In this document: in pieces, positions 1 through 64,000 of the stretch
Layout of the letters: each line of letters opens with the position of its first letter
How positions within the stretch are numbered: the stretch's first letter is position 1
From: Dictyophora rubrovolvata
Lineage: Eukaryota; Basidiomycota; Agaricomycetes; Phallales; Phallaceae
DNA: 64,000 nt
NCBI GenBank assembly: GCA_029959195.1
Contig: CP114118.1
Location: 2,940,001-3,004,000 of the forward strand
Direction of reading: 5' to 3'
The notes under the pieces: model-generated
What the model saw: the letters and a program-made list of their open reading frames with translations, nothing else
Told to the model about the DNA's origin: nothing
The model's database searches: none
Program-made: the position numbers and the translations under genes

Positions 1-1029
1 GTGATCTGACGCAAAAATTGGGCAGTTCCAGAAGCAATACTCTTTAAGTCGTTTTGATCGGGGCTGCTCCTTTCGTCGTGTTCCAACACTGGGCACTTCA
101 AGTTGACCTCGGCCATCTCTCAGTATTGTCCGTGGCATATGCCAAATTAACGGGCATGCAAATATGTGCAAAAGGCCGATAATTCCTGAAAGGAAAAGTT
201 GAGACTCGGTGCAGAGTGATACGTGCGCAACAGGAGCGAACAGGAAGGAAAGGGAACCAAAGGATGAGTGTGAGTCAAGGAAAATAGTGTAGGATAGGAA
301 TTGTAAATGTAGAGAAAAAAAATAAAGCTTATTTGCTCGAATTCAGACTGACGGAAAAGCTGCGATACAAAACTGAGGAATTCAATGATATTGTTGGTCT
401 TAAAACCGCGGATTTTTATATACATGAGTAACTCAGTGTCCGAGTGAAAAACGGAACACTTGTAATCTAAATGTGAACAAAACGAGGTAAAACCATGTGG
501 AAAAATGAATTCATGGTCTGGGGATTGGAATTTAAGAGAAAGAAAAGGGTTTCGCCAAGTGATTAAAATGTAAAATACGGGAAAATATGAAAATGGAATG
601 TGAAACCAAGAAAAAAACACGACACGGCCTTTATAATTGTCTTAGGGAACACAATGTCGGCGCATATAAGAGGGACGGGCTGTGCGAGTATTAGTTATTC
701 CGGCTCGGGTAGTACTAAGCCCGAAGCGTCAATTTCTACTGTTTCTCCTTGTATGGCGTTTTCACGCGCAACAAGAGAACAAAGCGGGGTTGTTTATCGA
801 AAAGATGTTGGACTTGTCAACATGTCGCCTGGCACTGATTGTCTTGCAGAGCCAGTTGTAGCCTTCGAATCCCTGGTTGTAAGTCGTGACAACGCGTCAA
901 AAACGCATTACTGGGGATCTGTCCCCGCCGCGGCATAAGGAGGATGCATCACTTCTTTCTCCTCGAGCTGCACCTGCCGTTTCACTATCAGCCGTCATAG
1001 TATAATCTTAGTCTTTCAATCACTTATCA
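1..1029. other. Gene-free stretch with pieces of a dispersed repeat
   Basis: No spliced or unspliced gene is convincing here; the longest open frames have no family resemblance and odd composition. Two short blocks, 168-207 and about 771-812, match in the same order and orientation a continuous block at about 37528-37615. In this copy they are separated by about 560 bp that the other copy lacks. The last 100 bp should hold the promoter of the oxygenase gene starting at 1030. Confidence 0.5.
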
Positions 1030-4000
1030 ATGAGCGTAACACTCAAAGATTTCAAGGTTTGTCAATGTCGCATCAACAAATATGGTACTTCAATTTACAT
1101 ATTTTTTGTTATTTTAGCTCTATTTTCAGCACATCCTCGATATAGTTAAAAATTCTAGGGGGTCTTTCGCCTTCGAAAACACTTACCAGGATTTTCCAAA
1201 TCCGTGTCTCAATGTCAAAGGCCTCGGCCAAATTGGGCTCCCACTCTCTTCGTGTAATGCCCAAGCACTTATATCTGAATGTTCTCAGGCACCATTCGGA
1301 AAGGGCACGAAGACCATTGTTGATACAGCTGTTCATAAGACCTGGCAATTAGATGCATCTAAGGTAAGTGATATACAGTGACGCGCAAAACCATACATGC
1401 AAATGTAATATTTCGCGCGCAACTTAAATAGAGAGCTCAATAAATTCTTATAAATTGTCAAAATATTTGTGTGATTAGTTGTATATATTGACTACAAATT
1501 TCATTAATATCTGCTAGAATAATAATCACTTGTTTACAGTAGATTAGCCTGACTTTATGGTAAGCTCAGGTGTACAGTTTTGCTTGCATTATGAGAATAT
1601 ACAAATCTAGTATTTTGTGTAGCCACCTTTGGCTTTTAGAAGTGCCTCTACTTGTCTAGGCATACTTTCAATCAAATTCTGACAAACTCCAACTTCTATT
1701 CCAGACCAAACATTTGAAACTCTTTCCGAGAGCTCTTGTATGCTGGTTGGGGTCCGGTCATATTCACCAAGTCGCTGTTTTACAATACTCCAAAGGTGTT
1801 CTATCGGATTCATGTCCGGTGATTGTGCAGGCCATTTCATAACTTCAATCCTGTTGTCTTCGAACCAGTTTTTGGCCTTTTTGGAGGTGTGTTTTGGGTC
1901 ATTGTCCTGCTGGAAGAGGATGTCCCAGACTTTTTTCCTGAGTTTCTTTAGAGATCCCCTCAGATATTGCTCCAATATTTTGCAGCATAAATCTGCATCC
2001 ATTCTTCCATCTATCTTGCCCGCCTGACCTATCCCATCCCAACAGAAATACCCCCACACCATGATACTACCACCACCATGTTTCACAGTCTTGTCAACTA
2101 CTCGATCATTTAAGCCTTCCCCCGGCCGTTTCCAAACCCATTTGCATCCGTCACACCCAAAACGATTTATTTTTGTTTCATCAGACCACACCACCCGTTT
2201 CCAGTCCTCAATCGTCCAAAATTGGTGCTTAATAGCCCAGTCAAGCCTCTCCCTCCTATGCCGGGCAGAAAGAAGTGGCCGTTTGACCTTCGTGGTTGAC
2301 TTAAGACCTTCCTTTTTCAGGCATCGCCGCAGTGTACTAGTATGGAAAGGCACTTCACTCGATGATTGTAAAATTTTTTGGACATCTACTGCCATAGTTG
2401 CCTGTCCAGAGGTGAGATAACGGATTGCATGCCGGATATCATGAGGAGAAAGTGATCGGGGACGGCCTCCAGCTGCTCGGGGCAAGTCATTTCGATATTC
2501 TTTTCTAATATTAGTCACTGTCCCCTGACTAACATTAACGGTTTGGACTATTTTCCTGACCGATGCCCCCAAATCGAGGAGGAGGAGGACACTATCTATC
2601 CTTTCCTGGGGAAGCTTGACCATGCTCAATTTCTTGCTGATTTCTGCCTCAAAAGTTCCTAATAATATATATCTACTTGTATATAGTCACATGACCCAAA
2701 CCTTATACGCAAAAAAACGATGCAAACCTTATTTTACTTTCCATCCTTCACCACGTGCAAAACTGTACATGTGATATCATCCAACACATTTATATACCAT
2801 GGACGAACGGGCGACACTGAGCACAAGTTCCCTTAAGCAAACCCATTCCCAACATATTCAGGTATACACTCAAATATTTTCAAGATTATTACTATTTTAT
2901 TGATAAAGATGTTTAAGATACATTTCAGATGTGACGAATGCATGTACAGTTTTGCGCGTCACTGTATATCTTAATGTCTTCAGCTGCCCACTGAATTATT
3001 GAAAGGTTTCTTTTGAACATCCGATGTGGAATGTCTTTGTTAGTAAATTGCTTCGCGACACTTGTGACGGTCTTGGTGTCGGTAATATCAGTGCACCTTC
3101 CTGTGAGTTTTACAAGCTACTGGTGTACGAACCTGGTTCTCAGTGAGTGTTGTCCGTGTTTGCTTTCTCTCTGTATCATTCTTAAGATTGGTCATACGTT
3201 CAGCTTTAAAGCTCATCAAGAGTAAGTCAACTATTCAATACTGACGGTAACGTACACATACATGTTTTTACCATAGCACGGAAAAGAGTCCTGGTATGTT
3301 CGGAACCATGGTTATCATCTTGCCGTCAAAATTTACGGGAGGCGATGTCCATTTGAGACATGCGGAGTCTTCAAAAATCTTCGAATGCAGCGTGAACAGC
3401 AATTTCAACATATCAGCGCTCAGTTGGTATACTGATGTCTTCCACGAAGTAAAGCCCATTGAAAAGGGCTATCGTCTCGCCCTCTCCTACAACCTCGTCC
3501 ATCAAAATATCGTATATAAACCTATAGCCCCATCAGACGCAGAAAACCTAAATATAAAGGGAGCCTTTCAAACCTGGGCAGAAGGCAAAATAAGTCCCAC
3601 CCCAAACAAGTTGATGTATCTCCTGGATCATGAGTACTCCGATTTCGGACTAAGGGCTAGCGTTTTAAAAGGAATCGACGCCAAAAGAATTACATTGATG
3701 TCAAAACTTGGCACGCCACTAGGCTTCAGATTCGCCTTGGCTAGAGTGAAACACACCATCGTTGCTGCCACGGACGACCCATATGACCAAACTGTCTTGG
3801 GCAAAGTCGGATATATCCACCGGGAGAAGATGGAATTCGGGACACCTGTCGATTTGGAAGGTAGAATCGCGGATCTTGATATTACTAACACCGATTCCGA
3901 TAGCTTTGGGAGAAACAGCTACAGAAGTGTGTTCGTTCCCGAGGACCTTCCTGAGAGAATCAGACAGCGGCAGCCTGATGGTTGTTACAAGGAACCATAC

Positions 4001-4180
4001 CAAGGAAATGTAAGCCTTCCCTCATTTTTTCTCCCTAAACAATACACTTATATACATATACCACATACCCAGTATGGAGGCGACGCCAATCTATGTATGA
4101 TCTGTTTCGATATTGCAAGCGCTTACGACTCATCCTGTTTCAGGGTATCATCGCACCATTTTGGTCATTTGGCGTGGTAG
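1030..4180 (+). CDS. 2-oxoglutarate/Fe(II)-dependent dioxygenase (prolyl-4-hydroxylase-like fold)
   Basis: Hand-built exons: 1030-1056, 1130-1363, 3006-3142, 3204-3221, 3277-4009 and, less surely, 4073-4180, giving about 418 aa. The frame stays open across every join. The iron ligands are visible: H137 and D139 in 'FKAHQDTEKS' (the HxD pair is created by joining exons 3, 4 and 5), then H195 in 'WYTDVFHEVKP', with R205 of 'GYRLAL' as the 2-oxoglutarate contact. 'ILPSKFTGGDVHLRH' is characteristic of fungal members of this superfamily. The substrate is unknown; relatives hydroxylate proteins or small metabolites. Intron 2 (1364-3005) is 51 nt without a Tc1 element that sits inside it in antisense orientation. 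Fungal relatives of this type are usually much longer and the last 35 residues show no family match, so the C-terminus may be truncated or decayed. Confidence 0.82.
1376..2964 (-). mobile_element. Tc1/mariner-family DNA transposon, apparently intact
   Basis: The element is 1589 bp. It is bounded by inverted repeats of about 26 bp (outer end cagtgacgcgcaaaac, then two mismatches, then tacatgca) and flanked by TA on both sides (1374-1375 and 2965-2966), the Tc1/mariner target duplication. It carries one uninterrupted transposase gene on the minus strand. Shorter related motifs (gcaaaactgtaca) lie internally near 1571-1583 and 2757-2769, in inverted orientation to the end repeats. Near-identical ends and the open transposase frame suggest a recent insertion. 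It lies in intron 2 of the dioxygenase gene, antisense to it. Confidence 0.95.
1607..2629 (-). CDS. Tc1-like DDE transposase
   Basis: A 340-aa single-exon protein, the usual Tc1/mariner length. The N-terminal 110 residues form paired helix-turn-helix DNA-binding domains ('GASVRKIVQTVNVSQGTVTN'), with a GRPR-like linker ('GGRPRSLS') near residue 55. The catalytic triad is complete: D150 in 'VVWSDETKINRFG', D242 in 'LFQQDNDPKHTSK' and E277 in 'SPDMNPIEHLW', i.e. DD34E spacing. It would cut and paste its own element at TA sites. No stop or frameshift is seen, so it may be active or only recently silenced. It opposes transcription of the host dioxygenase gene. Confidence 0.96.
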   Translation of the reverse strand: MSMVKLPQERIDSVLLLLDLGASVRKIVQTVNVSQGTVTNIRKEYRNDLPRAAGGRPRSLSPHDIRHAIRYLTSGQATMAVDVQKILQSSSEVPFHTSTLRRCLKKEGLKSTTKVKRPLLSARHRRERLDWAIKHQFWTIEDWKRVVWSDETKINRFGCDGCKWVWKRPGEGLNDRVVDKTVKHGGGSIMVWGYFCWDGIGQAGKIDGRMDADLCCKILEQYLRGSLKKLRKKVWDILFQQDNDPKHTSKKAKNWFEDNRIEVMKWPAQSPDMNPIEHLWSIVKQRLGEYDRTPTSIQELSERVSNVWSGIEVGVCQNLIESMPRQVEALLKAKGGYTKY

Positions 4181-4809
4181 TTCCAGTCAATATCCTGGTC
4201 TAGGGAAAAGGGCCGGTCCTCCTATAAATAAAATGACAGCGAGAAAACGCACGAAAGAAAATTGATTCAGTTCAAATTTTTCGAAGCTGTTGAAGCTGAT
4301 CAGATTGACAATGCTCTTTTATGAAGTAAAAAGCTGTCATATACAATTTGTAATTAGATGGTCTGTAAACGACTATTTCTTTGAAGATTCTATACGGAAG
4401 GAATTGCAAATTACTAACTAAGACGTGAATAACCACAGCTTCGAGATAAAAAAACCTTCCGGTTGTCTTAGCTAAACATAGTCTGTTAATTGACCACTGA
4501 TGTCAAACGATTCGGTTACGTGTCTGCAACGCTGGATCCTTTGAAAGCGGGTTAAGCCCACAATCTACATAGGTCTCGACCGGAGTTTTAGTTATGCCTT
4601 AGTGACACCTGACAGCTACTACGAACATTTCGCTGAAGTTATCGCTGCCTGAGCTTCCAAATCTCACTGGCACACGCAATCCTTACGCTTTGTGCAGAAG
4701 AAAACCCTAATTATAAGATGTCATGAACAACGCAATGTATTCCCTGTGCCTAATAAACGAGATGGGAGAATATAACAAAAGTGCCTCAGAAAAATACCAA
4801 TAAAATACT
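4181..4809. other. Intergenic, nothing recognised
   Basis: This lies between two convergent genes (dioxygenase on plus, transglutaminase-like on minus). It should hold both 3' ends. No conserved coding segment or repeat was noticed. Confidence 0.5.
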
Positions 4810-6382
4810 TCATTCTACATTCCATCTCGCAAGTCCTTGAAAAGTTAGTGCTTTTTTCCCTCTAACAGAATTGACATAAGTACGCGGTCCTAAACCCTTC
4901 GCATCCTGCCCATTCACCGTATTTACATATCCTAATGTTACAGCATCCGCGCCTGGTGGAACATATATGGTGCCACTCCATCCGCCCTCAGCACTCTGGA
5001 ATAGAGGTTCCTTAGTATCGCCAAAATATATAATAAGACAATAATTATCTTCATTAGCCGTTGACAGATGTTCGCAAGACTTGAACAGAGTGAACTGGTA
5101 ATGGTTACCGCCACGTAGACTCGCTGCATAAGGCTGAACTAAGGAGGGATCAAGATTTAGAGCGTAAAATGATATGAATAATTCCGGCCCTGGTGCAGCA
5201 GCGATATACTCTTCCCAGGATACAGGTCCGCCTTCTTCCTCAGACAACAACTGGTAACCCGGATCCTCGGGATAATGCCGTCTACCGAATTCTGCCGATG
5301 TTGACGTGAACCATGAAGGTTCAAACCGTTTGACATACGACGTTCCGTGAAGAGCTCCAGCTCCCCATGTCGAGTCAACAAGTCGCCATTCTCCGTCCAT
5401 CAGAACGCAGTTCCATGCGTGATTGCCTTGAAATGGCGGAACGCCCTCTCCAGGTCGTAAAGGCTTATATCCATAACCTTTTCCGTGACCACTGATTTTA
5501 TAGACTTGCAGTCCAGCGTATTCAGCCAAAGTCACATACAGTGTCGAATATCCGTCGCAAACAGCCTGGCCAGATTGCAAAACCGAGTCTGCCGTTGCAT
5601 GTTTTAGGTTTCCACTTAAAAAACTTTGCGCGTCATAGGCGATATTATGATGCATCCACGTAAATATTGCTCGGGCCTTTTCTGTTTCTGTCTGAAATGG
5701 CTCCGTTAGATCGAATGCGAGTGTTTGAAGAGAGCTGACATGCTCGCGAGGGAACATGGCGGCATGATTATCAACGCTAGAAAAGTCGTGACATTTAAAG
5801 CACGACGTTCCAGGAATGAACGCCAACTCTGTCTCATTGATAGGCTCGGGTGAAGCTGAAATGATATTTGGCCTGTTTGCACGGTTTACTGGGGGTGGCG
5901 CTGGAGGCTCTAGTGTGGCTGTTTTCGCTGTTGGTACAGGCAGGACACGTCTTGGAGGAAGTTGCGGCACTGTTGTTTCCGGTGGATTAGGTACGAGAGC
6001 TGCTGGTATTGGAGGCGGTTTTCTCGCCAAGAGTTGTACTAGAACTGCGGATGGAATTTGATTTTTTGAGCCAGGTTGTCGATCGGCGATAGGCTGAACA
6101 TCCACCTGTTTCCGGCTCTGTTTTCGCTGAGGATGTCGTGGTGGCGCTCGAGGAGATAACTTCATAGGTGGAGGTAGAGATGCTGGAAGGTGATCGCCCG
6201 ACTTGATTCAGCTGCAAAGCAGCCATACGAGCTTGCAAGCTAGTCAATGGCGGACTTGATTCTTCCACTTCGGTACCATCGGTCGTATCATGTCGTGCTG
6301 TATCTTGACCAGCTGGCACAGACTTCGTACGACTAGGTGGCGGTGGTGGTACACGACGCGGCTGCACAGAGGATATTGGCAT
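4810..6382 (-). CDS. Transglutaminase-core protein, Cyk3 (cytokinesis protein 3)-like
   Basis: The C-terminal 330 residues carry a transglutaminase/peptidase-like core with the Cys-His-Asp triad: C in 'SGQAVCDGYSTLY', H in 'FQGNHAWNCVL', D in 'WRLVDSTWGAG'. These are residues 203, 249 and 264 of the 451-codon reading frame 4810-6165. In yeasts Cyk3 acts at the cell-division site; many fungal homologues are thought catalytically inactive, but here all three residues are present. The N-terminus is proline-rich. The start at 6382 ('MPISSVQPRRVPPPPPS') lies in a different frame from the 451-codon frame. The 'LQARMAALQLNQVGR' motif is in that first frame, so a short intron must join the two, perhaps 34 nt (donor after 'STSTYE') or 46 nt. 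The exact join is not settled. Confidence 0.8.
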
Positions 6383-7511
6383 GGTGGACGTTGCTAGAGA
6401 CTACCCTGTCGTAGACCAGCACGCGCCGGTATCAGGTACGACTAAGACTACACAGGATTACACACGGTTCTATCTCAAGTCGGCTCTTTGTTAGACTCGG
6501 CTCGGGTTTTCTAACACCGGCTGACTCCCCGTGTCAATTCTTTGACCAATAATCATCTCGTAAGAGACTGAAGACTGAAGAAGATCCGCACTGGAGTTGA
6601 TCTGAGGAAGTAAAAAGAGGAGCAGAAGAAAGCAAGAAGAAAGCACTGTCACTGGCACGAGCGTCGAGTAAATTTTAAGACCCCGAATCTGCCGAGCCCG
6701 CGGCAAATGTTGATACGCATCTTGTAATTTGTGCCGTACAGTTAATTAATCAAAATCAAAGCTGATTCTTGATTTTCTAGATAATATTAGTATCGTTAAG
6801 AATCTGAGACAAGCACCTTTGCACTTGCCACCTATGAGTGTCAGAATCGAGGATCCATAATTATCGTGACGATTCGACAATAGATTTACAATGGAAGAGT
6901 GAAATGAAAGACATCGACTTGTTAATTGACAAGTCGTGTCTCCTTTTACACGAAGATGCTGCAAGATGGTCATAATCTCACGGCATCAAGGAACCTATAC
7001 ACTCTTTTAATTATAATAAATTATAAATGACTGGTGTCTTCTTTCCTTCATGTCCTTTGCCTTCTAGACGTTTGATACTGTCTAAATATTATACAGGACT
7101 GAAACATGTTATGTAAAGATACTTTCTTTCAGAGTAAAAAACAATTTGCACTACGAGAAAATTAGTTGGGAAACAACCTTTCCATAAGCAACTAAGAGAG
7201 AGCGTGGGCGCCGGCCCAGGGATCAAAGCAAATTAGTTAGATGCTGCAATAAGTCATTGTAAAGTAAACATTGTATCCTACTAAAAGATGATATGATCCA
7301 CTTGAGCTACTCTGGCGGAAACAACTTCGGTCGCTTGGAAAAATCGTATTATATTGTTTGGATTGAAAGTAGAAGTATTGCAGCAGAATCAAATATTGAC
7401 AGAAAGGAATCCAGGGCTGAGATCGTAATATTATAATACTACAAACGAGGAGATTGTCTAAAAGACACATTAAAACATACGTTGACGGCTGGAAAAACCT
7501 ACCATACAAAC
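6383..7511. other. Intergenic, nothing recognised
   Basis: Only short composition-driven open frames. It should contain the promoter of the transglutaminase-like gene and the 3' region of the membrane-protein gene. Confidence 0.5.
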
Positions 7512-9272
7512 TTACCAAGCATTTTTGACACCTTCAGTTCCAGTTTTTGGTGAGGACTTAGATCCATCGCTCTTCGGAAACTTTTTCATCGTTGAACTAT
7601 TCTTCGTCGAGGTAAAGTTCCCACCGGCACTGAGTTCTATCGCATCGCCTTGTGCCAAAAAGTCCGGATCTGAGCTACCGTTGTCTCCAAAATCTGTGTC
7701 AATATGTGTATCGAAGCGACGGACAGCAGCTTGGAAACTGAGTGTAGAGACAGCGCCCGGTTCTGTAGTGCCTTGTTCTGAATGCACATTTCTGGCTGAG
7801 AGATCAAGATGAAAACGGCAGATAAGAATAACAGAGACCCTGTAATTCAACATTAGGGTTGAATTTCTTATCCTAACAGTAGTATGTCAATGAAACATAC
7901 GCGGCTTGTAAGAAGACATCGACACCGCCTATACTTGGCTGATGGAAATGATGAAGGAAAGTGAGAATAACGTTGCTTGGAGATAGTCGTCAGATACATA
8001 CTCGAACAAGCTGTATCAGCCATTTAAATGTGTGATTACATTCGTGATAACTCGTCAAGAACTCACCTGTTTGACGATTATTATTTCTAACCCCCAAACG
8101 AAGTTGATTCTGGATGGATTTTAGCGCGTCGACATCCATCAGGGCTGGAAAGGAGTAGTCTTACATAAAACGGAAGATTCCTGATAAACGATGTCAACGT
8201 ACTATTATCCCATGCGAGTGCAATCAGTCACGTACCTTGCTTCAGAATAAGTCCCATTATTGTGTCCCTATAAGCATCCTTGTCTCGATATACTGTCCAA
8301 GTATGACCGACAGTGAGAACAACAACGGACAAATCGTAACCAAGGGCGAAAACGTCTCCAGCAGTAACTGTTTACTCAGATACGAGCTTTTAAACCAAAT
8401 CTACGGTGAAATATGATTGATTATACCTCTATCGTGGCATTAACTTTCGCGCATAGTTTCAAAATCGGACAACACTTACATTTTAGGAATTATTGGTGAA
8501 GCTGAGGTGCAGGTCAAAATGAAAGAATCCGTCTGACACGAGACATGTCAGTACAATAGGAGAAATAGTGCGCTCAGTATTTACGAAGTTAATGGCCGTA
8601 TGTCCAAGGAAAAGAGCGAATGGAAGAATTATCAGCCATCGGTGACGATGACAAATAGCATATACTCGTGCTAAGAGCAGACCTAACAGTTCCAAATTAA
8701 CAAAAGAAGACATGAGATAATACAGGTCAGGCTGACTAGAAGTACCGACACCGGATAATATGTTAAAAGCATTGTAGAAGCCAAGCACCTCGGCGCAGTT
8801 TCTAAGTTGTAATGTCAAGATTGTTTATAAACAGGAAAGTCTGGAAAACTGACTGGGCGACATCAATGAATGGCTTGACTAAAAAGTACGAACACTTACC
8901 TGAATGAGCCCAGTAATTGGATTGGGCGGCAGGAATGTAAACATAATTTCCACCATCATTGACAATGGCGTGGCATAACGAGCAAGGATGTATATGATAG
9001 TTCCAAATCGCAAACCTCGCTTCCAAATAAAATTCACCTCCCGATCCATGGTCAGGAATACATCGTAAGTCACCAAAACTAAAAGGAACAAGTCGAATAA
9101 GCTACAATTGTACAAGAAGCAGCCGGTGTATTCACCCATAGCGGAAATTGTGATATAAAGGTAGACTTGTCTGTAACATAAACATAAATGCTAAATGTAA
9201 GAAAAGTCAAGTTATGGCTTACTCGTCTGATTGCGCCTGAATTAATTCAGCTACAGACTCAGTATTGTTCAT
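7512..9272 (-). CDS. Multi-pass membrane protein of the basidiomycete DUF6533 type
   Basis: The start at 9272 is chosen because exons 9223-9272, 9136-9170 and 8900-9078 join in frame. They give the family signature 'TYDVFLTMDREVNFIWKR' followed by 'YILARYATPL'. A later block near 8490-8800 contains 'LLLARVYAICHRHRWLI', which matches the conserved fourth/fifth membrane segment region. Further 5'-3' pieces lie near 8225-8320 and 8080-8140. A hydrophilic Ser/Thr-rich cytoplasmic tail is encoded at 7515-7800, ending 'GTEGVKNAW'. The family is expanded in Agaricomycetes and has no known function. The joins between 8900 and 8800 and between 8480 and 7800 are unresolved, so the residue count is uncertain. 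A GTAAGTTT motif at the stop codon leaves open a further 3' exon. Confidence 0.72.
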
Positions 9273-9365
9273 ATTGACACTTCAATGGGTGAAAGGGTTA
9301 TGGAGGACCTTAGGGTCGAGGGCACCTGCTCGTTTTTTGACCCCAGAGAGTCGACAGGAGTCAGA

Positions 9366-9377
9366 CATATATAAGCA
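9366..9377 (-). promoter_or_regulatory. TATA box for the DUF6533-type gene
   Basis: A TATATA core lies about 95-105 bp upstream of the minus-strand ATG at 9272, a plausible distance for a basidiomycete core promoter. The assignment rests on motif and spacing only. Confidence 0.4.
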
Positions 9378-9517
9378 TCTCGCTGCCATCGTAAATAAGC
9401 TGTCAGTTAGTGAGGACCAATAAGAATGCAAGCAGTAGGAAACGCTATCCACGCTCGAGACCAGAAAGGAAAAGCGCGCGTCAGTAAAATGAGAATCCTT
9501 TGATCCTGATACTGGAT

Positions 9518-9640
9518 TCAGGTACGCATCCAGCCACCGTCAATAGGAATTATGGTTCCATGTGTTCCCGAGAAGATCAAGGTCTTGGCGTTTATGAAAA
9601 TCGGTTCGGGTGATAGCACAAAACTATTAATGAATTTACT
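9518..9640 (-). pseudogene. Remnant of a short-chain dehydrogenase/reductase (C-terminal end)
   Basis: On the minus strand, about 30 codons read 'LSPEPIFINAKTLIFSGTHG' followed by 'TIIPIDGGWMRT' and a stop. This closely resembles the C-terminal end of classical SDR enzymes (family pattern: SPEASFITGQ..., then G.IIP.DGGW). No nucleotide-binding TGxxxGxG segment or YxxxK active site was found upstream on this strand. I read it as an orphaned fragment rather than a working gene. Confidence 0.55.
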
Positions 9641-12032
9641 GTGGCGTTCTAAAGCGGGCGTGTTGAGTTGGCGTATTGAGTTGCTGAATTGCAGTATTGT
9701 AAGTTATGATCGTTACATACTACATACGTAGTACCGAGGAAGCTGAGATAGACTCACCACCAATTACTTCCTGCTTCTGTCTTGCCTTGACATGGGAAAT
9801 CTTAACGGTGTGGATCATACCTGACGCTCCTACCTTTCCGTAAAAGTATATAGGTACACGAGCACGGAGGCATTGCATGTATGTGTCAGATCAACTTTAG
9901 GTACCTAAAGGTACCGCGTGAATACTCCGCGCCACAGCATGACCATTAATATAAAAAAATTCCTCTATTAATAGACACGATGTTGTCCGGTGAAAACTTA
10001 AAAAAGAAGCTGATGCAGATGTTCTGCAACTTGATCAATTGTTCCCATTGGCACATATATTTAGATGAAATAGCACGAAGACTGGGTTCAAAGACACCCC
10101 GTGCTCCACCTACAGACAATTAAGTCAGGCTCTAAACATCCCGGATTAAACTCGAACAAATCAAGGACCCAAAAAGTGCACCCTACTGTCCTACGTCGCC
10201 TTATCTCCTGATCATTAGTTACGAATGACATGTGAAGGACCCGCCACTTATTGATTCCGCAATCACTTTGGATCATGTTTTGATGCTTGTGAAAGATCAG
10301 TACTTTATCATTTATGTGAAGATCGTTATTCGATGTAACAACGTTCTTCTCTTGATTCGAAAGGAGTGGCAGTTACATTTTCATCTTTTATAGATCGGCT
10401 CGTCGATAGATGAAATGATCGAATAATAGACCGCCCTGAATCATATACAATGGCATTGAACAGATATATGAGTGGGAAGTATGGGCATTATGAAGAAAGC
10501 CTATTCAAAATAAGCAAAGAGTACGAACACTATGAGAACACGAGTTATGATACATACTAATTATTAAAGACCACGGAATGTGCATAGGCGAATTTTTGTT
10601 TTAGAAATTGATTGAAATCTGCATGTTAAAGCGTCGAAAAATATATAGCGTCTATCGATGTTGTGATGGAAATATGTTGAGCCCCCGCGAGAAACTGGGG
10701 CCGAGAAAAGTCGTAAAGTTCATCATTCAACCTAAAAACCACAATGAATAATCTTTACGTCCAGATTCCTTAAATACATACCCTCTTCATATGCATGTGT
10801 CAATTGCGAGCTTTTATTAATTTCTTGAACCTTCTCATGAGAAATATCCATAAGGCTCTGTAGAAAAGCCTTTAATGGCTGAGAAGAGACCCCGAGTCAA
10901 GCATCTTATTTTTTTATGGAATAGAAAGAACGTCCATAGTCCGTCCAACTGACATTAATCTCTCCAGGCGGGGAGCTGTGTTTCCGTTTTCCAATAGACA
11001 ATAGTTTTCAGAGCATTACTATATTTGATTTGGTGGTCGGTGGGTCGGCTTTGTCCGGTGGTTTGGCCCAGGACGGATAGATGACGGAGCAGGAGAGTTT
11101 CATATTGGCCTGTTTCGAAGGAATGGAAGCTTGTGACATCGTCAGAAGGATTCGAGTGGGTCCCGAGATACCAAGTACTGCACGGCACAAGACAAGAATC
11201 GAGGATACGCATCAGAAGATAAAGATAAAAGAGTAAAAATGGTGTAGATCCTCTTGAATGAGTTTTTTTTTGACGAGGGGAATCGATGTAGAAAAAAGTA
11301 GACTCTTGAGCTGAAAGTCTGAAACAGGAAACTCTCACGAGGAAACTCCGAAAAAATACATTCTAACATTCGTGGACAGTGCTGTCTTTAATGAGCGCAA
11401 AAAAAGATTCATTTTGTGGGCCTAAGGGCAATAGATAAATAACTCAATGAATGGTGTATCTATCCATCATGTCCAAAGCCATTATTAAGGATGGTAAACC
11501 GCCAATGACGACAAACCCAGGGAAATCGCACAGGTATTTCTAAACCGAAAAGGAACGGGATCCCAGAGAGAACCCCAGCTGGAATTAGTTTGCTGATGTT
11601 TCTGTCGTGGGGCGCTGAACAACATGCGAAGAAAAATTCCTCGGGAAGATTGAGAAAGGAAGAGGGTTTTAGTTGTGACAGAATCCGTCACAATGGCATT
11701 TCGGCAACTAGGTGCCAATGATAGGTTCGAGACATAGGCCAGAGTAAAAGAAGTCTGTTTTGCGGTTTTGGCGTTGATATTTTACCAAGTTCACATGCAC
11801 AGGGGTACAAATGCGAATAACCAGCAGGGCACAGGTAATGAAGTTCTTTTTAAAGTAGTACATCCTATTTTGTTTTAGATATTCTTTTTGGTGTCATGTG
11901 TCCAGTAATATACTATGGGTGGGGTCGATTCAACTTGGCCCTCCAGCTCAATATCAGTGGAGGACTATAATATATTTTCCTATCAAATAGACACACGTTT
12001 TTCAGGCAGTATAAATCGTAACCGCTATATCA
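9641..12032. other. Long gene-free stretch
   Basis: About 2.4 kb with only short frames lacking family features. The frames near 10950-11370 are overlapping antisense reads of low-complexity sequence with no conserved motif. It may include decayed genes like the SDR scrap at its left edge. Confidence 0.45.
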
Positions 12033-13103
12033 TCACCACCGCCCTTCACACAGATCCTCGAATCGTTCACGCGATAAAGGACCAACCACGCCATCCAAAG
12101 GGTTCCATTCCGTCTGGAACAAAAACGCCCATTTCCATTTCTGCAAAGAGAAACGGGTAAAAAAATGAGAAGAACGAATGAAATCAAAACAGGTGCAAGA
12201 ATTCACGTACCAAATATTTAATCAGCTCCTTATCTCTTGGGCGTACCTTCATCCATTCCCTTTCACAGAAACTCAAGCTTGGAACACCCAACAACTGCAA
12301 CTCAACATCGTCCTTGTCATCACAACAGAAACATCTCCACGAATCCAGAGCATACTTTCCCATATTCGGCAAATGGGAAATCTCCGTGGGAGGATAGTCG
12401 CCAGCTTTGAAATCTTTAGCTCTACTTTTGTACAGCACCCCGCGAACTGGCGGTGTTAGCTCGTATGCGAGGCTGAATTTAGTGAGCCAGAGGGCACGGG
12501 CAGTGCCGAAACCAAGAGGGTTGAGGAGGCCTGTCATTTTTCCGTGTGGGGCTATTTGAATATGTTGAACATTCATGTTCATTAAGTTCGCCAAATGCGT
12601 GATACGAAGGTTTAGTTAGAGGGTTGGTGATGTAGGACTTTGGTTAGAGGTTTTAGAGCAATGTCAGGGGTGCGCACGGTGCGTACCCAAAGCCATTTTC
12701 ATTGGCGTAGGCCATAACGACATTAGTTCCCAGAAAACTGGTATTGCTGCTTTACCCGTGGTTTTGTTGAGAAGGATGGTAGCGACGAGAAGGCGCCATG
12801 GATTTTGAGCTAGTTGCTCTGAAAAAGCGAGAACGCTCCTCAAGTTGAATAGAAAGAAATAACTGCGGAGTTCACACCTTGAATAAGTCTGGGTCGAGTC
12901 AAGTACGCTTTGATGAATGTAGATGGTATGTGGATATCGTTATATATTGTATACTCAGAGTCGAGATATTCAGACTCGTCATCTTCCGATGAATCGTTGG
13001 TCGAGGTTGCCATATACGTCAAGCTTCTGCCGCTTTTGACATTGGTTAGGGTTCTGCTAAAATAGGGAGAGACATGGACAACTTTCGAGGAATCACTATC
13101 CAT
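12033..13103 (-). CDS. MBD4-like HhH-GPD DNA glycosylase
   Basis: Four exons, 12878-13103, 12687-12818, 12211-12551 and 12033-12140, give 268 aa with continuous frame. The sequence is a helix-hairpin-helix/GPD glycosylase of the MBD4 type. It has 'NPWRLLVATILLNKTTGKAA' near residue 80, 'LLNPLGFGTARA', the hairpin 'LPNMGKYALDSWRCFC', and the catalytic Asp region 'VRPRDKELIKYL' (D226). The last exon gives 'WKWAFLFQTEWNPLDGV', typical of the C-terminal end. Such enzymes remove T or U from G mismatches made by deamination of (methyl)cytosine; this is known for MBD4 and inferred here. There is no methyl-CpG-binding domain; the first 60 residues are acidic and Ser-rich. Intron 2 (12552-12686, 135 nt) is long for this genome but is the only join that keeps the family pattern. 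Confidence 0.85.
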
Positions 13104-13838
13104 CTGTGATCTGTAGGGAAGAGAGTGGCTATGTCATGAAAATTTGAGGTGAACGTTATGATTCCGCGATTTAGATTGTGACAAATCTTATTTACATAAC
13201 CCGTTATGTCACTCAGAACTCCATTACCTTCACGTCCACCTACCTGAATAGCTGTGAGCCGAGAATACGCAGTCAATTAAATCTAGTATTTTTTAACATT
13301 CATTTTAATACCATGCGCTCGTAAGCACCTACTCATATTCAATTTCCCCGTCCGCCTGCGGCACCGCTGGGTGTGTGCGAACGTTTGAAAACCAGCGACA
13401 CCCAAGCGACACCATAGCCGTTCATCGCCCGTCTGAAGATATTATAGAGTTCAAGCTAGGTTAAGTTATTCGTCAGGAGCACATGGTGAATGCCGAATGT
13501 TTGGAGTTCTAAGTGTAACTACTTGGACAATGTGGCCATTGATTTACTTTACCGATACCTTAACTTCAAGGGGAGACATCTCGTATGTGTTTTTTCGAAA
13601 AATATATTCAACAAGCACCGCGTTGGACACTTACGGCTCGCGCAGAGTTCTTATAAGACGATTCCCGCAACAGTGTCAGCACCGGACAGACGGGGTAATC
13701 ATCCTTCAACAGGTGTTTAAATTTCGCACGTGAGGAATAAAATCGATAAATTATTACAGTGAATTCGCTTATAGCATTGATATCCAAACTTTGTTAAGTG
13801 TCTAAGTAAAAGAACAAATCTAATAGATAGTTTGGATT
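13104..13838. other. Intergenic, nothing recognised
   Basis: Lies between two same-strand genes. It should carry the promoter of the glycosylase gene. No conserved coding segment was seen. Confidence 0.45.
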
Positions 13839-14239
13839 TCAGTCAAAAGCTTCGTCAATCTCCGTCTCTTGCTTATAAGCTTTCACAGATTTGTCCGTAC
13901 GGCGGAGACGTTCGTTAATGGTGGTGCCACCTCCGATAGCGTCTTTAAGGTCGTCCACCGAAGCTTAAAGAAAAGTTCAGGGCATGAAGACACGCCTAAC
14001 ATGAATAACGTACTGTGAGAAATTTTTGTATTTTGATCTATTCTCTCGTTCATATTCTCCTGTTGTTCGTCTTCTACGTCATACGTTGGCGCGGTAGGCT
14101 CTTCAGAGCCAACAGAGGCGTTGGGATTGTACTCGTCGCCATCAGAACGAGGAACGAATTCATCGCGGACGACGGGGACGGGACTTCCCGACATTTGAGA
14201 TCTGGGTGCAGAAGATTTAGACTTAAAGGCTTGAGGCAT
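13839..14239 (-). CDS. Small acidic protein of unknown function
   Basis: Two exons (14014-14239 and 13839-13963) joined by a 50-nt GT-AG intron give 116 aa starting 'MPQAFKSKSSAPRSQMSG' and ending 'KQETEIDEAFD'. The first two thirds are acidic and disordered-looking (DGDEYNPN, VEDEQQENMNERID). The last third is a charged probable helix ('VDDLKDAIGGG' then 'INERLRRTDKSVKAY'). No signal peptide or membrane segment is visible and I do not recognise the family. The clean intron and continuous frame support a real gene. Confidence 0.6.
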
Positions 14240-15697
14240 AGTCAACGCGTAAGTTAGCTTCGATTCAATTTCTATCCCCCTTTTTATAGTACTTTCGAAC
14301 AGATAACGTTCTGTCTTGAAAACCATATGTATTCAAAACATATCGTCACCGTCGTCGTGTTTCCAACGTCCAACAGCCAACCGACGGAGTAACGTTTGAG
14401 GCGAGGATGTCGATTATATCATAATGACGACAAATGACTCTGTAATTGTGATACGCAGAATCTCAAAAAGGTCTTGGACAATTGTACGCATTGAACTGCC
14501 AATACACTGACGTATGTGGGTGGATAAACCTTTTGGATGAATGGGTCACAGTGGTATTGGAAGTGAATATCTCCATGAAGAAAGCTCGGAAATGCCCGTC
14601 CGTTGAACATGCACACGATTATTCATCCGGCTTTTGAGAAGAAACATGACGAGCATTGGGAGTGGAGTGACTCAATATTGTATCCCACGATGCAAATTAA
14701 CCAAATTAACTTGGAGGCAGGAGGGAGACGCTGTGAGAGGTACGGAGGTACTAAACCGCTCGTCGGGTGGGCAAGCCCTCTCTACGACTAGGTCTTTCCC
14801 GTGCGCCTCCGCTCATTAACGCCGCACGGGTATTACTACCAGGTCTTATTTACTAAGTTATGTATGTACAAGTGCCAATATACGACTCTCTCAAGCCTGT
14901 TAATGGAGATGAGTTCAGCCTGGGATAGAGGGGACATACGAAGAGAGGGGAAATTGAATTGGGAAAGAAAAAACTAAAGGAAGATCTGTGTCTCTGCTAT
15001 GGTGAACAGAGGATGAAAAAGACGATGACTTGATGTCACGGCAATACCTTTTCTGTCGAACGCTAGTGCGGCGCGGCACTCTGCTCAGTGCTTACTTCAG
15101 TACACACGGTAAATTCCTTTCCGAAACCGCTTCCCCCGGTCTGCTTTACCTGGACAGAGCTATGCACACCATTGCTTATCATGTGTCCCCTTATAATTGA
15201 TCAGTCGGGCTTATCGAGATTTCATGGTTGCCACTGGCAGGAGCTTGATACAACGGACCGTTCATATGTTTTCAGCCCGCGTCCTAACCAAGAGAAAATT
15301 CAAGACTTTAATGTAAAATAAATGATTTAACCAATTATATTCTAAGATGCTGTTTTCTTCACATTCTGAACTGACACGTGCAAACTTGGAAAGCTGCGCT
15401 GCCTCACCTACGTGAGTCTTGCATAGCTTTGCACGGCTACGTGCACATCAACAATTTCTAGAGATCAAGAATTAAAGCAGGAGTCGGGTGCACAGTTCAT
15501 CATATCTGTTAAAGATATAGATCCACTTGTTTTGAGGGGCTAACCGTCGGTCACCGGTAAAAGTCCCTGTATGTCAGATAATTACATATTAAGTAGGAAA
15601 CACTGTCTTCAAGTAATAATATGGAATCTGACCTGTACTTGAAGCTCAGAAAAGTCTTATTAAGAACTCAACACCCAGAAAATTGATGTTAAATAAA
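14240..15697. other. Intergenic, nothing recognised
   Basis: About 1.4 kb between two minus-strand genes. It has no open frame with family features. An imperfect inverted pairing around 15375-15445 (cacgtgcaa / ...gcacgtag) is too weak to call. Confidence 0.45.
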
Positions 15698-16005
15698 TGT
15701 AAAGTTGCTAGAAATAATTAGTAAATAATAGTCAACTTTGCTGAAATTGAGAGCTTCGAAATTGGTAGATTTTGAACTTAGAGAGATATGAGAGTTTTAA
15801 TCTTCGTGGATTTGAAGTCTAAGGAAAGTGATTGCATACAAGAGGGGTTTTTATATGGTTTTTGAGTTTAGTGAAAAAGGAAATAAAGATGAGTCATAAA
15901 GGAGTCATGAAGTATTTATTGAATGAAAGAAATGTGATTCGGAAGAGATGATTTATTATTGTTTGTGGCTCGTTAATGAGTCAGTCGCGACGTGGTCTGG
16001 CACCC
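15698..16005 (+). repeat. Dispersed repeat of about 310 bp, copy A
   Basis: This segment matches 46827-47131 in inverted orientation over its whole length (shared tracts include gagagcttcgaa.../gagttttaatcttcg, aggggtttttatatg, gagtcatgaagtatttatt and gagtcagtcgcg). Its left end forms a hairpin (aaagttgct...caacttt). It stops about 20 bp from the stop codon of the IFI6/IFI27-like gene, so it probably contributes that gene's 3' flank. No coding capacity was seen. It could be a small non-autonomous element or a solo terminal repeat; not decided. Confidence 0.75.
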
Positions 16006-16023
16006 TTCCAAAACTGCGGGATA

Positions 16024-17081
16024 TTAAGAAAATAGCGAATGAATCACAGCAAGAATCGCCGCTATAATACTTTGAATAATCTTTGCTAAGAACGTGCGTC
16101 CTCCCATTGCGATGGAGTCGAGGATCGCGAACCAACTGCCTTCTGCTACAGCAGCACCCCAAAACATCCTCTGAGCCCATGCAGCCAAGGAACCTGCAAT
16201 AGGTGTATGAGGAGAATGAGGATGGGAAGTGGGTTGAAAATGTTTTACCTTTCACCGGTCCAAGAGGACCCCAACCGAACAAGCTGAGGAACGGTCGCAA
16301 GAAAAGGCTAGCCGGTATTATCCAAGCTATTACAGAAGTAAGTATGACTTCAGCGAGAATAGGGTGATTATCAATTATTTTTCCTATCATAAGTTAGCTA
16401 TATAGTACACACACGTGCATGTATGTCTTAAGAACATACCCGCTATCAGAAGTCCGGATCTCAGCTTTTCGTTGAGCGCCTTGAAACCCTCCTTTATACT
16501 ATCGTGTTTATCTTGTGAAACCGTAGTGAGTATAATCCCCATAAACGATTCTTCCGCTTTGTCAAGAACTGTAGAAATCATCGCATCCCGCTGTTTCTCT
16601 CTTTCGGTTAGGTTTTGCGGCAAGTCGACGGTGAATTCCTCTTGCATTTGATGATATATGATGCCACACTCATCTTGCCACTTTTCGAGCACGGAATTAA
16701 TGTCCAATTCGGAGAAGTGTTTGTGCTCAAGAAAGTCTTTCACCATGGTCCCGAATTCATCCATTTCTTTTTTGAACTCGTTTATAGTACTTGTCACTTC
16801 TGGAAAGTTTTTGGGAATGTCTTCAAGCTTTTCCTTTGCTAATTGAATGACTTCTTGAGCGTTTGCGAGAGCTCTATTCCAGAACTGTTTCAAGTCTTGT
16901 ATGGGAGAGTTGGACCAGTTGGTTGCATGTTCAACTAGTACTAAGAAAAGGCGACAACGCTTGGATCTGAGATCTATGAACTATAAAGTGTCGAACCTTG
17001 CTGTGCAGTATGCGGAAAGAAAGAGGATTGAACCACGGTGAAGCTAGAGAGAATTGCGACGAAACTTGCGGCGAAGCGCAT
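16024..17081 (-). CDS. Secreted or membrane IFI6/IFI27 (ISG12)-like protein
   Basis: Four exons (16997-17081, 16440-16940, 16249-16383, 16024-16193) join in frame to about 264 aa. It starts with a signal peptide ('MRFAASFVAILSSFTVVQS'), continues with a 150-residue charged helical region ('NRALANAQEVIQLAKEKLED'), then 'PILAEVILTSVIAWIIPAS'. It ends with the hydrophobic, Gly/Ala-rich segment 'GWGPLGPVKGSLAAWAQRMF' and 'WGAAVAEGSWFAIL', the pattern of the interferon-induced 6-16 family. In animals such proteins are small mitochondrial or ER membrane proteins linked to cell death and antiviral response. The fungal function is unknown. The N-terminal helical region is an addition compared with animal ISG12 proteins. 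Confidence 0.75.
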
Positions 17082-17493
17082 GGTGGCGGAGTTGTTGGTC
17101 AAAGGAGAAAAGTATCAGATGGTTTTCGCTGTTTAAAACTCCGCAAAGACTTCTAAACAGAACGTGAATGACTATGCGCTGCCTGCATCGTGTTGTGATT
17201 CGATCGAGGCTTTACGCTGTTCTTTGTTCTGGTTACAACTTGGCCTAATTTTAGAAAGTGCACGTGATGATCCCCGTCCACTGTCACGCTGTATGTATAA
17301 GCCTGTCACAAACACATGTTTTTCAGCTCTCCACCGCTCAATTAAGAATTCTAGCCCAATTTGGTATCTGACAGCTGTAGGGAGAAGGGCATGAAACCAT
17401 GCGTGACAACAGCCACAGAAACAAGATCCATTCCGCGATCTCGTCGCATTCGTTGAATTTGAAACCTGGCCAACATTGACTTGACATTGGTCG
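17082..17493. other. Intergenic between divergent genes
   Basis: This 412-bp stretch separates the IFI6/IFI27-like gene (minus) from the SUR7/PalI-like gene (plus) and probably works as a shared promoter region. The open frames in it show no conserved features. Confidence 0.4.
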
Positions 17494-18280
17494 ATGAATC
17501 CGCTCATCCCGACATTCTTCTTCACGATTGTTGTTTTTATTTTGCTGTACGTTGTCATTCAGTTGCGAACTTCTATTGACTCAACTTATGTGATTCACAT
17601 TACGATCACAGGATTCTAATTACCCTCTCAACCCCGATAATACAGTCTCTTTACTTTCTGAAAGCGACTGTACCGGGTGAAACTCTTCTATTTGGAATAT
17701 GGGGTTTTTGCTCAAATGTATCCGGATGCACTTCACCCACGTTGGGGTACCACAGAAGCCCTGAAATCGTGCTCTGGCTCACTCAAGCTCTAGTCTTATT
17801 TCCAATCGGTATGGTTCATTAATTACGAACTTTACGGATGTGAATAAAAAGTTTATTCTGATAGCCACCGTTTTCGCTTTCATATGTGCCGTGGGCCTTT
17901 TCCCATCCGTTGTAGTTTTCAGAACACGAGACACCATCTTTCCGCCACCTTTGCAAAGCCTTGCCGCCGTGCCGACCGCAATTTCTTCCGTGCTAGCTTT
18001 TATCTTCATGATTGTTTTATTTGCAATTGCGAAATCAAAATTTGATAAAGAACCGTCAAGCAGCGCATCCTTCGGACCACTAGTGAGTCATTTTCCTAAG
18101 GAAGTTCCTTTTGATTTACCATGAAATTCGTTGCAGATATGGATGTCACTCGTTGCAATGATTATACAGATATGCGTTACATTTTACACAGGCTGTGGAT
18201 CTACGTGGAGAGGGCCTCTTGGTGAATGGTCGCCCCATATCAGAAACCAGAACAGTGCCGTATACACGTATACGTACTGA
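17494..18280 (+). CDS. SUR7/PalI (Rim9)-like four-span membrane protein
   Basis: Exons 17494-17589, 17646-17808, 17865-18082 and 18137-18280 join to a 206-aa protein. It begins with a membrane anchor ('PTFFFTIVVFILLYVVIQL') and has an extracellular loop containing 'GIWGFCSNVSGCTSPTLGY'. This is the cysteine-bearing signature of the SUR7/PalI superfamily (W-G-x-C...C). Three more hydrophobic segments follow ('ALVLFPIATVFAFICAVGLF', the region around 17960-18030, and 'MSLVAMIIQICVTFYTG'). Fungal members are plasma-membrane proteins involved in pH signalling or eisosome structure; which one this is cannot be told. The third intron join (G|CC at 17865) is chosen because the nearer AG breaks the frame. 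Confidence 0.75.
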
Positions 18281-18582
18281 CTTGCCTTTGCGACACTGAA
18301 GACAGTGGAGGTGGACTTGTCATGAATGTTTTCTATAAAATGTAAGATTGATCAATGTATTCTCGTTTGTACCGTTTGTACCGTTTTCGCATGCATTTCT
18401 CGCGAATCGCCGCCGTCTTCTTCGGCAACTCCCGATGCGTGTGATCATTTGTCACATGTCGCTCTCAGGCTCGAGTCCTAAGTACGTTCTATGAGAAGTT
18501 TAGAACGATCATGTTCCATCATTGCTAAGTATATATACATGATATATCTATTTCTTATTACTCTGGGGCTCAGATTTTGACC

Positions 18583-20070
18583 ATGTCCTCGATTCTTACC
18601 CCTGAAGGAACCACCGCTCCAAACACCACACCCAGAGAGCGAAATATCGTGATAATAGGAGGAGGAATTATCGGAGTCTGCACAGCGTATTACTTGGCTC
18701 AAGCTATTAATGACTGCCAAGACAATACTCATTCCAAGACCGCTATAACAATTCTTGAAGCGAATGAGATAGCGAGTGGTGCGAGCGGTAAAGCAGGTGG
18801 GTAAGTTCAGCTCCTTTTTGAATGCGTATTATGATGAAGAGCAACATTCCAAATCATCATTACTAGATTCTTAGCGAAAGATTGGCATTCACGGAGCGCC
18901 TCGTCTCTTGGATATCTATCCTTTGCTTTGCACGCGGATTTGGCGCGAGAGTTGAACGGAGAAGTGGTATATGGGTATAGACGTGTCAGGTGTTTCGGAG
19001 GTGCTGTTGACGTCCCGCAACAAGCACAAGAGGGTTCGGGAAATGATCAGACAGAAAAACATCCAGAACATATTGTAGATGTTCCACCAGTTCAGCCTAC
19101 TCGGACACACCCTTCTCCGCTATCGCCCTCTCCAGATGCCCCGACGTGGCTTCGTGCTCCAGAGAATTTTTCGTTAGTAGCAGACGAAGAAACGACAGCT
19201 CAAGTTCATCCGTATCTATTCACACGAACGATATTTCAAGAGTGTTTGACGTTAGGCGTGAAATACGTTCAAGGATGTGCGTTGAATTGGGATCGAGAAC
19301 AAGGCGTGTTAAACGTTCAAGAAGAAACAAGCGAAGAATCCTCTGCTCTGCCCGCGACGACGTTGATAATAACAGCCGGACCGTGGAGTGGCCGTGTAGC
19401 AAACGAGTTAGTAGGGATCAATGTACCGATTAGTTATCTACCGGGCCATAGTCTCATTTTGCAATCACCTACGTCGTCGTCGCTGCACAATCAGGCTCAT
19501 TCCGCTTTTATCGAAATTCAGAACAATGGAAGAAAGAGTTCACTAGCAAGAGATATAACACAGACACCTGAGATATTCCTACGGCCGGATGGAACGATTT
19601 ATGTCGCTGGTGAGAATACGGGCGCGCGGCTTCCTGATGGAACGAAGGAGGTGGATGGTATTATTGATCCTGAGGCTATTGAGAAATTAAGGCGGTCTAT
19701 ACGTGTTTTAGGAATCAAGGGTGTGGAAGTTCGGGAACAGGTATATGTTATTCATTTAGCTCTATAATAATATTGAATAGAAAACTGATTTTTTTTCATT
19801 TATCCTTTACTTGATTAGTTGTGTTACAGACCCTTGACCCGACGTAGCGTTCCAATTATCGGAAAGCTCCAAGATGAAGTTTATATTGCAACTGGGCACG
19901 GACCTTGGGGCATTTCGCTTGGGCCAGGTGGGTCATTTTCCATCAACACACGGTTGTCTTCCTTTTTATTAACGTTTTTAATAGGAACTGGGAAAGTTCT
20001 TTGCGAGGTTATACTGGGTCATTCTTTGAGCGCGAACATTTCGGACCTTGAGCCGAGGATGCATCTTTAG
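18583..20070 (+). CDS. FAD-dependent oxidoreductase (DAO superfamily, Tda3-like)
   Basis: Four exons (18583-18800, 18867-19740, 19819-19927, 19985-20070) give about 428 aa. The N-terminus has the FAD-binding Rossmann motif 'NIVIIGGGIIGVCTAYYLA' (GxGxxG) and 'ILEANEIASGASGKAGG', both typical of D-amino-acid-oxidase-type flavoproteins. The C-terminal end 'YIATGHGPWGISLGPGTGKV' is the second FAD-contacting segment of the fungal Tda3/YHR009-type family. Middle 'TTLIITAGPWSG' is the conserved A-x-G-x-W-S region. The reaction is unknown; yeast Tda3 is a putative oxidoreductase of late endosomes. The start at 18583 is preferred because the only upstream in-frame codons are non-ATG. Confidence 0.85.
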
Positions 20071-20294
20071 GGATACGATGGATTGTACATGTATGTATAT
20101 GAGAACAAGACCATGGGTCATATTTAATTAATAGTTAGGTAGTTGAGACGAAAGACTCTAGGTTCGTTTTCAATAAAATCAAAATAGCAATATTTCAAAG
20201 CCCAACCCTTATATACAAATTAAAATTATAGTATTATCCTGAAAAGACTATTATTATAACAAGTGTATATGTACTGATAAAACTCGAATAAAAT

Positions 20295-21651
20295 TTATTG
20301 ATTATCCCATTCCCCTTCGAACTCTTTCATCTCCCGCATCATTTTAACCTCCGACTCTTTGATATGATGCACACAAACACTATTCCAGCCAATCGCTCCG
20401 TTGATCTCATCCACATACGCTCTGCCGGGATAGTCATGCCATCCTCGGTCATCAACGATAATTGTCTCAAGCGGGGTCTCGAGAAGAAGAGGTGGACGAA
20501 CTCGCACGGGTTCGTCCCAGAAGTGTTTCGGGGGTTTTGTGAAAACGTGGAGCGGGTCTGCGAAGTTCTTGAGAGAAGCTAGCCAGGAACCGACCATGAC
20601 GTCGTCGTATGGGTAGTGGATGTGGTGTGGGAGGGGGTATTGTGTTGATAGTAGCGTTTGGACAAGAGAGGAACTGCAAGATTCGGGTGAGCATTAGCAA
20701 CGATTGACAATTAAAACACTCATAAAAAAAGCTACCTTAGCATGTATCCTATCCCTATCGGATATAAAAATGTCGGACCCTCCAGATAAACGTCTTCCTC
20801 TGTCGTGTCTTTGTTGTTGTCGGAGACCGATGTAAGCCAATACCGCGAATGCGGAGACATCCGCGCAATTATCACTGGTTGTTTTCTTGGTACAATATTT
20901 CTTCCTTCGAGAACAGATGGAAGACGGCGCGCCAAGGCACCGAACCGGACGAACGTGTCAGAGTCCAGCGTCATGAAGTAGTCGTAACTTGCGTTCGAGA
21001 ATGAACTCGACTAAAAAGTGATGAGCTTTCTATGAACATCCATAGGCTTACTGGACACACCCATTTCAGACCGTAATATCTCTTTTCCGACAACCTATAT
21101 TTGGATTCTTTGAAATCCAGTATCACCATATCCCCATATTTTTGCTCTTCCTGTCGTAGCGCCTCCAACCGATTTTCATTCCCAAACCAACCATTCGGCA
21201 TTCCAACTAAAAAGCGGTAATCGATTTGAATTTCACTACGACGAACGCCTCCGAACATGTAGTCCCGTAAAAGCTGACGACGCTCAACTTCATCTGAATG
21301 GGATAACACCGCAACACGAATGGACAATGGTGCCTCGATGGATGACGAGGAGTTGACAAACATCCACGCTGGTCGCGGCTCCGTGTCGAAGTTATATATC
21401 GGGGCGGTCCATTTTGCTCGGCGGTTTTTGGATTTACGGATGAATATGACAAGTAAGATGGTGATTGCTAAAACGGTCAAAATGAAAATGATTCTCAGAC
21501 GATGTGAAAGTCGGAGGTGACGAAGACCGCAGAGAGATTTTTTGGACTTGGACTTTGGGACGGTATTGAGTCCATCGAGGTCGTCGGTGTCCTCGGGATC
21601 ACTGGGTAACTTGGTGTATGTGTGAGGGATATACTGTTTTAGTCTAATCAT
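20295..21651 (-). CDS. GT31-like glycosyltransferase (type II Golgi membrane protein)
   Basis: Three exons (21052-21651, 20736-21010, 20295-20673) give about 417 aa. A cytosolic N-terminus is followed by one membrane anchor ('IIFILTVLAITILLVIFI', about residue 55). The lumenal domain has 'RVAVLSHSDEVERRQLLRDY', the usual opening of beta-1,3-galactosyltransferase (GT31) domains. It continues with 'VGMPNGWFGNENRLEALRQE' and the D-x-D sugar-nucleotide motif in 'YDYFMTLDSDTFVR'. 'LEGPTFLYPIGIGYMLS' matches the acceptor-side loop. It probably extends protein- or lipid-linked glycans; donor and acceptor are unknown. An in-frame ATG at 21711 would add 20 residues; 21651 gives a more usual N-terminus. 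Confidence 0.85.
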
Positions 21652-22364
21652 AGGAAGGTCGAGGAAGAGTGCAGAGAGTACGTTGAGTTTACTGAGGTAA
21701 AAGACTTCCAAGGCTGTGGTGTAGCATCAACAGAATGGCGTAGCGATTCGCAAGGGATGTCACTGAAAATTGTCAGCCTGTCAAAACTATATATTAAGTT
21801 TCTCATTTGCCTCATTTGCCAATCACGCTGCGCCGTGTGGTCGTCTAGTATATCTCGCTTCTGTTTGTTAGCGCCAAAAAAATGAACGTAAGGGCCTATA
21901 AGGGCTCGTTGAAGAAGTCGCGACTTCCGACGGAAAAAGAATGCTGTGGTGATATGTAGTCGTTGCCTGGTCAAGCGATATGATGTAAATATCGTCCTCC
22001 ATCTATGTTTTTTTTTTTACTTTGGAATCTACCTTTGACTGCCAAGAGAGGGAGTAATATGAAGGTTCCCTGACATTAAAAGTTTAACGTTGGTCTCGCA
22101 CAATGTGCGAATTCGCTGATGCGTTGACCCTGCACAACCCTGCGCGAATGTCGGAAGCCCTTGGCAATCTTCTTTCATCATGGAAATCATTCCGATCGCT
22201 AATGTAGTCGAGATCAATATCAGTGACAATAATTGATCCAAATGTCACTCCAGGTAATTTCAAACGCTTGATTTCATCGTGATCAATTAAGTACATTTAA
22301 TCACAAACAAAAATCAAACCCAATCATGGGACTCTTTTCAGTCCGAGTCACAGGCTACTCAACC
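21652..22364. other. Intergenic, nothing recognised
   Basis: Upstream of the GT31-like gene and downstream of the amine-oxidase-like gene, both minus-strand. Open frames here overlap each other in several frames and show no conserved features. Confidence 0.45.
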
Positions 22365-24096
22365 TTAGGGGAGTAAATCTTCCACCGTAGACAAGTCAGA
22401 AAGATCCAGCTCCAACGTCCCAACTGCAGGACGATTCTGATCGGAACCATACCACGGCGTGCCAACAGGACGGACGAACGAGAACTTTTCTGCGAGTGCT
22501 GGTTCTAAAGTGTTCTCTATACGATCCGCAACAAGCCTGCCTAGTATAGGTAAAAACTGGAGAGTGTGTTTTGTCTTTGAAAAATGGTTTTCTACTCGAC
22601 TGTTTTGAAATCTTACTTTGAAGGCATGTCCACTTCCTCCCGTTGCAAACATGACCGACCCCGGATAGTCGGGATGAAAGTCTACCATCCAATTGGAATC
22701 TGTAATGGATTCTTTTCTTTAGAGTTTTGATCGTTCCCTCAAAAGTCAAAAATCACCTGGCGTATCTGCATACCTTCGGAAAAAACAAAAATCTCCACAC
22801 AAAGCCCCAATATGGCACCAAACAGTCGTACTCACCAACATAATCTTGTACCCGAAAAATGTAGTTTTCCTAATTCAGGATACACCTCCTTCAGTCTTTC
22901 CCTTAGCTCCTTGATCATCAACCGGGGAATCGCCCCTCCATTTTCATGTGTCACGAATGTTCGTGGAGTGGATATGAGACTGGTATGATCACCAGTTCCA
23001 ACTTCTTTTAGATGGGTGTATCCCGAGGAATGAATTGCCAATTTGACAATATTAGTATCTGGGTGAGGCTAAATACGGAAGAGCGTTTCAGACGTTGACG
23101 ATGGGGCTCAAAATAAAGAGGTCTCTATACCGGGAAAATATAGAATCCTGTGGTATAATCTAATACCACTGGTATATTTCCATATCTCTTGGCTTCTTCG
23201 GACGAAAGTTGTATGGTCGCTACGCATTGTCTAAAGGGGAGATAAGAAACGAAACGACGCCAGAATTATATGGATTATCACCCAGTGGCAACAACCCGTT
23301 CCGTGATTCCCAGCTCCGGAAAAGTACAAGGAGTCCAAGATCCAGTGGCAATTATAACTATGTCTGCTTTTTCCTCCGAGCTGTCTTCAAATGTCACTCC
23401 TTTCCCGTCGCTAGATATCCCAGAGACACTCTTGCCAGGTTCCAGCCGACAGCCTAGTTTCGCAACATGTCTTAAAAGGAGTTCCATAGCCTGTTGAGCG
23501 TTCGCCCAACCACTGTCGACGTTAAGGTACCCATTAAAGTTCAAAATGGTCGATCCTAAAGGAATACCCTCTCCAAAAAAGTTTGGGATGCTGTCAGAGC
23601 TACCGAACTCTTTGATGCGCACACCATGGTCTATATCATTTCGTAATGAGACACTAGCAGAAGAATCTTTCTCGCCTCGTATAAGCACGCCGGACCTTGG
23701 AATTCAACAACTTGTAATTCGGACATCAGACCTATATCAACGAAACTAAAAGACTCACTCGTGATAGGAGTCACCCCAAACATCGGTATTCTTCCAAGCT
23801 TGAATGGCCTCTCTTGTCAATCGCGTGTAAGTAGGGTCGGTATATGACGATCTCACTACTTTGTTTATATCTGCACTTGCAGCATCGGGGGCGGGAAGTG
23901 TTTGAGCTCTATCGTACACGGCTACTCTTGTCCATCCTCGCTGCAGAAGATGATACGCTGTTGATAACCCGAAGGCTCCTGATCCTACGATAACAACCTT
24001 TCGGTTTTTGTCGACATTGATAGCCTCTTGCATTGTCGTATCTGTAGCGGGAATTGCAGTTCGTGGGTAAAGGAACTTGACGCCAATTGACTCCAT
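22365..24096 (-). CDS. FAD oxidoreductase, fructosyl-amine oxidase/sarcosine oxidase-like
   Basis: Seven exons (23759-24096, 23282-23695, 23131-23230, 22836-23068, 22757-22773, 22617-22699, 22365-22556) join without a break to 458 aa. The N-terminus carries 'KVVIVGSGAFGLSTAYHL' (FAD, GxGxxG, residues 38-43), preceded by a 30-residue extension. The C-terminal half has 'CWYADTPDSNWMVDFHPDYP' and 'FATGGSGHAFKFLPILGR'. These are the signature of fructosyl-amino-acid oxidases, L-pipecolate and sarcosine oxidases, where the Lys or Cys near this motif holds the flavin. These enzymes oxidise secondary or glycated amines to release peroxide. The substrate cannot be told from sequence. The fifth exon is only 17 nt but is required to keep the 'YADTP' motif. 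Confidence 0.88.
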
Positions 24097-24936
24097 TATC
24101 GAAGGGTAATACCGTACTATTACGGAACTTACGGCTCGACAGACTTCAAATTGATCTCTAGATATTTATGATTGAGATACTAAAGGGTTTATATGGATGC
24201 TTGAGGATATCACTGCTGCACGCGGAAAGGATTGTGAAAGGAGAGGACCGGCAGCTTCGGCATCTCCCCATTGGTCAAGCCTTCGGCGTCAACCCAAACA
24301 TAACGGTCGTCTCGTGAGTACGGTTCAGTCTTGTATCGCAATTTCTAGAATGCATAATCATTTAGACTATTGACTTGCTCGCAATTTTCCGCATGGTTTC
24401 AACAATGAGGACTATATCGTTGTCAGTTTTCATACAAAAGGGTCAGCCAAAGGTCCCCCGTCACTCTACGCCACTTTTATACCCGGGTTCCCTGGTGAAT
24501 ATACACTGAAAGAAAGCGTAACATCCCAGTCAGTCGAAGCTATCGTCAAGTATTTCCAGTCTTGCTTTTGGACGTTGAAAGATATTGACAAGTAGGCTGC
24601 AATCCCGAATCGGTCTGGTAAATGAACGTGCAGGCCATGTGTGAAATTTCACCTGCATCTCCACCCGTTGACGTTCGTGTATCCTTTCTTTCAGCTGGCT
24701 GCGGCCACGATGCCTCCCAAACAAAGCTGGATTGTTGGAACACGCGAATGTGACAAAGTCGCCGTTACATCGCCGTCCAGCGCCCACAAAAACCTCCTCA
24801 GCAGCTAAGCGTCGTCCTTTGTTAGCGCTGGGCAACAACCGGTCTTCGTCTCGCTCGATTTTTCGTTTGTCCAACAGTTCCTGTCCACAACCTCCGTTCT
24901 GCTCCATGGACACCTTTTTTGAAAGAACGTATATAA
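24097..24936. other. Intergenic, nothing recognised
   Basis: Lies between divergent genes. Open frames on both strands at 24530-24970 overlap and have no family resemblance, so they are taken as chance frames. Confidence 0.4.
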
Positions 24937-24947
24937 ACCCATCACAC
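24937..24947 (+). promoter_or_regulatory. TATA box for the CBM19-like gene
   Basis: The sequence gtatataaacc lies about 120 bp upstream of the ATG at 25065 and is followed by a pyrimidine-rich leader (24970-25060). This fits a strongly transcribed secreted-protein gene. The call rests on motif and spacing. Confidence 0.5.
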
Positions 24948-25064
24948 ATGAGGTCAGTTCCCCACAAATAACAACCTCTCTCTACTCTGTCTTATCTCTT
25001 ACATCTAAAGCCAAGTGCTCTCAACCTCAACTACACAATTCTCTACCCTCTTGTTTTGACAACA

Positions 25065-26335
25065 ATGCAACTTTCCAACATCTTTGTTTCTCTCTCACTC
25101 GTCACTGCCTCAACTTTCGCAGTCCCTCTACTAAACAAGCGAATCGCTCAAACCATCATCGATAGTGTCCAGCCTTGGGAAAACGCTTGCGATGCCGCTA
25201 ATGGAGGTGCCCAGTGCAACCCCATCGCGGTCAACGCATCTAGTGCACTTCTTGCTGCTGCCGATCCTTGTGCACAACAAGATGCAGGGGACATCATGGT
25301 CAATGTCGCAAAGAGTCTCGCCAACAATCAAGCCATGATAAACGCGGCCCAGATATTTGTTCAGCAACCCAGAAACTCGCCCAATGCTGTCGCTGTCAAT
25401 TATTGTCAGCGTGCACCTCAGAATCCCGAGTTAAATGGCTTGTTCCAATGTCAGTTCCAGGGTGTCAATGAACAGCAATTCGCGAACGGTCAAGCTCTTG
25501 GTGGGCCTGGTACGATGCCTTTCGGACTCTCGGCTCCTGTAAATCCACTTGGTTCCTGTCTCGCCCACGCTCAAGGTCCAATTCCCGATGGTGTTCAGCT
25601 TTCTACGTTGGTGTCCAGCCCTGGAACTCCAGCAGCGTCAGCAGGTTCTGACTCGTCTTCCAAGTGAGTTTAGGCATTCTTTTGCTCCGGTTTAATCCTG
25701 TCTTACTTTGCATAATATTAGTTCATCCGCTGCATCTAACTCTACGTCATCCAACTCTTCGAATGATGCAGGAGATACCAGCTTCCCCCCATCTCAAAGT
25801 GACTTTGGTTCTGCAAACAGCTCAGCTCCAGTTGACTCAACAACTGCCCCTCCAAACACCCCCGCCGCCACCGCTCCTGCCTTAGCCACAGCCGCCCCTG
25901 CTTCCAACGCCTCAAACGGTGGTGGTTTCCAATTGTCAAACGGTAAAAGCGCACAGCATCAAAAGTACGTCGTTCTCTGTTCATTGATGAAAGGTTTTGT
26001 TCATATTTTTTGTTTATTTAAAGTGCTCAGTTCGCTAATCTCACTGCCGATTCTACTTGCACTGAAGGACAACAAGCATGCGTTAATGGTGGATTCGCTC
26101 AAGTACGTCTCATATCTTTATCCACGTTTTGCAGCATTTAAACTCAACAATTTATTTCAACCCATAGTGCGTCGGTGGCAAATTCGCCATAACTATGTGC
26201 GCCGGTGGAACTCAATGTGCTGCTCTTCCACTTGTTAACAAGCCCGGAACTAGCATTGCCTGTACCACTCAAGCTGATGCTACCTCCCGTATCGCTAACA
26301 CCGGTGCTACTGGAGGAATTACCGGTTCTTCTTAG
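25065..26335 (+). CDS. Secreted protein with C-terminal CBM19-like domain
   Basis: Four exons (25065-25663, 25722-25964, 26024-26102, 26168-26335) give about 362 aa. A signal peptide ('MQLSNIFVSLSLVTASTFA') precedes a KR site and a 170-residue N-terminal domain ('QPRNSPNAVAVNYCQRAPQN', 'ELNGLFQCQFQGV'). This domain recurs in agaricomycete secreted proteins but has no assigned function. A Ser/Thr/Ala linker of about 90 residues follows. The last domain ('ADSTCTEGQQACVNGGFAQC', 'MCAGGTQCAALPLVNKPGTS') has the cysteine spacing of chitin-binding CBM19 modules. No catalytic domain is present, so a wall-binding or chitin-masking role is possible but inferred. The start is supported by a TATA box and the signal peptide. 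Confidence 0.85.
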
Positions 26336-26364
26336 AACTGCGACGATAATCATCAATTTCACCA

Positions 26365-26495
26365 TTACTTTTCCAACTCTCTCTAATTCTTTTATCTCTA
26401 ATTCTTTTCCCACTCTCTCCAATATTCACTCCCTAATACTTTTCAGATTCTCTCTAATACTTTTTCGCCTCTCTCCAATATTCTCTCTCGTCTAA
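26365..26495 (+). repeat. Degenerate pyrimidine-rich tandem repeat
   Basis: Imperfect copies of a 15-17 bp unit of the form ctctctaatactttt run directly after the stop codon of the CBM19-like gene, probably in its 3' untranslated region. Confidence 0.6.
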
Positions 26496-26762
26496 TACCG
26501 TGCATTTTACACACTACACCTTATTTGTATATAACAAACAATTAATATGTAGTTCATCTTCTAGAAATGCACAATCTTAATCACTCGAAATCATATTTAA
26601 ATAATGTTGCTTGAACTGACTATCTCATAGCCTAATGGACATATTTACACTAATGCCTCATGGCGCATTGGCACTTTATAGCAGTACGACGCTAGCGTAT
26701 TTTGGTACGAAAGGCGCATTGCCTAAAGAGATCTCAATCTCTCAAAACAAATGAAAAGGTAT

Positions 26763-28298
26763 TCAATAAACGGGAAACAGCGGATCTACGTCTCTTGACC
26801 AAGCTCTTAATCCACCAATAACGTCTTTTATAATAAATTTCTTTTCCGCAGTGTTCTTTTGAACATACTCCCTTAAAGAATTCGCAGCAATTTGAGAATC
26901 ATTTCCCAGTCTGCAAATGAGATATATCTCCGTATTTTCATTTGTTACTAAATGAGCTTCGGGGTTTGATGTAATTTCGTCGAGCGGAACGTCTTTAAAT
27001 CCATACATATATGACTAAAGCAAAATGACGAATGAAGAGCAGCACTTACTCTTGGAGTTAGGGAGATGGCAAATACCGAACTCTGTCTTTGTCCTAACGT
27101 CAATTATATTCAATTTATCGCGTGAAGTATCCACTATGCTTTTGAGACCCTATTTATCGATTGAGCTATGAATAAGAAAAGATGATAGAACGCCTTTTCA
27201 CTTGCTCACTTTCACTGAGATTCTGTAATCTGAACCGGGATTAACCATTCCTTCGCGTTCCCAGTCGGGTGCTGGACCATCACAAAATTGAACGTAGTCG
27301 ATATCTTGAATCTCTCCTATACGTTCACCTTCTTTACCACAAGCAGGGCAAGTTGGAGTCTTTGCGAGTGGAATAGCAAGGAAAGGCGACGAGTGTAAAG
27401 CTGAAAATGTCACGAAACATGATTTCATATCTAAGAGATCAAAATCACGAACGCTCAGGATAATATTCTTCTCTGAAGATGATATGAATCATTACCATGT
27501 AGTCCCAGGATGATCTTGATGGCCTCGAGTGCTTGCAACGTGCCAATAACACCAGTTACAACGCCCAGAATACCTGTTTCCTCACACGTCTGTGAAATCA
27601 GAGGCGGTTTAGGAAACAAACATCGATAGCATGGCCCGCTTTCCCCGAGATTGTACGTGCAAACTTGCCCATGAAATTTTTGAGCTGCTCCACTTACGAG
27701 TGGCTTTCCCAAGCGAACGGCGGTGTCATTTAGAAGATACCGTGTCGGTGCATTATCGGTGCAGTCAATTATAACGTCATAGGGTGTGAGGAGCTGAACG
27801 GCGTTTGTTGAATTCAAAGGTTGACTGATAGCCTCAACCTTGACGCGAGAATTCAACCTAATTAAAATAATTATCAAAAGGAAAAAGGTCAATGGAAGTT
27901 TGTTCACTTGGAAATAGCGCGCGCAGCGGATTCGGTCTTGTACAAGCCAAGTGTATGTTCGTTATGAAGAACCTGACGTTGCAAATTGGATATTTCGACG
28001 GTATCGTGATCAATAATTCCGATTTTGCCTAATGAAACAAAAATTTATAAATGTCGACCATCTATGGATTGGGAAATACCGATTCCAGCTGCGGCCAAAT
28101 ACTGCAGCGAAGGGCAGCCAAGACCTCCGGCTCCAACAACTGCAACGGCAGCATTCTGGAGCTTTAGCTGGCCTGTATGAATGTAAATCGAAGAAAAAAA
28201 GATCACTGATTCCGACATTAATTACCCTCCAAACCGAAACCATCCAATATCATCTGTCTACCATATCTTCGATAATCACCAAGAATAAGACACTCCAT
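26763..28298 (-). CDS. UBA4: Uba4: adenylyltransferase (E1-like) and sulfurtransferase
   Basis: Seven exons (28226-28298, 28080-28172, 27908-28028, 27496-27857, 27210-27430, 27050-27149, 26763-26992) give 399 aa. The ThiF/MoeB/E1 domain shows the nucleotide-binding '[20 protein letters not shown]', '[16 protein letters not shown]' and '[14 protein letters not shown]'. Structural zinc is bound by 'CYRCLFP' and 'CPACG'; the E1 cysteine is in '[12 protein letters not shown]'. A C-terminal rhodanese domain carries '[15 protein letters not shown]' with the persulfide cysteine. Uba4 activates Urm1 as an acyl-adenylate and passes sulfur to it for tRNA wobble-uridine thiolation and protein urmylation. 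The start follows a stop codon in frame and gives a short N-terminus; an upstream exon cannot be excluded. It is divergent from a ubiquitin-like gene, 281 bp apart. Confidence 0.92.
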
Positions 28299-28579
28299 TT
28301 GTTACTCCTTTCTGGACAAGGTGCGACTAAGTAAATAGTCTTTCAAATGGGGGGACATTTCAATTTTCAGCGTCGATGTCGCGGCTCTTTTTTTTGAACT
28401 CCGACTAGCGACGTGCCACGGTTGACACATCTTTCTCGTGCCATGAACGCCCGATACCAAATTAATTTATGGTTCCTGGTTCTCTAACATAAAGGAATGG
28501 TGTTGAGGTAGCCATACCTGTTCCCATCCACAATTACCCCAGTCGAACACAGCTTTCAACTAGTCGCTATTCAGAACTC

Positions 28580-29190
28580 ATGCCTATCGTTTCTATCAGC
28601 ATAATCCGCGATGGGAAACCTTTCTCGGATCCCAAATTGTTAATTGACAATTCCAAGACAGTTTTACGTCTGAAACGAGACATTCGCTCGACGAAAGGTG
28701 TAGCAGTTGATGAACAATATCTCTCTTTTTACAAGGAGATTCTACAAGATGATAGAACTCTCGAGTCGTACGGTATTGATGAAGGCTCCAAAATTTCTCT
28801 GAGTGCGCATGCTTGCTTCTATTGGCTTAATCGTCTTTCATTTTTGAACCCCATTTTACACCTCCAGTTGTGCAAACCCCCGGCGCTATGCAAATTTCTT
28901 ATCAAATTTCCGAGAAGCAAGATGTCATCCGTGTCCGTCGGAAAGACATGATTTCTCAAATCAAAGAGAAAATTGCACAAAAGGAGAAAATTAACTCAAA
29001 ACAGTTTTATTTGACCGATGTTTCCAATAAGCGATTGGACGATAACATTACCGTTGGGGGTGCCGGAATCCAAGTGAATGGACATCTTTACTGTGAGTAC
29101 ACAAGTGATTGCCAACTGGCAATTGAGTTATCGCGAATAACGGTCCCTGATTTGGTCTCTAATCTACTTTTAGGCAAGACTCTCTCATGA
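28580..29190 (+). CDS. Tandem ubiquitin-like (UBL) protein, copy 1, without C-terminal Gly-Gly
   Basis: Exons 28580-28802, 28868-29092 and 29174-29190 give 154 aa. The first ubiquitin-like fold (about residues 3-75) shows 'LKRDIRSTKGVAVDEQYLSF', then 'ILQDDRTLESYGIDEGSKIS', matching ubiquitin's helix-to-beta5 region. The second (about 80-150) shows 'ISQIKEKIAQKEKINSKQFY' and 'ITVGGAGIQVNGHLY'. Both introns are in phase 1 and each of the first two exons encodes one UBL. The paralogue at 33774 shares exactly this layout. The short last exon gives CKTLS, so no diglycine tail is present; it could be a UBL adaptor rather than a modifier. It shares a 281-bp divergent promoter with UBA4 and precedes an RBR E3 gene on the same strand. 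Confidence 0.85.
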
Positions 29191-29486
29191 TCAAGGGCCT
29201 TAGACAAACTGTTTGGGCCAGAAAGGTTAATCGGGATGCACTCACCTCCATAGCTTTGCCAGATCCGATGTATTATCCATCGATCTATGTTTTAATAAAG
29301 TGCTACGTCGACCTTGCATATTGTTTTATTTATGTCTCCCATGTGACTATCCCATTACAGCCTTATGGTTAGATTGGAACGCCGATTCCCGAGAAACCCA
29401 TGAAACTATCAATCGAAGTGAAATCCACAATAATACTGCACGTTCTGTTGTTTTCCATCTAGCTTTCACCAGACGTCTCCTCAACA

Positions 29487-30385
29487 ATGGCGGTATGCCT
29501 TGAACCAAACTGTGGTAATGAGATCTACCAACAACCTCAGCAATCCTGCGCTCATTCTCTGAGTCTTTGTGCTGAACATACCAGCGCTCATATCCATACG
29601 TTTATCTCTCGAGGGGAAAGTGATGTCAAATGTCCTCAGAGTCAAAATGGATGTCCTGGAACGCTTTCCACGAAGAGTATTGCTCAATTCATAAAACCGG
29701 CAGATGAGCGTCAGTAAGGCCCTTTTCTACCTTTTTAAAATCGTAATATCGCACGTTTCTCCCCAGATACTTTCGTCAAACGGTGCAGATCGCCAAAGAC
29801 AAGCACCCAGGTCGCACAAACTGTCCGTACTGTGGATATTTAATCTTTCATATTGGAGGCGGTATGTTCCTGCAGAGTTTTATTTATCGCTGTCTGTAAT
29901 AACTTCAATTGCGACACAAGACGAAACTCCAATCGTACATTGCGCCTATTGTAATCATGTGTTTTGTCATAAACACAGGGTCGTTTGGGAAGATGGTCAT
30001 AACTGTGATACCTATGAAATCTTTCAAGCAGGAAGCAATATGCATGGGTGCCCTAATTGTAAAGTTTTAGTAAGTGCAGAGTTAAAGCCCTGAAACGAGG
30101 AAAATGTAACGTTCATGCTTGTTTCGTCTCGTCAGATGACCAGAGTATCCGGGTGAGACGCTTTCACATCTCGTTAAACATTCTGGTGATTTTCTTACCA
30201 CTTTTCAGTTGTAATTACATGAGATGCGGTGAGTTTTTCCATGAAACAGACTGCTTATTACGAACACGAAGATCTGATATATTCATTGAAAAGCGTCGTG
30301 CGCTTTTATCTTTTGCTGGATCTGCTTGAAACAGTGGTTTGATAAAGAACATCCCAGCCATTGGATTTGTCCTTTCACAAAGTAG
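29487..30385 (+). CDS. Compact RBR-type (RING-IBR-RING) E3 ubiquitin ligase
   Basis: Six exons (29487-29713, 29767-29861, 29921-30069, 30136-30152, 30209-30228, 30294-30385) give 199 aa. The IBR-like part shows 'TNCPYCGYLIF', 'HCAYCNHVFCHKH' and 'DGHNC'. The RING2-like end 'GCPNCKVLMTRVSGCNYMRC' continues 'ASCAFIFCWICLKQWF', i.e. CxxC...GCNYMxCxxC...FCWxC. By family rule C164 (in SGCNYMRC) would be the catalytic cysteine that takes ubiquitin from the E2. The first 75 residues have spaced cysteines and histidines (C4, C9, 'CAHSLSLCAEH', 'KCPQSQNGC') and may be a divergent RING1. Most RBR ligases are over 400 aa, so this is unusually small. RING2 is assembled from three tiny exons; all joins keep frame. 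Confidence 0.82.
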
Positions 30386-31212
30386 TATTGCTTTAGCGAT
30401 TTTAGTTGGGAAATAATACTCTATGATCATTTGGGATCAAAATTATGGTCGTTCAAGTATTGTTCTTTCGCACGTATGACCGTCAATATGGAATCAATAA
30501 ATAAGATAAATCTTCATAGTGTACGGACTGCCCACAGTTGGCCCACAGACTACGACAGGCTACAGCCGTCACGGTGGGACCTCGCCGAGCTGCACATGTC
30601 CTACATGTCCTAGCGTTAACTAATCGGCAAGGTGGCGCTGTTTTTTTCCTCCAAGCACAGAAATACATCACGATGCGTATCTTCGCTTTGCTCGATATGT
30701 CTACAATTTCAGGACACCGCTATTCATTTGGCACAATCTCAGGACACTGCTGTTCTCTTGGCATAATTTCAGGACACCATTGTTCTTTTGGCACAGGTTT
30801 TCAGGACAATATCGAATTTGACGTCGGCGGACATTCATCCATCATGCATCACGAATTAAGCCCGCGGACGGCTCCCAAAGAGCCATCTCTTCCATCAGTC
30901 CAAATAAATGTCGCATGAACCGGAAAATAACTAAAGAGTCAGCTTCTTCAAGCAGCATCAGCACAGGTTTGGCAAAGTAATGTAATCTGCTTAGGTTTTG
31001 AATGTCGACAGTTTTGGGGTTACAGCTTTTGGCGGCTCCGGTCCCTTCAACGAGTGACACGACATCGATAACTTTCCTTCCTAATTAGTCAACAGCCTGT
31101 CAAGTTAAATTTATTTGAGGTGAAGTTATCAATCGATTGTTTATATCGTCCATAGTAGAGCTCATCGTTCAAACCAACGCTGAATTCGTCTTATATCTAC
31201 TAACGTGTTAAG
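30386..31212. other. Gene-free stretch holding a minisatellite
   Basis: No gene is supported. A minus-strand frame (31060 leftwards) runs open through the tandem repeat at 30701-30808, reading a 10-residue unit LCQxNxxVLx three times, but it has no recognisable family and may be chance. Confidence 0.4.
30701..30808 (+). repeat. 30-bp tandem repeat, about 3.5 copies
   Basis: Units beginning tttcaggacac and containing ttggca recur at about 30-31 bp spacing (near 30707, 30737, 30767 and a partial at 30797) with scattered substitutions. Confidence 0.8.
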
Positions 31213-33180
31213 ATGTTCGTTCGTCCCGATGTCAGATACAGAGTCCAAAACGTCGATTTTGGAACGTATTTAGAGAGACGTGGTAAAGTAAACCTTTACT
31301 TGCGTGCTCATAAAGATGGCAACAAAAGACAATAGGTTAGGATAAAGCATTAATAGTTAATCGAACGCCCCTCATCTTCTTTCGATAGTGGTACTTTGTC
31401 GAAAACACAAAGGGATCTGGAGTGTATGAAATTCAGAACGCGGATGATCCCAGCTATTGCATATCATCCACTGTGTCTGTAGTTTCTGCATCAAAGACTG
31501 CGAAAAATAAGCTTTGGAAGATTCCTCAGGTCCCGGGAAGACCAACTGTTTAGTGCGATATTTCTCAGTGACGTTTACTTCTGGATATTTACTGATCTTA
31601 TTGTTGTTAGTCTGATCAATGCAAGTCCAGGAGTTGGCGACGAAGATGTCTTGCTATTCGCCAAAGGCGGATTTGAACTCGTAAGGCTTTTTTACCAAAT
31701 CGGCTCCTAAATTCTTTTCTCATGCATTGATCAGAGTGTCGAACAAGATGAGGGCGTTGAGGAAATTGATAGAATCGTATGGTTTTAAATCATTTAATGC
31801 TGATATTTTATTTTACTAACTGATGTAATCGCAAAGATGAAAAATGAGGAGTACCGATGGAGGATCATCGAAGCAGCACCGGCTTCACTTCCGGATGGCG
31901 ATGGAGAATATCGCATCCGAACCTTAAACGGTGATGCTATTCACAGCACTAAAGTGGGTGGTCGTAAAGTGGTCTCAATCCAGAATCAAAACCGGGGAGA
32001 TCAACGAGCCGTACGTTTCTCTCTTCTGTCAAACTTCTTTTGCGTTTTTTTTTATCAAAGCTCGACTTATAGTGGGAAATAAAAAATGACGGGAACGGGC
32101 GTTGCACCATCAGAAATATTCTCGAGAAAACATATCTTTGTGCCGAGAAGGTTGGCGGGAAATGGGTTCCAGGATTTTCAAAGACCCCTAATGACAATAC
32201 TACCTGGAGAATTAAACCGACCAGTGATTTTACATATTCGTACGATTTTTTTTGTTGTTTTTTGAAACCAAAACTTGAGAATAAACCGTCCTCCCCCCCA
32301 GATTTTGTATTGGACTAACTTTGGATCCGTCTAAGCCTAAGACCGAAACGCAGATGTCCCTTAGTGTGGACGAAAAGACGGTACGTCGCTATATCACCAT
32401 GTACTCGAGATTTCAACTTGAACCGAATGGAAATGAAGATCATTTTGAAACCAATGAAGGTATTTATACCATCCATTGATTCTACAGATTTTTACTCAAG
32501 TTCTCCATGAAGTCAGCGCACAATCAACTCTGGTGTATAGAAGCCACGGACGCACCTGTCACACGACCTTTGACTGAAGGCGATGATGATGACGGATCTT
32601 CTAAAACATACCATGGTGTAAAACTTGGGAAGGATTATTTACTTCGATTTGGTGGTACATCCGGACTGTACGTTTCAATCAACATGCGCGATAGTACGGT
32701 TTCCGGTAATACCGAAGATGACGCCAGCGACGTGAATCGTCTTTTTATCTTTGAAAATATTTGACACTAATATTCCTTCTCAGGTCACTCTTGAGAGAAA
32801 CCCTAGGGGAGGTGGGAACTCTGATGTCATAGATGTTTATCTTTCGTATACCCTAAATGGCCAGACGAAATATCTCGCTTTGAAAGGCACTTCCCTAATT
32901 TTGGACGCCAATTATTACCCATGGAAAATAGAAGAACACCCTGATGAAACTGGACACTTTTAGTATGTAACACGCCTCATTTTTTGAATGTGATAATTTA
33001 TTTTTCATAGTATTTGCGATGGCAATCAGTCTGACCGTATCTTAAGCGGTGGCTCAACTGGGGCCGGGGTATGTAATTTCTTTCGACAGAATTTACCTGC
33101 GTCTCACGTTGTGTTTTTAGATTACCGCGACTCAATCCAAGAGTGATACGAATAGTTTGTGGGAATTCATACCTGCTTAA
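31213..33180 (+). CDS. Multi-domain beta-trefoil protein (ricin-B-like fold)
   Basis: About eleven exons from ATG 31213 to stop 33178-33180. Several successive beta-trefoil blocks end in W-containing strands: 'KLWKIPQ', 'YRWRIIEA', 'NTTWRIKPTS', 'NQLWCIEATD', 'SLWEFIPA'. Other typical strands are 'VQNVDFGTYLERRG', 'YLINASPGVGDEDVLLFAKG', 'CTIRNILEKTYLCAEK', 'YLALKGTSLILDANYYPWKI'. In mushrooms such proteins are cytoplasmic lectins or protease inhibitors; which applies here is unknown. There is no signal peptide. An oddity: the family pattern requires exon 1 to end 'DGNKRQ' followed by 'WYFVEN', but a TAG codon lies directly before the donor (near 31333-31336). Either a non-obvious splice is used or the allele is damaged. 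The join near 32380-32510 is also uncertain. Confidence 0.68.
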
Positions 33181-33773
33181 GAGCGCCGTTTATTATAATC
33201 TAACTACTTGCCTTATGCGACAATCTGAAATAAGACCCCTATAAATTGTAAACAAATGTTTCAAAAGAGATATTGAAATTCCAATATATGTTCAGCACAT
33301 TAATAATTGCATAAATCTAGACAATGTGTCCAGAGAGTCCGATTTTGGTATGGTTGACACGTGTTGCCAAACATTTCATATTGGTGAGATTATGAAAAAG
33401 GTAGAAGGTTCTTGTATCATGGCTTCCGATTTCTGAGCGGAAAATAATAAATATTTTCTGACAGGGTTCCTTTTAGAATGGTGTGCTTCGTCGATCGATT
33501 AGTAAAAATGTTATGCATAACAAATTGAACTCGGCCTCAAAACGTTTCCGTCCAGTTCGCCTTCTGTATTCTTCTATTTGGCATGGTCCAGTATATCAAT
33601 TTGAGCACAGGGTCACGGGTTCAGTCTTCACTAAGCTTTCAGTCGTTTATTTAAGCGCGTTCTTGTTGATGACACCGAATTGCAAGTTCAAACTTCTCAA
33701 ACCCGTGCTTTGACACCTGCTCAATTCATCGTACAGTCGAACAAACACCATCCACGGTACATTAGGACGCCCT
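33181..33773. other. Intergenic, nothing recognised
   Basis: Lies between the beta-trefoil gene and the second UBL gene on the same strand. Short frames only; should contain the UBL gene's promoter. Confidence 0.45.
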
Positions 33774-34405
33774 ATGGGTAACGAGATCATAATAAACGTA
33801 ATCGAACGGACACCAGATGGAGAGAAATCCCTCAATCCCAATGGTAGTCCTAGCTCACTCCAAATCAACGACGACAAGAAAGTTGGCACCCTTAAACGAA
33901 ACATCAGAGACTTGTACGCAATCCTTGTAGATCAACAAGTTCTCTATTACAATGGCAGTATTCTTTTGGATACAACATTGGTTAGTGTTATTGGGAATAA
34001 TGGGACGATTTATCTTCGTACGTCCAAGTAGAAGAATTTGTGGCATGTTGCAAAGCATATACTAATTATGAACGGTTTAGGTCGGCCAACCGTCATCGAA
34101 ATTTACTATTACAATAACACCTTGAATGGAACCACCAAAATGCAGCACCTCATCGACTTGAACGACACCATTGAGCGAGTCAAACAACGCATCATTACGA
34201 CAGATAATCCAGCGGCATATACCGTCACGTTCCAACAGACTCCTGCCGAGGCTTCTAGAAAGTTAGAGCCCGAAGATACTTTAACAGTCGGGAATGCAGG
34301 CATCAAAGAATTTGGTATACTTCATCTACGTAAGTCCTTAGATGTATGGAAAGATACTTGTTTTTATTCAATCATTCGACAGTTCGCAATGTTCCTGGTG
34401 GCTAG
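33774..34405 (+). CDS. Tandem ubiquitin-like (UBL) protein, copy 2, ending in Gly-Gly
   Basis: Exons 33774-34017, 34081-34329 and 34383-34405 give 171 aa. The first UBL has 'VGTLKRNIRDLYAILVDQQV' and the second 'DLNDTIERVKQRIITTDNPA' and 'LEPEDTLTVGNAGIKEFGIL'. The short last exon encodes the tail so that the protein ends 'HLLRNVPGG' directly before the stop. That is the free diglycine end of mature ubiquitin-like modifiers such as ubiquitin, Urm1 and ISG15 (itself a tandem UBL). No processing by a protease would be needed. Intron positions and phases (1 and 1) equal those of the gene at 28580, so the two are duplicates. Conjugation is inferred, not shown. Confidence 0.85.
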
Positions 34406-34812
34406 GCTACAAGTAGCTTGAGTTATTACGCGAAAATGTAAACCGTCTAAATTCCGATATCCAGTATTAACCCATTGCATAAATATGTTTTTTTTTACTT
34501 TGAAAGCCCGAAGATGATCTTGAATAAATATATTTAAAATAATATTTCACAAAACTGGCCCGCACTCCAATAGGACATTAGCACCTCGTCATGCGTCACT
34601 AATGGCCTATCCGGTCAGAGCATTCCTAAATTGCTCTTGAAAACTTTTTTTGGACAGATGTTAAGATATGACGATTTTGCCACGCACAGAGGACTATTAC
34701 GGAGATATTTCATTTCAACAATTCACTTGAAGACACTGCATACAAAATACGAAAATGGTAGAAAGAACAGGCCAAATCAATTAAAACCCAGTTCATGATC
34801 CTAACCCCCTAT
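34406..34812. other. Intergenic between convergent genes
   Basis: Contains the 3' flanks of the second UBL gene and of the MBL-fold gene. Nothing else was seen. Confidence 0.45.
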
Positions 34813-37055
34813 TTACTTTCTGCGTTTAGGCGGGGGGGATCCTGAGGTGCTGGCAATCGAATTAACATTGGCAGCCGGGGTTCCTACCCCTTGTGGAGTG
34901 GTTTTCTGAAACAAAGCATCCTCATGGAATGGTATCCAATGATCTGTGAGCCGGGAATCGAAAATCGGGATGGATCCGTATGCAATGTCCGGTTTCAACA
35001 GCCATAATTTGATAAACATTTCCAGCTTGCTTTTCTTAAGAAAGTCAAGGACCTTCGGGTTCGTTGTATTGTTTTGACCTTTGTGCTCCAATATATATTC
35101 TCCATAGCTGTCACGCGCTTCGGCGGGATCCCTCACGAAACTCCCAAATACTTTTAAGGCCACGGGGTGTAGTTCATTGGTAAGATATATGTCAACACTT
35201 TGTTGTTTTTTGTTTTTCCATCGGTTCTCGGCGACTGAGAGGAAGATGCCTAAAATTGTAGAGATATGAGGGTTTGGCGATCCTTCCCTTCCTGATGCGG
35301 AAATCTGGAAAAAGATTTAAGACTTCGCAGGCGTCAATTAGTTGATTCTTACCACGAATTTTCCAGCTTCGACCCTGCAATTGACGTATATTAATAAATA
35401 TGCGAGTAGAAAAACTTTGGTGCTGACTGGTAGAAAAACGCAAAAGCCTGTTTGGCTGTCCCTTCAGTAACTTTTATATTGACGCTGTTCATGAGCGCAG
35501 TGCGTTTCGATAAATAGTTGTTATGACTACTTCCGTGATGGGCAATCTATTTAGTTAGCTTAGTGATTGTAAACACATTCAAAGGCGTTTATGTCACCTT
35601 TATAATAGTGTAGTAATTCCCCGCAAGAATATCACTCGTAAGCATGGCATCGCCTAGCATAAGCAACTTTGTATCTGCAAATGATTCAAGTAGAATTGAA
35701 TGATCCGATGGCCTACATCCAATAAACTTACCAGCACCAGGGCCAGAGCTTCTCTTGAATTTCGCGAGAAAGGCAATAGACGACCTATTTTTCAACGAGT
35801 AATCTGCAGAAGGAGCTTTACTGATGGATCCAGGCCCCTTAGCTCCGGCAGGGGCTGTGAAAGCGTTGACATCGACGAGCCTGAAATTGCACGTCAACTC
35901 AAAGGGCCAAATCATGCAAAGTAGAAATGAACAATGACCTAGTGTTTTCATTCATAGACGTTTGGATCAATTCGTTAATAAGCGAGGGAATATCCTTGAG
36001 ATCCTCTTTGTAGCGGGGACCTTTAAATTTTATGGCAAACGGCCCTCTGTGCACATCCCTTCCTGTACGTTTGGCGTGAGCGTTAGCCTTGAGAAGGATA
36101 TCCTCGAACTCTCCATTGAAAGCTATGTTGAGATGATTGTTGTTGACTAAGCGGAGCTGTCGATTGTATTCTACAAGAAGGGTGTCAAACCAACCCTCTG
36201 TTGGTATCCCCTGAGAAGCGTTTTGAGTGTGATTGCGTGATCGATTTCTTCAGAATATTCACAGAATGACTTACCGCCTCTAGCTGTTCGTTGATTAGTT
36301 TCCATACGAAAAATAATGTCAGCATCACTTCTCACATCAACAAAAAAATATACCTTTTGATTAATACACTCCTGCATCAACGTAGCCTGACTGTGAACGT
36401 GAAAGAAAAGAAGAATTAAGAGTCGCAAGGCTTAAATAACCTTACCTATTGTACCAAATCTTTTTTATGGGTGCCTCGCCTTGGGTCATCAATCTCCTTC
36501 CTTTGGCCCAAACTACATTTGGGGGATTGATGTTGAGCCTAGTTTCTCTTGTTAACTATTAAAATAGTTGTAATACAACGAACTGACAGATATCTGAAGA
36601 GGTCGGCAATTCCTGAAAGGCGATGATCACAATATTCACGGGCCATTCAATTCGACATACCATTCTTATGGTCAGAATCATCGTGCGTGACGACGACGGT
36701 GTCTATGAAGTTAAGTGCACGGATTTCGCCATCAACTGAACGGTTATCGTCTGAGAGATCGCCCAGCAGCTTGAAAACATTTTCAGTCGTTCTATATCCT
36801 ACGCCGTTGCGAATATACGTCTGAGCAGGTCCGCCATCAATAAGCATGAACTAACAATAGTTGTTGTCAAAAATTAATCCGGGAATGAGCAGTGCGTAAA
36901 TACTTCGGTTTTGTTTTGACTAGTTTCTACACCGTACTCGAGCATTAACGCGTCGCCATGAATGGCTTGGACCTGGGTGAAAGTAAAAATGGATCAGACA
37001 GTTTTTTTTTGATTTTAACGCTCACAACGTGCAAGTATCCATAAGGGTGGGTCAT
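34813..37055 (-). CDS. Metallo-beta-lactamase-fold protein, ComEC-like hydrolase domain
   Basis: Thirteen exons join in frame to 530 aa: 37026-37055, 36904-36972, 36661-36850, 36588-36612, 36446-36547, 36354-36390, 36275-36283, 35939-36210, 35732-35880, 35598-35674, 35428-35546, 35353-35374, 34813-35304. The MBL fold shows 'FMLIDGGPAQTY', the metal motif 'VVVTHDDSDHKNG' (H89, D91, D93, H94), 'NRSSIAFLAKF', 'KLLMLGDAMLTSDIL' and 'IAHHGSSHNNYLSK'. These occur in this order in ComEC/Rec2-type stand-alone MBL proteins. The substrate is unknown; related folds hydrolyse nucleic acids or phosphodiesters. The C-terminus is a 160-residue extension ending in a basic 'PPPKRRK', a possible nuclear signal. 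Exon 7 is only 9 nt, yet leaving it out or replacing it by read-through breaks the sequence. Confidence 0.85.
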
Positions 37056-37527
37056 AAAGGTGTGCACGAAAAGGTCAGAGTTGTTGATTATGGCTGTCAA
37101 AATACTTCAGTATAAAAGAGATAATGAAGATGACCGGAAACACCGACCCAGCAATGCCGTCAAATAAAATAGGATATTCACAGGGTCTGATTCCAATTTC
37201 CATGTTAAGCTTATCTGCTCGCATGGTGCGCAAACATCTGATCAACGAAAAATAGGGGTAGAGTGTACTTTTTGATTGGTTCAAAAAAAGGGTACCCTTT
37301 TGACAACGTTATCGGTTCTGAATCTGAGCCCTCGCCTCGGGTTGCGCGACACCGGAGTATCCGACAGTGGCGAGTGTTTTCGGTTTAGCTTATACGTTTT
37401 GACAGATGAAACGATAAGATGTCACCCCGGAAATGTTCGTGAGAATACGAAGGTAGACAGACTTCTAGAGAAGTAGTGGAATATGTTTGCCAGACTAAGT
37501 GCCAGGGTGCCAAACCAACGCAAAGAT
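37056..37527. other. Intergenic between divergent genes
   Basis: Should hold the promoters of the MBL-fold gene and of the large protein gene. The open frames on each strand have no family resemblance. Confidence 0.4.
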
Positions 37528-37740
37528 GCGCAAAAGGCTGATAATTCCTGAAAGGGAAAAATGAGACTCATTTCAAGGAACAAAGCGAGGTTGATTCTCG
37601 AAAATGTGTTGGGTGGACGTCCGATTTCTTATTTCAAATTTCAAATTTCAAGCTCCGCGAAATCCTTCCTCAAAAGGATCAGGATGCCATGGTTCATGAA
37701 AGCAGGGAAGCGTCGAACGCACTGCGTAATATTTGAGTAT
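37528..37740 (+). repeat. Second copy of the dispersed repeat seen at 168-930
   Basis: 37528-37569 matches 168-207 (gcaaaaggc.gataattcctgaaagg...gagactc) and 37573-37615 matches about 771-812 (aacaaagcg.ggttg.tt.tcgaaaa). A weaker match continues towards 37740 (ggttc...gcgtc.aa.cgca). It overlaps the presumed first exon of the large gene. Confidence 0.6.
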
Positions 37741-40700
37741 CTCTGATGGTGCGCTTTGATTCCTATAAGCACTTTATTTCTCACCGATCGAATTTAGGGC
37801 AATAAGGAGTTTAGCAATCTTCTTGATTACCTTGAGAGCTGTCGATGCATTACTGGACAAGACAAACAACAACTCTCCCGGCAAATAATCACTGACGAAG
37901 GTCTTAAACTTCTCGACCTTATCGTTTTGTTTTCAGGAAGCTACGGGGCGAATGACTTTCTTTGCTCGCTGCCTATCGATCTCAAAGAAACCGCTTCCTC
38001 GGCTGTTCTATCGTTCGCTGATCTAATTGCCATAGATTTCGCATATAAGTATGTCATTTAATCAGTTTTTGTCTCGTTTCTAGCATGGCTTATTCTTTTC
38101 GAGTACATGGAACAACCTCAGCGGATGGAAGAGCATCCATTTGATTTCTTTCAAAGTCAAAGCACGCAAAGGCGTCACTCAAACGTTAACTTGGACATTC
38201 CCTTTTGGATCATGTTATTCTTCTAAAAATTTGCGATCCTATCACCTGACGCACGATGGTCCTGTCAATGTAAACATAAAATGGCCCGTATACTCACAAA
38301 GATCTTTGAAAGGCGATTATCGGGGTGTTTTGAAACTGGAAGCCGCTGTACAGAATAGTATCCAAGAAACTCATGTAAGATATGTTGGATTTTACTGACA
38401 ATTATCTAATCCAATTGCAGGTGGTTGGAAATCTTTTGGTGGTGTACGAACAAGCGCCGCGCTACGCGATGACGTTTACAGATAGCTCATACACAATTAA
38501 CCAATACACCAATGCGATGACTTTTCTTTTCACATTTTTCAATCTACCTGCCTACCTCCAATCGAGCCTCGACCAGGATATCAGAGGTAGTGTTGCTTGT
38601 GTTCATGTTGATGTACGTTTTTGACTTTGGCTCATTTTGCTCCAGAGTTGGCCCGAAAACTGAGAGATTTGGGTTTGAACACTCAAATGACAAATGTCGG
38701 ATTTGTCTTGGAAAAAACGTTGTCTAATGTCTTCTTAAAGGAAATCGGAGGAGATATCTATTCCAAAAGTGCTCCTTCGTCAGGACCCTGTGACTGGTGG
38801 CCATTTCTGGCCAACTCATTCTTAATTAACAGCCTACGTGTCATAGTCAGACCCGCTGAGCCGCTTACGTTCTCAAAGGTAAAGTTGTTTACTGTTTGTT
38901 TTATTATATAACTAGACGCTTTTCTTCCAGATATTGGCCCAGTTGGATGGGAGCATGACAGGATTCAAACCAGCAGTGCCATTCAGGCTGTTGGCAGGAG
39001 TATCCGCAAAGGACTTTGTGTTCAAATTCAGCCTTTCCCCGGATGAAGATCGTAATTTGTCCATCCAAGAAATACTCAACGTTATCGAAATGTCTTCGCT
39101 TCTTGATGTCAACAGGACCTTTCCGTCAGTAAGCAACCTCACCAACTCAGTCTCCATCTCTACGGCAGCTCTCGAGTTAGGAAATAAAGGGATTAATTCC
39201 TTTCATTTGGGAATGGACATTGATGACTGGAAACTTATCCCGGGTACTTTAGAGATTGTAGAGCTTTCAATCGACATCTATTCGACCTTTCCTCGCACGT
39301 CAAAACAATTTGGCCTCTCTGCTACTGGTGTTACCACTATCTCCGGATTCAACTTGGGAGTTGGTCTCGAAATACAGAACAATAATATTGCATTCCGGTT
39401 GCTGACTGTGGAAAGTCCTTTGACACTAAAGTCCATTCTTGAACACTTTTTCCACCAAAGCAACACGCTGTTTCCTCAGACATTCCTTTCCATCCTCGAT
39501 CAAGTGGGGGTTGAAAACGTGGTAATCGAGGGCAATCGAGAAAACGATAAATGGTCGCTTTCTCGTTTTACACTTTCAACAGCAATCAATGTACAGCTCG
39601 ATATCTCAGGTTTGTATCTTGAATTGTGCCTTTTTTTCTTCAAACTCATTTTATTTCCGTAGATAATTTTAGTCTGTCGTATCCGAAAGTCGTTGTCGAT
39701 GTTGCCTATCCCTTCACAGCTGTAAGTCAAATCCATTATCTCATTTGCTAATTTTGTTGATCCTTTGCGTTGTCCAGAACCAACGAAAAGTCAACACGAC
39801 AATTGCTGCAGTCATAGAGCTATCCGATACATTCTGCGAGACTACAATCTCTTGGACCGGAGCGAATTCCAGTCTCGGTTTGATGATTCAGCCACTGAAT
39901 GAGCCTCTATTGTTGCAAACGTTAATAGGCGTATTCTTCCCAAGTAGGCGTTCTAGTTCCAAAGCTTGGAATGCGTAGATATAGACTTTGACACTGCTTT
40001 AGAGGATACCACATTGTCTGTTCCGCCCTCCGTTTCATTTCTTCTGAACCTTGGACTCGCGAACGCCCAGGTCACACTAAGCTCAGCTAACAAAAAATTC
40101 ACCCTTGCCGAGATATCTGCTACCATCGTGTCAACTTCTTCTCTCAGGCTTTGGACGGGACTTGAGCTGACAAATATCCTCCTCTACTTCAGCTACTCTG
40201 CCCTTCAACCTGGAGAAAGCAACAAGTCAGTCGTTTTACATGCTACGCTACAGATCGCCGACACGAACCTCGATGCGATTCTTTCTTACGGTAATCAAAC
40301 TGTTCCCGTCGCGGTTGACGAAAACGCTGCACCTCAGGACGATTCGGGGCGAACAGTGACCGCGAAAGCGGATGAAACTTGGGTTGCAACGGCTACTTAT
40401 GATGGAGAAATTTCTATTTTGGATATTATGTCAAGCATTGCCAAAATTGATTTACGCAATGAACTATCTTCGGTCGGGCTTTCCGCCTTACAGGATATGA
40501 TCGATATCGAGCTATCAAACTTAGAACTCGTACTTACCCGTCAAGAACGCAAGGTGTCATTCGTCTTTGATGCCCACGTCAAATACCTATTTTTCGACGG
40601 TCCGGTGCGTCTCACATGCGCTAGATCGACGTCGTGGATGTATTCCTTCACATTTGGTTTATCACCCGAGAAATTCCTGTCGAACTTCGGGATTCAAGAA

Positions 40701-43090
40701 GTCCTCACGTTAACGGACACGATTATTTCCCTGGGAAACACAAAGTCCGGCCTCAGCTTTGGGTTTAAAACGACCCTGGTACTCCAAGGTACATTGAAGA
40801 ACATAGGGAGGGCAATCAACTTCGATAGTGTGACCATCGAGGGTTCTGTCAGCGACAAACTTATTGATTTAGCTGTTACAACCCCGGCAATGACCATCTT
40901 CAACGACATGCGCCTAACAGGAAGCCTAATTTTCTCTTTTTCAACGAGTTCCAAGGTGCTCAAAATTGCGATTCAAGGTAAGAAATATGGAATACGTCAT
41001 TCTTATAGAAAAAGCTCTTATCATTTGATTAGGCACAGTCAGCAATATTTCTTTCCCTCAAATTTCTAGCGAGATATTTACAACAACATTCTCGCTTTTT
41101 GTCAAACTTCCAATCCCAGAACTCGGCTTCGCGTGCACGGTAGATAAGTTGACAAACGCATTCGGCCTTAATAGTCTCAATTTCCGAGACCTTCTTTTGA
41201 GCGCGGCTTTCCAAGAATTCCCTATTCCTTCAGAAGTCGCCGTCACCGGGGCAATGGATTTCCAAGTAGATAATCAGAAGTTCCTTGGCAGGTATGGTTC
41301 GATTATAATTTCAGCTGGTTTAGTAGTTGATGCGATATCCGCAGTCTGGCTATTTATTTCAGCGAGTTGAATTTGACGCAGTCTGGTACGAAAGGAAGCT
41401 TTGAGACGTAAGAAAACCGAGACGATCATTCTAGTCCATTTCTCATCATTTATTCAGATTTCCGACATTAAATCAAGCACTACAAGGGTTTGATTCGGCT
41501 CAACGCAAGGCTCCCGAAGCTGTAGACGGAACCTTCATTGCTCTAGAATTCTCTCAAGCTCTCCAGGAGGTTACTGTCGGAAACATGACGATAAAACAAG
41601 GACTCGAGCTGAAAGGGGACCTCAAATTACCTTGTCTCGACTTTGAAGCATTCTTCGAGATCAATATTGCCCCATTGCTCGTACATATTTCAGGTCATAT
41701 CAAAGATGCTATTGCCGTCGAAATCGGAAATGTTCGACTATTTGCCCTTACGAATACTTCGGATGCTAATCGTGGGCCAACATTGGATCTCAACCTAGAG
41801 ACTACATCTATACCTACTTGTCACTCATCCGGCACTCTCTTTGTTCTCGGGTTATCCTCCAGCGTCGAGATGGATTTATATGACGACGGCTTCAAGTACG
41901 ACAATACGATTACTACTCCAACGTCCACCGCTAGTATCAAGTTTGCCATAACAAAGACATACCTCGACTTGTACATAGCTCGAGGCTTTGAGCTGTCAAT
42001 TCCGTCCATAAAGATTGGTATTACTCCAATACCAAAGATCAATATAGTCAAATTCGACGCGTCATTCAGCACAAAAGTCAATTGGTCGGGTGTGGCGTGG
42101 AATTTGAAAGTCATGGGTCACGCTAAAGTCGGCGACTTGGACTTGGGGACAATTGGGCCAATCACTATAGACGCTAGCCTCTCAGATTTCGAAAAAATAG
42201 CAGAGTGGCTTGTAAACTGGATTTCTCAGGAGCTGGGTGACCTACTTAAAAACGTAATCCGTGATAAACTACTATCTGAGGGCCTGCAGGCGGTCATAGA
42301 AGTCCTTAAAACTATAGGGCTTGGCTTTGAGGACACCGTCAATCTACTTACGAAAGAATTTGGTTATGGTCTTGATACAGTAACTAAGGAGGCGGTCAAA
42401 GTATTCGATCTGACTATCGCTGAAGCTGGGCAATTCTTGAAAAATTTAGGTCACGGTGCCGAGGAAATCGCAAGGTGAAAACTAGTACCATCATCTATCG
42501 CGACGGGGGCGACTAACATATGTGATAATCAAACCAGGCTTTTGAGCGATGTTTTCGACGTCGTTCCTAACACAATTGCCAACGTACTGAGAGATCTAGG
42601 ATTTGCCGCTGAGGACGTAGGGAGGTGAGTATTATTAGATTGCCGTTCATTGTGTTTTTGTATAAATGTTTCTTGTCACACCCAAGAATACTGTCTGACG
42701 TTTTTGGACTTGCTCATACCGAGGTATTTAATATCCTGAAGGATGTAGGATATTATACCATCGACGATGTCACGAGGTCAGACATTCATCAGTGCTTATA
42801 ATATGACTCCTATACTTTTATCATCATTAAACCACTTTTTTTCTGCTAGAGAAATCGGTAGCGTATTCAACGTTGCTATGGACGCAGTTGAAAATGTTAC
42901 CAATGATATTGGTAATGCTGTGGGAGGGGTAATAGATGATGTCGGGAATGCAGTGGAAGGGGTGGTGAACGATGTCGGGAATGGGGTGGGTAACGTAGCA
43001 AAGTTAGTCAATAGACTTTTCACTGCCACCCGTGTATCAACTTATGCTTCGTACAGTGACGTTTTTGACGCGATTGGCAGTATTTTCTAG
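37561..43090 (+). CDS. Very large protein of unknown function with C-terminal helical repeats
   Basis: Fourteen exons after the first are well supported: 37798-38048, 38104-38374, 38421-38586, 38646-38878, 38931-39609, 39663-39721, 39781-39943, 39979-40977, 41033-41291, 41363-41407, 41458-42474, 42538-42624, 42687-42776, 42850-43090. They give about 1,520 residues in one frame. The first exon is uncertain (start 37561 or 37687, donor after 'KAGKRRTHC'). The bulk is beta-rich, with recurring stretches such as 'GLEIQNNNIAFRLLTVESPL', 'GLANAQVTLSSANKKFTLAE' and 'VAVTGAMDFQVDNQKFLG'. This suggests several related 200-250-residue domains. The end is a series of about 30-residue amphipathic repeats ('LLSDVFDVVPNTIANVLRDLG', one per exon). 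No signal peptide, enzyme motif or known domain was recognised. Confidence 0.75.
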
Positions 43091-43487
43091 CTTCCCAAGT
43101 TGTCTGGTCAGAGAAAAGGAGATTGTAATACAAGTGAACAACTCCGCGCAAATGGCTTACAAGCACTAATTGGTTTCCTTTGATCTTAGCTGTTAAGGAT
43201 CTTGAAGCACATATATATTTGTATCCTTCCTAAAACTCCAAACACGTGAAATTAAAATATACCTCGGACTGATTCCAATTGACGTCTCTTCAAAAACGAG
43301 ATTGTGCAAATTTTTTATTCGTACTACGAAAGATCTGACAGGATGGTCTCAATAGTATTAGCAAGTCTGAATTTCCTCATTATTAGACAATAAAGCGAAG
43401 TATTTTTCACCCAAATGCAATTTCGGTGCCCTAATACGTGTAAGTTCATCGTTGCCTATTAAAGTGGCGGCTACATCATTCTCATAT
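43091..43487. other. Intergenic, nothing recognised
   Basis: 3' flank of the large gene. No further coding segment is supported. Confidence 0.4.
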
Positions 43488-43943
43488 CTTGGGGCGGTGG
43501 CAATTGCATCTGGTCGACTGAGATGGTACCACGGCTGTACTCGCACATTAGCCTATTCCTCTGCCTTTTAGAAGGACGACACGGGCACTGGTAAAGTTTA
43601 AGGGGCTTATCGGATGTAAATGAGACCGGCACATTCTTGCTAAATAGGACGCTTGCCCGAAGCACATATGTAGAGATGGGCGCAATCTCTGAAATTCACA
43701 GGAGGTTTGCAAATGGAGACATATTGCAATACTGTCGGTTGCATTATCCTCTTCGACTGAATAGGAAAAGGAGAAGGATGCATTGAGGGTTGGACCCCAG
43801 AGCAACATCAACATGCCCTTCAAGGGGAATGTGCAGCCCTGGTGGACAGATGCGCTAGAACCATAGCACCCTACGGACGCTAGTGAAAACGTTACTGGAA
43901 GGCTGGTTATTGTAACGTCGAAAAGAAAAATGTCGTTCTTCAT
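43488..43943 (-). CDS. Possible gene of unknown function (low confidence)
   Basis: A minus-strand frame from ATG 43943 reads 'TITSLPVTFSLASVGCYGSS', 'GCTFPLKGMLMLLWGPTL'. An adjoining frame continues with 'ISTYVLRASVLFSKNVPVSF', 'KPLKLYQCPCRPSKR' and ends near 43488. Together they look like one secreted or arrestin-like beta protein. No GT-AG join near 43690 restores a single frame, so it is either a broken gene or I have missed the intron. No family is named with confidence. Confidence 0.35.
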
Positions 43944-44692
43944 GCGTCATGCCGGACTAGTAGTGACGAACTGGACCTCGTGGCCTGTCTTTTTTTTTTC
44001 AGATTTCGTAGATTTTGATTGGGCTCACAATCGTCATACAGACCTACCCAACGCTTGTATAATCCCAACTGTGATGTCACGGACTAGTTTGATTTATTAT
44101 TTTTTGTAGCCTGATCCCTAATGGGTCCTGCTCTTTTTCACTGACCGGTGAGTCGTGACCTCCTCTCGGTTCGCTTTGACCCTCACCTTTGCATCTTCCC
44201 GTCTTCCTCGATATGAAACGAACGGACTCCAATCAGTACATATAGTCCAGTGAGCTACAGCCTACAGCCAATGAAGGAAATAATACATCTCAAAATCCCA
44301 ATTTGTAAGTATGGTATTCATTTGAAAATGCATACCGCGGTCATACCTCAGTTTACCTAGGTATGGCAGGTACCATCTGTCACTGGCATATGTACTAGTT
44401 TGGTACTACGCCCATATCCATTACCTAATACACATCCTTTTCCTTCCCAACTCCAACCCGAATCATCGACTTAGACGTACGTTGAGCATGTTAAAGGCCA
44501 AACGTGGAATGATTAGGCACGAAAGGCAGTAAATAGAAAGGTCTAACGGAAATTCTCAAAGACATCTCAAGGTTAGTTGTAAAAACGCGCTAGAAGCCTC
44601 GGGGAGGCAGACATTGAATACCGAAGCGCTGACGTAAAATAGGCTCTGGAGATAGCTCCTCTGTTGGCTCCGCCTTCTCAAAAGAAGCCACG
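43944..44692. other. Intergenic, nothing recognised
   Basis: Lies upstream of the F-box-type gene; no coding segment or repeat stood out. Confidence 0.45.
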
Positions 44693-46327
44693 ATGTCCCC
44701 CCAGCTTGAAAGCCCCAGCTACATGTGTACACCTAGTCCAGCTATCGAAGCGTCACAGCTATCTCTTTTGTCCTTACCACAAGAAGTCTTCTACATCATT
44801 ATCGACTTTACCGACAATCCACAAGACTTGTTTCAGTTGTCTTTAACGTCGAAGTCGCTGCATTGTTTCATCATCTCCAACAACCTTCATTTTCGTTCTA
44901 TACGATGTGAATTATTCCAGGTGCACATGTGGTCGTTATTCCAGACGAACTTATCCATCGCTTCTCGGATTCGAACACTGGAGTTAATCCCGCAATCAAG
45001 CTACAAGAAACCTTTGGTACCTTCGTCCTGTCGTGCTCGCATGATTGAAAAGCCAATCGTGGGCGAAGACCCTGTGGTGCTTTTCAAAAAAGCTATAGCA
45101 AGTATGATCAATCTTGTCCAGCTATCATGGTCAAATTGGTACTGCAGCCAATCACTGGACGACGAATTGGGTCGGTGTCTAGAGTACACGTCTTGTTGCG
45201 GGGGCGCTCAAGAGCTGCGCATTTCCGATTATGACTCTGCCCTCACGTTGAACCCTTCACTGAGCCGATATCATCCGGTGCGTTTTATTCGTATCCTGTA
45301 TCTATGAGAAACTCAGAGACTCATGACCTAAAAGATGATCAAAATGGAGTACTTGACCCGAATTGATGTTTCTTTGGGTTTTTACGACTGGAACATGCAA
45401 ACTAATACTCCCAACGGCGACAAGTTTCTAGACATGATTATCAACCAATGTCCCAAGCTGGAAGACCTTCGCATGAGCCTCGTCAATAGCATATTCTTCG
45501 CGGAACGTATTTTTATCGACGGTCATTGGCCTAACCTGCGACGGTTGACTTTGAACGGGTGTATCACATGTTTTCCTACAAACGCTGACGTAGCTGACAA
45601 ATCGGCTATCTTGAATGCTTTTTGGAGCCGTCACCCGAATATCGAACACCTCTTCCTAGGGATCAATCAGTATTACAAACTCGACATCCAATCAGGCTTG
45701 CTGCCACGGCTGAAATCGTTGTCTGCCAATTTGAACCCGAGATTTTCGGCCATTGCCGTGGATGTTCTTTCCCGTATTGAACATTTGTACGACATGACCA
45801 AAACTCTTTCGACCCCTCGCTTCCCAATTTCTTTCTTCAAAAATGCAACTTCGCTGAAAAGCCTCGTCGTTTCAACGCTCGGTGAAGAATGGGAACAGCT
45901 TGTAGCCGTCCATCCAAACATCAGCCGATTTGCTTGTCTACGTCTGTGTTTGAAATATCCCGATACTTCCTCAAATTATGCAGTGCGACAACTTTTTGTT
46001 TTTTTTTCCTTCTTATTTTATTGACCGACCGCTTAGAACGCAAGAGTCCAGTCAATATTCAAGACGCTGTCTGGGCTACCACGTCTTACTCATCTGTACA
46101 CCTACAAGATGAATTTTCATGATACGACTGAAGGCCTGTCTATTTTGTCGCGATTCCCCAATCTCAAATACGTAGTGGGGTTTGATCACCATAACATATG
46201 GTGTGTTTTGGAAAGAGATGTTGAAGGAAGGGTTACAGGATGGTATCGTGCAGATGCGACTCTGCAAGAGTCACTGTGGAATGATTGGGGGTGCGATTTC
46301 AGGATACATACTTTTATCAAAGATTAA
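44693..46327 (+). CDS. F-box-type protein with leucine-rich C-terminal half
   Basis: Three exons (44693-45277, 45335-45982, 46037-46327) give 507 aa. Residues about 24-65 ('LSLLSLPQEVFYIIIDFTDN', then 'LFQLSLTSKSLHCFI') match the F-box pattern LP.E....I..Y......L..L.L.SK. The remainder has leucine-rich segments ('YLTRIDVSLGFYDW', 'CPKLEDLRMSL', 'WPNLRRLTLNGC', 'RHPNIEHLFLGI'), as in the many agaricomycete F-box/LRR proteins. These act as substrate receptors of SCF ubiquitin ligases; the target is unknown. Such genes form large lineage-specific families in Agaricomycetes. Confidence 0.82.
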
Positions 46328-46681
46328 CGGACATTCAACTTGCATTTCTTGTATAACAATATTTCACGAATTGAGGGCTTGGTTATCTCGAAGGCCCGTA
46401 TAATCGACGTTCACATTCAATATGAAGACTCAATCTCAGCTGCATCTGGATAAGTGACACACATCGCCTGTGTCATGAATTTCGAAACCTGCTTGAATAG
46501 ATTTTGAACCACGAAAGAGCAAGAAAAAAATCAGAGTATTTCCTGAGCGGGTTTGTTTTGGTCCGTGCATATGTCGCAAAATCCGAGAGTGCCAGATCAG
46601 GCAAGGGCCCAATCTGACCGAGCCTGAGGGGCCTGATGGCGACTGACCGACTGGAGTGAAATCCTGCTGGCCACTAATGCA
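46328..46681. other. Intergenic, repeat-rich flank
   Basis: No gene. The right end runs into the inverted repeat at 46682-46713. Confidence 0.4.
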
Positions 46682-46713
46682 CCCAGTCAAAAGTCCGTCT
46701 GACGAATTCGGAC
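46682..46713 (+). repeat. Left arm of a widely spaced inverted repeat
   Basis: Contains cagtcaaaagtccgtctgac and continues gaa.tcggacg. It matches the reverse complement of 48311-48344 at about 30 of 32 positions, 1.6 kb away. The two arms may bound one mobile unit or be two copies of a short repeat. Confidence 0.7.
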
Positions 46714-46826
46714 GTTATCGGACGGAATCTGTCTTAAATAAAGCTCACCGATTAAAACCGTTAAACGCACAATTTTAGACTAAAATATGTCGCCCGCTGT
46801 ACTTAATCTGTGTAAGGGTCGGCTTA

Positions 46827-47131
46827 CCAGATCACGCCGCGACTGACTCACTAACGAGTCATAAACAATAAACCATAACTTCCGAATCATCTTTCTTTCA
46901 TTTTGACTCATTAATAAATACTTCATGACTCCCTTATGACTCGAATAAATTTCCTTTTTCGTACACTCATTAAACATATAAAAACCCCTTCTGTATGCTA
47001 TTCCTTTCCCTAGACTCCGAATTAACGAAGATTAAAACTCTCATCACTCTAAGCTCCAAGTCTATCAACTTCGAAGCTCTAAATTTTCAGCAAAGTCGCT
47101 TCTTATTAACTAATTATTTCTAGCGACTTTA
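46827..47131 (-). repeat. Dispersed repeat of about 310 bp, copy B
   Basis: Inverted relative to copy A at 15698-16005 and similar along the whole length. On the minus strand it begins with the hairpin aaagtcgct...agcgacttt and ends at gagtcagtcgcggcg. It has no coding capacity and lies between the arms of the 46.7/48.3 kb inverted repeat. Confidence 0.75.
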
Positions 47132-48310
47132 CAATCTGCCATTTTATGCACAAATCTGACCATGCATATGATAATAAATGTTCAAAAGCCTTTATTTCTG
47201 TTCTACTAATCTGTTCTAATATGACTCTATATACACATGATTTCCTTTCCTTTACCGCCACTAAAGTCCTTCAAAAGGTGAAGATGTCGAAAGAGAAGAG
47301 AGGATGATGAGGGAATGTAATGGTTGAGAAGAGTCAGAAGACACCTGCCAGTATCAAAACAACAGTCAGTGCTTGATGTAAGGAGATATGCACTATGGTG
47401 TGACTCACATTTACTGCTCGCCGGACCAAACTCTGGAAAGGTAACGACATCGAGAACCTGAAAAAAAAACATGAGCATGGTCGATACGGCCTTTGTTGGG
47501 TCATACTCACTGTGCCAGTAGAGATTTTCGACATATCTATGAAAGAAAATCAGAACTTAGACGAGAATAAACAGAGAGAAAACCAAGCAGGAGAGAGAGA
47601 AAGAGTAACTCTTACAATGAGTTCTGCGGCAATGTTCAAAACGGGTTCCGCGAAAATATCGAGATTCAGCGTTGTAGAACTGGTTGACGATGGAGAAGAC
47701 AAACAAATCTCGGAAATAAAACAACTAAATGCGTCAATACCCTAACCAAATGGATGATTCTCACCGAGCTCTTTTCAGCTGTCATTTCGTTTTGTATGAA
47801 ATTGTTGTATGCGCCGTTTACAACTGCAGCAAGGTTTGTTCAAATGTACTTCGTAGTATCTGGAGAAAATAGACTGTGGTATGTTAGTGTGGTACGAAAC
47901 AAAAATGGAGGCTGCGAGGAAGTGGAATGTTCGACATGGTAGTCAAGATGAACGAGGGATCCACTTAGCTAAAATTTTAACTCGACGCGTTAAGTGAAAA
48001 ATGTTGGGTGACATCAAAATGACATTGCAGGATTTTTTTCAATGAGCGCGTGTGTGTGAAGTATACGGCAGATATCTAGTATTACTATCAGCCAACTAAA
48101 AAATGTTGGAATCCCAGGCTCGACGCAGTAGCGGACACAGAAAAGGTGAGTAGTATTAAGCGGTAGCTTAGGTAAGGTACATGGAGTAACTCATATTCTA
48201 ACAAAAAAAACACCGAGTTTCATTGAATTGTAATTTGCGCAGATATGTTCATCATAAAATGTGTGAGAAACGGGCCGAAGGGGACAGATATAGGCGGACT
48301 AGGTCCGCCG
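47132..48310. other. Stretch without a firm gene
   Basis: Minus-strand segments with intron-like borders at about 47450-47470, 47520-47690 and 47770-47835 read fragments such as 'STTLNLDIFAEPVLNIAAEL' and 'VLDVVTFPEFGPAS'. This hints at a small spliced gene. I could not join them in one frame, so no gene is called. Confidence 0.3.
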
Positions 48311-48344
48311 CGTCCGATTTCGTCAGACGGACTTTTGACTGGTA
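48311..48344 (-). repeat. Right arm of the widely spaced inverted repeat
   Basis: Reverse complement of 46682-46713 with about two mismatches. It is followed by a short tandem duplication. Confidence 0.7.
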
Positions 48345-48346
48345 CT

Positions 48347-48416
48347 GATGGACCCCGGTCAAACCTTGCCGACGACTGACGGACTCCGGTCAAACCTTGC
48401 CAGCAACTGATGGACA
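48347..48416 (+). repeat. Tandem duplication of about 34 bp
   Basis: Two adjacent units, each containing ccggtcaaaccttgcc then actga and a ggac junction, with a few differences. They lie just outside the right arm of the inverted repeat. Confidence 0.7.
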
Positions 48417-48536
48417 ATTCCTACGGGCGACGACGGAAGGAATCTCTTTAAGGCTGAGGGACGGGAACCTTCATTTGAAACTTAGGAAACTGTTTGTTAA
48501 TTTAGCTGAATATACATAAAGATAAATGTTAGAGAA

Positions 48537-49032
48537 TTATATATCTGTTTGGCGCAGCCGTTGGTTGAGAAAAAATCGCAAAAACGTATCTGAGTCGACC
48601 ATGTCATTGAGATAAAATAACGTTCCGGTCTTCTCGAATGTCGGTATCATATGGCAGGCCCGAATGAGATATTTCACGAAGACGAACTCAGCTTTTTTTG
48701 ACTCTTTAAAAACCTGGCAACCCTCCCACATCGTTTTTGCTTTCCATGTAGATGGTTCCAAGTGTGTTACCAATGCGATGTCATGGCAATTCCTACTGCG
48801 ACCTAATGAGGGGTTCGAGAAAAAGCCCTGTCCTGAAAGAAACCCTCGACCCTCTCTGTATTTGTATACATATAGCATAGCTAATCTCGTATATTTTTGA
48901 CTTTTCAAATTCTGCAGTGCTCCATTGCCCACGTGTATGCATGCAATCAATTTTTAAGCTAAGCGTCTGCGGTACCGGCCATCCCGGCCCATCATCACTC
49001 CAGTTTACCAACTCCGAGACTAGATACGTCAT
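48537..49032 (-). CDS. Partial gene of a family common in agaricomycete genomes (fragment)
   Basis: A minus-strand reading from 49032 ('SELVNWSDDGPGWPVP', 'QTLSLKIDCMHTRGQW') can be spliced (donor near 48923, acceptor near 48806) into 'NCHDIALVTHLEPSTWKAKT', 'MWEGCQVFKESKKAEFVFVK', 'YLIRACHMIPTF', 'YLNDMVDSDTFLRFFLN' and a stop at 48537. The style resembles the C-terminal part of proteins found in many copies in agaricomycetes. I cannot name the family safely, and no N-terminal part was found. It lies in a repeat-rich tract, so it may be a leftover of a mobile or duplicated gene. Confidence 0.4.
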
Positions 49033-49914
49033 ACATAGGTTCGGCGGGCGTATGTTCCGGAAGCTTGCGGATACACTCTATTCACTCAGCATATAAATGT
49101 AGTGAAATCTCATGAGAAAGCTCTTAAATAAGGCCGTGGCGCAAGACCGAGAACCAGATGCTTATTCAAATGTACTAGATTTTTTATATTCCACAGAACG
49201 TTGAACCAGTGGTTCGCCAAAACGATCGCATGACGAATGATACTTTATTGGCAAGAAGATATGACAGCAACTAAGTACCATTAATGCCAGGTTTATTGTG
49301 ACTATGATGGCTATTCCGGTCCACAAGGCGCCGTCCTTGTTTGATCTACGCCTTGCTTCGTTTCCGAGTCGGTTAAAAAGACTCGGTTTGGGTGCCCAAA
49401 AATGTTGCCCACCCGCAGAGCTTCATGTGTACGTCTATCGAGGAACAGGATTTGGCTTTTGGATTCGGACTAAAAATGCAAATCTCATTTGCTAGATCTA
49501 TTTTCCGAATGACTCGGTTCACCGCATTTTTCAAAGATTTGACAATTATCTAAACGTACTTTGATTCCAACTTGAATACATGGTATAGCATTGCGCTGAT
49601 TGGTGGCTATACCGCTGACACATGTTGAAAGGTCCGTCGTCCGGTTTTTTCGTGGGGTCAATATAATGTTCCCGGTGGTTGTAACGGGCCAGCGGCAGTG
49701 ATAAAGAGGGTAGACTCGGACACCAAGTTTCACGTGTCTAATATGGGATAGTATAGGAGATAATCTTGATCAGCGAATGAATCTGAATTGATAATGAAAA
49801 TATGAATATCAAAACTTCGTGTTTCACCAACTGGCAACAGTACGAACCGGAGTTCCTTTTTGGAAAGCCAATTCAACAACACTGACTGGGTAACGGTTAG
49901 GACTTTCAAGGGTC
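49033..49914. other. Intergenic, nothing recognised
   Basis: Upstream region of the terpene synthase. The open frames on both strands lack family features. Confidence 0.4.
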
Positions 49915-49915
49915 A

Positions 49916-49928
49916 AAAAATATAAATA
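49916..49928 (+). promoter_or_regulatory. TATA box for the terpene synthase gene
   Basis: An aaatataaataa motif about 70-80 bp upstream of ATG 49997. The spacing argues against the earlier in-frame ATG at 49934, which would leave almost no leader. Confidence 0.5.
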
Positions 49929-49996
49929 AGGGAATGCTCAATCAAATTTCTGTCAGCATATTTTATTTTACTTTCCACGTTTCCTCCACCTTGAAA

Positions 49997-51165
49997 ATGC
50001 CGTCTACCTTCGTAATTCCCGATTTCATCTCCCGTTGCCCATACAAGCTACAAGTTCATCCCCACGGTGAACGCATCGCAGCCTTATCAGAAGAATGGTA
50101 TCGATGTGCATTCCAGAATTTTAGTCCTAAGCAAGAGAAGAAATTGAAGATGCTTATGGCAGGGAAACTTTGTGCATTTGTGTACATCGACGCAGACGAC
50201 GAACGTTTTCAAAGGAGCTGTGACTTGATGCACTTGATCCTGTATTATGGCGATGTTACAGACGATTTGGATTTACAAGCCAACAAGGCAATGGCGGATC
50301 TTATTATGAATGCTTTTGCGTTTCCGGAAAATTCGGAGAGTTTGATTGAACCTCCGTTGCACAAATTGACGCGACAGTACGTTGAATTAATTTGTGCTGT
50401 GCAGTCAACATAGACAGCATCTAACGCCATGCTCGTTTCTGACAGATTCTGGCTCCAGTGTCTTCCCGATGCCTCCCTTGCCTTCCTGACTCGATTCATT
50501 GAAGACATGGGCTTGTTTTTAGACGCAAGACATACCCAAGCCATCCATCGCCAAGACCACGTTACCCCAGGTATTGAGGGATATATCGAAATAAGAAGAG
50601 ATAGTAGTGCCTTCAAACCGCTATTCGATTTCCTAGAGTATACGTTGCGGGTTGATTTTCCAAACGAAGTCATGGAGCATCCCATAGTGCAGTCCTTGAA
50701 GGAATGCGCTAACGATTTTTGTACTTGGGGTAATGTATGTAAACATTTCACCTAGCTCGATAAGGATAGATTTGGCTTACGATTGGTTAGGACGTTTATT
50801 CCTATAATAAGGAACAAGCCCGCCAAGATACATACAACCTCGTCGTCCTTTTCATGAGACAATATGACTTGGGACTTCAAGAGGCTATCAATGCAGTGGG
50901 AGACAGGTGTTTCGATGCTTTAGACAAATTTGAGATATACAAGAAGCAATTGCCGTCATGGGGAAATCAAATTGACAGGGATCTTGGGCGATATATTAAG
51001 GGTTTAGAGAACTATATGATCGGATGTTTTGAATGGGGGTACATATCGGGTAGATACTTTGGAGAAGAGAGCTTGAAGATTAGAAAGACACGCGTAGTCA
51101 AACTGTTACCTCGACAAAGAGAAAACGTAAGGACTTCACTTCGCTTGAAGTCCTCGTGTTTTTAA
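49997..51165 (+). CDS. Class I sesquiterpene synthase (protoilludene-synthase-like)
   Basis: Exons 49997-50376, 50446-50734 and 50791-51165 give 347 aa, the normal length for agaricomycete terpene cyclases. The magnesium-binding NSE triad is formed across intron 2: 'GNDVYSYNKEQARQD' (N223, S227, E231). The C-terminal RY pair is in 'GRYFGEES'. In the first Asp-rich motif, where relatives have D(D/E)xxD after the CDxM helix, this protein reads 'CDLMHLILYYGDVTDD' (G85-D86-V87-T88-D89-D90), so the first Asp is replaced by Gly. The enzyme class cyclises farnesyl diphosphate. Activity here could be reduced, or D89/D90 could take over. No P450, oxidase or transporter gene follows, only a decayed MBL gene, so it does not sit in an obvious pathway cluster. 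Confidence 0.88.
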
Positions 51166-51562
51166 ATAACCATGAAATCATGAACTAAAGATAGATGTTT
51201 TGTTTTAATACGTATGCACTAGACATTGAAATTAAATTATTATTACTTACCCGTACAGTTCTAGGAAAGGAGTAAGAACATAAATTGCTCTTATTGAGTT
51301 TTGTTTTGATAATTGTATTAGCTACCTTTACCTACTCGCCTCCGGGGCAAGGTCGATATGTGCTATCACTGGAAGGACCGGGCAACGCTATTGCCGTTGA
51401 ACACTTGGATTTGACTCCATTAGCAAAAGAAGCAAGATAGTTACTTCTGGAAATAAAGTTGTAATATGGAATTCATATGACAATTTGCACTATGCTTTCG
51501 GACTGATAAAACCTGGCAAAAAACTCGCGCCAGCCTCTTTGTTTGCATCGTACCATTCATAA
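51166..51562. other. Intergenic, nothing recognised
   Basis: Between the 3' end of the terpene synthase gene and the convergent lactonase pseudogene. Confidence 0.45.
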
Positions 51563-52393
51563 TTATGCGCGATAAGGACGGGAACTTATGTCTTTCATCT
51601 TGCGAAGTGTCTTCACTCGTTCGAGATGCGCTTCGGCGGCACCTTCATCAATATGCATAAAATCAATAATCCCGCCCTTTTCGTTCTGTCGGTAATAGAA
51701 TTTTCCGTCTCCGTTTAGTAGATGGCAGCTGTCTTCTTCAAGTAGGATCCATCCCCGTTGAAGAAGTTCTCGCTAAAACGTTGATGTGACCCTCTAAGTG
51801 ACCAGGCGCATCGACAATGTACAACGAGCCGTCACCGAATAGATCGTAAGCACGAGAAAACTCGCCTATTGATGTCGAGAAATCCGAATCCCCTAATAAA
51901 CGCGTTCGTCCATCACTGGAAACGGAAGTGCCGGGGAATTGGGTCTTGGGTAGGGGTCTTGCAATAGCTTGCGAGCGGCTTCACCGACCATGAAAGTTGA
52001 TTTGGGAAACCATGAAACATCTCCGATGCTAAAAATGATGATATAATTAAGTTTAAATACGGAACTATGAGTTCGGACAAACGCACTGGTCAAAATGAAG
52101 ATGACTTATAATGATATATCATCGAGGCTGACCCCGCCTTTGATAAGAGATTCGGAAACGTCTTGCTCTACTGTGGTAGGCGTTTCATTCGCTATGAACT
52201 GCTGGACACCAGGCGGACAACTTTCTATATCCTTTCCAAGGCCTAGGTCAAAGACTGCTTTTGTTCCGGATTTCGAGTGCGTTAAAAGGAACGCTAAAGA
52301 CGGGACTATGTGTCGTTCTGTTTCGGGTGCATCTGCCAGGACTAACCCTGCTCGAAGATCTGGACGACCGCATTCGAGAGCCGATACAGGCAT
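51563..52393 (-). pseudogene. Decayed metallo-beta-lactamase lactonase-like gene
   Basis: The start at 52393 reads 'MPVSALECGRPDLRAGLVL' and 'AVFDLGLGKDIESCPPGVQQ', typical of quorum-quenching-type lactonases. The metal motif 'SHLHFDHIGDVSW' is intact and spliced across a 55-60 nt intron near 52035-52090. Later come 'DLFGDGSLYIVDAPGHLEGH', 'WILLEEDSCHLLNGDG' and 'GIIDFMHIDEGAAEAHLERV'. The frame breaks at least three times: before the metal motif (near 52110), after 'MDERV' (near 51895) and after 'VLART' (near 51765). No introns explain these, so a full-length enzyme is unlikely. It is convergent with the terpene synthase gene. Confidence 0.75.
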
Positions 52394-55300
52394 GTGAGCT
52401 TGGTCTGCATTTGGAGGCGGAAGGCTTTAGTTTGCAGTCATAATTTACTCAAGGCTGACGCGGACGCTGAGACGCAACCAGGAATGATTAGAAGATTCAC
52501 ACTGGGTGTATATAGGAAAATAAGGTCTGGAGTCAGTTTAAATTTAGAGGCCTGGGAGTTGCTGTTGTACATGTGACGCCAAGCTAACGAATCTCGATAA
52601 AGCGATTGGAAATCACCTGAAAGATGGATGAGCAAATGTTAGTACATAAATTATTCGACAGCTACTACTCAAATTACTGAACTTACGCGCAAAGGAACCC
52701 AAACTAGTAAAGCAGTAGTGGGTCGGAGACACTTTTCAAGACGGTTTTATCTATCTCGGATTGGGATAGAATCCGGAGTGTCATGTTAGGGAATGGACTT
52801 ACTAGTCGGTCATGTCTTGAAGAAAAATGTAGGATTCGCCGTTGATGTCGCCGTGAAGTTAGATACTTATCTAAGTGAATATCTTTTCTCATTGATATTT
52901 ATTTTTCATTAGTTCGATCAGTAAAGTCTTCAATGAAACTGTGGACTCAGTTAAAAGTTGGCTGGAAAACCTTTGATGTGGGATATGTAATTCAAACCGA
53001 ACCTTTATTTCTATGTAATAGTCAGTTTCTGGTAGAGAGAAGAGATTGTATTATTAGTAAATCATGTCTCACGGAGGTTCGTTCACTCATGAGCACGATT
53101 CTTCGGAAAGCTCCTTAATCCTGCTGTCTTAGAGTCCGAAGAACAATGACTATAACGGCAGAAACAATCAATCTCTATTACAAGTTTGTTCGTGGTCTAG
53201 ACTTCAACCCAAAGCTACATGTTGGACGTGCGGTTGTCAGGCTAGGCTGAACGAGACTGATGGGGTTATTCCGTTGTGAGGTCAAGTACATGGATTGGGT
53301 TTCTCTTCGGCCTCATGACCGCGAGATAAAGTGGAAGGATGGATGCTATAGCTAACGACTGGTTTCACAACTTGCTTCGATGTGTTCTGCTTACAGTAAA
53401 TTTAGCGGACTTTCTCAGTTATGAAAAAAGATAACGCTCACCATACGGAGATGCCCCGGCTGATACTAATGGTTCTTTAGACGAGTCAAAGCGGCATGAG
53501 AATTGCACCTGACTCATTGCAAGTCAATCAGAGTCGAATCCGCATAATCAAGGCTTTGAATTAATTTGAGCGACGTGAGATCGGAGCATTAGCTTTTGCT
53601 AGGCCTAAACGTAAATGCCGGAGAATCCCACGAAAGAAGGAGAATTTAGCATTATCTACAGCTCAAATATTCCGACGTAGTCCTAATTTGGAGTTGATAC
53701 AGTGATGCGCCCCACTTGTAGGCTCTCACCCCGACTTCTTTCAACATTGATATTCCCGAGTCTATTTTTGGCTCGAAAAACCTAATTCATAAAGACCGAG
53801 AAAATGTATTTTCGTCTGCCATTCCAATATGCTGTAATACCATACCGAGATAGGATACAAGTATATTAACGTGCTCCGTCGGGGGGCGCAATCTTCCACG
53901 CCAATGCTTCTAGGCTGAAGATTTTGACGAAACGAAGGCCTTGGTGTTGAAATAAAGGTGATCACTGATGTTGTCTAGGAACTTTACCACAGGGAATGCA
54001 GTGCTACCATGTGTTGGTGTGGCATTGAGGCGTCCATCGGAAACGCGGAAAGACATTTTGGGTAAATCAGGAAGGGCTGTGGCTGTTAGTTGATCCTCTT
54101 TTCGAGCATCTTGAGAGGAGTTTGTGTTCCGAAGTCAAGAAGACTTGAAAGAAGACTTGAAAGAAGAACTCTGACATGATGTTGTTGGAACGAAGTTTGA
54201 CTGCGGCTTTGCTGCGACTGGTTCAAAGTTGAGGCGCTGATATGTGACATGTGTGACATGTATGTGACAGGAGCTTAGTAACGAGTTACCTGATGCCCAT
54301 GGTCGGCATTTTCCGCGAAGGTTTTGCCTATGTACGGCAGTACGGGTAACGGCTGCAGCTACAAGAACGTAAATGTCCCAAACAACTACGGCATATTTTG
54401 CGCAAAACATATCAAACTCTCGAACCCGAAGGTAGAATACGTTTGATCGCTAAGTAGTTTCGTTAAATTTGGATGGTATTTATCACCACTGGTACTAGCG
54501 GAGTCCAGTGGTGCATACATACCTACTCCAACCTACCCTATACGTTTAAAAAATGGTGAATAGAGTCTCTTCTTTTATACCCAAGCGACAAAAACTGAGG
54601 CCCTTTTGCGGTTACGGTTTAAAACTAGTTCCTAGATGCTGAAGCTTGTCGTAGGTACTCTCGTGGCTCAAAGTAGCGAATTCATTTGGCCTTGCTATTA
54701 TTAGTTTTACATCTTCATTGGATGGTTTAATTCAAATCTGTTACTATAGCATACGCAAGGTAGTGAATTGCTCCTAGTATGAATATTTTGCGTACTCAAG
54801 TTACTCAATTGACTATTTTCCAAGTTTCAAAACGATTATTGATCTGTACTGATGATCACGATCTTAAGCCCAAAAAGTGCGACATTGATTAGGGATGTTG
54901 ATCAAGTCCGTTGAAAATGCAGTCGTTTCCGCGATCCGGATGCTCATCTCTCAAACGGGTTACTTATAATGTCCTGACAGGTTCGCTATTTTATCCGAGG
55001 TTTGCCGTTCACTCATAGCACGAGATATCGAATTACCTTCATTTTCAGACGTTCCGAGAAGCATATGAGCGGAGTGGTCCTCAGGTCTAGAGCAGTGGGC
55101 CTTAACGGATGCGACGCAGCAACTAAGTTTTCACGGCATTATTGCTAAGACCGTTTTTCCTTCGGATTAAAATTTATTAGCGAGCGAGCTTGAGTGATGA
55201 ATGGCCACAAACTACGCAAATAATGAAACTACGGCCCTATCTCGGATTCGCCCAAAATGCTTTAAAAGGAAATACATGCGACGGCGTTACACAGCGTTTT

Positions 55301-56429
55301 GCGATTATGAGGGGACCTCAGCGTCGGTAAAGGTCAATAACTTGATGGTACTGCTAGGAAACCTTAGTGACAGGCTGACAAATGACCCCTTAGGATCATC
55401 GGTGAAGGAATAGGCTCGTTTCAGAGAAGACACAAGAGTTGATCCTCTAATGACTATTATTAGTACGGTAACTCAATCATCTCCGCTTTCACAGTCGAAA
55501 AGGAAAGATGATTTTTTGGTGATACTATAAAAAAGCAGAAGGAGAAGCGTATATTATAAGTCACTAGTCACTAGGCACCGGATTCGTGATCCATGACGGA
55601 AGAAGTGCACGGAGGAATTGAACCTCCGTGATGTCCAGCATGGCGGCGTCTTGAAGCGAGCTTATTCGAGCAGTACTTCCCTCATGTTTAGCTAATGAAA
55701 TCAATAGAATTGCGAGGCTGTTCTCGTGGTAGACATTAATGATAATGACGCGTTGGGTGTTCCGTCAGAACCGCCCCATTTCCCGAGCTCGGGCTGGGAT
55801 CTTCAATTACCGTATTACCCAGCGTTTTCCCGCGACTTTGCTGTATCATCAGGTGGTCAAGGGTCGAGTGCAGTGAATAAGAATCTATAGCAATGACTCC
55901 AGCTTTTTGAAAATTCGAAAATACCTTAATTTCGCATAAGGTGAGAAGCGAGTTGTGCGGGGTTGTTCCTAGAAGTAAATAGAATCGAGGTGGGCAGCGA
56001 ATGATAATGAAGGGATGTGCTAACTCCTAATAGGGCGATCGACTTACTGATTAGGCAATGAATGCCCTTTTGAGCAATCACCAGGGGACTAGAATCAGGG
56101 TATCGTAGGCGAGGAACTCGAAAACTAAAGAAGTGCTCTTTGTTCCGGTAAATCAAAGCTGCCGTACCGTGACAGCACGGTGCATACAGCATCCTTTCGT
56201 TGACACAGAGGATCATCGCTTCGGGAACGAGCAAGTCCCGTCCGGACTGGAGTCTACTACTGTTCAATAATATATCAGCCCACATCGGTCTAGCCGGCGC
56301 TTCTTTTTCGTGGTCGTTTTTAAACTCCGTGCAGTATTCGTTCCTCTCTTTTCCACAACAGCTCAACCACAGGCCCGCGCACAAGAAGCTCGGCGAGAAA
56401 CCGAAAGGTTTAAAAGCAGCAATTGATAC
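52394..56429. other. Gene-poor 4-kb stretch
   Basis: No gene is supported. Short direct repeats occur near 54130-54165 (gaagacttgaaa twice) and 54240-54270 (tgtgacatg repeated), and a short perfect hairpin at about 55600-55622 (acggagg...cctccgt). Frames such as 55926-56384 (minus) overlap other open frames and show no conserved features. The right end should contain the promoter of the Zn2Cys6 gene. Confidence 0.45.
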
Positions 56430-59400
56430 ATGATAGGATCTATCCCATCATACTACACAGATTTGGAATATTCACTCGCGGATGAACATCTCTTTCCTCA
56501 GCTGACAGATACCACAACTGCGATGTACCCGACAAGCACCCAATCCAACCCTTATCCAGGCCACCCTTCTCAATATATCACCCCTCCGGAACAGCCGAGA
56601 CCATCATATCCTTCTGCTCCTGCATCTTCCACCTTCCCTGCATACAACAATTCCAATGTCTATTCAGATCCCGGCTCATTTTCTGCTGTTGGCGCGGCCT
56701 TTGGCTTCAATCCAGATCAGCCCATTCAGATCCCTTCACACAACCTGCCTTCGTCTCAAAACGCCATGGTCTCAACTATCAATTCGATGGATTATAACAA
56801 CCAATCCATTCCTCCCCCGCCCCAACCCCCCCATCAACAATTCCACCATCAACAGCAGTTCTCTGTTCCCATGCATAACCAGCCTTATCAAACGCCTGCT
56901 CCCGATTGGTTACCTAGGCAAACACCAAAGCGACAACGATATGGAGATGATTCGGAGGAAGACGACCCTCAACTTGAAGCTGCGAAACGTCGCCCGTGGG
57001 TATCATTCCATTTCATTCACTTTTTCGCCTTTGCTTTGCTTCCTTCTAACACGTGTTCATAGTCAAGGGGCATGCGTGCACTGTAAGGCACTCAAAGTAG
57101 GTGATTTTAGTTCGCACAATTAACGACACTTATAGATGACCTTTTTTTTCTTTGATTCTTCAATTTTTCAACTCTCTCAGGTAAAATGCGAATTCACCCA
57201 AGACCCAGCAACCTGCAACCGGTGCCGGTCAAGTCGCAAGCAATGTGTCGTGACAGGCCGTAAGCCGAGACGTCCTCCTCCGTAAGCACTTTCTAAGAAC
57301 ATATTTGGCAACCAAAATGGCATAAACTGATATCTGAGCGCTTGTCCAGAAAAAGAGAAGATCTTATTAAACAAATCCGACAGCAAGAAGCTGAGATTTC
57401 CGATCTTCGTGCGCGGCTAAACGGGGTATCTATTTCCAACAGCGCACTCAGCCCACAGGAAAATACATCGTCTCCTCAAGAGGCACCGAATCAAGTGGAA
57501 GAAAATAATCAGCCCATGCCTGAGGACCTCCAACTTTGGATACAGGAAGCCAAAGTGACAGCTCATTCAAAAGGTGCCGTCCAGGACCTAGAACCTACAG
57601 TTGTTAATGCTGGCGATGCTTCGGACGGCGAAGACAGTGGAGACGAAGATCGAGTTGAGGGTCTATCCGATGACGTAGTCGAGAACGGTTCTTCGGCATT
57701 GAGTCCCTCAGCCATCACAGACGGTGGGCACTCCTCGACTACAAAGAGCCCTGTTGTCGGAGGCATTTTACATCCCATCGGCCTCATTGCTAGCGGTGCT
57801 GTGCATATGGGCGCGAACGCTGATGAGGAACAAAACACCGGAAACGACCAGCAAGGTGTTGGTATTGCCCATCCGGGGTATTTCAGACCTGGTAAGCAGC
57901 CAAAGACGCTCATTTATGCTGCAACACCTCAGTTAGTATTCTTGATTTCCAGGAATGAGCACAGACCCTGCAAGAAGGTGGGCCGTTCGAGAACGCCAGC
58001 CTCCCCCCAAATTCTTTTCCCAAGGTTTAGTAACTGCCAGAGAAGTTGACAAATTGTTCGAAATGTGTGTTTATTTTTTTTTTTAGTTCTGAGACTTTTT
58101 AATCTGAATAATAACGTTATATTTAGCTATTTTGACCGAATGAATGTGAGTGTGCATCATTTAATTATCATCAGATTCTCGATGTGCCTAACAGTTTTTT
58201 TCCGACAGCTCTCTGTTTCATTGCTCGACCCCAAAATATACACTGCGCAGATGACATATTGGCGCTCGCCATTTCTTTTCACAGTCAGTGAGTAGTAGTA
58301 ATGTCTTCCCGTAATATCTATTTGAAAATATACTAATACGTCACCAAAAGTCTGTGCCATTGCATCAAGATACCTGACTGAACGACCAGGCTTGTACACT
58401 ACCTTGATGAGCTACGCAAAGATTGAAGCCGGGCAGGCTCTCGTATCTGGACTGAAATCACCGGAACTTGTGGCTGGTTATATCTTATTAAGCTTGTATC
58501 CTGTTCCCTCTACCACGTGGGAAGAGGATCGAGGATGGTTGATGCTCGGTGTTGCAATCAGGCACGTTATTTATTTTTAATACAAAACACGAGTTTATCA
58601 TAATAATAACAATGTATTTCCAACAGAATGGCTACGGACCTAAATCTTCACCGTTCATTAACTGTGAAAGTTACAAATGAACAACAACGACGCGAAGCAG
58701 CTAACCGAATTAGGATTTGGATCAACTGTTATAATCTCGATCGCTCGACGTCTACCCAATTTGGGAAGCCTTCCACTATCAAGGACGATTATATCGCGAG
58801 TCACTCCAGATTTTGGTACAAGACCACCGACTTCAATTATGACATTCATTTGAATGGGTATACGCAATTGTTGAGAGTTATGGCCAGATTCCATGAGGCT
58901 ATCTACTCGGATCCGAATCAGCCTACAGGATTGAATAAGGTACGACTTCACCAGTAAAAAGAAAGTTCTCTCCTTTTTTCAAGCCACTGATGGTTTTGAA
59001 ACAGTCATGCGATTTTGAAGCCGTAACAGAAAAGTATGAAGAAGAATTGCTTAATCATTGGGCGGAGTGGGAGCCTCGTTTTGCCGAAGAATCGGATAAC
59101 AGCAGTACGTCTTAAAAATAACGCAACTCTTTTGACTTCAATCAAATGCTTTTCTTTTCTCAGGTCTTCATTGTATATATCGAATAGAGCTTCTACGATT
59201 GTAAGTCTCTAAACAATGTGGCTTCCTTTATAGGCTTGATCTCTGATTTCTTGTATTTAATTAGAGCAAACGCCTATTCGCGCCTCGTGATTCTTTCATT
59301 CCGATTTCAAAACGCTTTTCAAAATGGACTTAATATGGGAGATCCATTTCTACAAAGGGTATATATATTTGATTTTTGACTTTCAGTCATCAGACGCGGT

Positions 59401-60436
59401 ATTGATTGTTGATTAGTGCATCGACACCGCCTCATCAGTTGTCCATATCGTAGTGGACAACATGGCCCCGCACCCATTGTACGTTTTGTTCTGGTCTTTT
59501 TTTAAAAAAAAAACTTACAAGTCTGATCGTTCTTCTTCTTAAACAGCCTAAGAACAGCTCCAGATGCGCAATTCGTGTTTGCAAGCTTTGCCAGTGTATT
59601 TCTATTAAAGGTTCGTTTACTTCCTATTATCGGATCAACCCGGACCAACCTGTTGTTGACGGCGCACCTTTATGATTGTTACCAGTTACTACGCCCTCGG
59701 TTTTCTTCGGTGCTTACACCTCACCAAAAGGATGACATCATCAATCTTGTCCAACGCTTGATTGACGTTTTAAAGTCTGATGAAGTGGCCATCGATGAAC
59801 GACACACGCCTAAACTATATGCTAAATTCCTGACTAAGCTCTTGGACAGACAAGTATCGAGCCAACGATCCCCCCGAAGCTCCGTTCAACCTTCGGATTC
59901 ATCGCACCCTAGTCCTTCTCGATCACTTGGAACGCCACCGACTGTTCCAACAGCTCCGACAATGGTTAATAATAAATTCGAACCTGGGTCGTATATGGGT
60001 TATCCTGGTCCCGGTACGGCCGGTGTTGCTGGTGGTGCCCTTGATGCTGGTGGCGCCCCTCCCCCTACGACATTACCGACGGCGGCTATGACAGGCGAAG
60101 CGCTGAATGCTTCACAAACCGCCGGCGTTGGTGGTTTCTTCTCTAGCGATTTCACGATGAGAGTTCCTGTGAACGTTGGCGCCGGTCCGGACATTTTGAT
60201 GGACATGAGTCTCAATGGGGTCAATACGCGTTCGAATGGTGATATGTTAGCCGCTATGAGGGCTGTTGAGAATCCGGCGTTTTGGTACGTCTTTCATCAT
60301 CCTTTCAGCAAATATTGTTCAGAGTTGATCAATTCTAAAAAAAATAAATAGGGACCACGCTATGCTTCCAGGTTTCAGCTGGCCGGCGCTCGAAATGGCC
60401 CCTGAATTTTACCAGACGTATCAACTGGCTGCATAA
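56430..60436 (+). CDS. Zn(II)2Cys6 fungal transcription factor
   Basis: Sixteen exons (56430-56995, 57063-57096, 57181-57281, 57350-57891, 57953-58064, 58127-58145, 58209-58287, 58351-58561, 58627-58939, 59005-59104, 59164-59200, 59265-59358, 59417-59478, 59547-59610, 59686-60284, 60352-60436) join in one frame to about 1,005 aa. The binuclear zinc cluster 'ACVHCKALKVKCEF' and 'CNRCRSSRKQC' (about residues 193-222) is followed by a basic linker and a coiled coil ('EDLIKQIRQQEAEISDLRAR') for dimerisation. From about residue 410 the fungal middle-homology region follows ('FSQGLVTAREVDKLFEIYFD', 'RPGLYTTLMSYAKIEAGQAL'). Intron 8 (58562-58626) starts with GC, not GT. The N-terminus is rich in Pro, Gln and Ser. 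ATG 56523 is an alternative start. The target genes are unknown. Confidence 0.88.
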
Positions 60437-61588
60437 CGACTTATTCATTCTCGCTTTTAGTTTTCGCCTTTTTCCCGTTGATATGGTTTTTACCATCATA
60501 TCCGTGTACTTCTTCACAGCCTCGTCCCCGTTCTCGAGAGAAAATATCTACATACATAACACCTATTCCGTTGTATAATTACTTTTCGCTCCGCCTTCGG
60601 TGCATTTCAATTCGAACTCCATCATCCATCATGCGCTTTTTGTTCTTGTTTTTGTTTTCGCGTTCGCTGTTTTCATTTTTTTCATTTTTTTTTCATGCTC
60701 TCTCAAGGTCTGTTTCTTAGGGTATAGATGTACGATTTGACTGCGTGTAAAAGCAAAATGGCTTTCGATTTAATTGCGTTTGTACGTTAGCAGGCAGTAA
60801 TAAATGATCCGTTAGCTTCGATGTTTCACTTGCAATGACGAGATGAGAACGAGTTATTCACGTATGTATGTACCCCTTATAAATAAATACCTTACGCGCA
60901 CACATGTTCAGGGGAAAAATGGGCGAACTCATAGTCAACTCGAATCGCTCGGGATATGAGTAAAAAAACTCTGATTTTACAACAGACTTAAAAGTAAAAG
61001 ACATCTTTACATAACTTCGGTTACACGGAGGTTTGAAGACGATGTCAAGGAGAAGAAGAAAAAAATATATGATTAAAGCGACGATTTGTAAGACCAACAG
61101 GCCAATCTCGGGCTCGGGATTGTACGCTGATATGAGGAAGGATTAGAAGAAAACTCGAAAAACTTGAATCGAAGGACTCTCTTACTGTGAACCATACTTA
61201 GCAGAACGAAAAAATATTTTTGAAAAATGATATTTATTTTGTTCTTCTTATAAGGGTCAGAAAGGGTTGATGCGACATATACATATATGCGCGTATTACT
61301 ACTCACTGATCGATGTCGTTCAAAACATAAACTTCAAGACCGACAGAACGAAAGAAAGAAAACTCTGGGAACAAAAAAAAATAAAACAAAAAACCAAATA
61401 AACGATACCCAATTGTGTCTTTCGGATAATATCGACGGGGAACAGCTTCCGGTATGAGCTCCTGACCTTTCCAAAGTCCATTTACCCACCCAACACCCAG
61501 CACCCAGCACCCGAACTACGATCATTCATGAAAAACCCATGAACCCGATCGACTTTACCAGAAAAACCTATCCACCATTCCTTAAAAC
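60437..61588. other. Intergenic, nothing recognised
   Basis: A-rich and T-rich tracts between two convergent genes. Frames are short and composition-driven. Confidence 0.45.
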
Positions 61589-62032
61589 TTAATAAGGGCC
61601 ACATCTGCTCAACGCCTGAAGACGTCGACGGGCCCTTCTCTCACGCAGAGCAACCTGATATCCGTGCCCCGCACTCGCACCAGCACCAGTCGCGTCAGCA
61701 GCCCGAGTACCACTACTCCCGGCCGCGTCAACGTCAGCAGCCCGAGTACCACTACTCCCGGCCGCGTCAACGTCAACAGTGCCAGCGACCCCTCTACCTC
61801 CCCCAACAAACTGAATCATCCCACGTCTGCTTAAATAGGCAATCTCCCTCAACGCCATGTGTCGACCCCCGTCCAACCCCGCTTGATACGCTCTTCTAAG
61901 TTCATCGGCGATTATGGAGAGCATTCCAGGTGACATGTGCAGCATCACTTCAGCGTTGGGGTCGGAGGACTCGGAGTCAACAGTAGCGTAAGCCTTAAGC
62001 TTAACGGGGTCAGAGGAGCCTGGGGAAGACAT
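61589..62032 (-). CDS. Small protein of unknown function with an internal 13-residue duplication
   Basis: A single-exon frame of 147 aa starting 'MSSPGSSDPVKLKAYATVDS'. Its first half has a probable helix ('MLSIIADELRRAYQAGLDGG'). Its second half contains two tandem copies of 13 residues ('ADVDAAGSSGTRA') followed by a partial third, and the end is basic ('ALRERRARRRLQALSRC'). A TATA box about 80 bp upstream supports expression. No family, signal peptide or membrane segment was recognised. Confidence 0.6.
   Translation of the reverse strand: MSSPGSSDPVKLKAYATVDSESSDPNAEVMLHMSPGMLSIIADELRRAYQAGLDGGRHMALREIAYLSRRGMIQFVGGGRGVAGTVDVDAAGSSGTRAADVDAAGSSGTRAADATGAGASAGHGYQVALRERRARRRLQALSRCGPY
61700..61785 (-). 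repeat. 39-bp perfect tandem duplication inside a coding frame
   Basis: Two copies of a 39-bp GC-rich unit (containing gagtaccactactcccggc on plus) lie head to tail and keep the reading frame of the small gene, encoding the duplicated 13 residues. Confidence 0.85.
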
Positions 62033-62106
62033 GTTTGAATGTAATAAGAGCGATGAGAGAGGTTTAATTGCTGTTCAAATGTTTTTTTTTGTCGTTTTTT
62101 TCGTCC

Positions 62107-62119
62107 TTTATATATGCCC
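62107..62119 (-). promoter_or_regulatory. TATA box for the small gene at 61589-62032
   Basis: Reads catatataaagg on the minus strand about 80 bp upstream of the ATG, with a polypyrimidine/polypurine leader between. Confidence 0.45.
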
Positions 62120-64000
62120 CGTCCATGTGTCTCAGTCTGAGTCAAGCAGCGTGACTCGGAATCCCGAAGCCGGACGGCGGATTGTGTGACACTTTATTTG
62201 ACCCAAAGCGGATATCATCCAGTTCGATATTTTTTCAAGCTTTTAGTTTTTTATTCCCTTATTTCGGAATTACGGAGACTTTGTGAACTTCACTCTATGA
62301 GTCATTTACCTTTGGGACTTTGTAATACCATTCCGATTTCACAGTCACAAGGCTTGACACATTGAGTCAAATAATTAGAACCCTGATCCTCGAGGAGAAC
62401 ACGATTTTTGAAAACAATTCCAAATTTGACCGGCAGTGGCACGCAGAATATACTAGTATGCGATAAAGTCTACTTGGCGTATGTAGGCCTATGTAGGCGT
62501 ACGTATTAGGCAGCTTGAAGTACAGGCAGGCAGGTGTGTGCATCCTCTTTTAACGAACACGCTGCGCTGCACGTATAGGTCAGGACCGAGTTTCGCCCTG
62601 TTTCGCCCTGTTTCGGATGTTTGCGTTCCATGAACAACCTCATGGCACACAGTGGTGGGAAAGTCTGAAGTCAGAGAACGTTTTCTGCAACGATGACTCG
62701 GGGGGACAGATGATCGACGGTTCCGGGATCCGTCACATTTTTTTTTCCGAGAACGGTGCCGCGGAGTCCGGAGTCGGACATTCCGCTGCCATAAAAAAAT
62801 TCAAAGACAAACACACTCAAACACACTCTGAGACATTGATTCTTTCAAGCTTTTTCAAGTCGTCAGACCCAGTGCAACGAACCATTTGAATAATCGTAAG
62901 CATGTACACCGGTTTCAAACCTCATGCCATGTACGGTGTAGGAAGTAACTGTTCGCCACTCAAAATAACCGACCCTTTGTGTGAGAATGTGTGTATATAG
63001 TAGTATCATGATCCTCAAGCCTCAAGGTCCGAATTTCGGTCGAGTTTTTTTATGTACATATGTTAAAGAGTGACCAGAATTTTGTAAAAAAGGAGAGCCT
63101 TACGTGTTTTGGGATTTACTGACGGCACAGTTGAAGTGGGTGGAACGATGCTGCCGCAGCCGCTTTGCTGAAAATTGCGCACGGAGGAGAAGCACAAGGC
63201 CGGGTCTTTTATGGTATTATTATGGTTCCTGCACCTGCGCCGTTAAAAAACAGCGAGTAGGGTCGGCGAATATGATGATTAATATTGAGATGGGGGGGGT
63301 GTTTTGTCATTCGCCCCAGTGGTTGCGTTGTTGATAATGGAAGTGAGAGATACAGTTAACGTTGGTGGTTGGTATTCCGATTGGCCGGGTTGGGTTCGGA
63401 TATGGTTCTACTATTTGAAGGCTTTGGACGAGGTAAATGAATTTGAAAGGAAAGCGGAGAAGAAAAGTTATGCCAATTTTTCTTAACCTGCCGTAGTTTT
63501 ATTGCAAACCCTGTCCTAATCCCTGCCCAGTTTGGCTTTATCCCCTTGAGTGGCTGGCTCTGCACGAGGTGAAGTAATAGGGTGAAGTTTATATTATGAC
63601 AGCCTGACCTTGGGATCAAAAATCTAAACGAAGGATGAGCCACTGAACTAGCCAAAAAAAAATTAATCCAAAAGGTAAATGAATTCAGTCAAATGCTGAA
63701 TATATCCGAAAAATTGGTAAAGCGGCTATATTGAGAACCACGCACGGTTTCCTCTAGTAAAAGGCGAGAGGGAAGTTCGTTCTGTATGATTCCCAGCTGC
63801 TATCTACTAATAATAGACGCTCCAAGCACGGTATTTCGATGAATGCATTTGAGTGGGAGTGTCGACTTCATTCGGCAATCACAGTGCGTTAGTGGGGCAA
63901 CCGGTAAATGCCGGATTCATATCTATATGACTCTCCTCTTGGCTCTTTGAGTTGTTTTTCTTTCGCGATTGCAGAATTGAAACTAGAAGCTGGTCCTGGT
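62120..64000. other. Stretch without a recognised gene
   Basis: Contains short repeats (tttcgccctg twice near 62590-62610; gtatgtaggc variants near 62480-62510) and poly-A/T tracts, but no coding segment I can support. The last 30 bases could begin an exon after a 'gattgcag' acceptor, which cannot be judged at the window edge. Confidence 0.4.

What the first reader, a model, noticed from the sequence alone, without database searches (positions are those of the whole stretch)
26763..34405. Ubiquitin-like conjugation neighbourhood: E1-like Uba4, two tandem-UBL proteins and a compact RBR ligase within 8 kb
UBA4 (minus) is divergent by 281 bp from a tandem-UBL gene. An RBR-type E3 gene follows it on the same strand, then a beta-trefoil gene, then a second tandem-UBL paralogue. 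An activating enzyme, two modifier-like proteins and a ligase side by side are not expected by chance in a eukaryote. Together they could form a small lineage-specific modification system. Uba4 normally serves Urm1, so a functional link is inference; the adjacency and the protein features are seen in sequence.
Basis: partly seen in the sequence, partly recalled or inferred. Interest (0 to 1): 0.8.

Follow-up and report, generated by a model that had tools for sequence, protein, structure and literature searches.

The report
Fungal diubiquitin-derived modifier gene cluster
Next to each other in a fungal chromosome lie two genes descended from the ubiquitin gene, one ending in the Gly-Gly tail used to tag other proteins, together with a tagging enzyme (ligase) and a spare copy of an activating enzyme, so the fungus may have evolved its own version of the vertebrate ISG15/FAT10 protein tags.

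Summary
In detail: UBA4, UBL1, RBR, a beta-trefoil gene and UBL2 lie at 26763-34405, and the four ubiquitin-pathway genes splice into intact frames. New facts: (1) Both tandem-UBL genes derive from polyubiquitin. All four domains are ubiquitin-related, and three of four introns sit exactly at codon 70 phase 1, where this genome's polyubiquitin introns sit. (2) UBL2 ends ...LLRNVPGG-stop, a ready-made Gly-Gly tail; UBL1 ends ...CKTLS and has none under plausible splicing. (3) The RBR is complete: RING1 (by eye), IBR, and RING2 with Cys164. (4) The window UBA4 is one of two copies (225 of 391 residues identical, six shared introns); the other is closer to solved Uba4, and Urm1 lies elsewhere. 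Most likely UBL2 is an ISG15/FAT10-like modifier that arose independently in a fungus. Asn at position 72 argues against the ubiquitin E1. Charging by this UBA4 and transfer by this RBR are unproven. A UBL1-RBR fusion is an open rival. Conservation in other fungi could not be tested.

The parts
26763..28298 (-). UBA4a: E1-like adenylyltransferase plus rhodanese, 399 aa, exons 28298-28226, 28172-28080, 28028-27908, 27857-27496, 27430-27210, 27149-27050, 26992-26763; one of two UBA4 copies in the genome
28580..29190 (+). UBL1: two ubiquitin-like domains, 154 aa, exons 28580-28802, 28868-29092, 29174-29190, ends HLYCKTLS, no Gly-Gly
28803..28867 (+). UBL1 intron 1, at ubiquitin codon 70 phase 1, as in the polyubiquitin genes
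29487..30385 (+). RBR ligase, 199 aa, RING1-IBR-RING2, predicted catalytic Cys164, exons 29487-29713, 29767-29861, 29921-30069, 30136-30152, 30209-30228, 30294-30385
29463..29473 (+). good 3' splice-site match (exon would start at 29473) just upstream of the RBR ATG, in frame with UBL1 exon 2: possible UBL1-RBR read-through, or end of an RBR 5' UTR intron
31213..33180 (+). beta-trefoil (ricin-B-like) gene lying between RBR and UBL2; exons not modelled precisely; no sign of a ubiquitin role
33774..34405 (+). UBL2: two ubiquitin-like domains, 171 aa, exons 33774-34017, 34081-34329, 34383-34405, ends LLRNVPGG-stop
34330..34382 (+). UBL2 intron 2, at codon 70 phase 1 of domain 2; the last exon encodes the tail that ends in Gly75-Gly76

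Best explanation
Two tandem ubiquitin-like genes here descend from a polyubiquitin gene: a two-unit piece diverged, then was copied, giving UBL1 and UBL2 (shown by sequence and intron position). UBL2 kept a translated-mature Gly-Gly end and is most likely a conjugated di-UBL modifier that works like ISG15 or FAT10 but arose independently in a fungus (inferred). It is charged by an E1 other than the ubiquitin E1, because residue 72 is Asn, not Arg (inferred from published E1 selection work). The neighbouring RBR, whose Cys164 and RING2 zinc ligands are intact, is the likeliest ligase, and the second UBA4 copy next door a candidate E1 (inferred, weaker). UBL1 lost Gly-Gly and would act as a non-covalent partner or as the N-terminal part of the RBR.
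For: UBL2 residues 24-171 align with linear di-ubiquitin through the final Gly-Gly (single di-ubiquitin chains E 0.0004 to 0.008; the 2.6e-14 of eight-unit chains sums repeats). UBL1 hits ubiquitin chains, ISG15 (3.2e-10) and FAT10 (3e-8) in the PDB. All four domains beat 2000 of 2000 shuffles against ubiquitin in local alignment; in global alignment UBL2 domain 1 was reached by 2 of 2000. UBL1 and UBL2 pair best domain for domain. Introns lie at codon 70 phase 1 in both polyubiquitin genes (2 and 4) and in 3 of 4 UBL introns exactly (mapping by hand). Intact frames at about 30% identity are not expected under drift: 7 of 2000 simulations stayed open. RBR complete. Two UBA4 copies, both intact. 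In print, HHARI (an RBR) is listed among ISG15 E3s and Parkin (an RBR) attaches FAT10 to itself in vitro (PMC12355090, passages); clones selected by the ubiquitin E1 all kept Arg72 (PMC3731359, passages).
Against: No experiment, expression or comparative data. Whole-genome searches with UBL1 and with UBL2 at E up to 1 matched ubiquitin but not each other, so their kinship rests and the introns. UBL2 domain 2 is divergent: Pfam E 0.009 alone, lone-exon fold useless (pLDDT 45); the better model (69.6) used an alignment containing ubiquitin. The UBL2 tail has Asn72 and Pro74; the selection paper says that non-native residues at Arg74 and Gly75 block E2-to-E3 transfer to HECT and RING ligases. No E2 or protease gene was found nearby. 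UBL1 lacks Gly-Gly. Some model splice sites score low (UBL2 donor 1 2.3; RBR acceptors 2 and 3 -1.3 and 0.6), so transcripts are needed.
Confidence: 0.5

Rival explanations
1. Chance neighbourhood. UBL1 and UBL2 are fast-evolving polyubiquitin descendants that act without conjugation (adaptors or inhibitors of ubiquitin-binding proteins), UBA4a backs up Urm1 activation, and the RBR is an ordinary ubiquitin ligase.
For: UBL1 has no Gly-Gly. UBA4a keeps every Uba4 feature checked and nothing shows a changed specificity. Urm1 is present. The colocation test is post hoc. A beta-trefoil gene interrupts the group.
Against: UBL2 ends exactly at position 76 with Gly-Gly although about 70% of its residues differ from ubiquitin. 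Random placement rarely gives RBR plus E1-like beside one ubiquitin-family locus.
Confidence: 0.27
2. UBL1 and RBR are one gene: a tandem-UBL-RBR ligase built like Parkin or HOIL-1, with UBL2 as a separate modifier. Not exclusive of the best explanation.
For: A 3' splice site scoring 8.7 (as good as the UBL1 one, 8.6) lies 14 bases before the RBR ATG and joins UBL1 exon 2 in frame to the RBR; AG sites scoring 8.6 or more occur once per 1255 bases per strand (102 of 7392). The RBR protein starts 3 residues before its first Cys. RBCK1 (HOIL-1) is among its best PDB matches, 3.2e-5.
Against: It needs a 380-nt intron; 21 reference introns are 49-77 nt. The 81-nt UBL1 intron has a good acceptor, a branch-like site and about the ancestral position. 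The acceptor could instead end a 5' UTR intron (donor at 29368, 105 nt).
Confidence: 0.2
3. A dedicated cascade (a stronger form of the best explanation): UBA4a activates UBL2 by Uba4 chemistry, possibly through a thiocarboxylate, RBR attaches it, UBL1 regulates.
For: UBA4a is a second copy, somewhat less like solved Uba4 than UBA4b (232 against 257 bits), beside UBL1 and RBR; Urm1 is elsewhere; MoaE was not detected, so no evident molybdopterin role for a second copy.
Against: Uba4 normally works without E2 or E3, whereas RBRs take their modifier from an E2 (recalled). Against MoeB the two copies score alike (191 and 189 bits), so UBA4a is not clearly the faster one. Nothing shows that UBA4a binds a di-UBL. 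The MoaE search can miss intron-split genes.
Confidence: 0.2

Closest known systems
ISG15 (vertebrate interferon-induced modifier)
   Same: two tandem ubiquitin folds, Gly-Gly end, RBR ligase HHARI among its listed E3s; UBL1 matches it at 3.2e-10
   Different: ISG15 is made as a precursor and uses UBA7, tail LRLRGG (recalled); UBL2 ends LLRNVPGG-stop, needs no trimming, and its introns tie it to fungal polyubiquitin
FAT10 / UBD
   Same: two tandem ubiquitin folds, translated mature, tail CYCIGG without Arg72; Parkin can attach it
   Different: uses UBA6; no orthology to UBL2 is suggested, the origin here is local polyubiquitin
BilABCD operons of bacteria
   Same: ISG15-like BilA with an E1 beside it (PMC11354881, passages)
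   Different: Bil has an E2 and a JAB peptidase in the operon; here neither was seen among the ORFs scanned and the ligase is an RBR
Urm1-Uba4
   Same: UBA4a is a Uba4-type E1
   Different: Urm1 is another gene (C6:684058; tail read by eye as STLHGG); UBL2 gives no Urm1 match in Pfam
Ariadne/HHARI, HOIL-1 (RBCK1), Parkin RBR ligases
   Same: RING1-IBR-RING2 with RING2 Cys; best PDB sequence matches
   Different: only 199 aa with no accessory domain unless fused to UBL1; the protein search of the genome did not match the other four IBR loci at E up to 1

Membership tests
ISG15/FAT10-type tandem UBL modifier (works like; not claimed as ortholog) | two ubiquitin-fold domains in tandem | tested here: met
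   UBL2 domain 2 rests on a shuffle test and an alignment-guided model
ISG15/FAT10-type tandem UBL modifier (works like; not claimed as ortholog) | C-terminal Gly-Gly | tested here: met
   UBL2 yes. UBL1 no: of 134 isoforms enumerated, 22 carry one and the same Gly-Gly-bearing end (LLNNGGMP), which overlaps the RBR start codon and needs introns of 127-403 nt; not favoured
ISG15/FAT10-type tandem UBL modifier (works like; not claimed as ortholog) | E1 thioester and covalent conjugates | not testable with these tools
   needs biochemistry
ISG15/FAT10-type tandem UBL modifier (works like; not claimed as ortholog) | common descent with vertebrate ISG15 or FAT10 | tested here: inconclusive
   the polyubiquitin intron position points to an origin in the fungal lineage; no tree and no intron comparison with ISG15 or FAT10 genes were made
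polyubiquitin descendants | similarity to consecutive ubiquitin units and shared intron at codon 70 phase 1 | tested here: met
   3 of 4 introns exact, the fourth at codon 69-71 depending on gap placement
RBR E3 ligase | RING1-IBR-RING2 with catalytic Cys and zinc ligands in RING2 | tested here: met
   C151 C154 C164 C169 C172 C177 C180 H189/H192 C195; IBR and IBR_1. RING1 assigned by eye (C4 C9 C21 H23 C28 H31 C49 C56), no Pfam RING1 match
RBR E3 ligase | ligase activity through Cys164 | not testable with these tools
   needs biochemistry
Uba4/MOCS3 E1 | ThiF domain with active-site Cys loop plus rhodanese with active Cys | tested here: met
   both copies keep CYRC..CPAC, TCxExGxLG and C(R/K)LGNDSQ (motif roles recalled)
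Urm1 | Urm1 profile match | tested here: not met
   UBL1 and UBL2 give no Urm1 hit at E up to 1; the only Urm1 match in the genome is C6:684058
BilABCD-like operon | E2 and JAB peptidase next to E1 and di-UBL | tested here: inconclusive
   10 of the 196 ORFs kept went to Pfam, neighbours; none E2 or JAB; most ORFs were not scanned
Parkin/HOIL-1 architecture | UBL and RBR in one polypeptide | tested here: inconclusive
   an in-frame acceptor exists but needs a 380-nt intron

The most novel reading that the evidence does not exclude
A self-contained fungal modification system: a duplicated Uba4 (normally the sulfur-relay E1) has been recruited to charge a di-ubiquitin-derived, Gly-Gly-ended modifier, which a dedicated compact RBR (perhaps fused to a GG-less UBL1) attaches to proteins. 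This would be an independent invention of an ISG15-like pathway, with a non-canonical E1 feeding an RBR ligase.
Probability: 0.18. Interest if true: 0.88.

Novelty: new variant of a known kind. Interest (0 to 1): 0.62.

Why it matters
ISG15 and FAT10 are usually discussed as vertebrate immune modifiers (recalled). A fungal di-UBL with a Gly-Gly end, whose introns still mark it as former polyubiquitin, would show in one genome how a new modifier is born from ubiquitin. It would also make a clear test possible: which E1 takes a tail with Asn72, and whether an RBR and a second Uba4 evolved with it.

Tried and rejected
First RBR model (202 aa) ended in a non-canonical RING2; rejected when donor 30229 and acceptor 30294 gave the full RING2. 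My first UBA4 model had an odd seven-residue loop and proved out of frame; the acceptor before 26992 gives the usual NVPL. The seven-residue insert that I wrote into a notebook entry is therefore wrong.

Segmental duplication of the whole group from C2:0.95-1.2 Mb: window ORFs of 40 aa or more matched only the RBR copy and ubiquitin in 30 kb there and only UBA4 in 19 kb round UBA4b. Rejected for the stretches examined.

Viral or bacterial origin: RBR gave 0 relatives in viral contigs; the UBL-plus-ubiquitin alignment gave 4 loci, which encode ubiquitin or ubiquitin chains; the UBL pair gave 0 in genome contigs.

Dedicated E1 among canonical E1s: SCCH gave one weak match, FCCH and 4HB none, probably because introns split these genes, so nothing follows. 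By eye, ThiF loci at C8:1211 kb and C4:782 kb carry Uba3-like and Uba2-like catalytic motifs (motifs recalled). A Uba1 gene was not pinned down.

Lone-exon AlphaFold of UBL2 domain 2 gave pLDDT 45 and was dropped. The bacterial promoter and terminator scan says nothing for a fungus and was dropped. Rows dropped from the intron scan: three of the five listed for polyubiquitin C2, each removing exactly 228 bases, artefacts of the repeat.

Core-residue retention (54 of 60 core against 57 of 228 other positions hydrophobic) is partly circular because the alignment rewards it; the core list is recalled.

Papers: 10 of 10 searches used. No listed title or abstract start described a fungal ISG15- or FAT10-like tandem UBL or a paired Uba4, but six of the ten listings were capped and only open-licence PMC is held. 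I read passages of four papers (PMC11354881; PMC5913265; PMC3731359; PMC12355090), none in full.
Full report
What is there. The window is C2:2940001-3004000 of a 28.2 Mb genome in 11 contigs for which no relatives are held. I rebuilt four genes by splicing. UBA4a runs on the minus strand from 28298 to 26763 (399 aa). UBL1 is 28580-29190 (154 aa), RBR 29487-30385 (199 aa), UBL2 33774-34405 (171 aa). A beta-trefoil gene at about 31213-33180 was not modelled precisely. Introns of the four modelled genes are 50-81 nt with GT and AG ends.

Origin of the UBL pair. Polyubiquitin is the nearest match of both in this genome (UBL1 1.6e-11, UBL2 only 0.02) and no other tandem copy was found; at E up to 1 the two UBL genes did not match each other. 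Against the PDB, UBL2 residues 24-171 align to linear di-ubiquitin through to the last Gly-Gly (single chains E 0.0004 to 0.008), and UBL1 matches ubiquitin chains, ISG15 and FAT10. In shuffle tests all four domains beat 2000 of 2000 shuffles in local alignment against ubiquitin (z 5.95 to 13.7); in global alignment UBL2 domain 1 was reached by 2 of 2000. UBL1 and UBL2 pair best domain 1 with domain 1 (z 8.6) and domain 2 with domain 2 (z 5.8, 1 of 2000 shuffles as good). UBL1 domain 1 with UBL2 domain 2 gives z 4.0, the two UBL2 domains z 2.6, the two UBL1 domains z -0.5 and UBL1 domain 2 with UBL2 domain 1 z -0.8. I read this as one two-domain ancestor. They are 27% identical.

The introns are the strongest evidence. 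In this genome the polyubiquitin gene on C2 has two introns and the one on C5 four introns inside codon 70, phase 1; the C5 gene and both ubiquitin-ribosomal fusions have a codon 35 intron. The fusions were a limited control: by eye their frames break again near codon 72, an intron that the scan could not see. UBL1 intron 1 and both UBL2 introns fall at codon 70 phase 1 exactly, and UBL1 intron 2 at phase 1 of codon 69-71 depending on a gap (mapped by hand). The UBL1 junction still reads MQI as between ubiquitin units. The last UBL2 exon supplies a tail of the same length as in ubiquitin, ending Gly-Gly-stop.

Constraint. Drifting a two-unit ubiquitin frame to 30% identity by random substitution left 7 of 2000 frames open, mean 5.3 stops. 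UBA4a and UBA4b differ at 82% of synonymous but 29% of non-synonymous sites. RBR and its second copy differ at 89% and 28%. Synonymous change is saturated, so constraint is shown but not its strength.

The tail. Counted from the end, UBL2 has Leu70 Arg71 Asn72 Val73 Pro74 Gly75 Gly76. A phage-display study reports that every clone selected by the ubiquitin E1 kept Arg72, whereas NAE accepts uncharged residues there, and that changes at Arg74 and Gly75 block later transfer to HECT and RING ligases (PMC3731359, passages). FAT10 ends CYCIGG and is still activated, by UBA6 (PMC12355090, passages). So UBL2 is unlikely to be a Uba1 substrate, and its E1 is open. In the domain 2 alignment the Lys48 and Lys63 positions are Arg and Glu, as expected for a modifier that does not build the usual chains (inference).

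UBL1. Its domain 2 ends HLYCKTLS. Of 134 enumerated isoforms, 22 reach a single Gly-Gly-bearing end that overlaps the RBR start codon and needs introns of 127-403 nt; the 21 reference introns are 49-77 nt. I do not favour it.

The RBR. Corrected splicing gives C151 C154 C164 C169 C172 C177 C180, H189 or H192, C195 in RING2; Pfam finds IBR and IBR_1. RING1 is my reading by eye. Acceptors of introns 2 and 3 score low (-1.3 and 0.6); the reading frame and the match of the second copy across them support the model. PDB matches include ARIH1, RBCK1, parkin and ARIH2. In this genome it did not match the four IBR loci but is 57% identical over 116 residues to a copy at about C2:966102-966695 that lacks RING1 and part of RING2. 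That copy lies about 9 kb from the C2 polyubiquitin gene.

The E1. ThiF gave 14 matches, 3 of them under the curated cut-off, which I grouped as eight loci; one is a second UBA4 at C2:1195889-1194344. The two copies share 225 of 391 residues and all six intron positions and phases. UBA4b scores 257 bits and UBA4a 232 against solved Uba4, but 189 and 191 against MoeB. Urm1 is at C6:684058. MoaE was not detected, though split genes can be missed.

Is the grouping chance? Random placement gave an RBR-type locus within 1.5 kb of any ubiquitin-family locus in 0.9% of 200,000 trials, an E1-like locus in 1.2%, both at one locus in 2 trials. Placement was uniform, contig lengths for C3, C7 and C9 were assumed equal, and the test was framed after the fact.

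Fold. UBL2 domain 2 with a five-row alignment gave pLDDT 69.6. By their entry titles the 50 Foldseek PDB matches listed (69 had E 0.001 or better) are ubiquitin, its variants or fusions, NEDD8, ISG15 or SUMO; best E 1.1e-4, query TM 0.58-0.71. Because one row was ubiquitin this is partly circular; the lone exon gave pLDDT 45.

Mechanism. Shown: polyubiquitin descent, intact UBL2 with Gly-Gly, complete RBR, duplicated intact UBA4. Inferred: UBL2 is attached to proteins (about 0.55); the local RBR is its ligase (about 0.35); UBA4a is its E1 (about 0.2). UBL1 may be a partner, or with the RBR one polypeptide, since a good in-frame acceptor lies 14 bases before the RBR ATG.

Known or new. It works like ISG15/FAT10 but is not filed as their ortholog. 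Bacterial Bil operons show that such neighbourhoods exist (PMC11354881, passages). A fungal HECT paper says that detailed studies of E3 evolution are lacking in fungi (PMC5913265, passages). I rate it a new variant of a known kind. Nothing similar appeared among the papers listed by ten searches, six of them capped, which is weak evidence of novelty.

Noticed in passing
G000 C2:966102 to about 966695 (L047 1103-1696): Partial second copy of the compact RBR, lacking RING1 and the last RING2 ligands, about 9 kb from the C2 polyubiquitin gene; no other flanking similarity to the window in 30 kb.
   Followed up: partly
G000 C2:1194344-1195889 (L059): Second UBA4-type E1, same six introns as the window copy, with a tRNA-Thr gene about 100 bases upstream of its start.
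   Followed up: yes
L067 2053-2745 and L068 5001-5435 (viral contigs): Ubiquitin chains whose first unit is ordinary and whose later units are diverged and joined by extra linkers (GGTDGTGSGTKQ, GGLDGEGSKQ): possible viral parallel of diverged ubiquitin units.
   Followed up: no
G000 C11:10711-10836: Truncated ubiquitin copy, apparently a pseudogene.
   Followed up: no
window 1610-2686 minus: Open frame that looks by eye like a Tc1/mariner-type transposase (sequence printed); not tested with a profile.
   Followed up: no
window 18838-19764 plus, 23281-23703 minus, 20974-21726 minus: Two FAD-dependent oxidoreductase (DAO) frames flank a galactosyltransferase-like frame.
   Followed up: no
window 44633-45304 plus: F-box-like domain just under the Pfam cut-off, another possible ubiquitin-pathway gene 10 kb away.
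   Followed up: no
window 39957-42475 plus: Two long open frames (370 and 347 aa), possibly exons of one large gene, without a Pfam match at 0.01.
   Followed up: no
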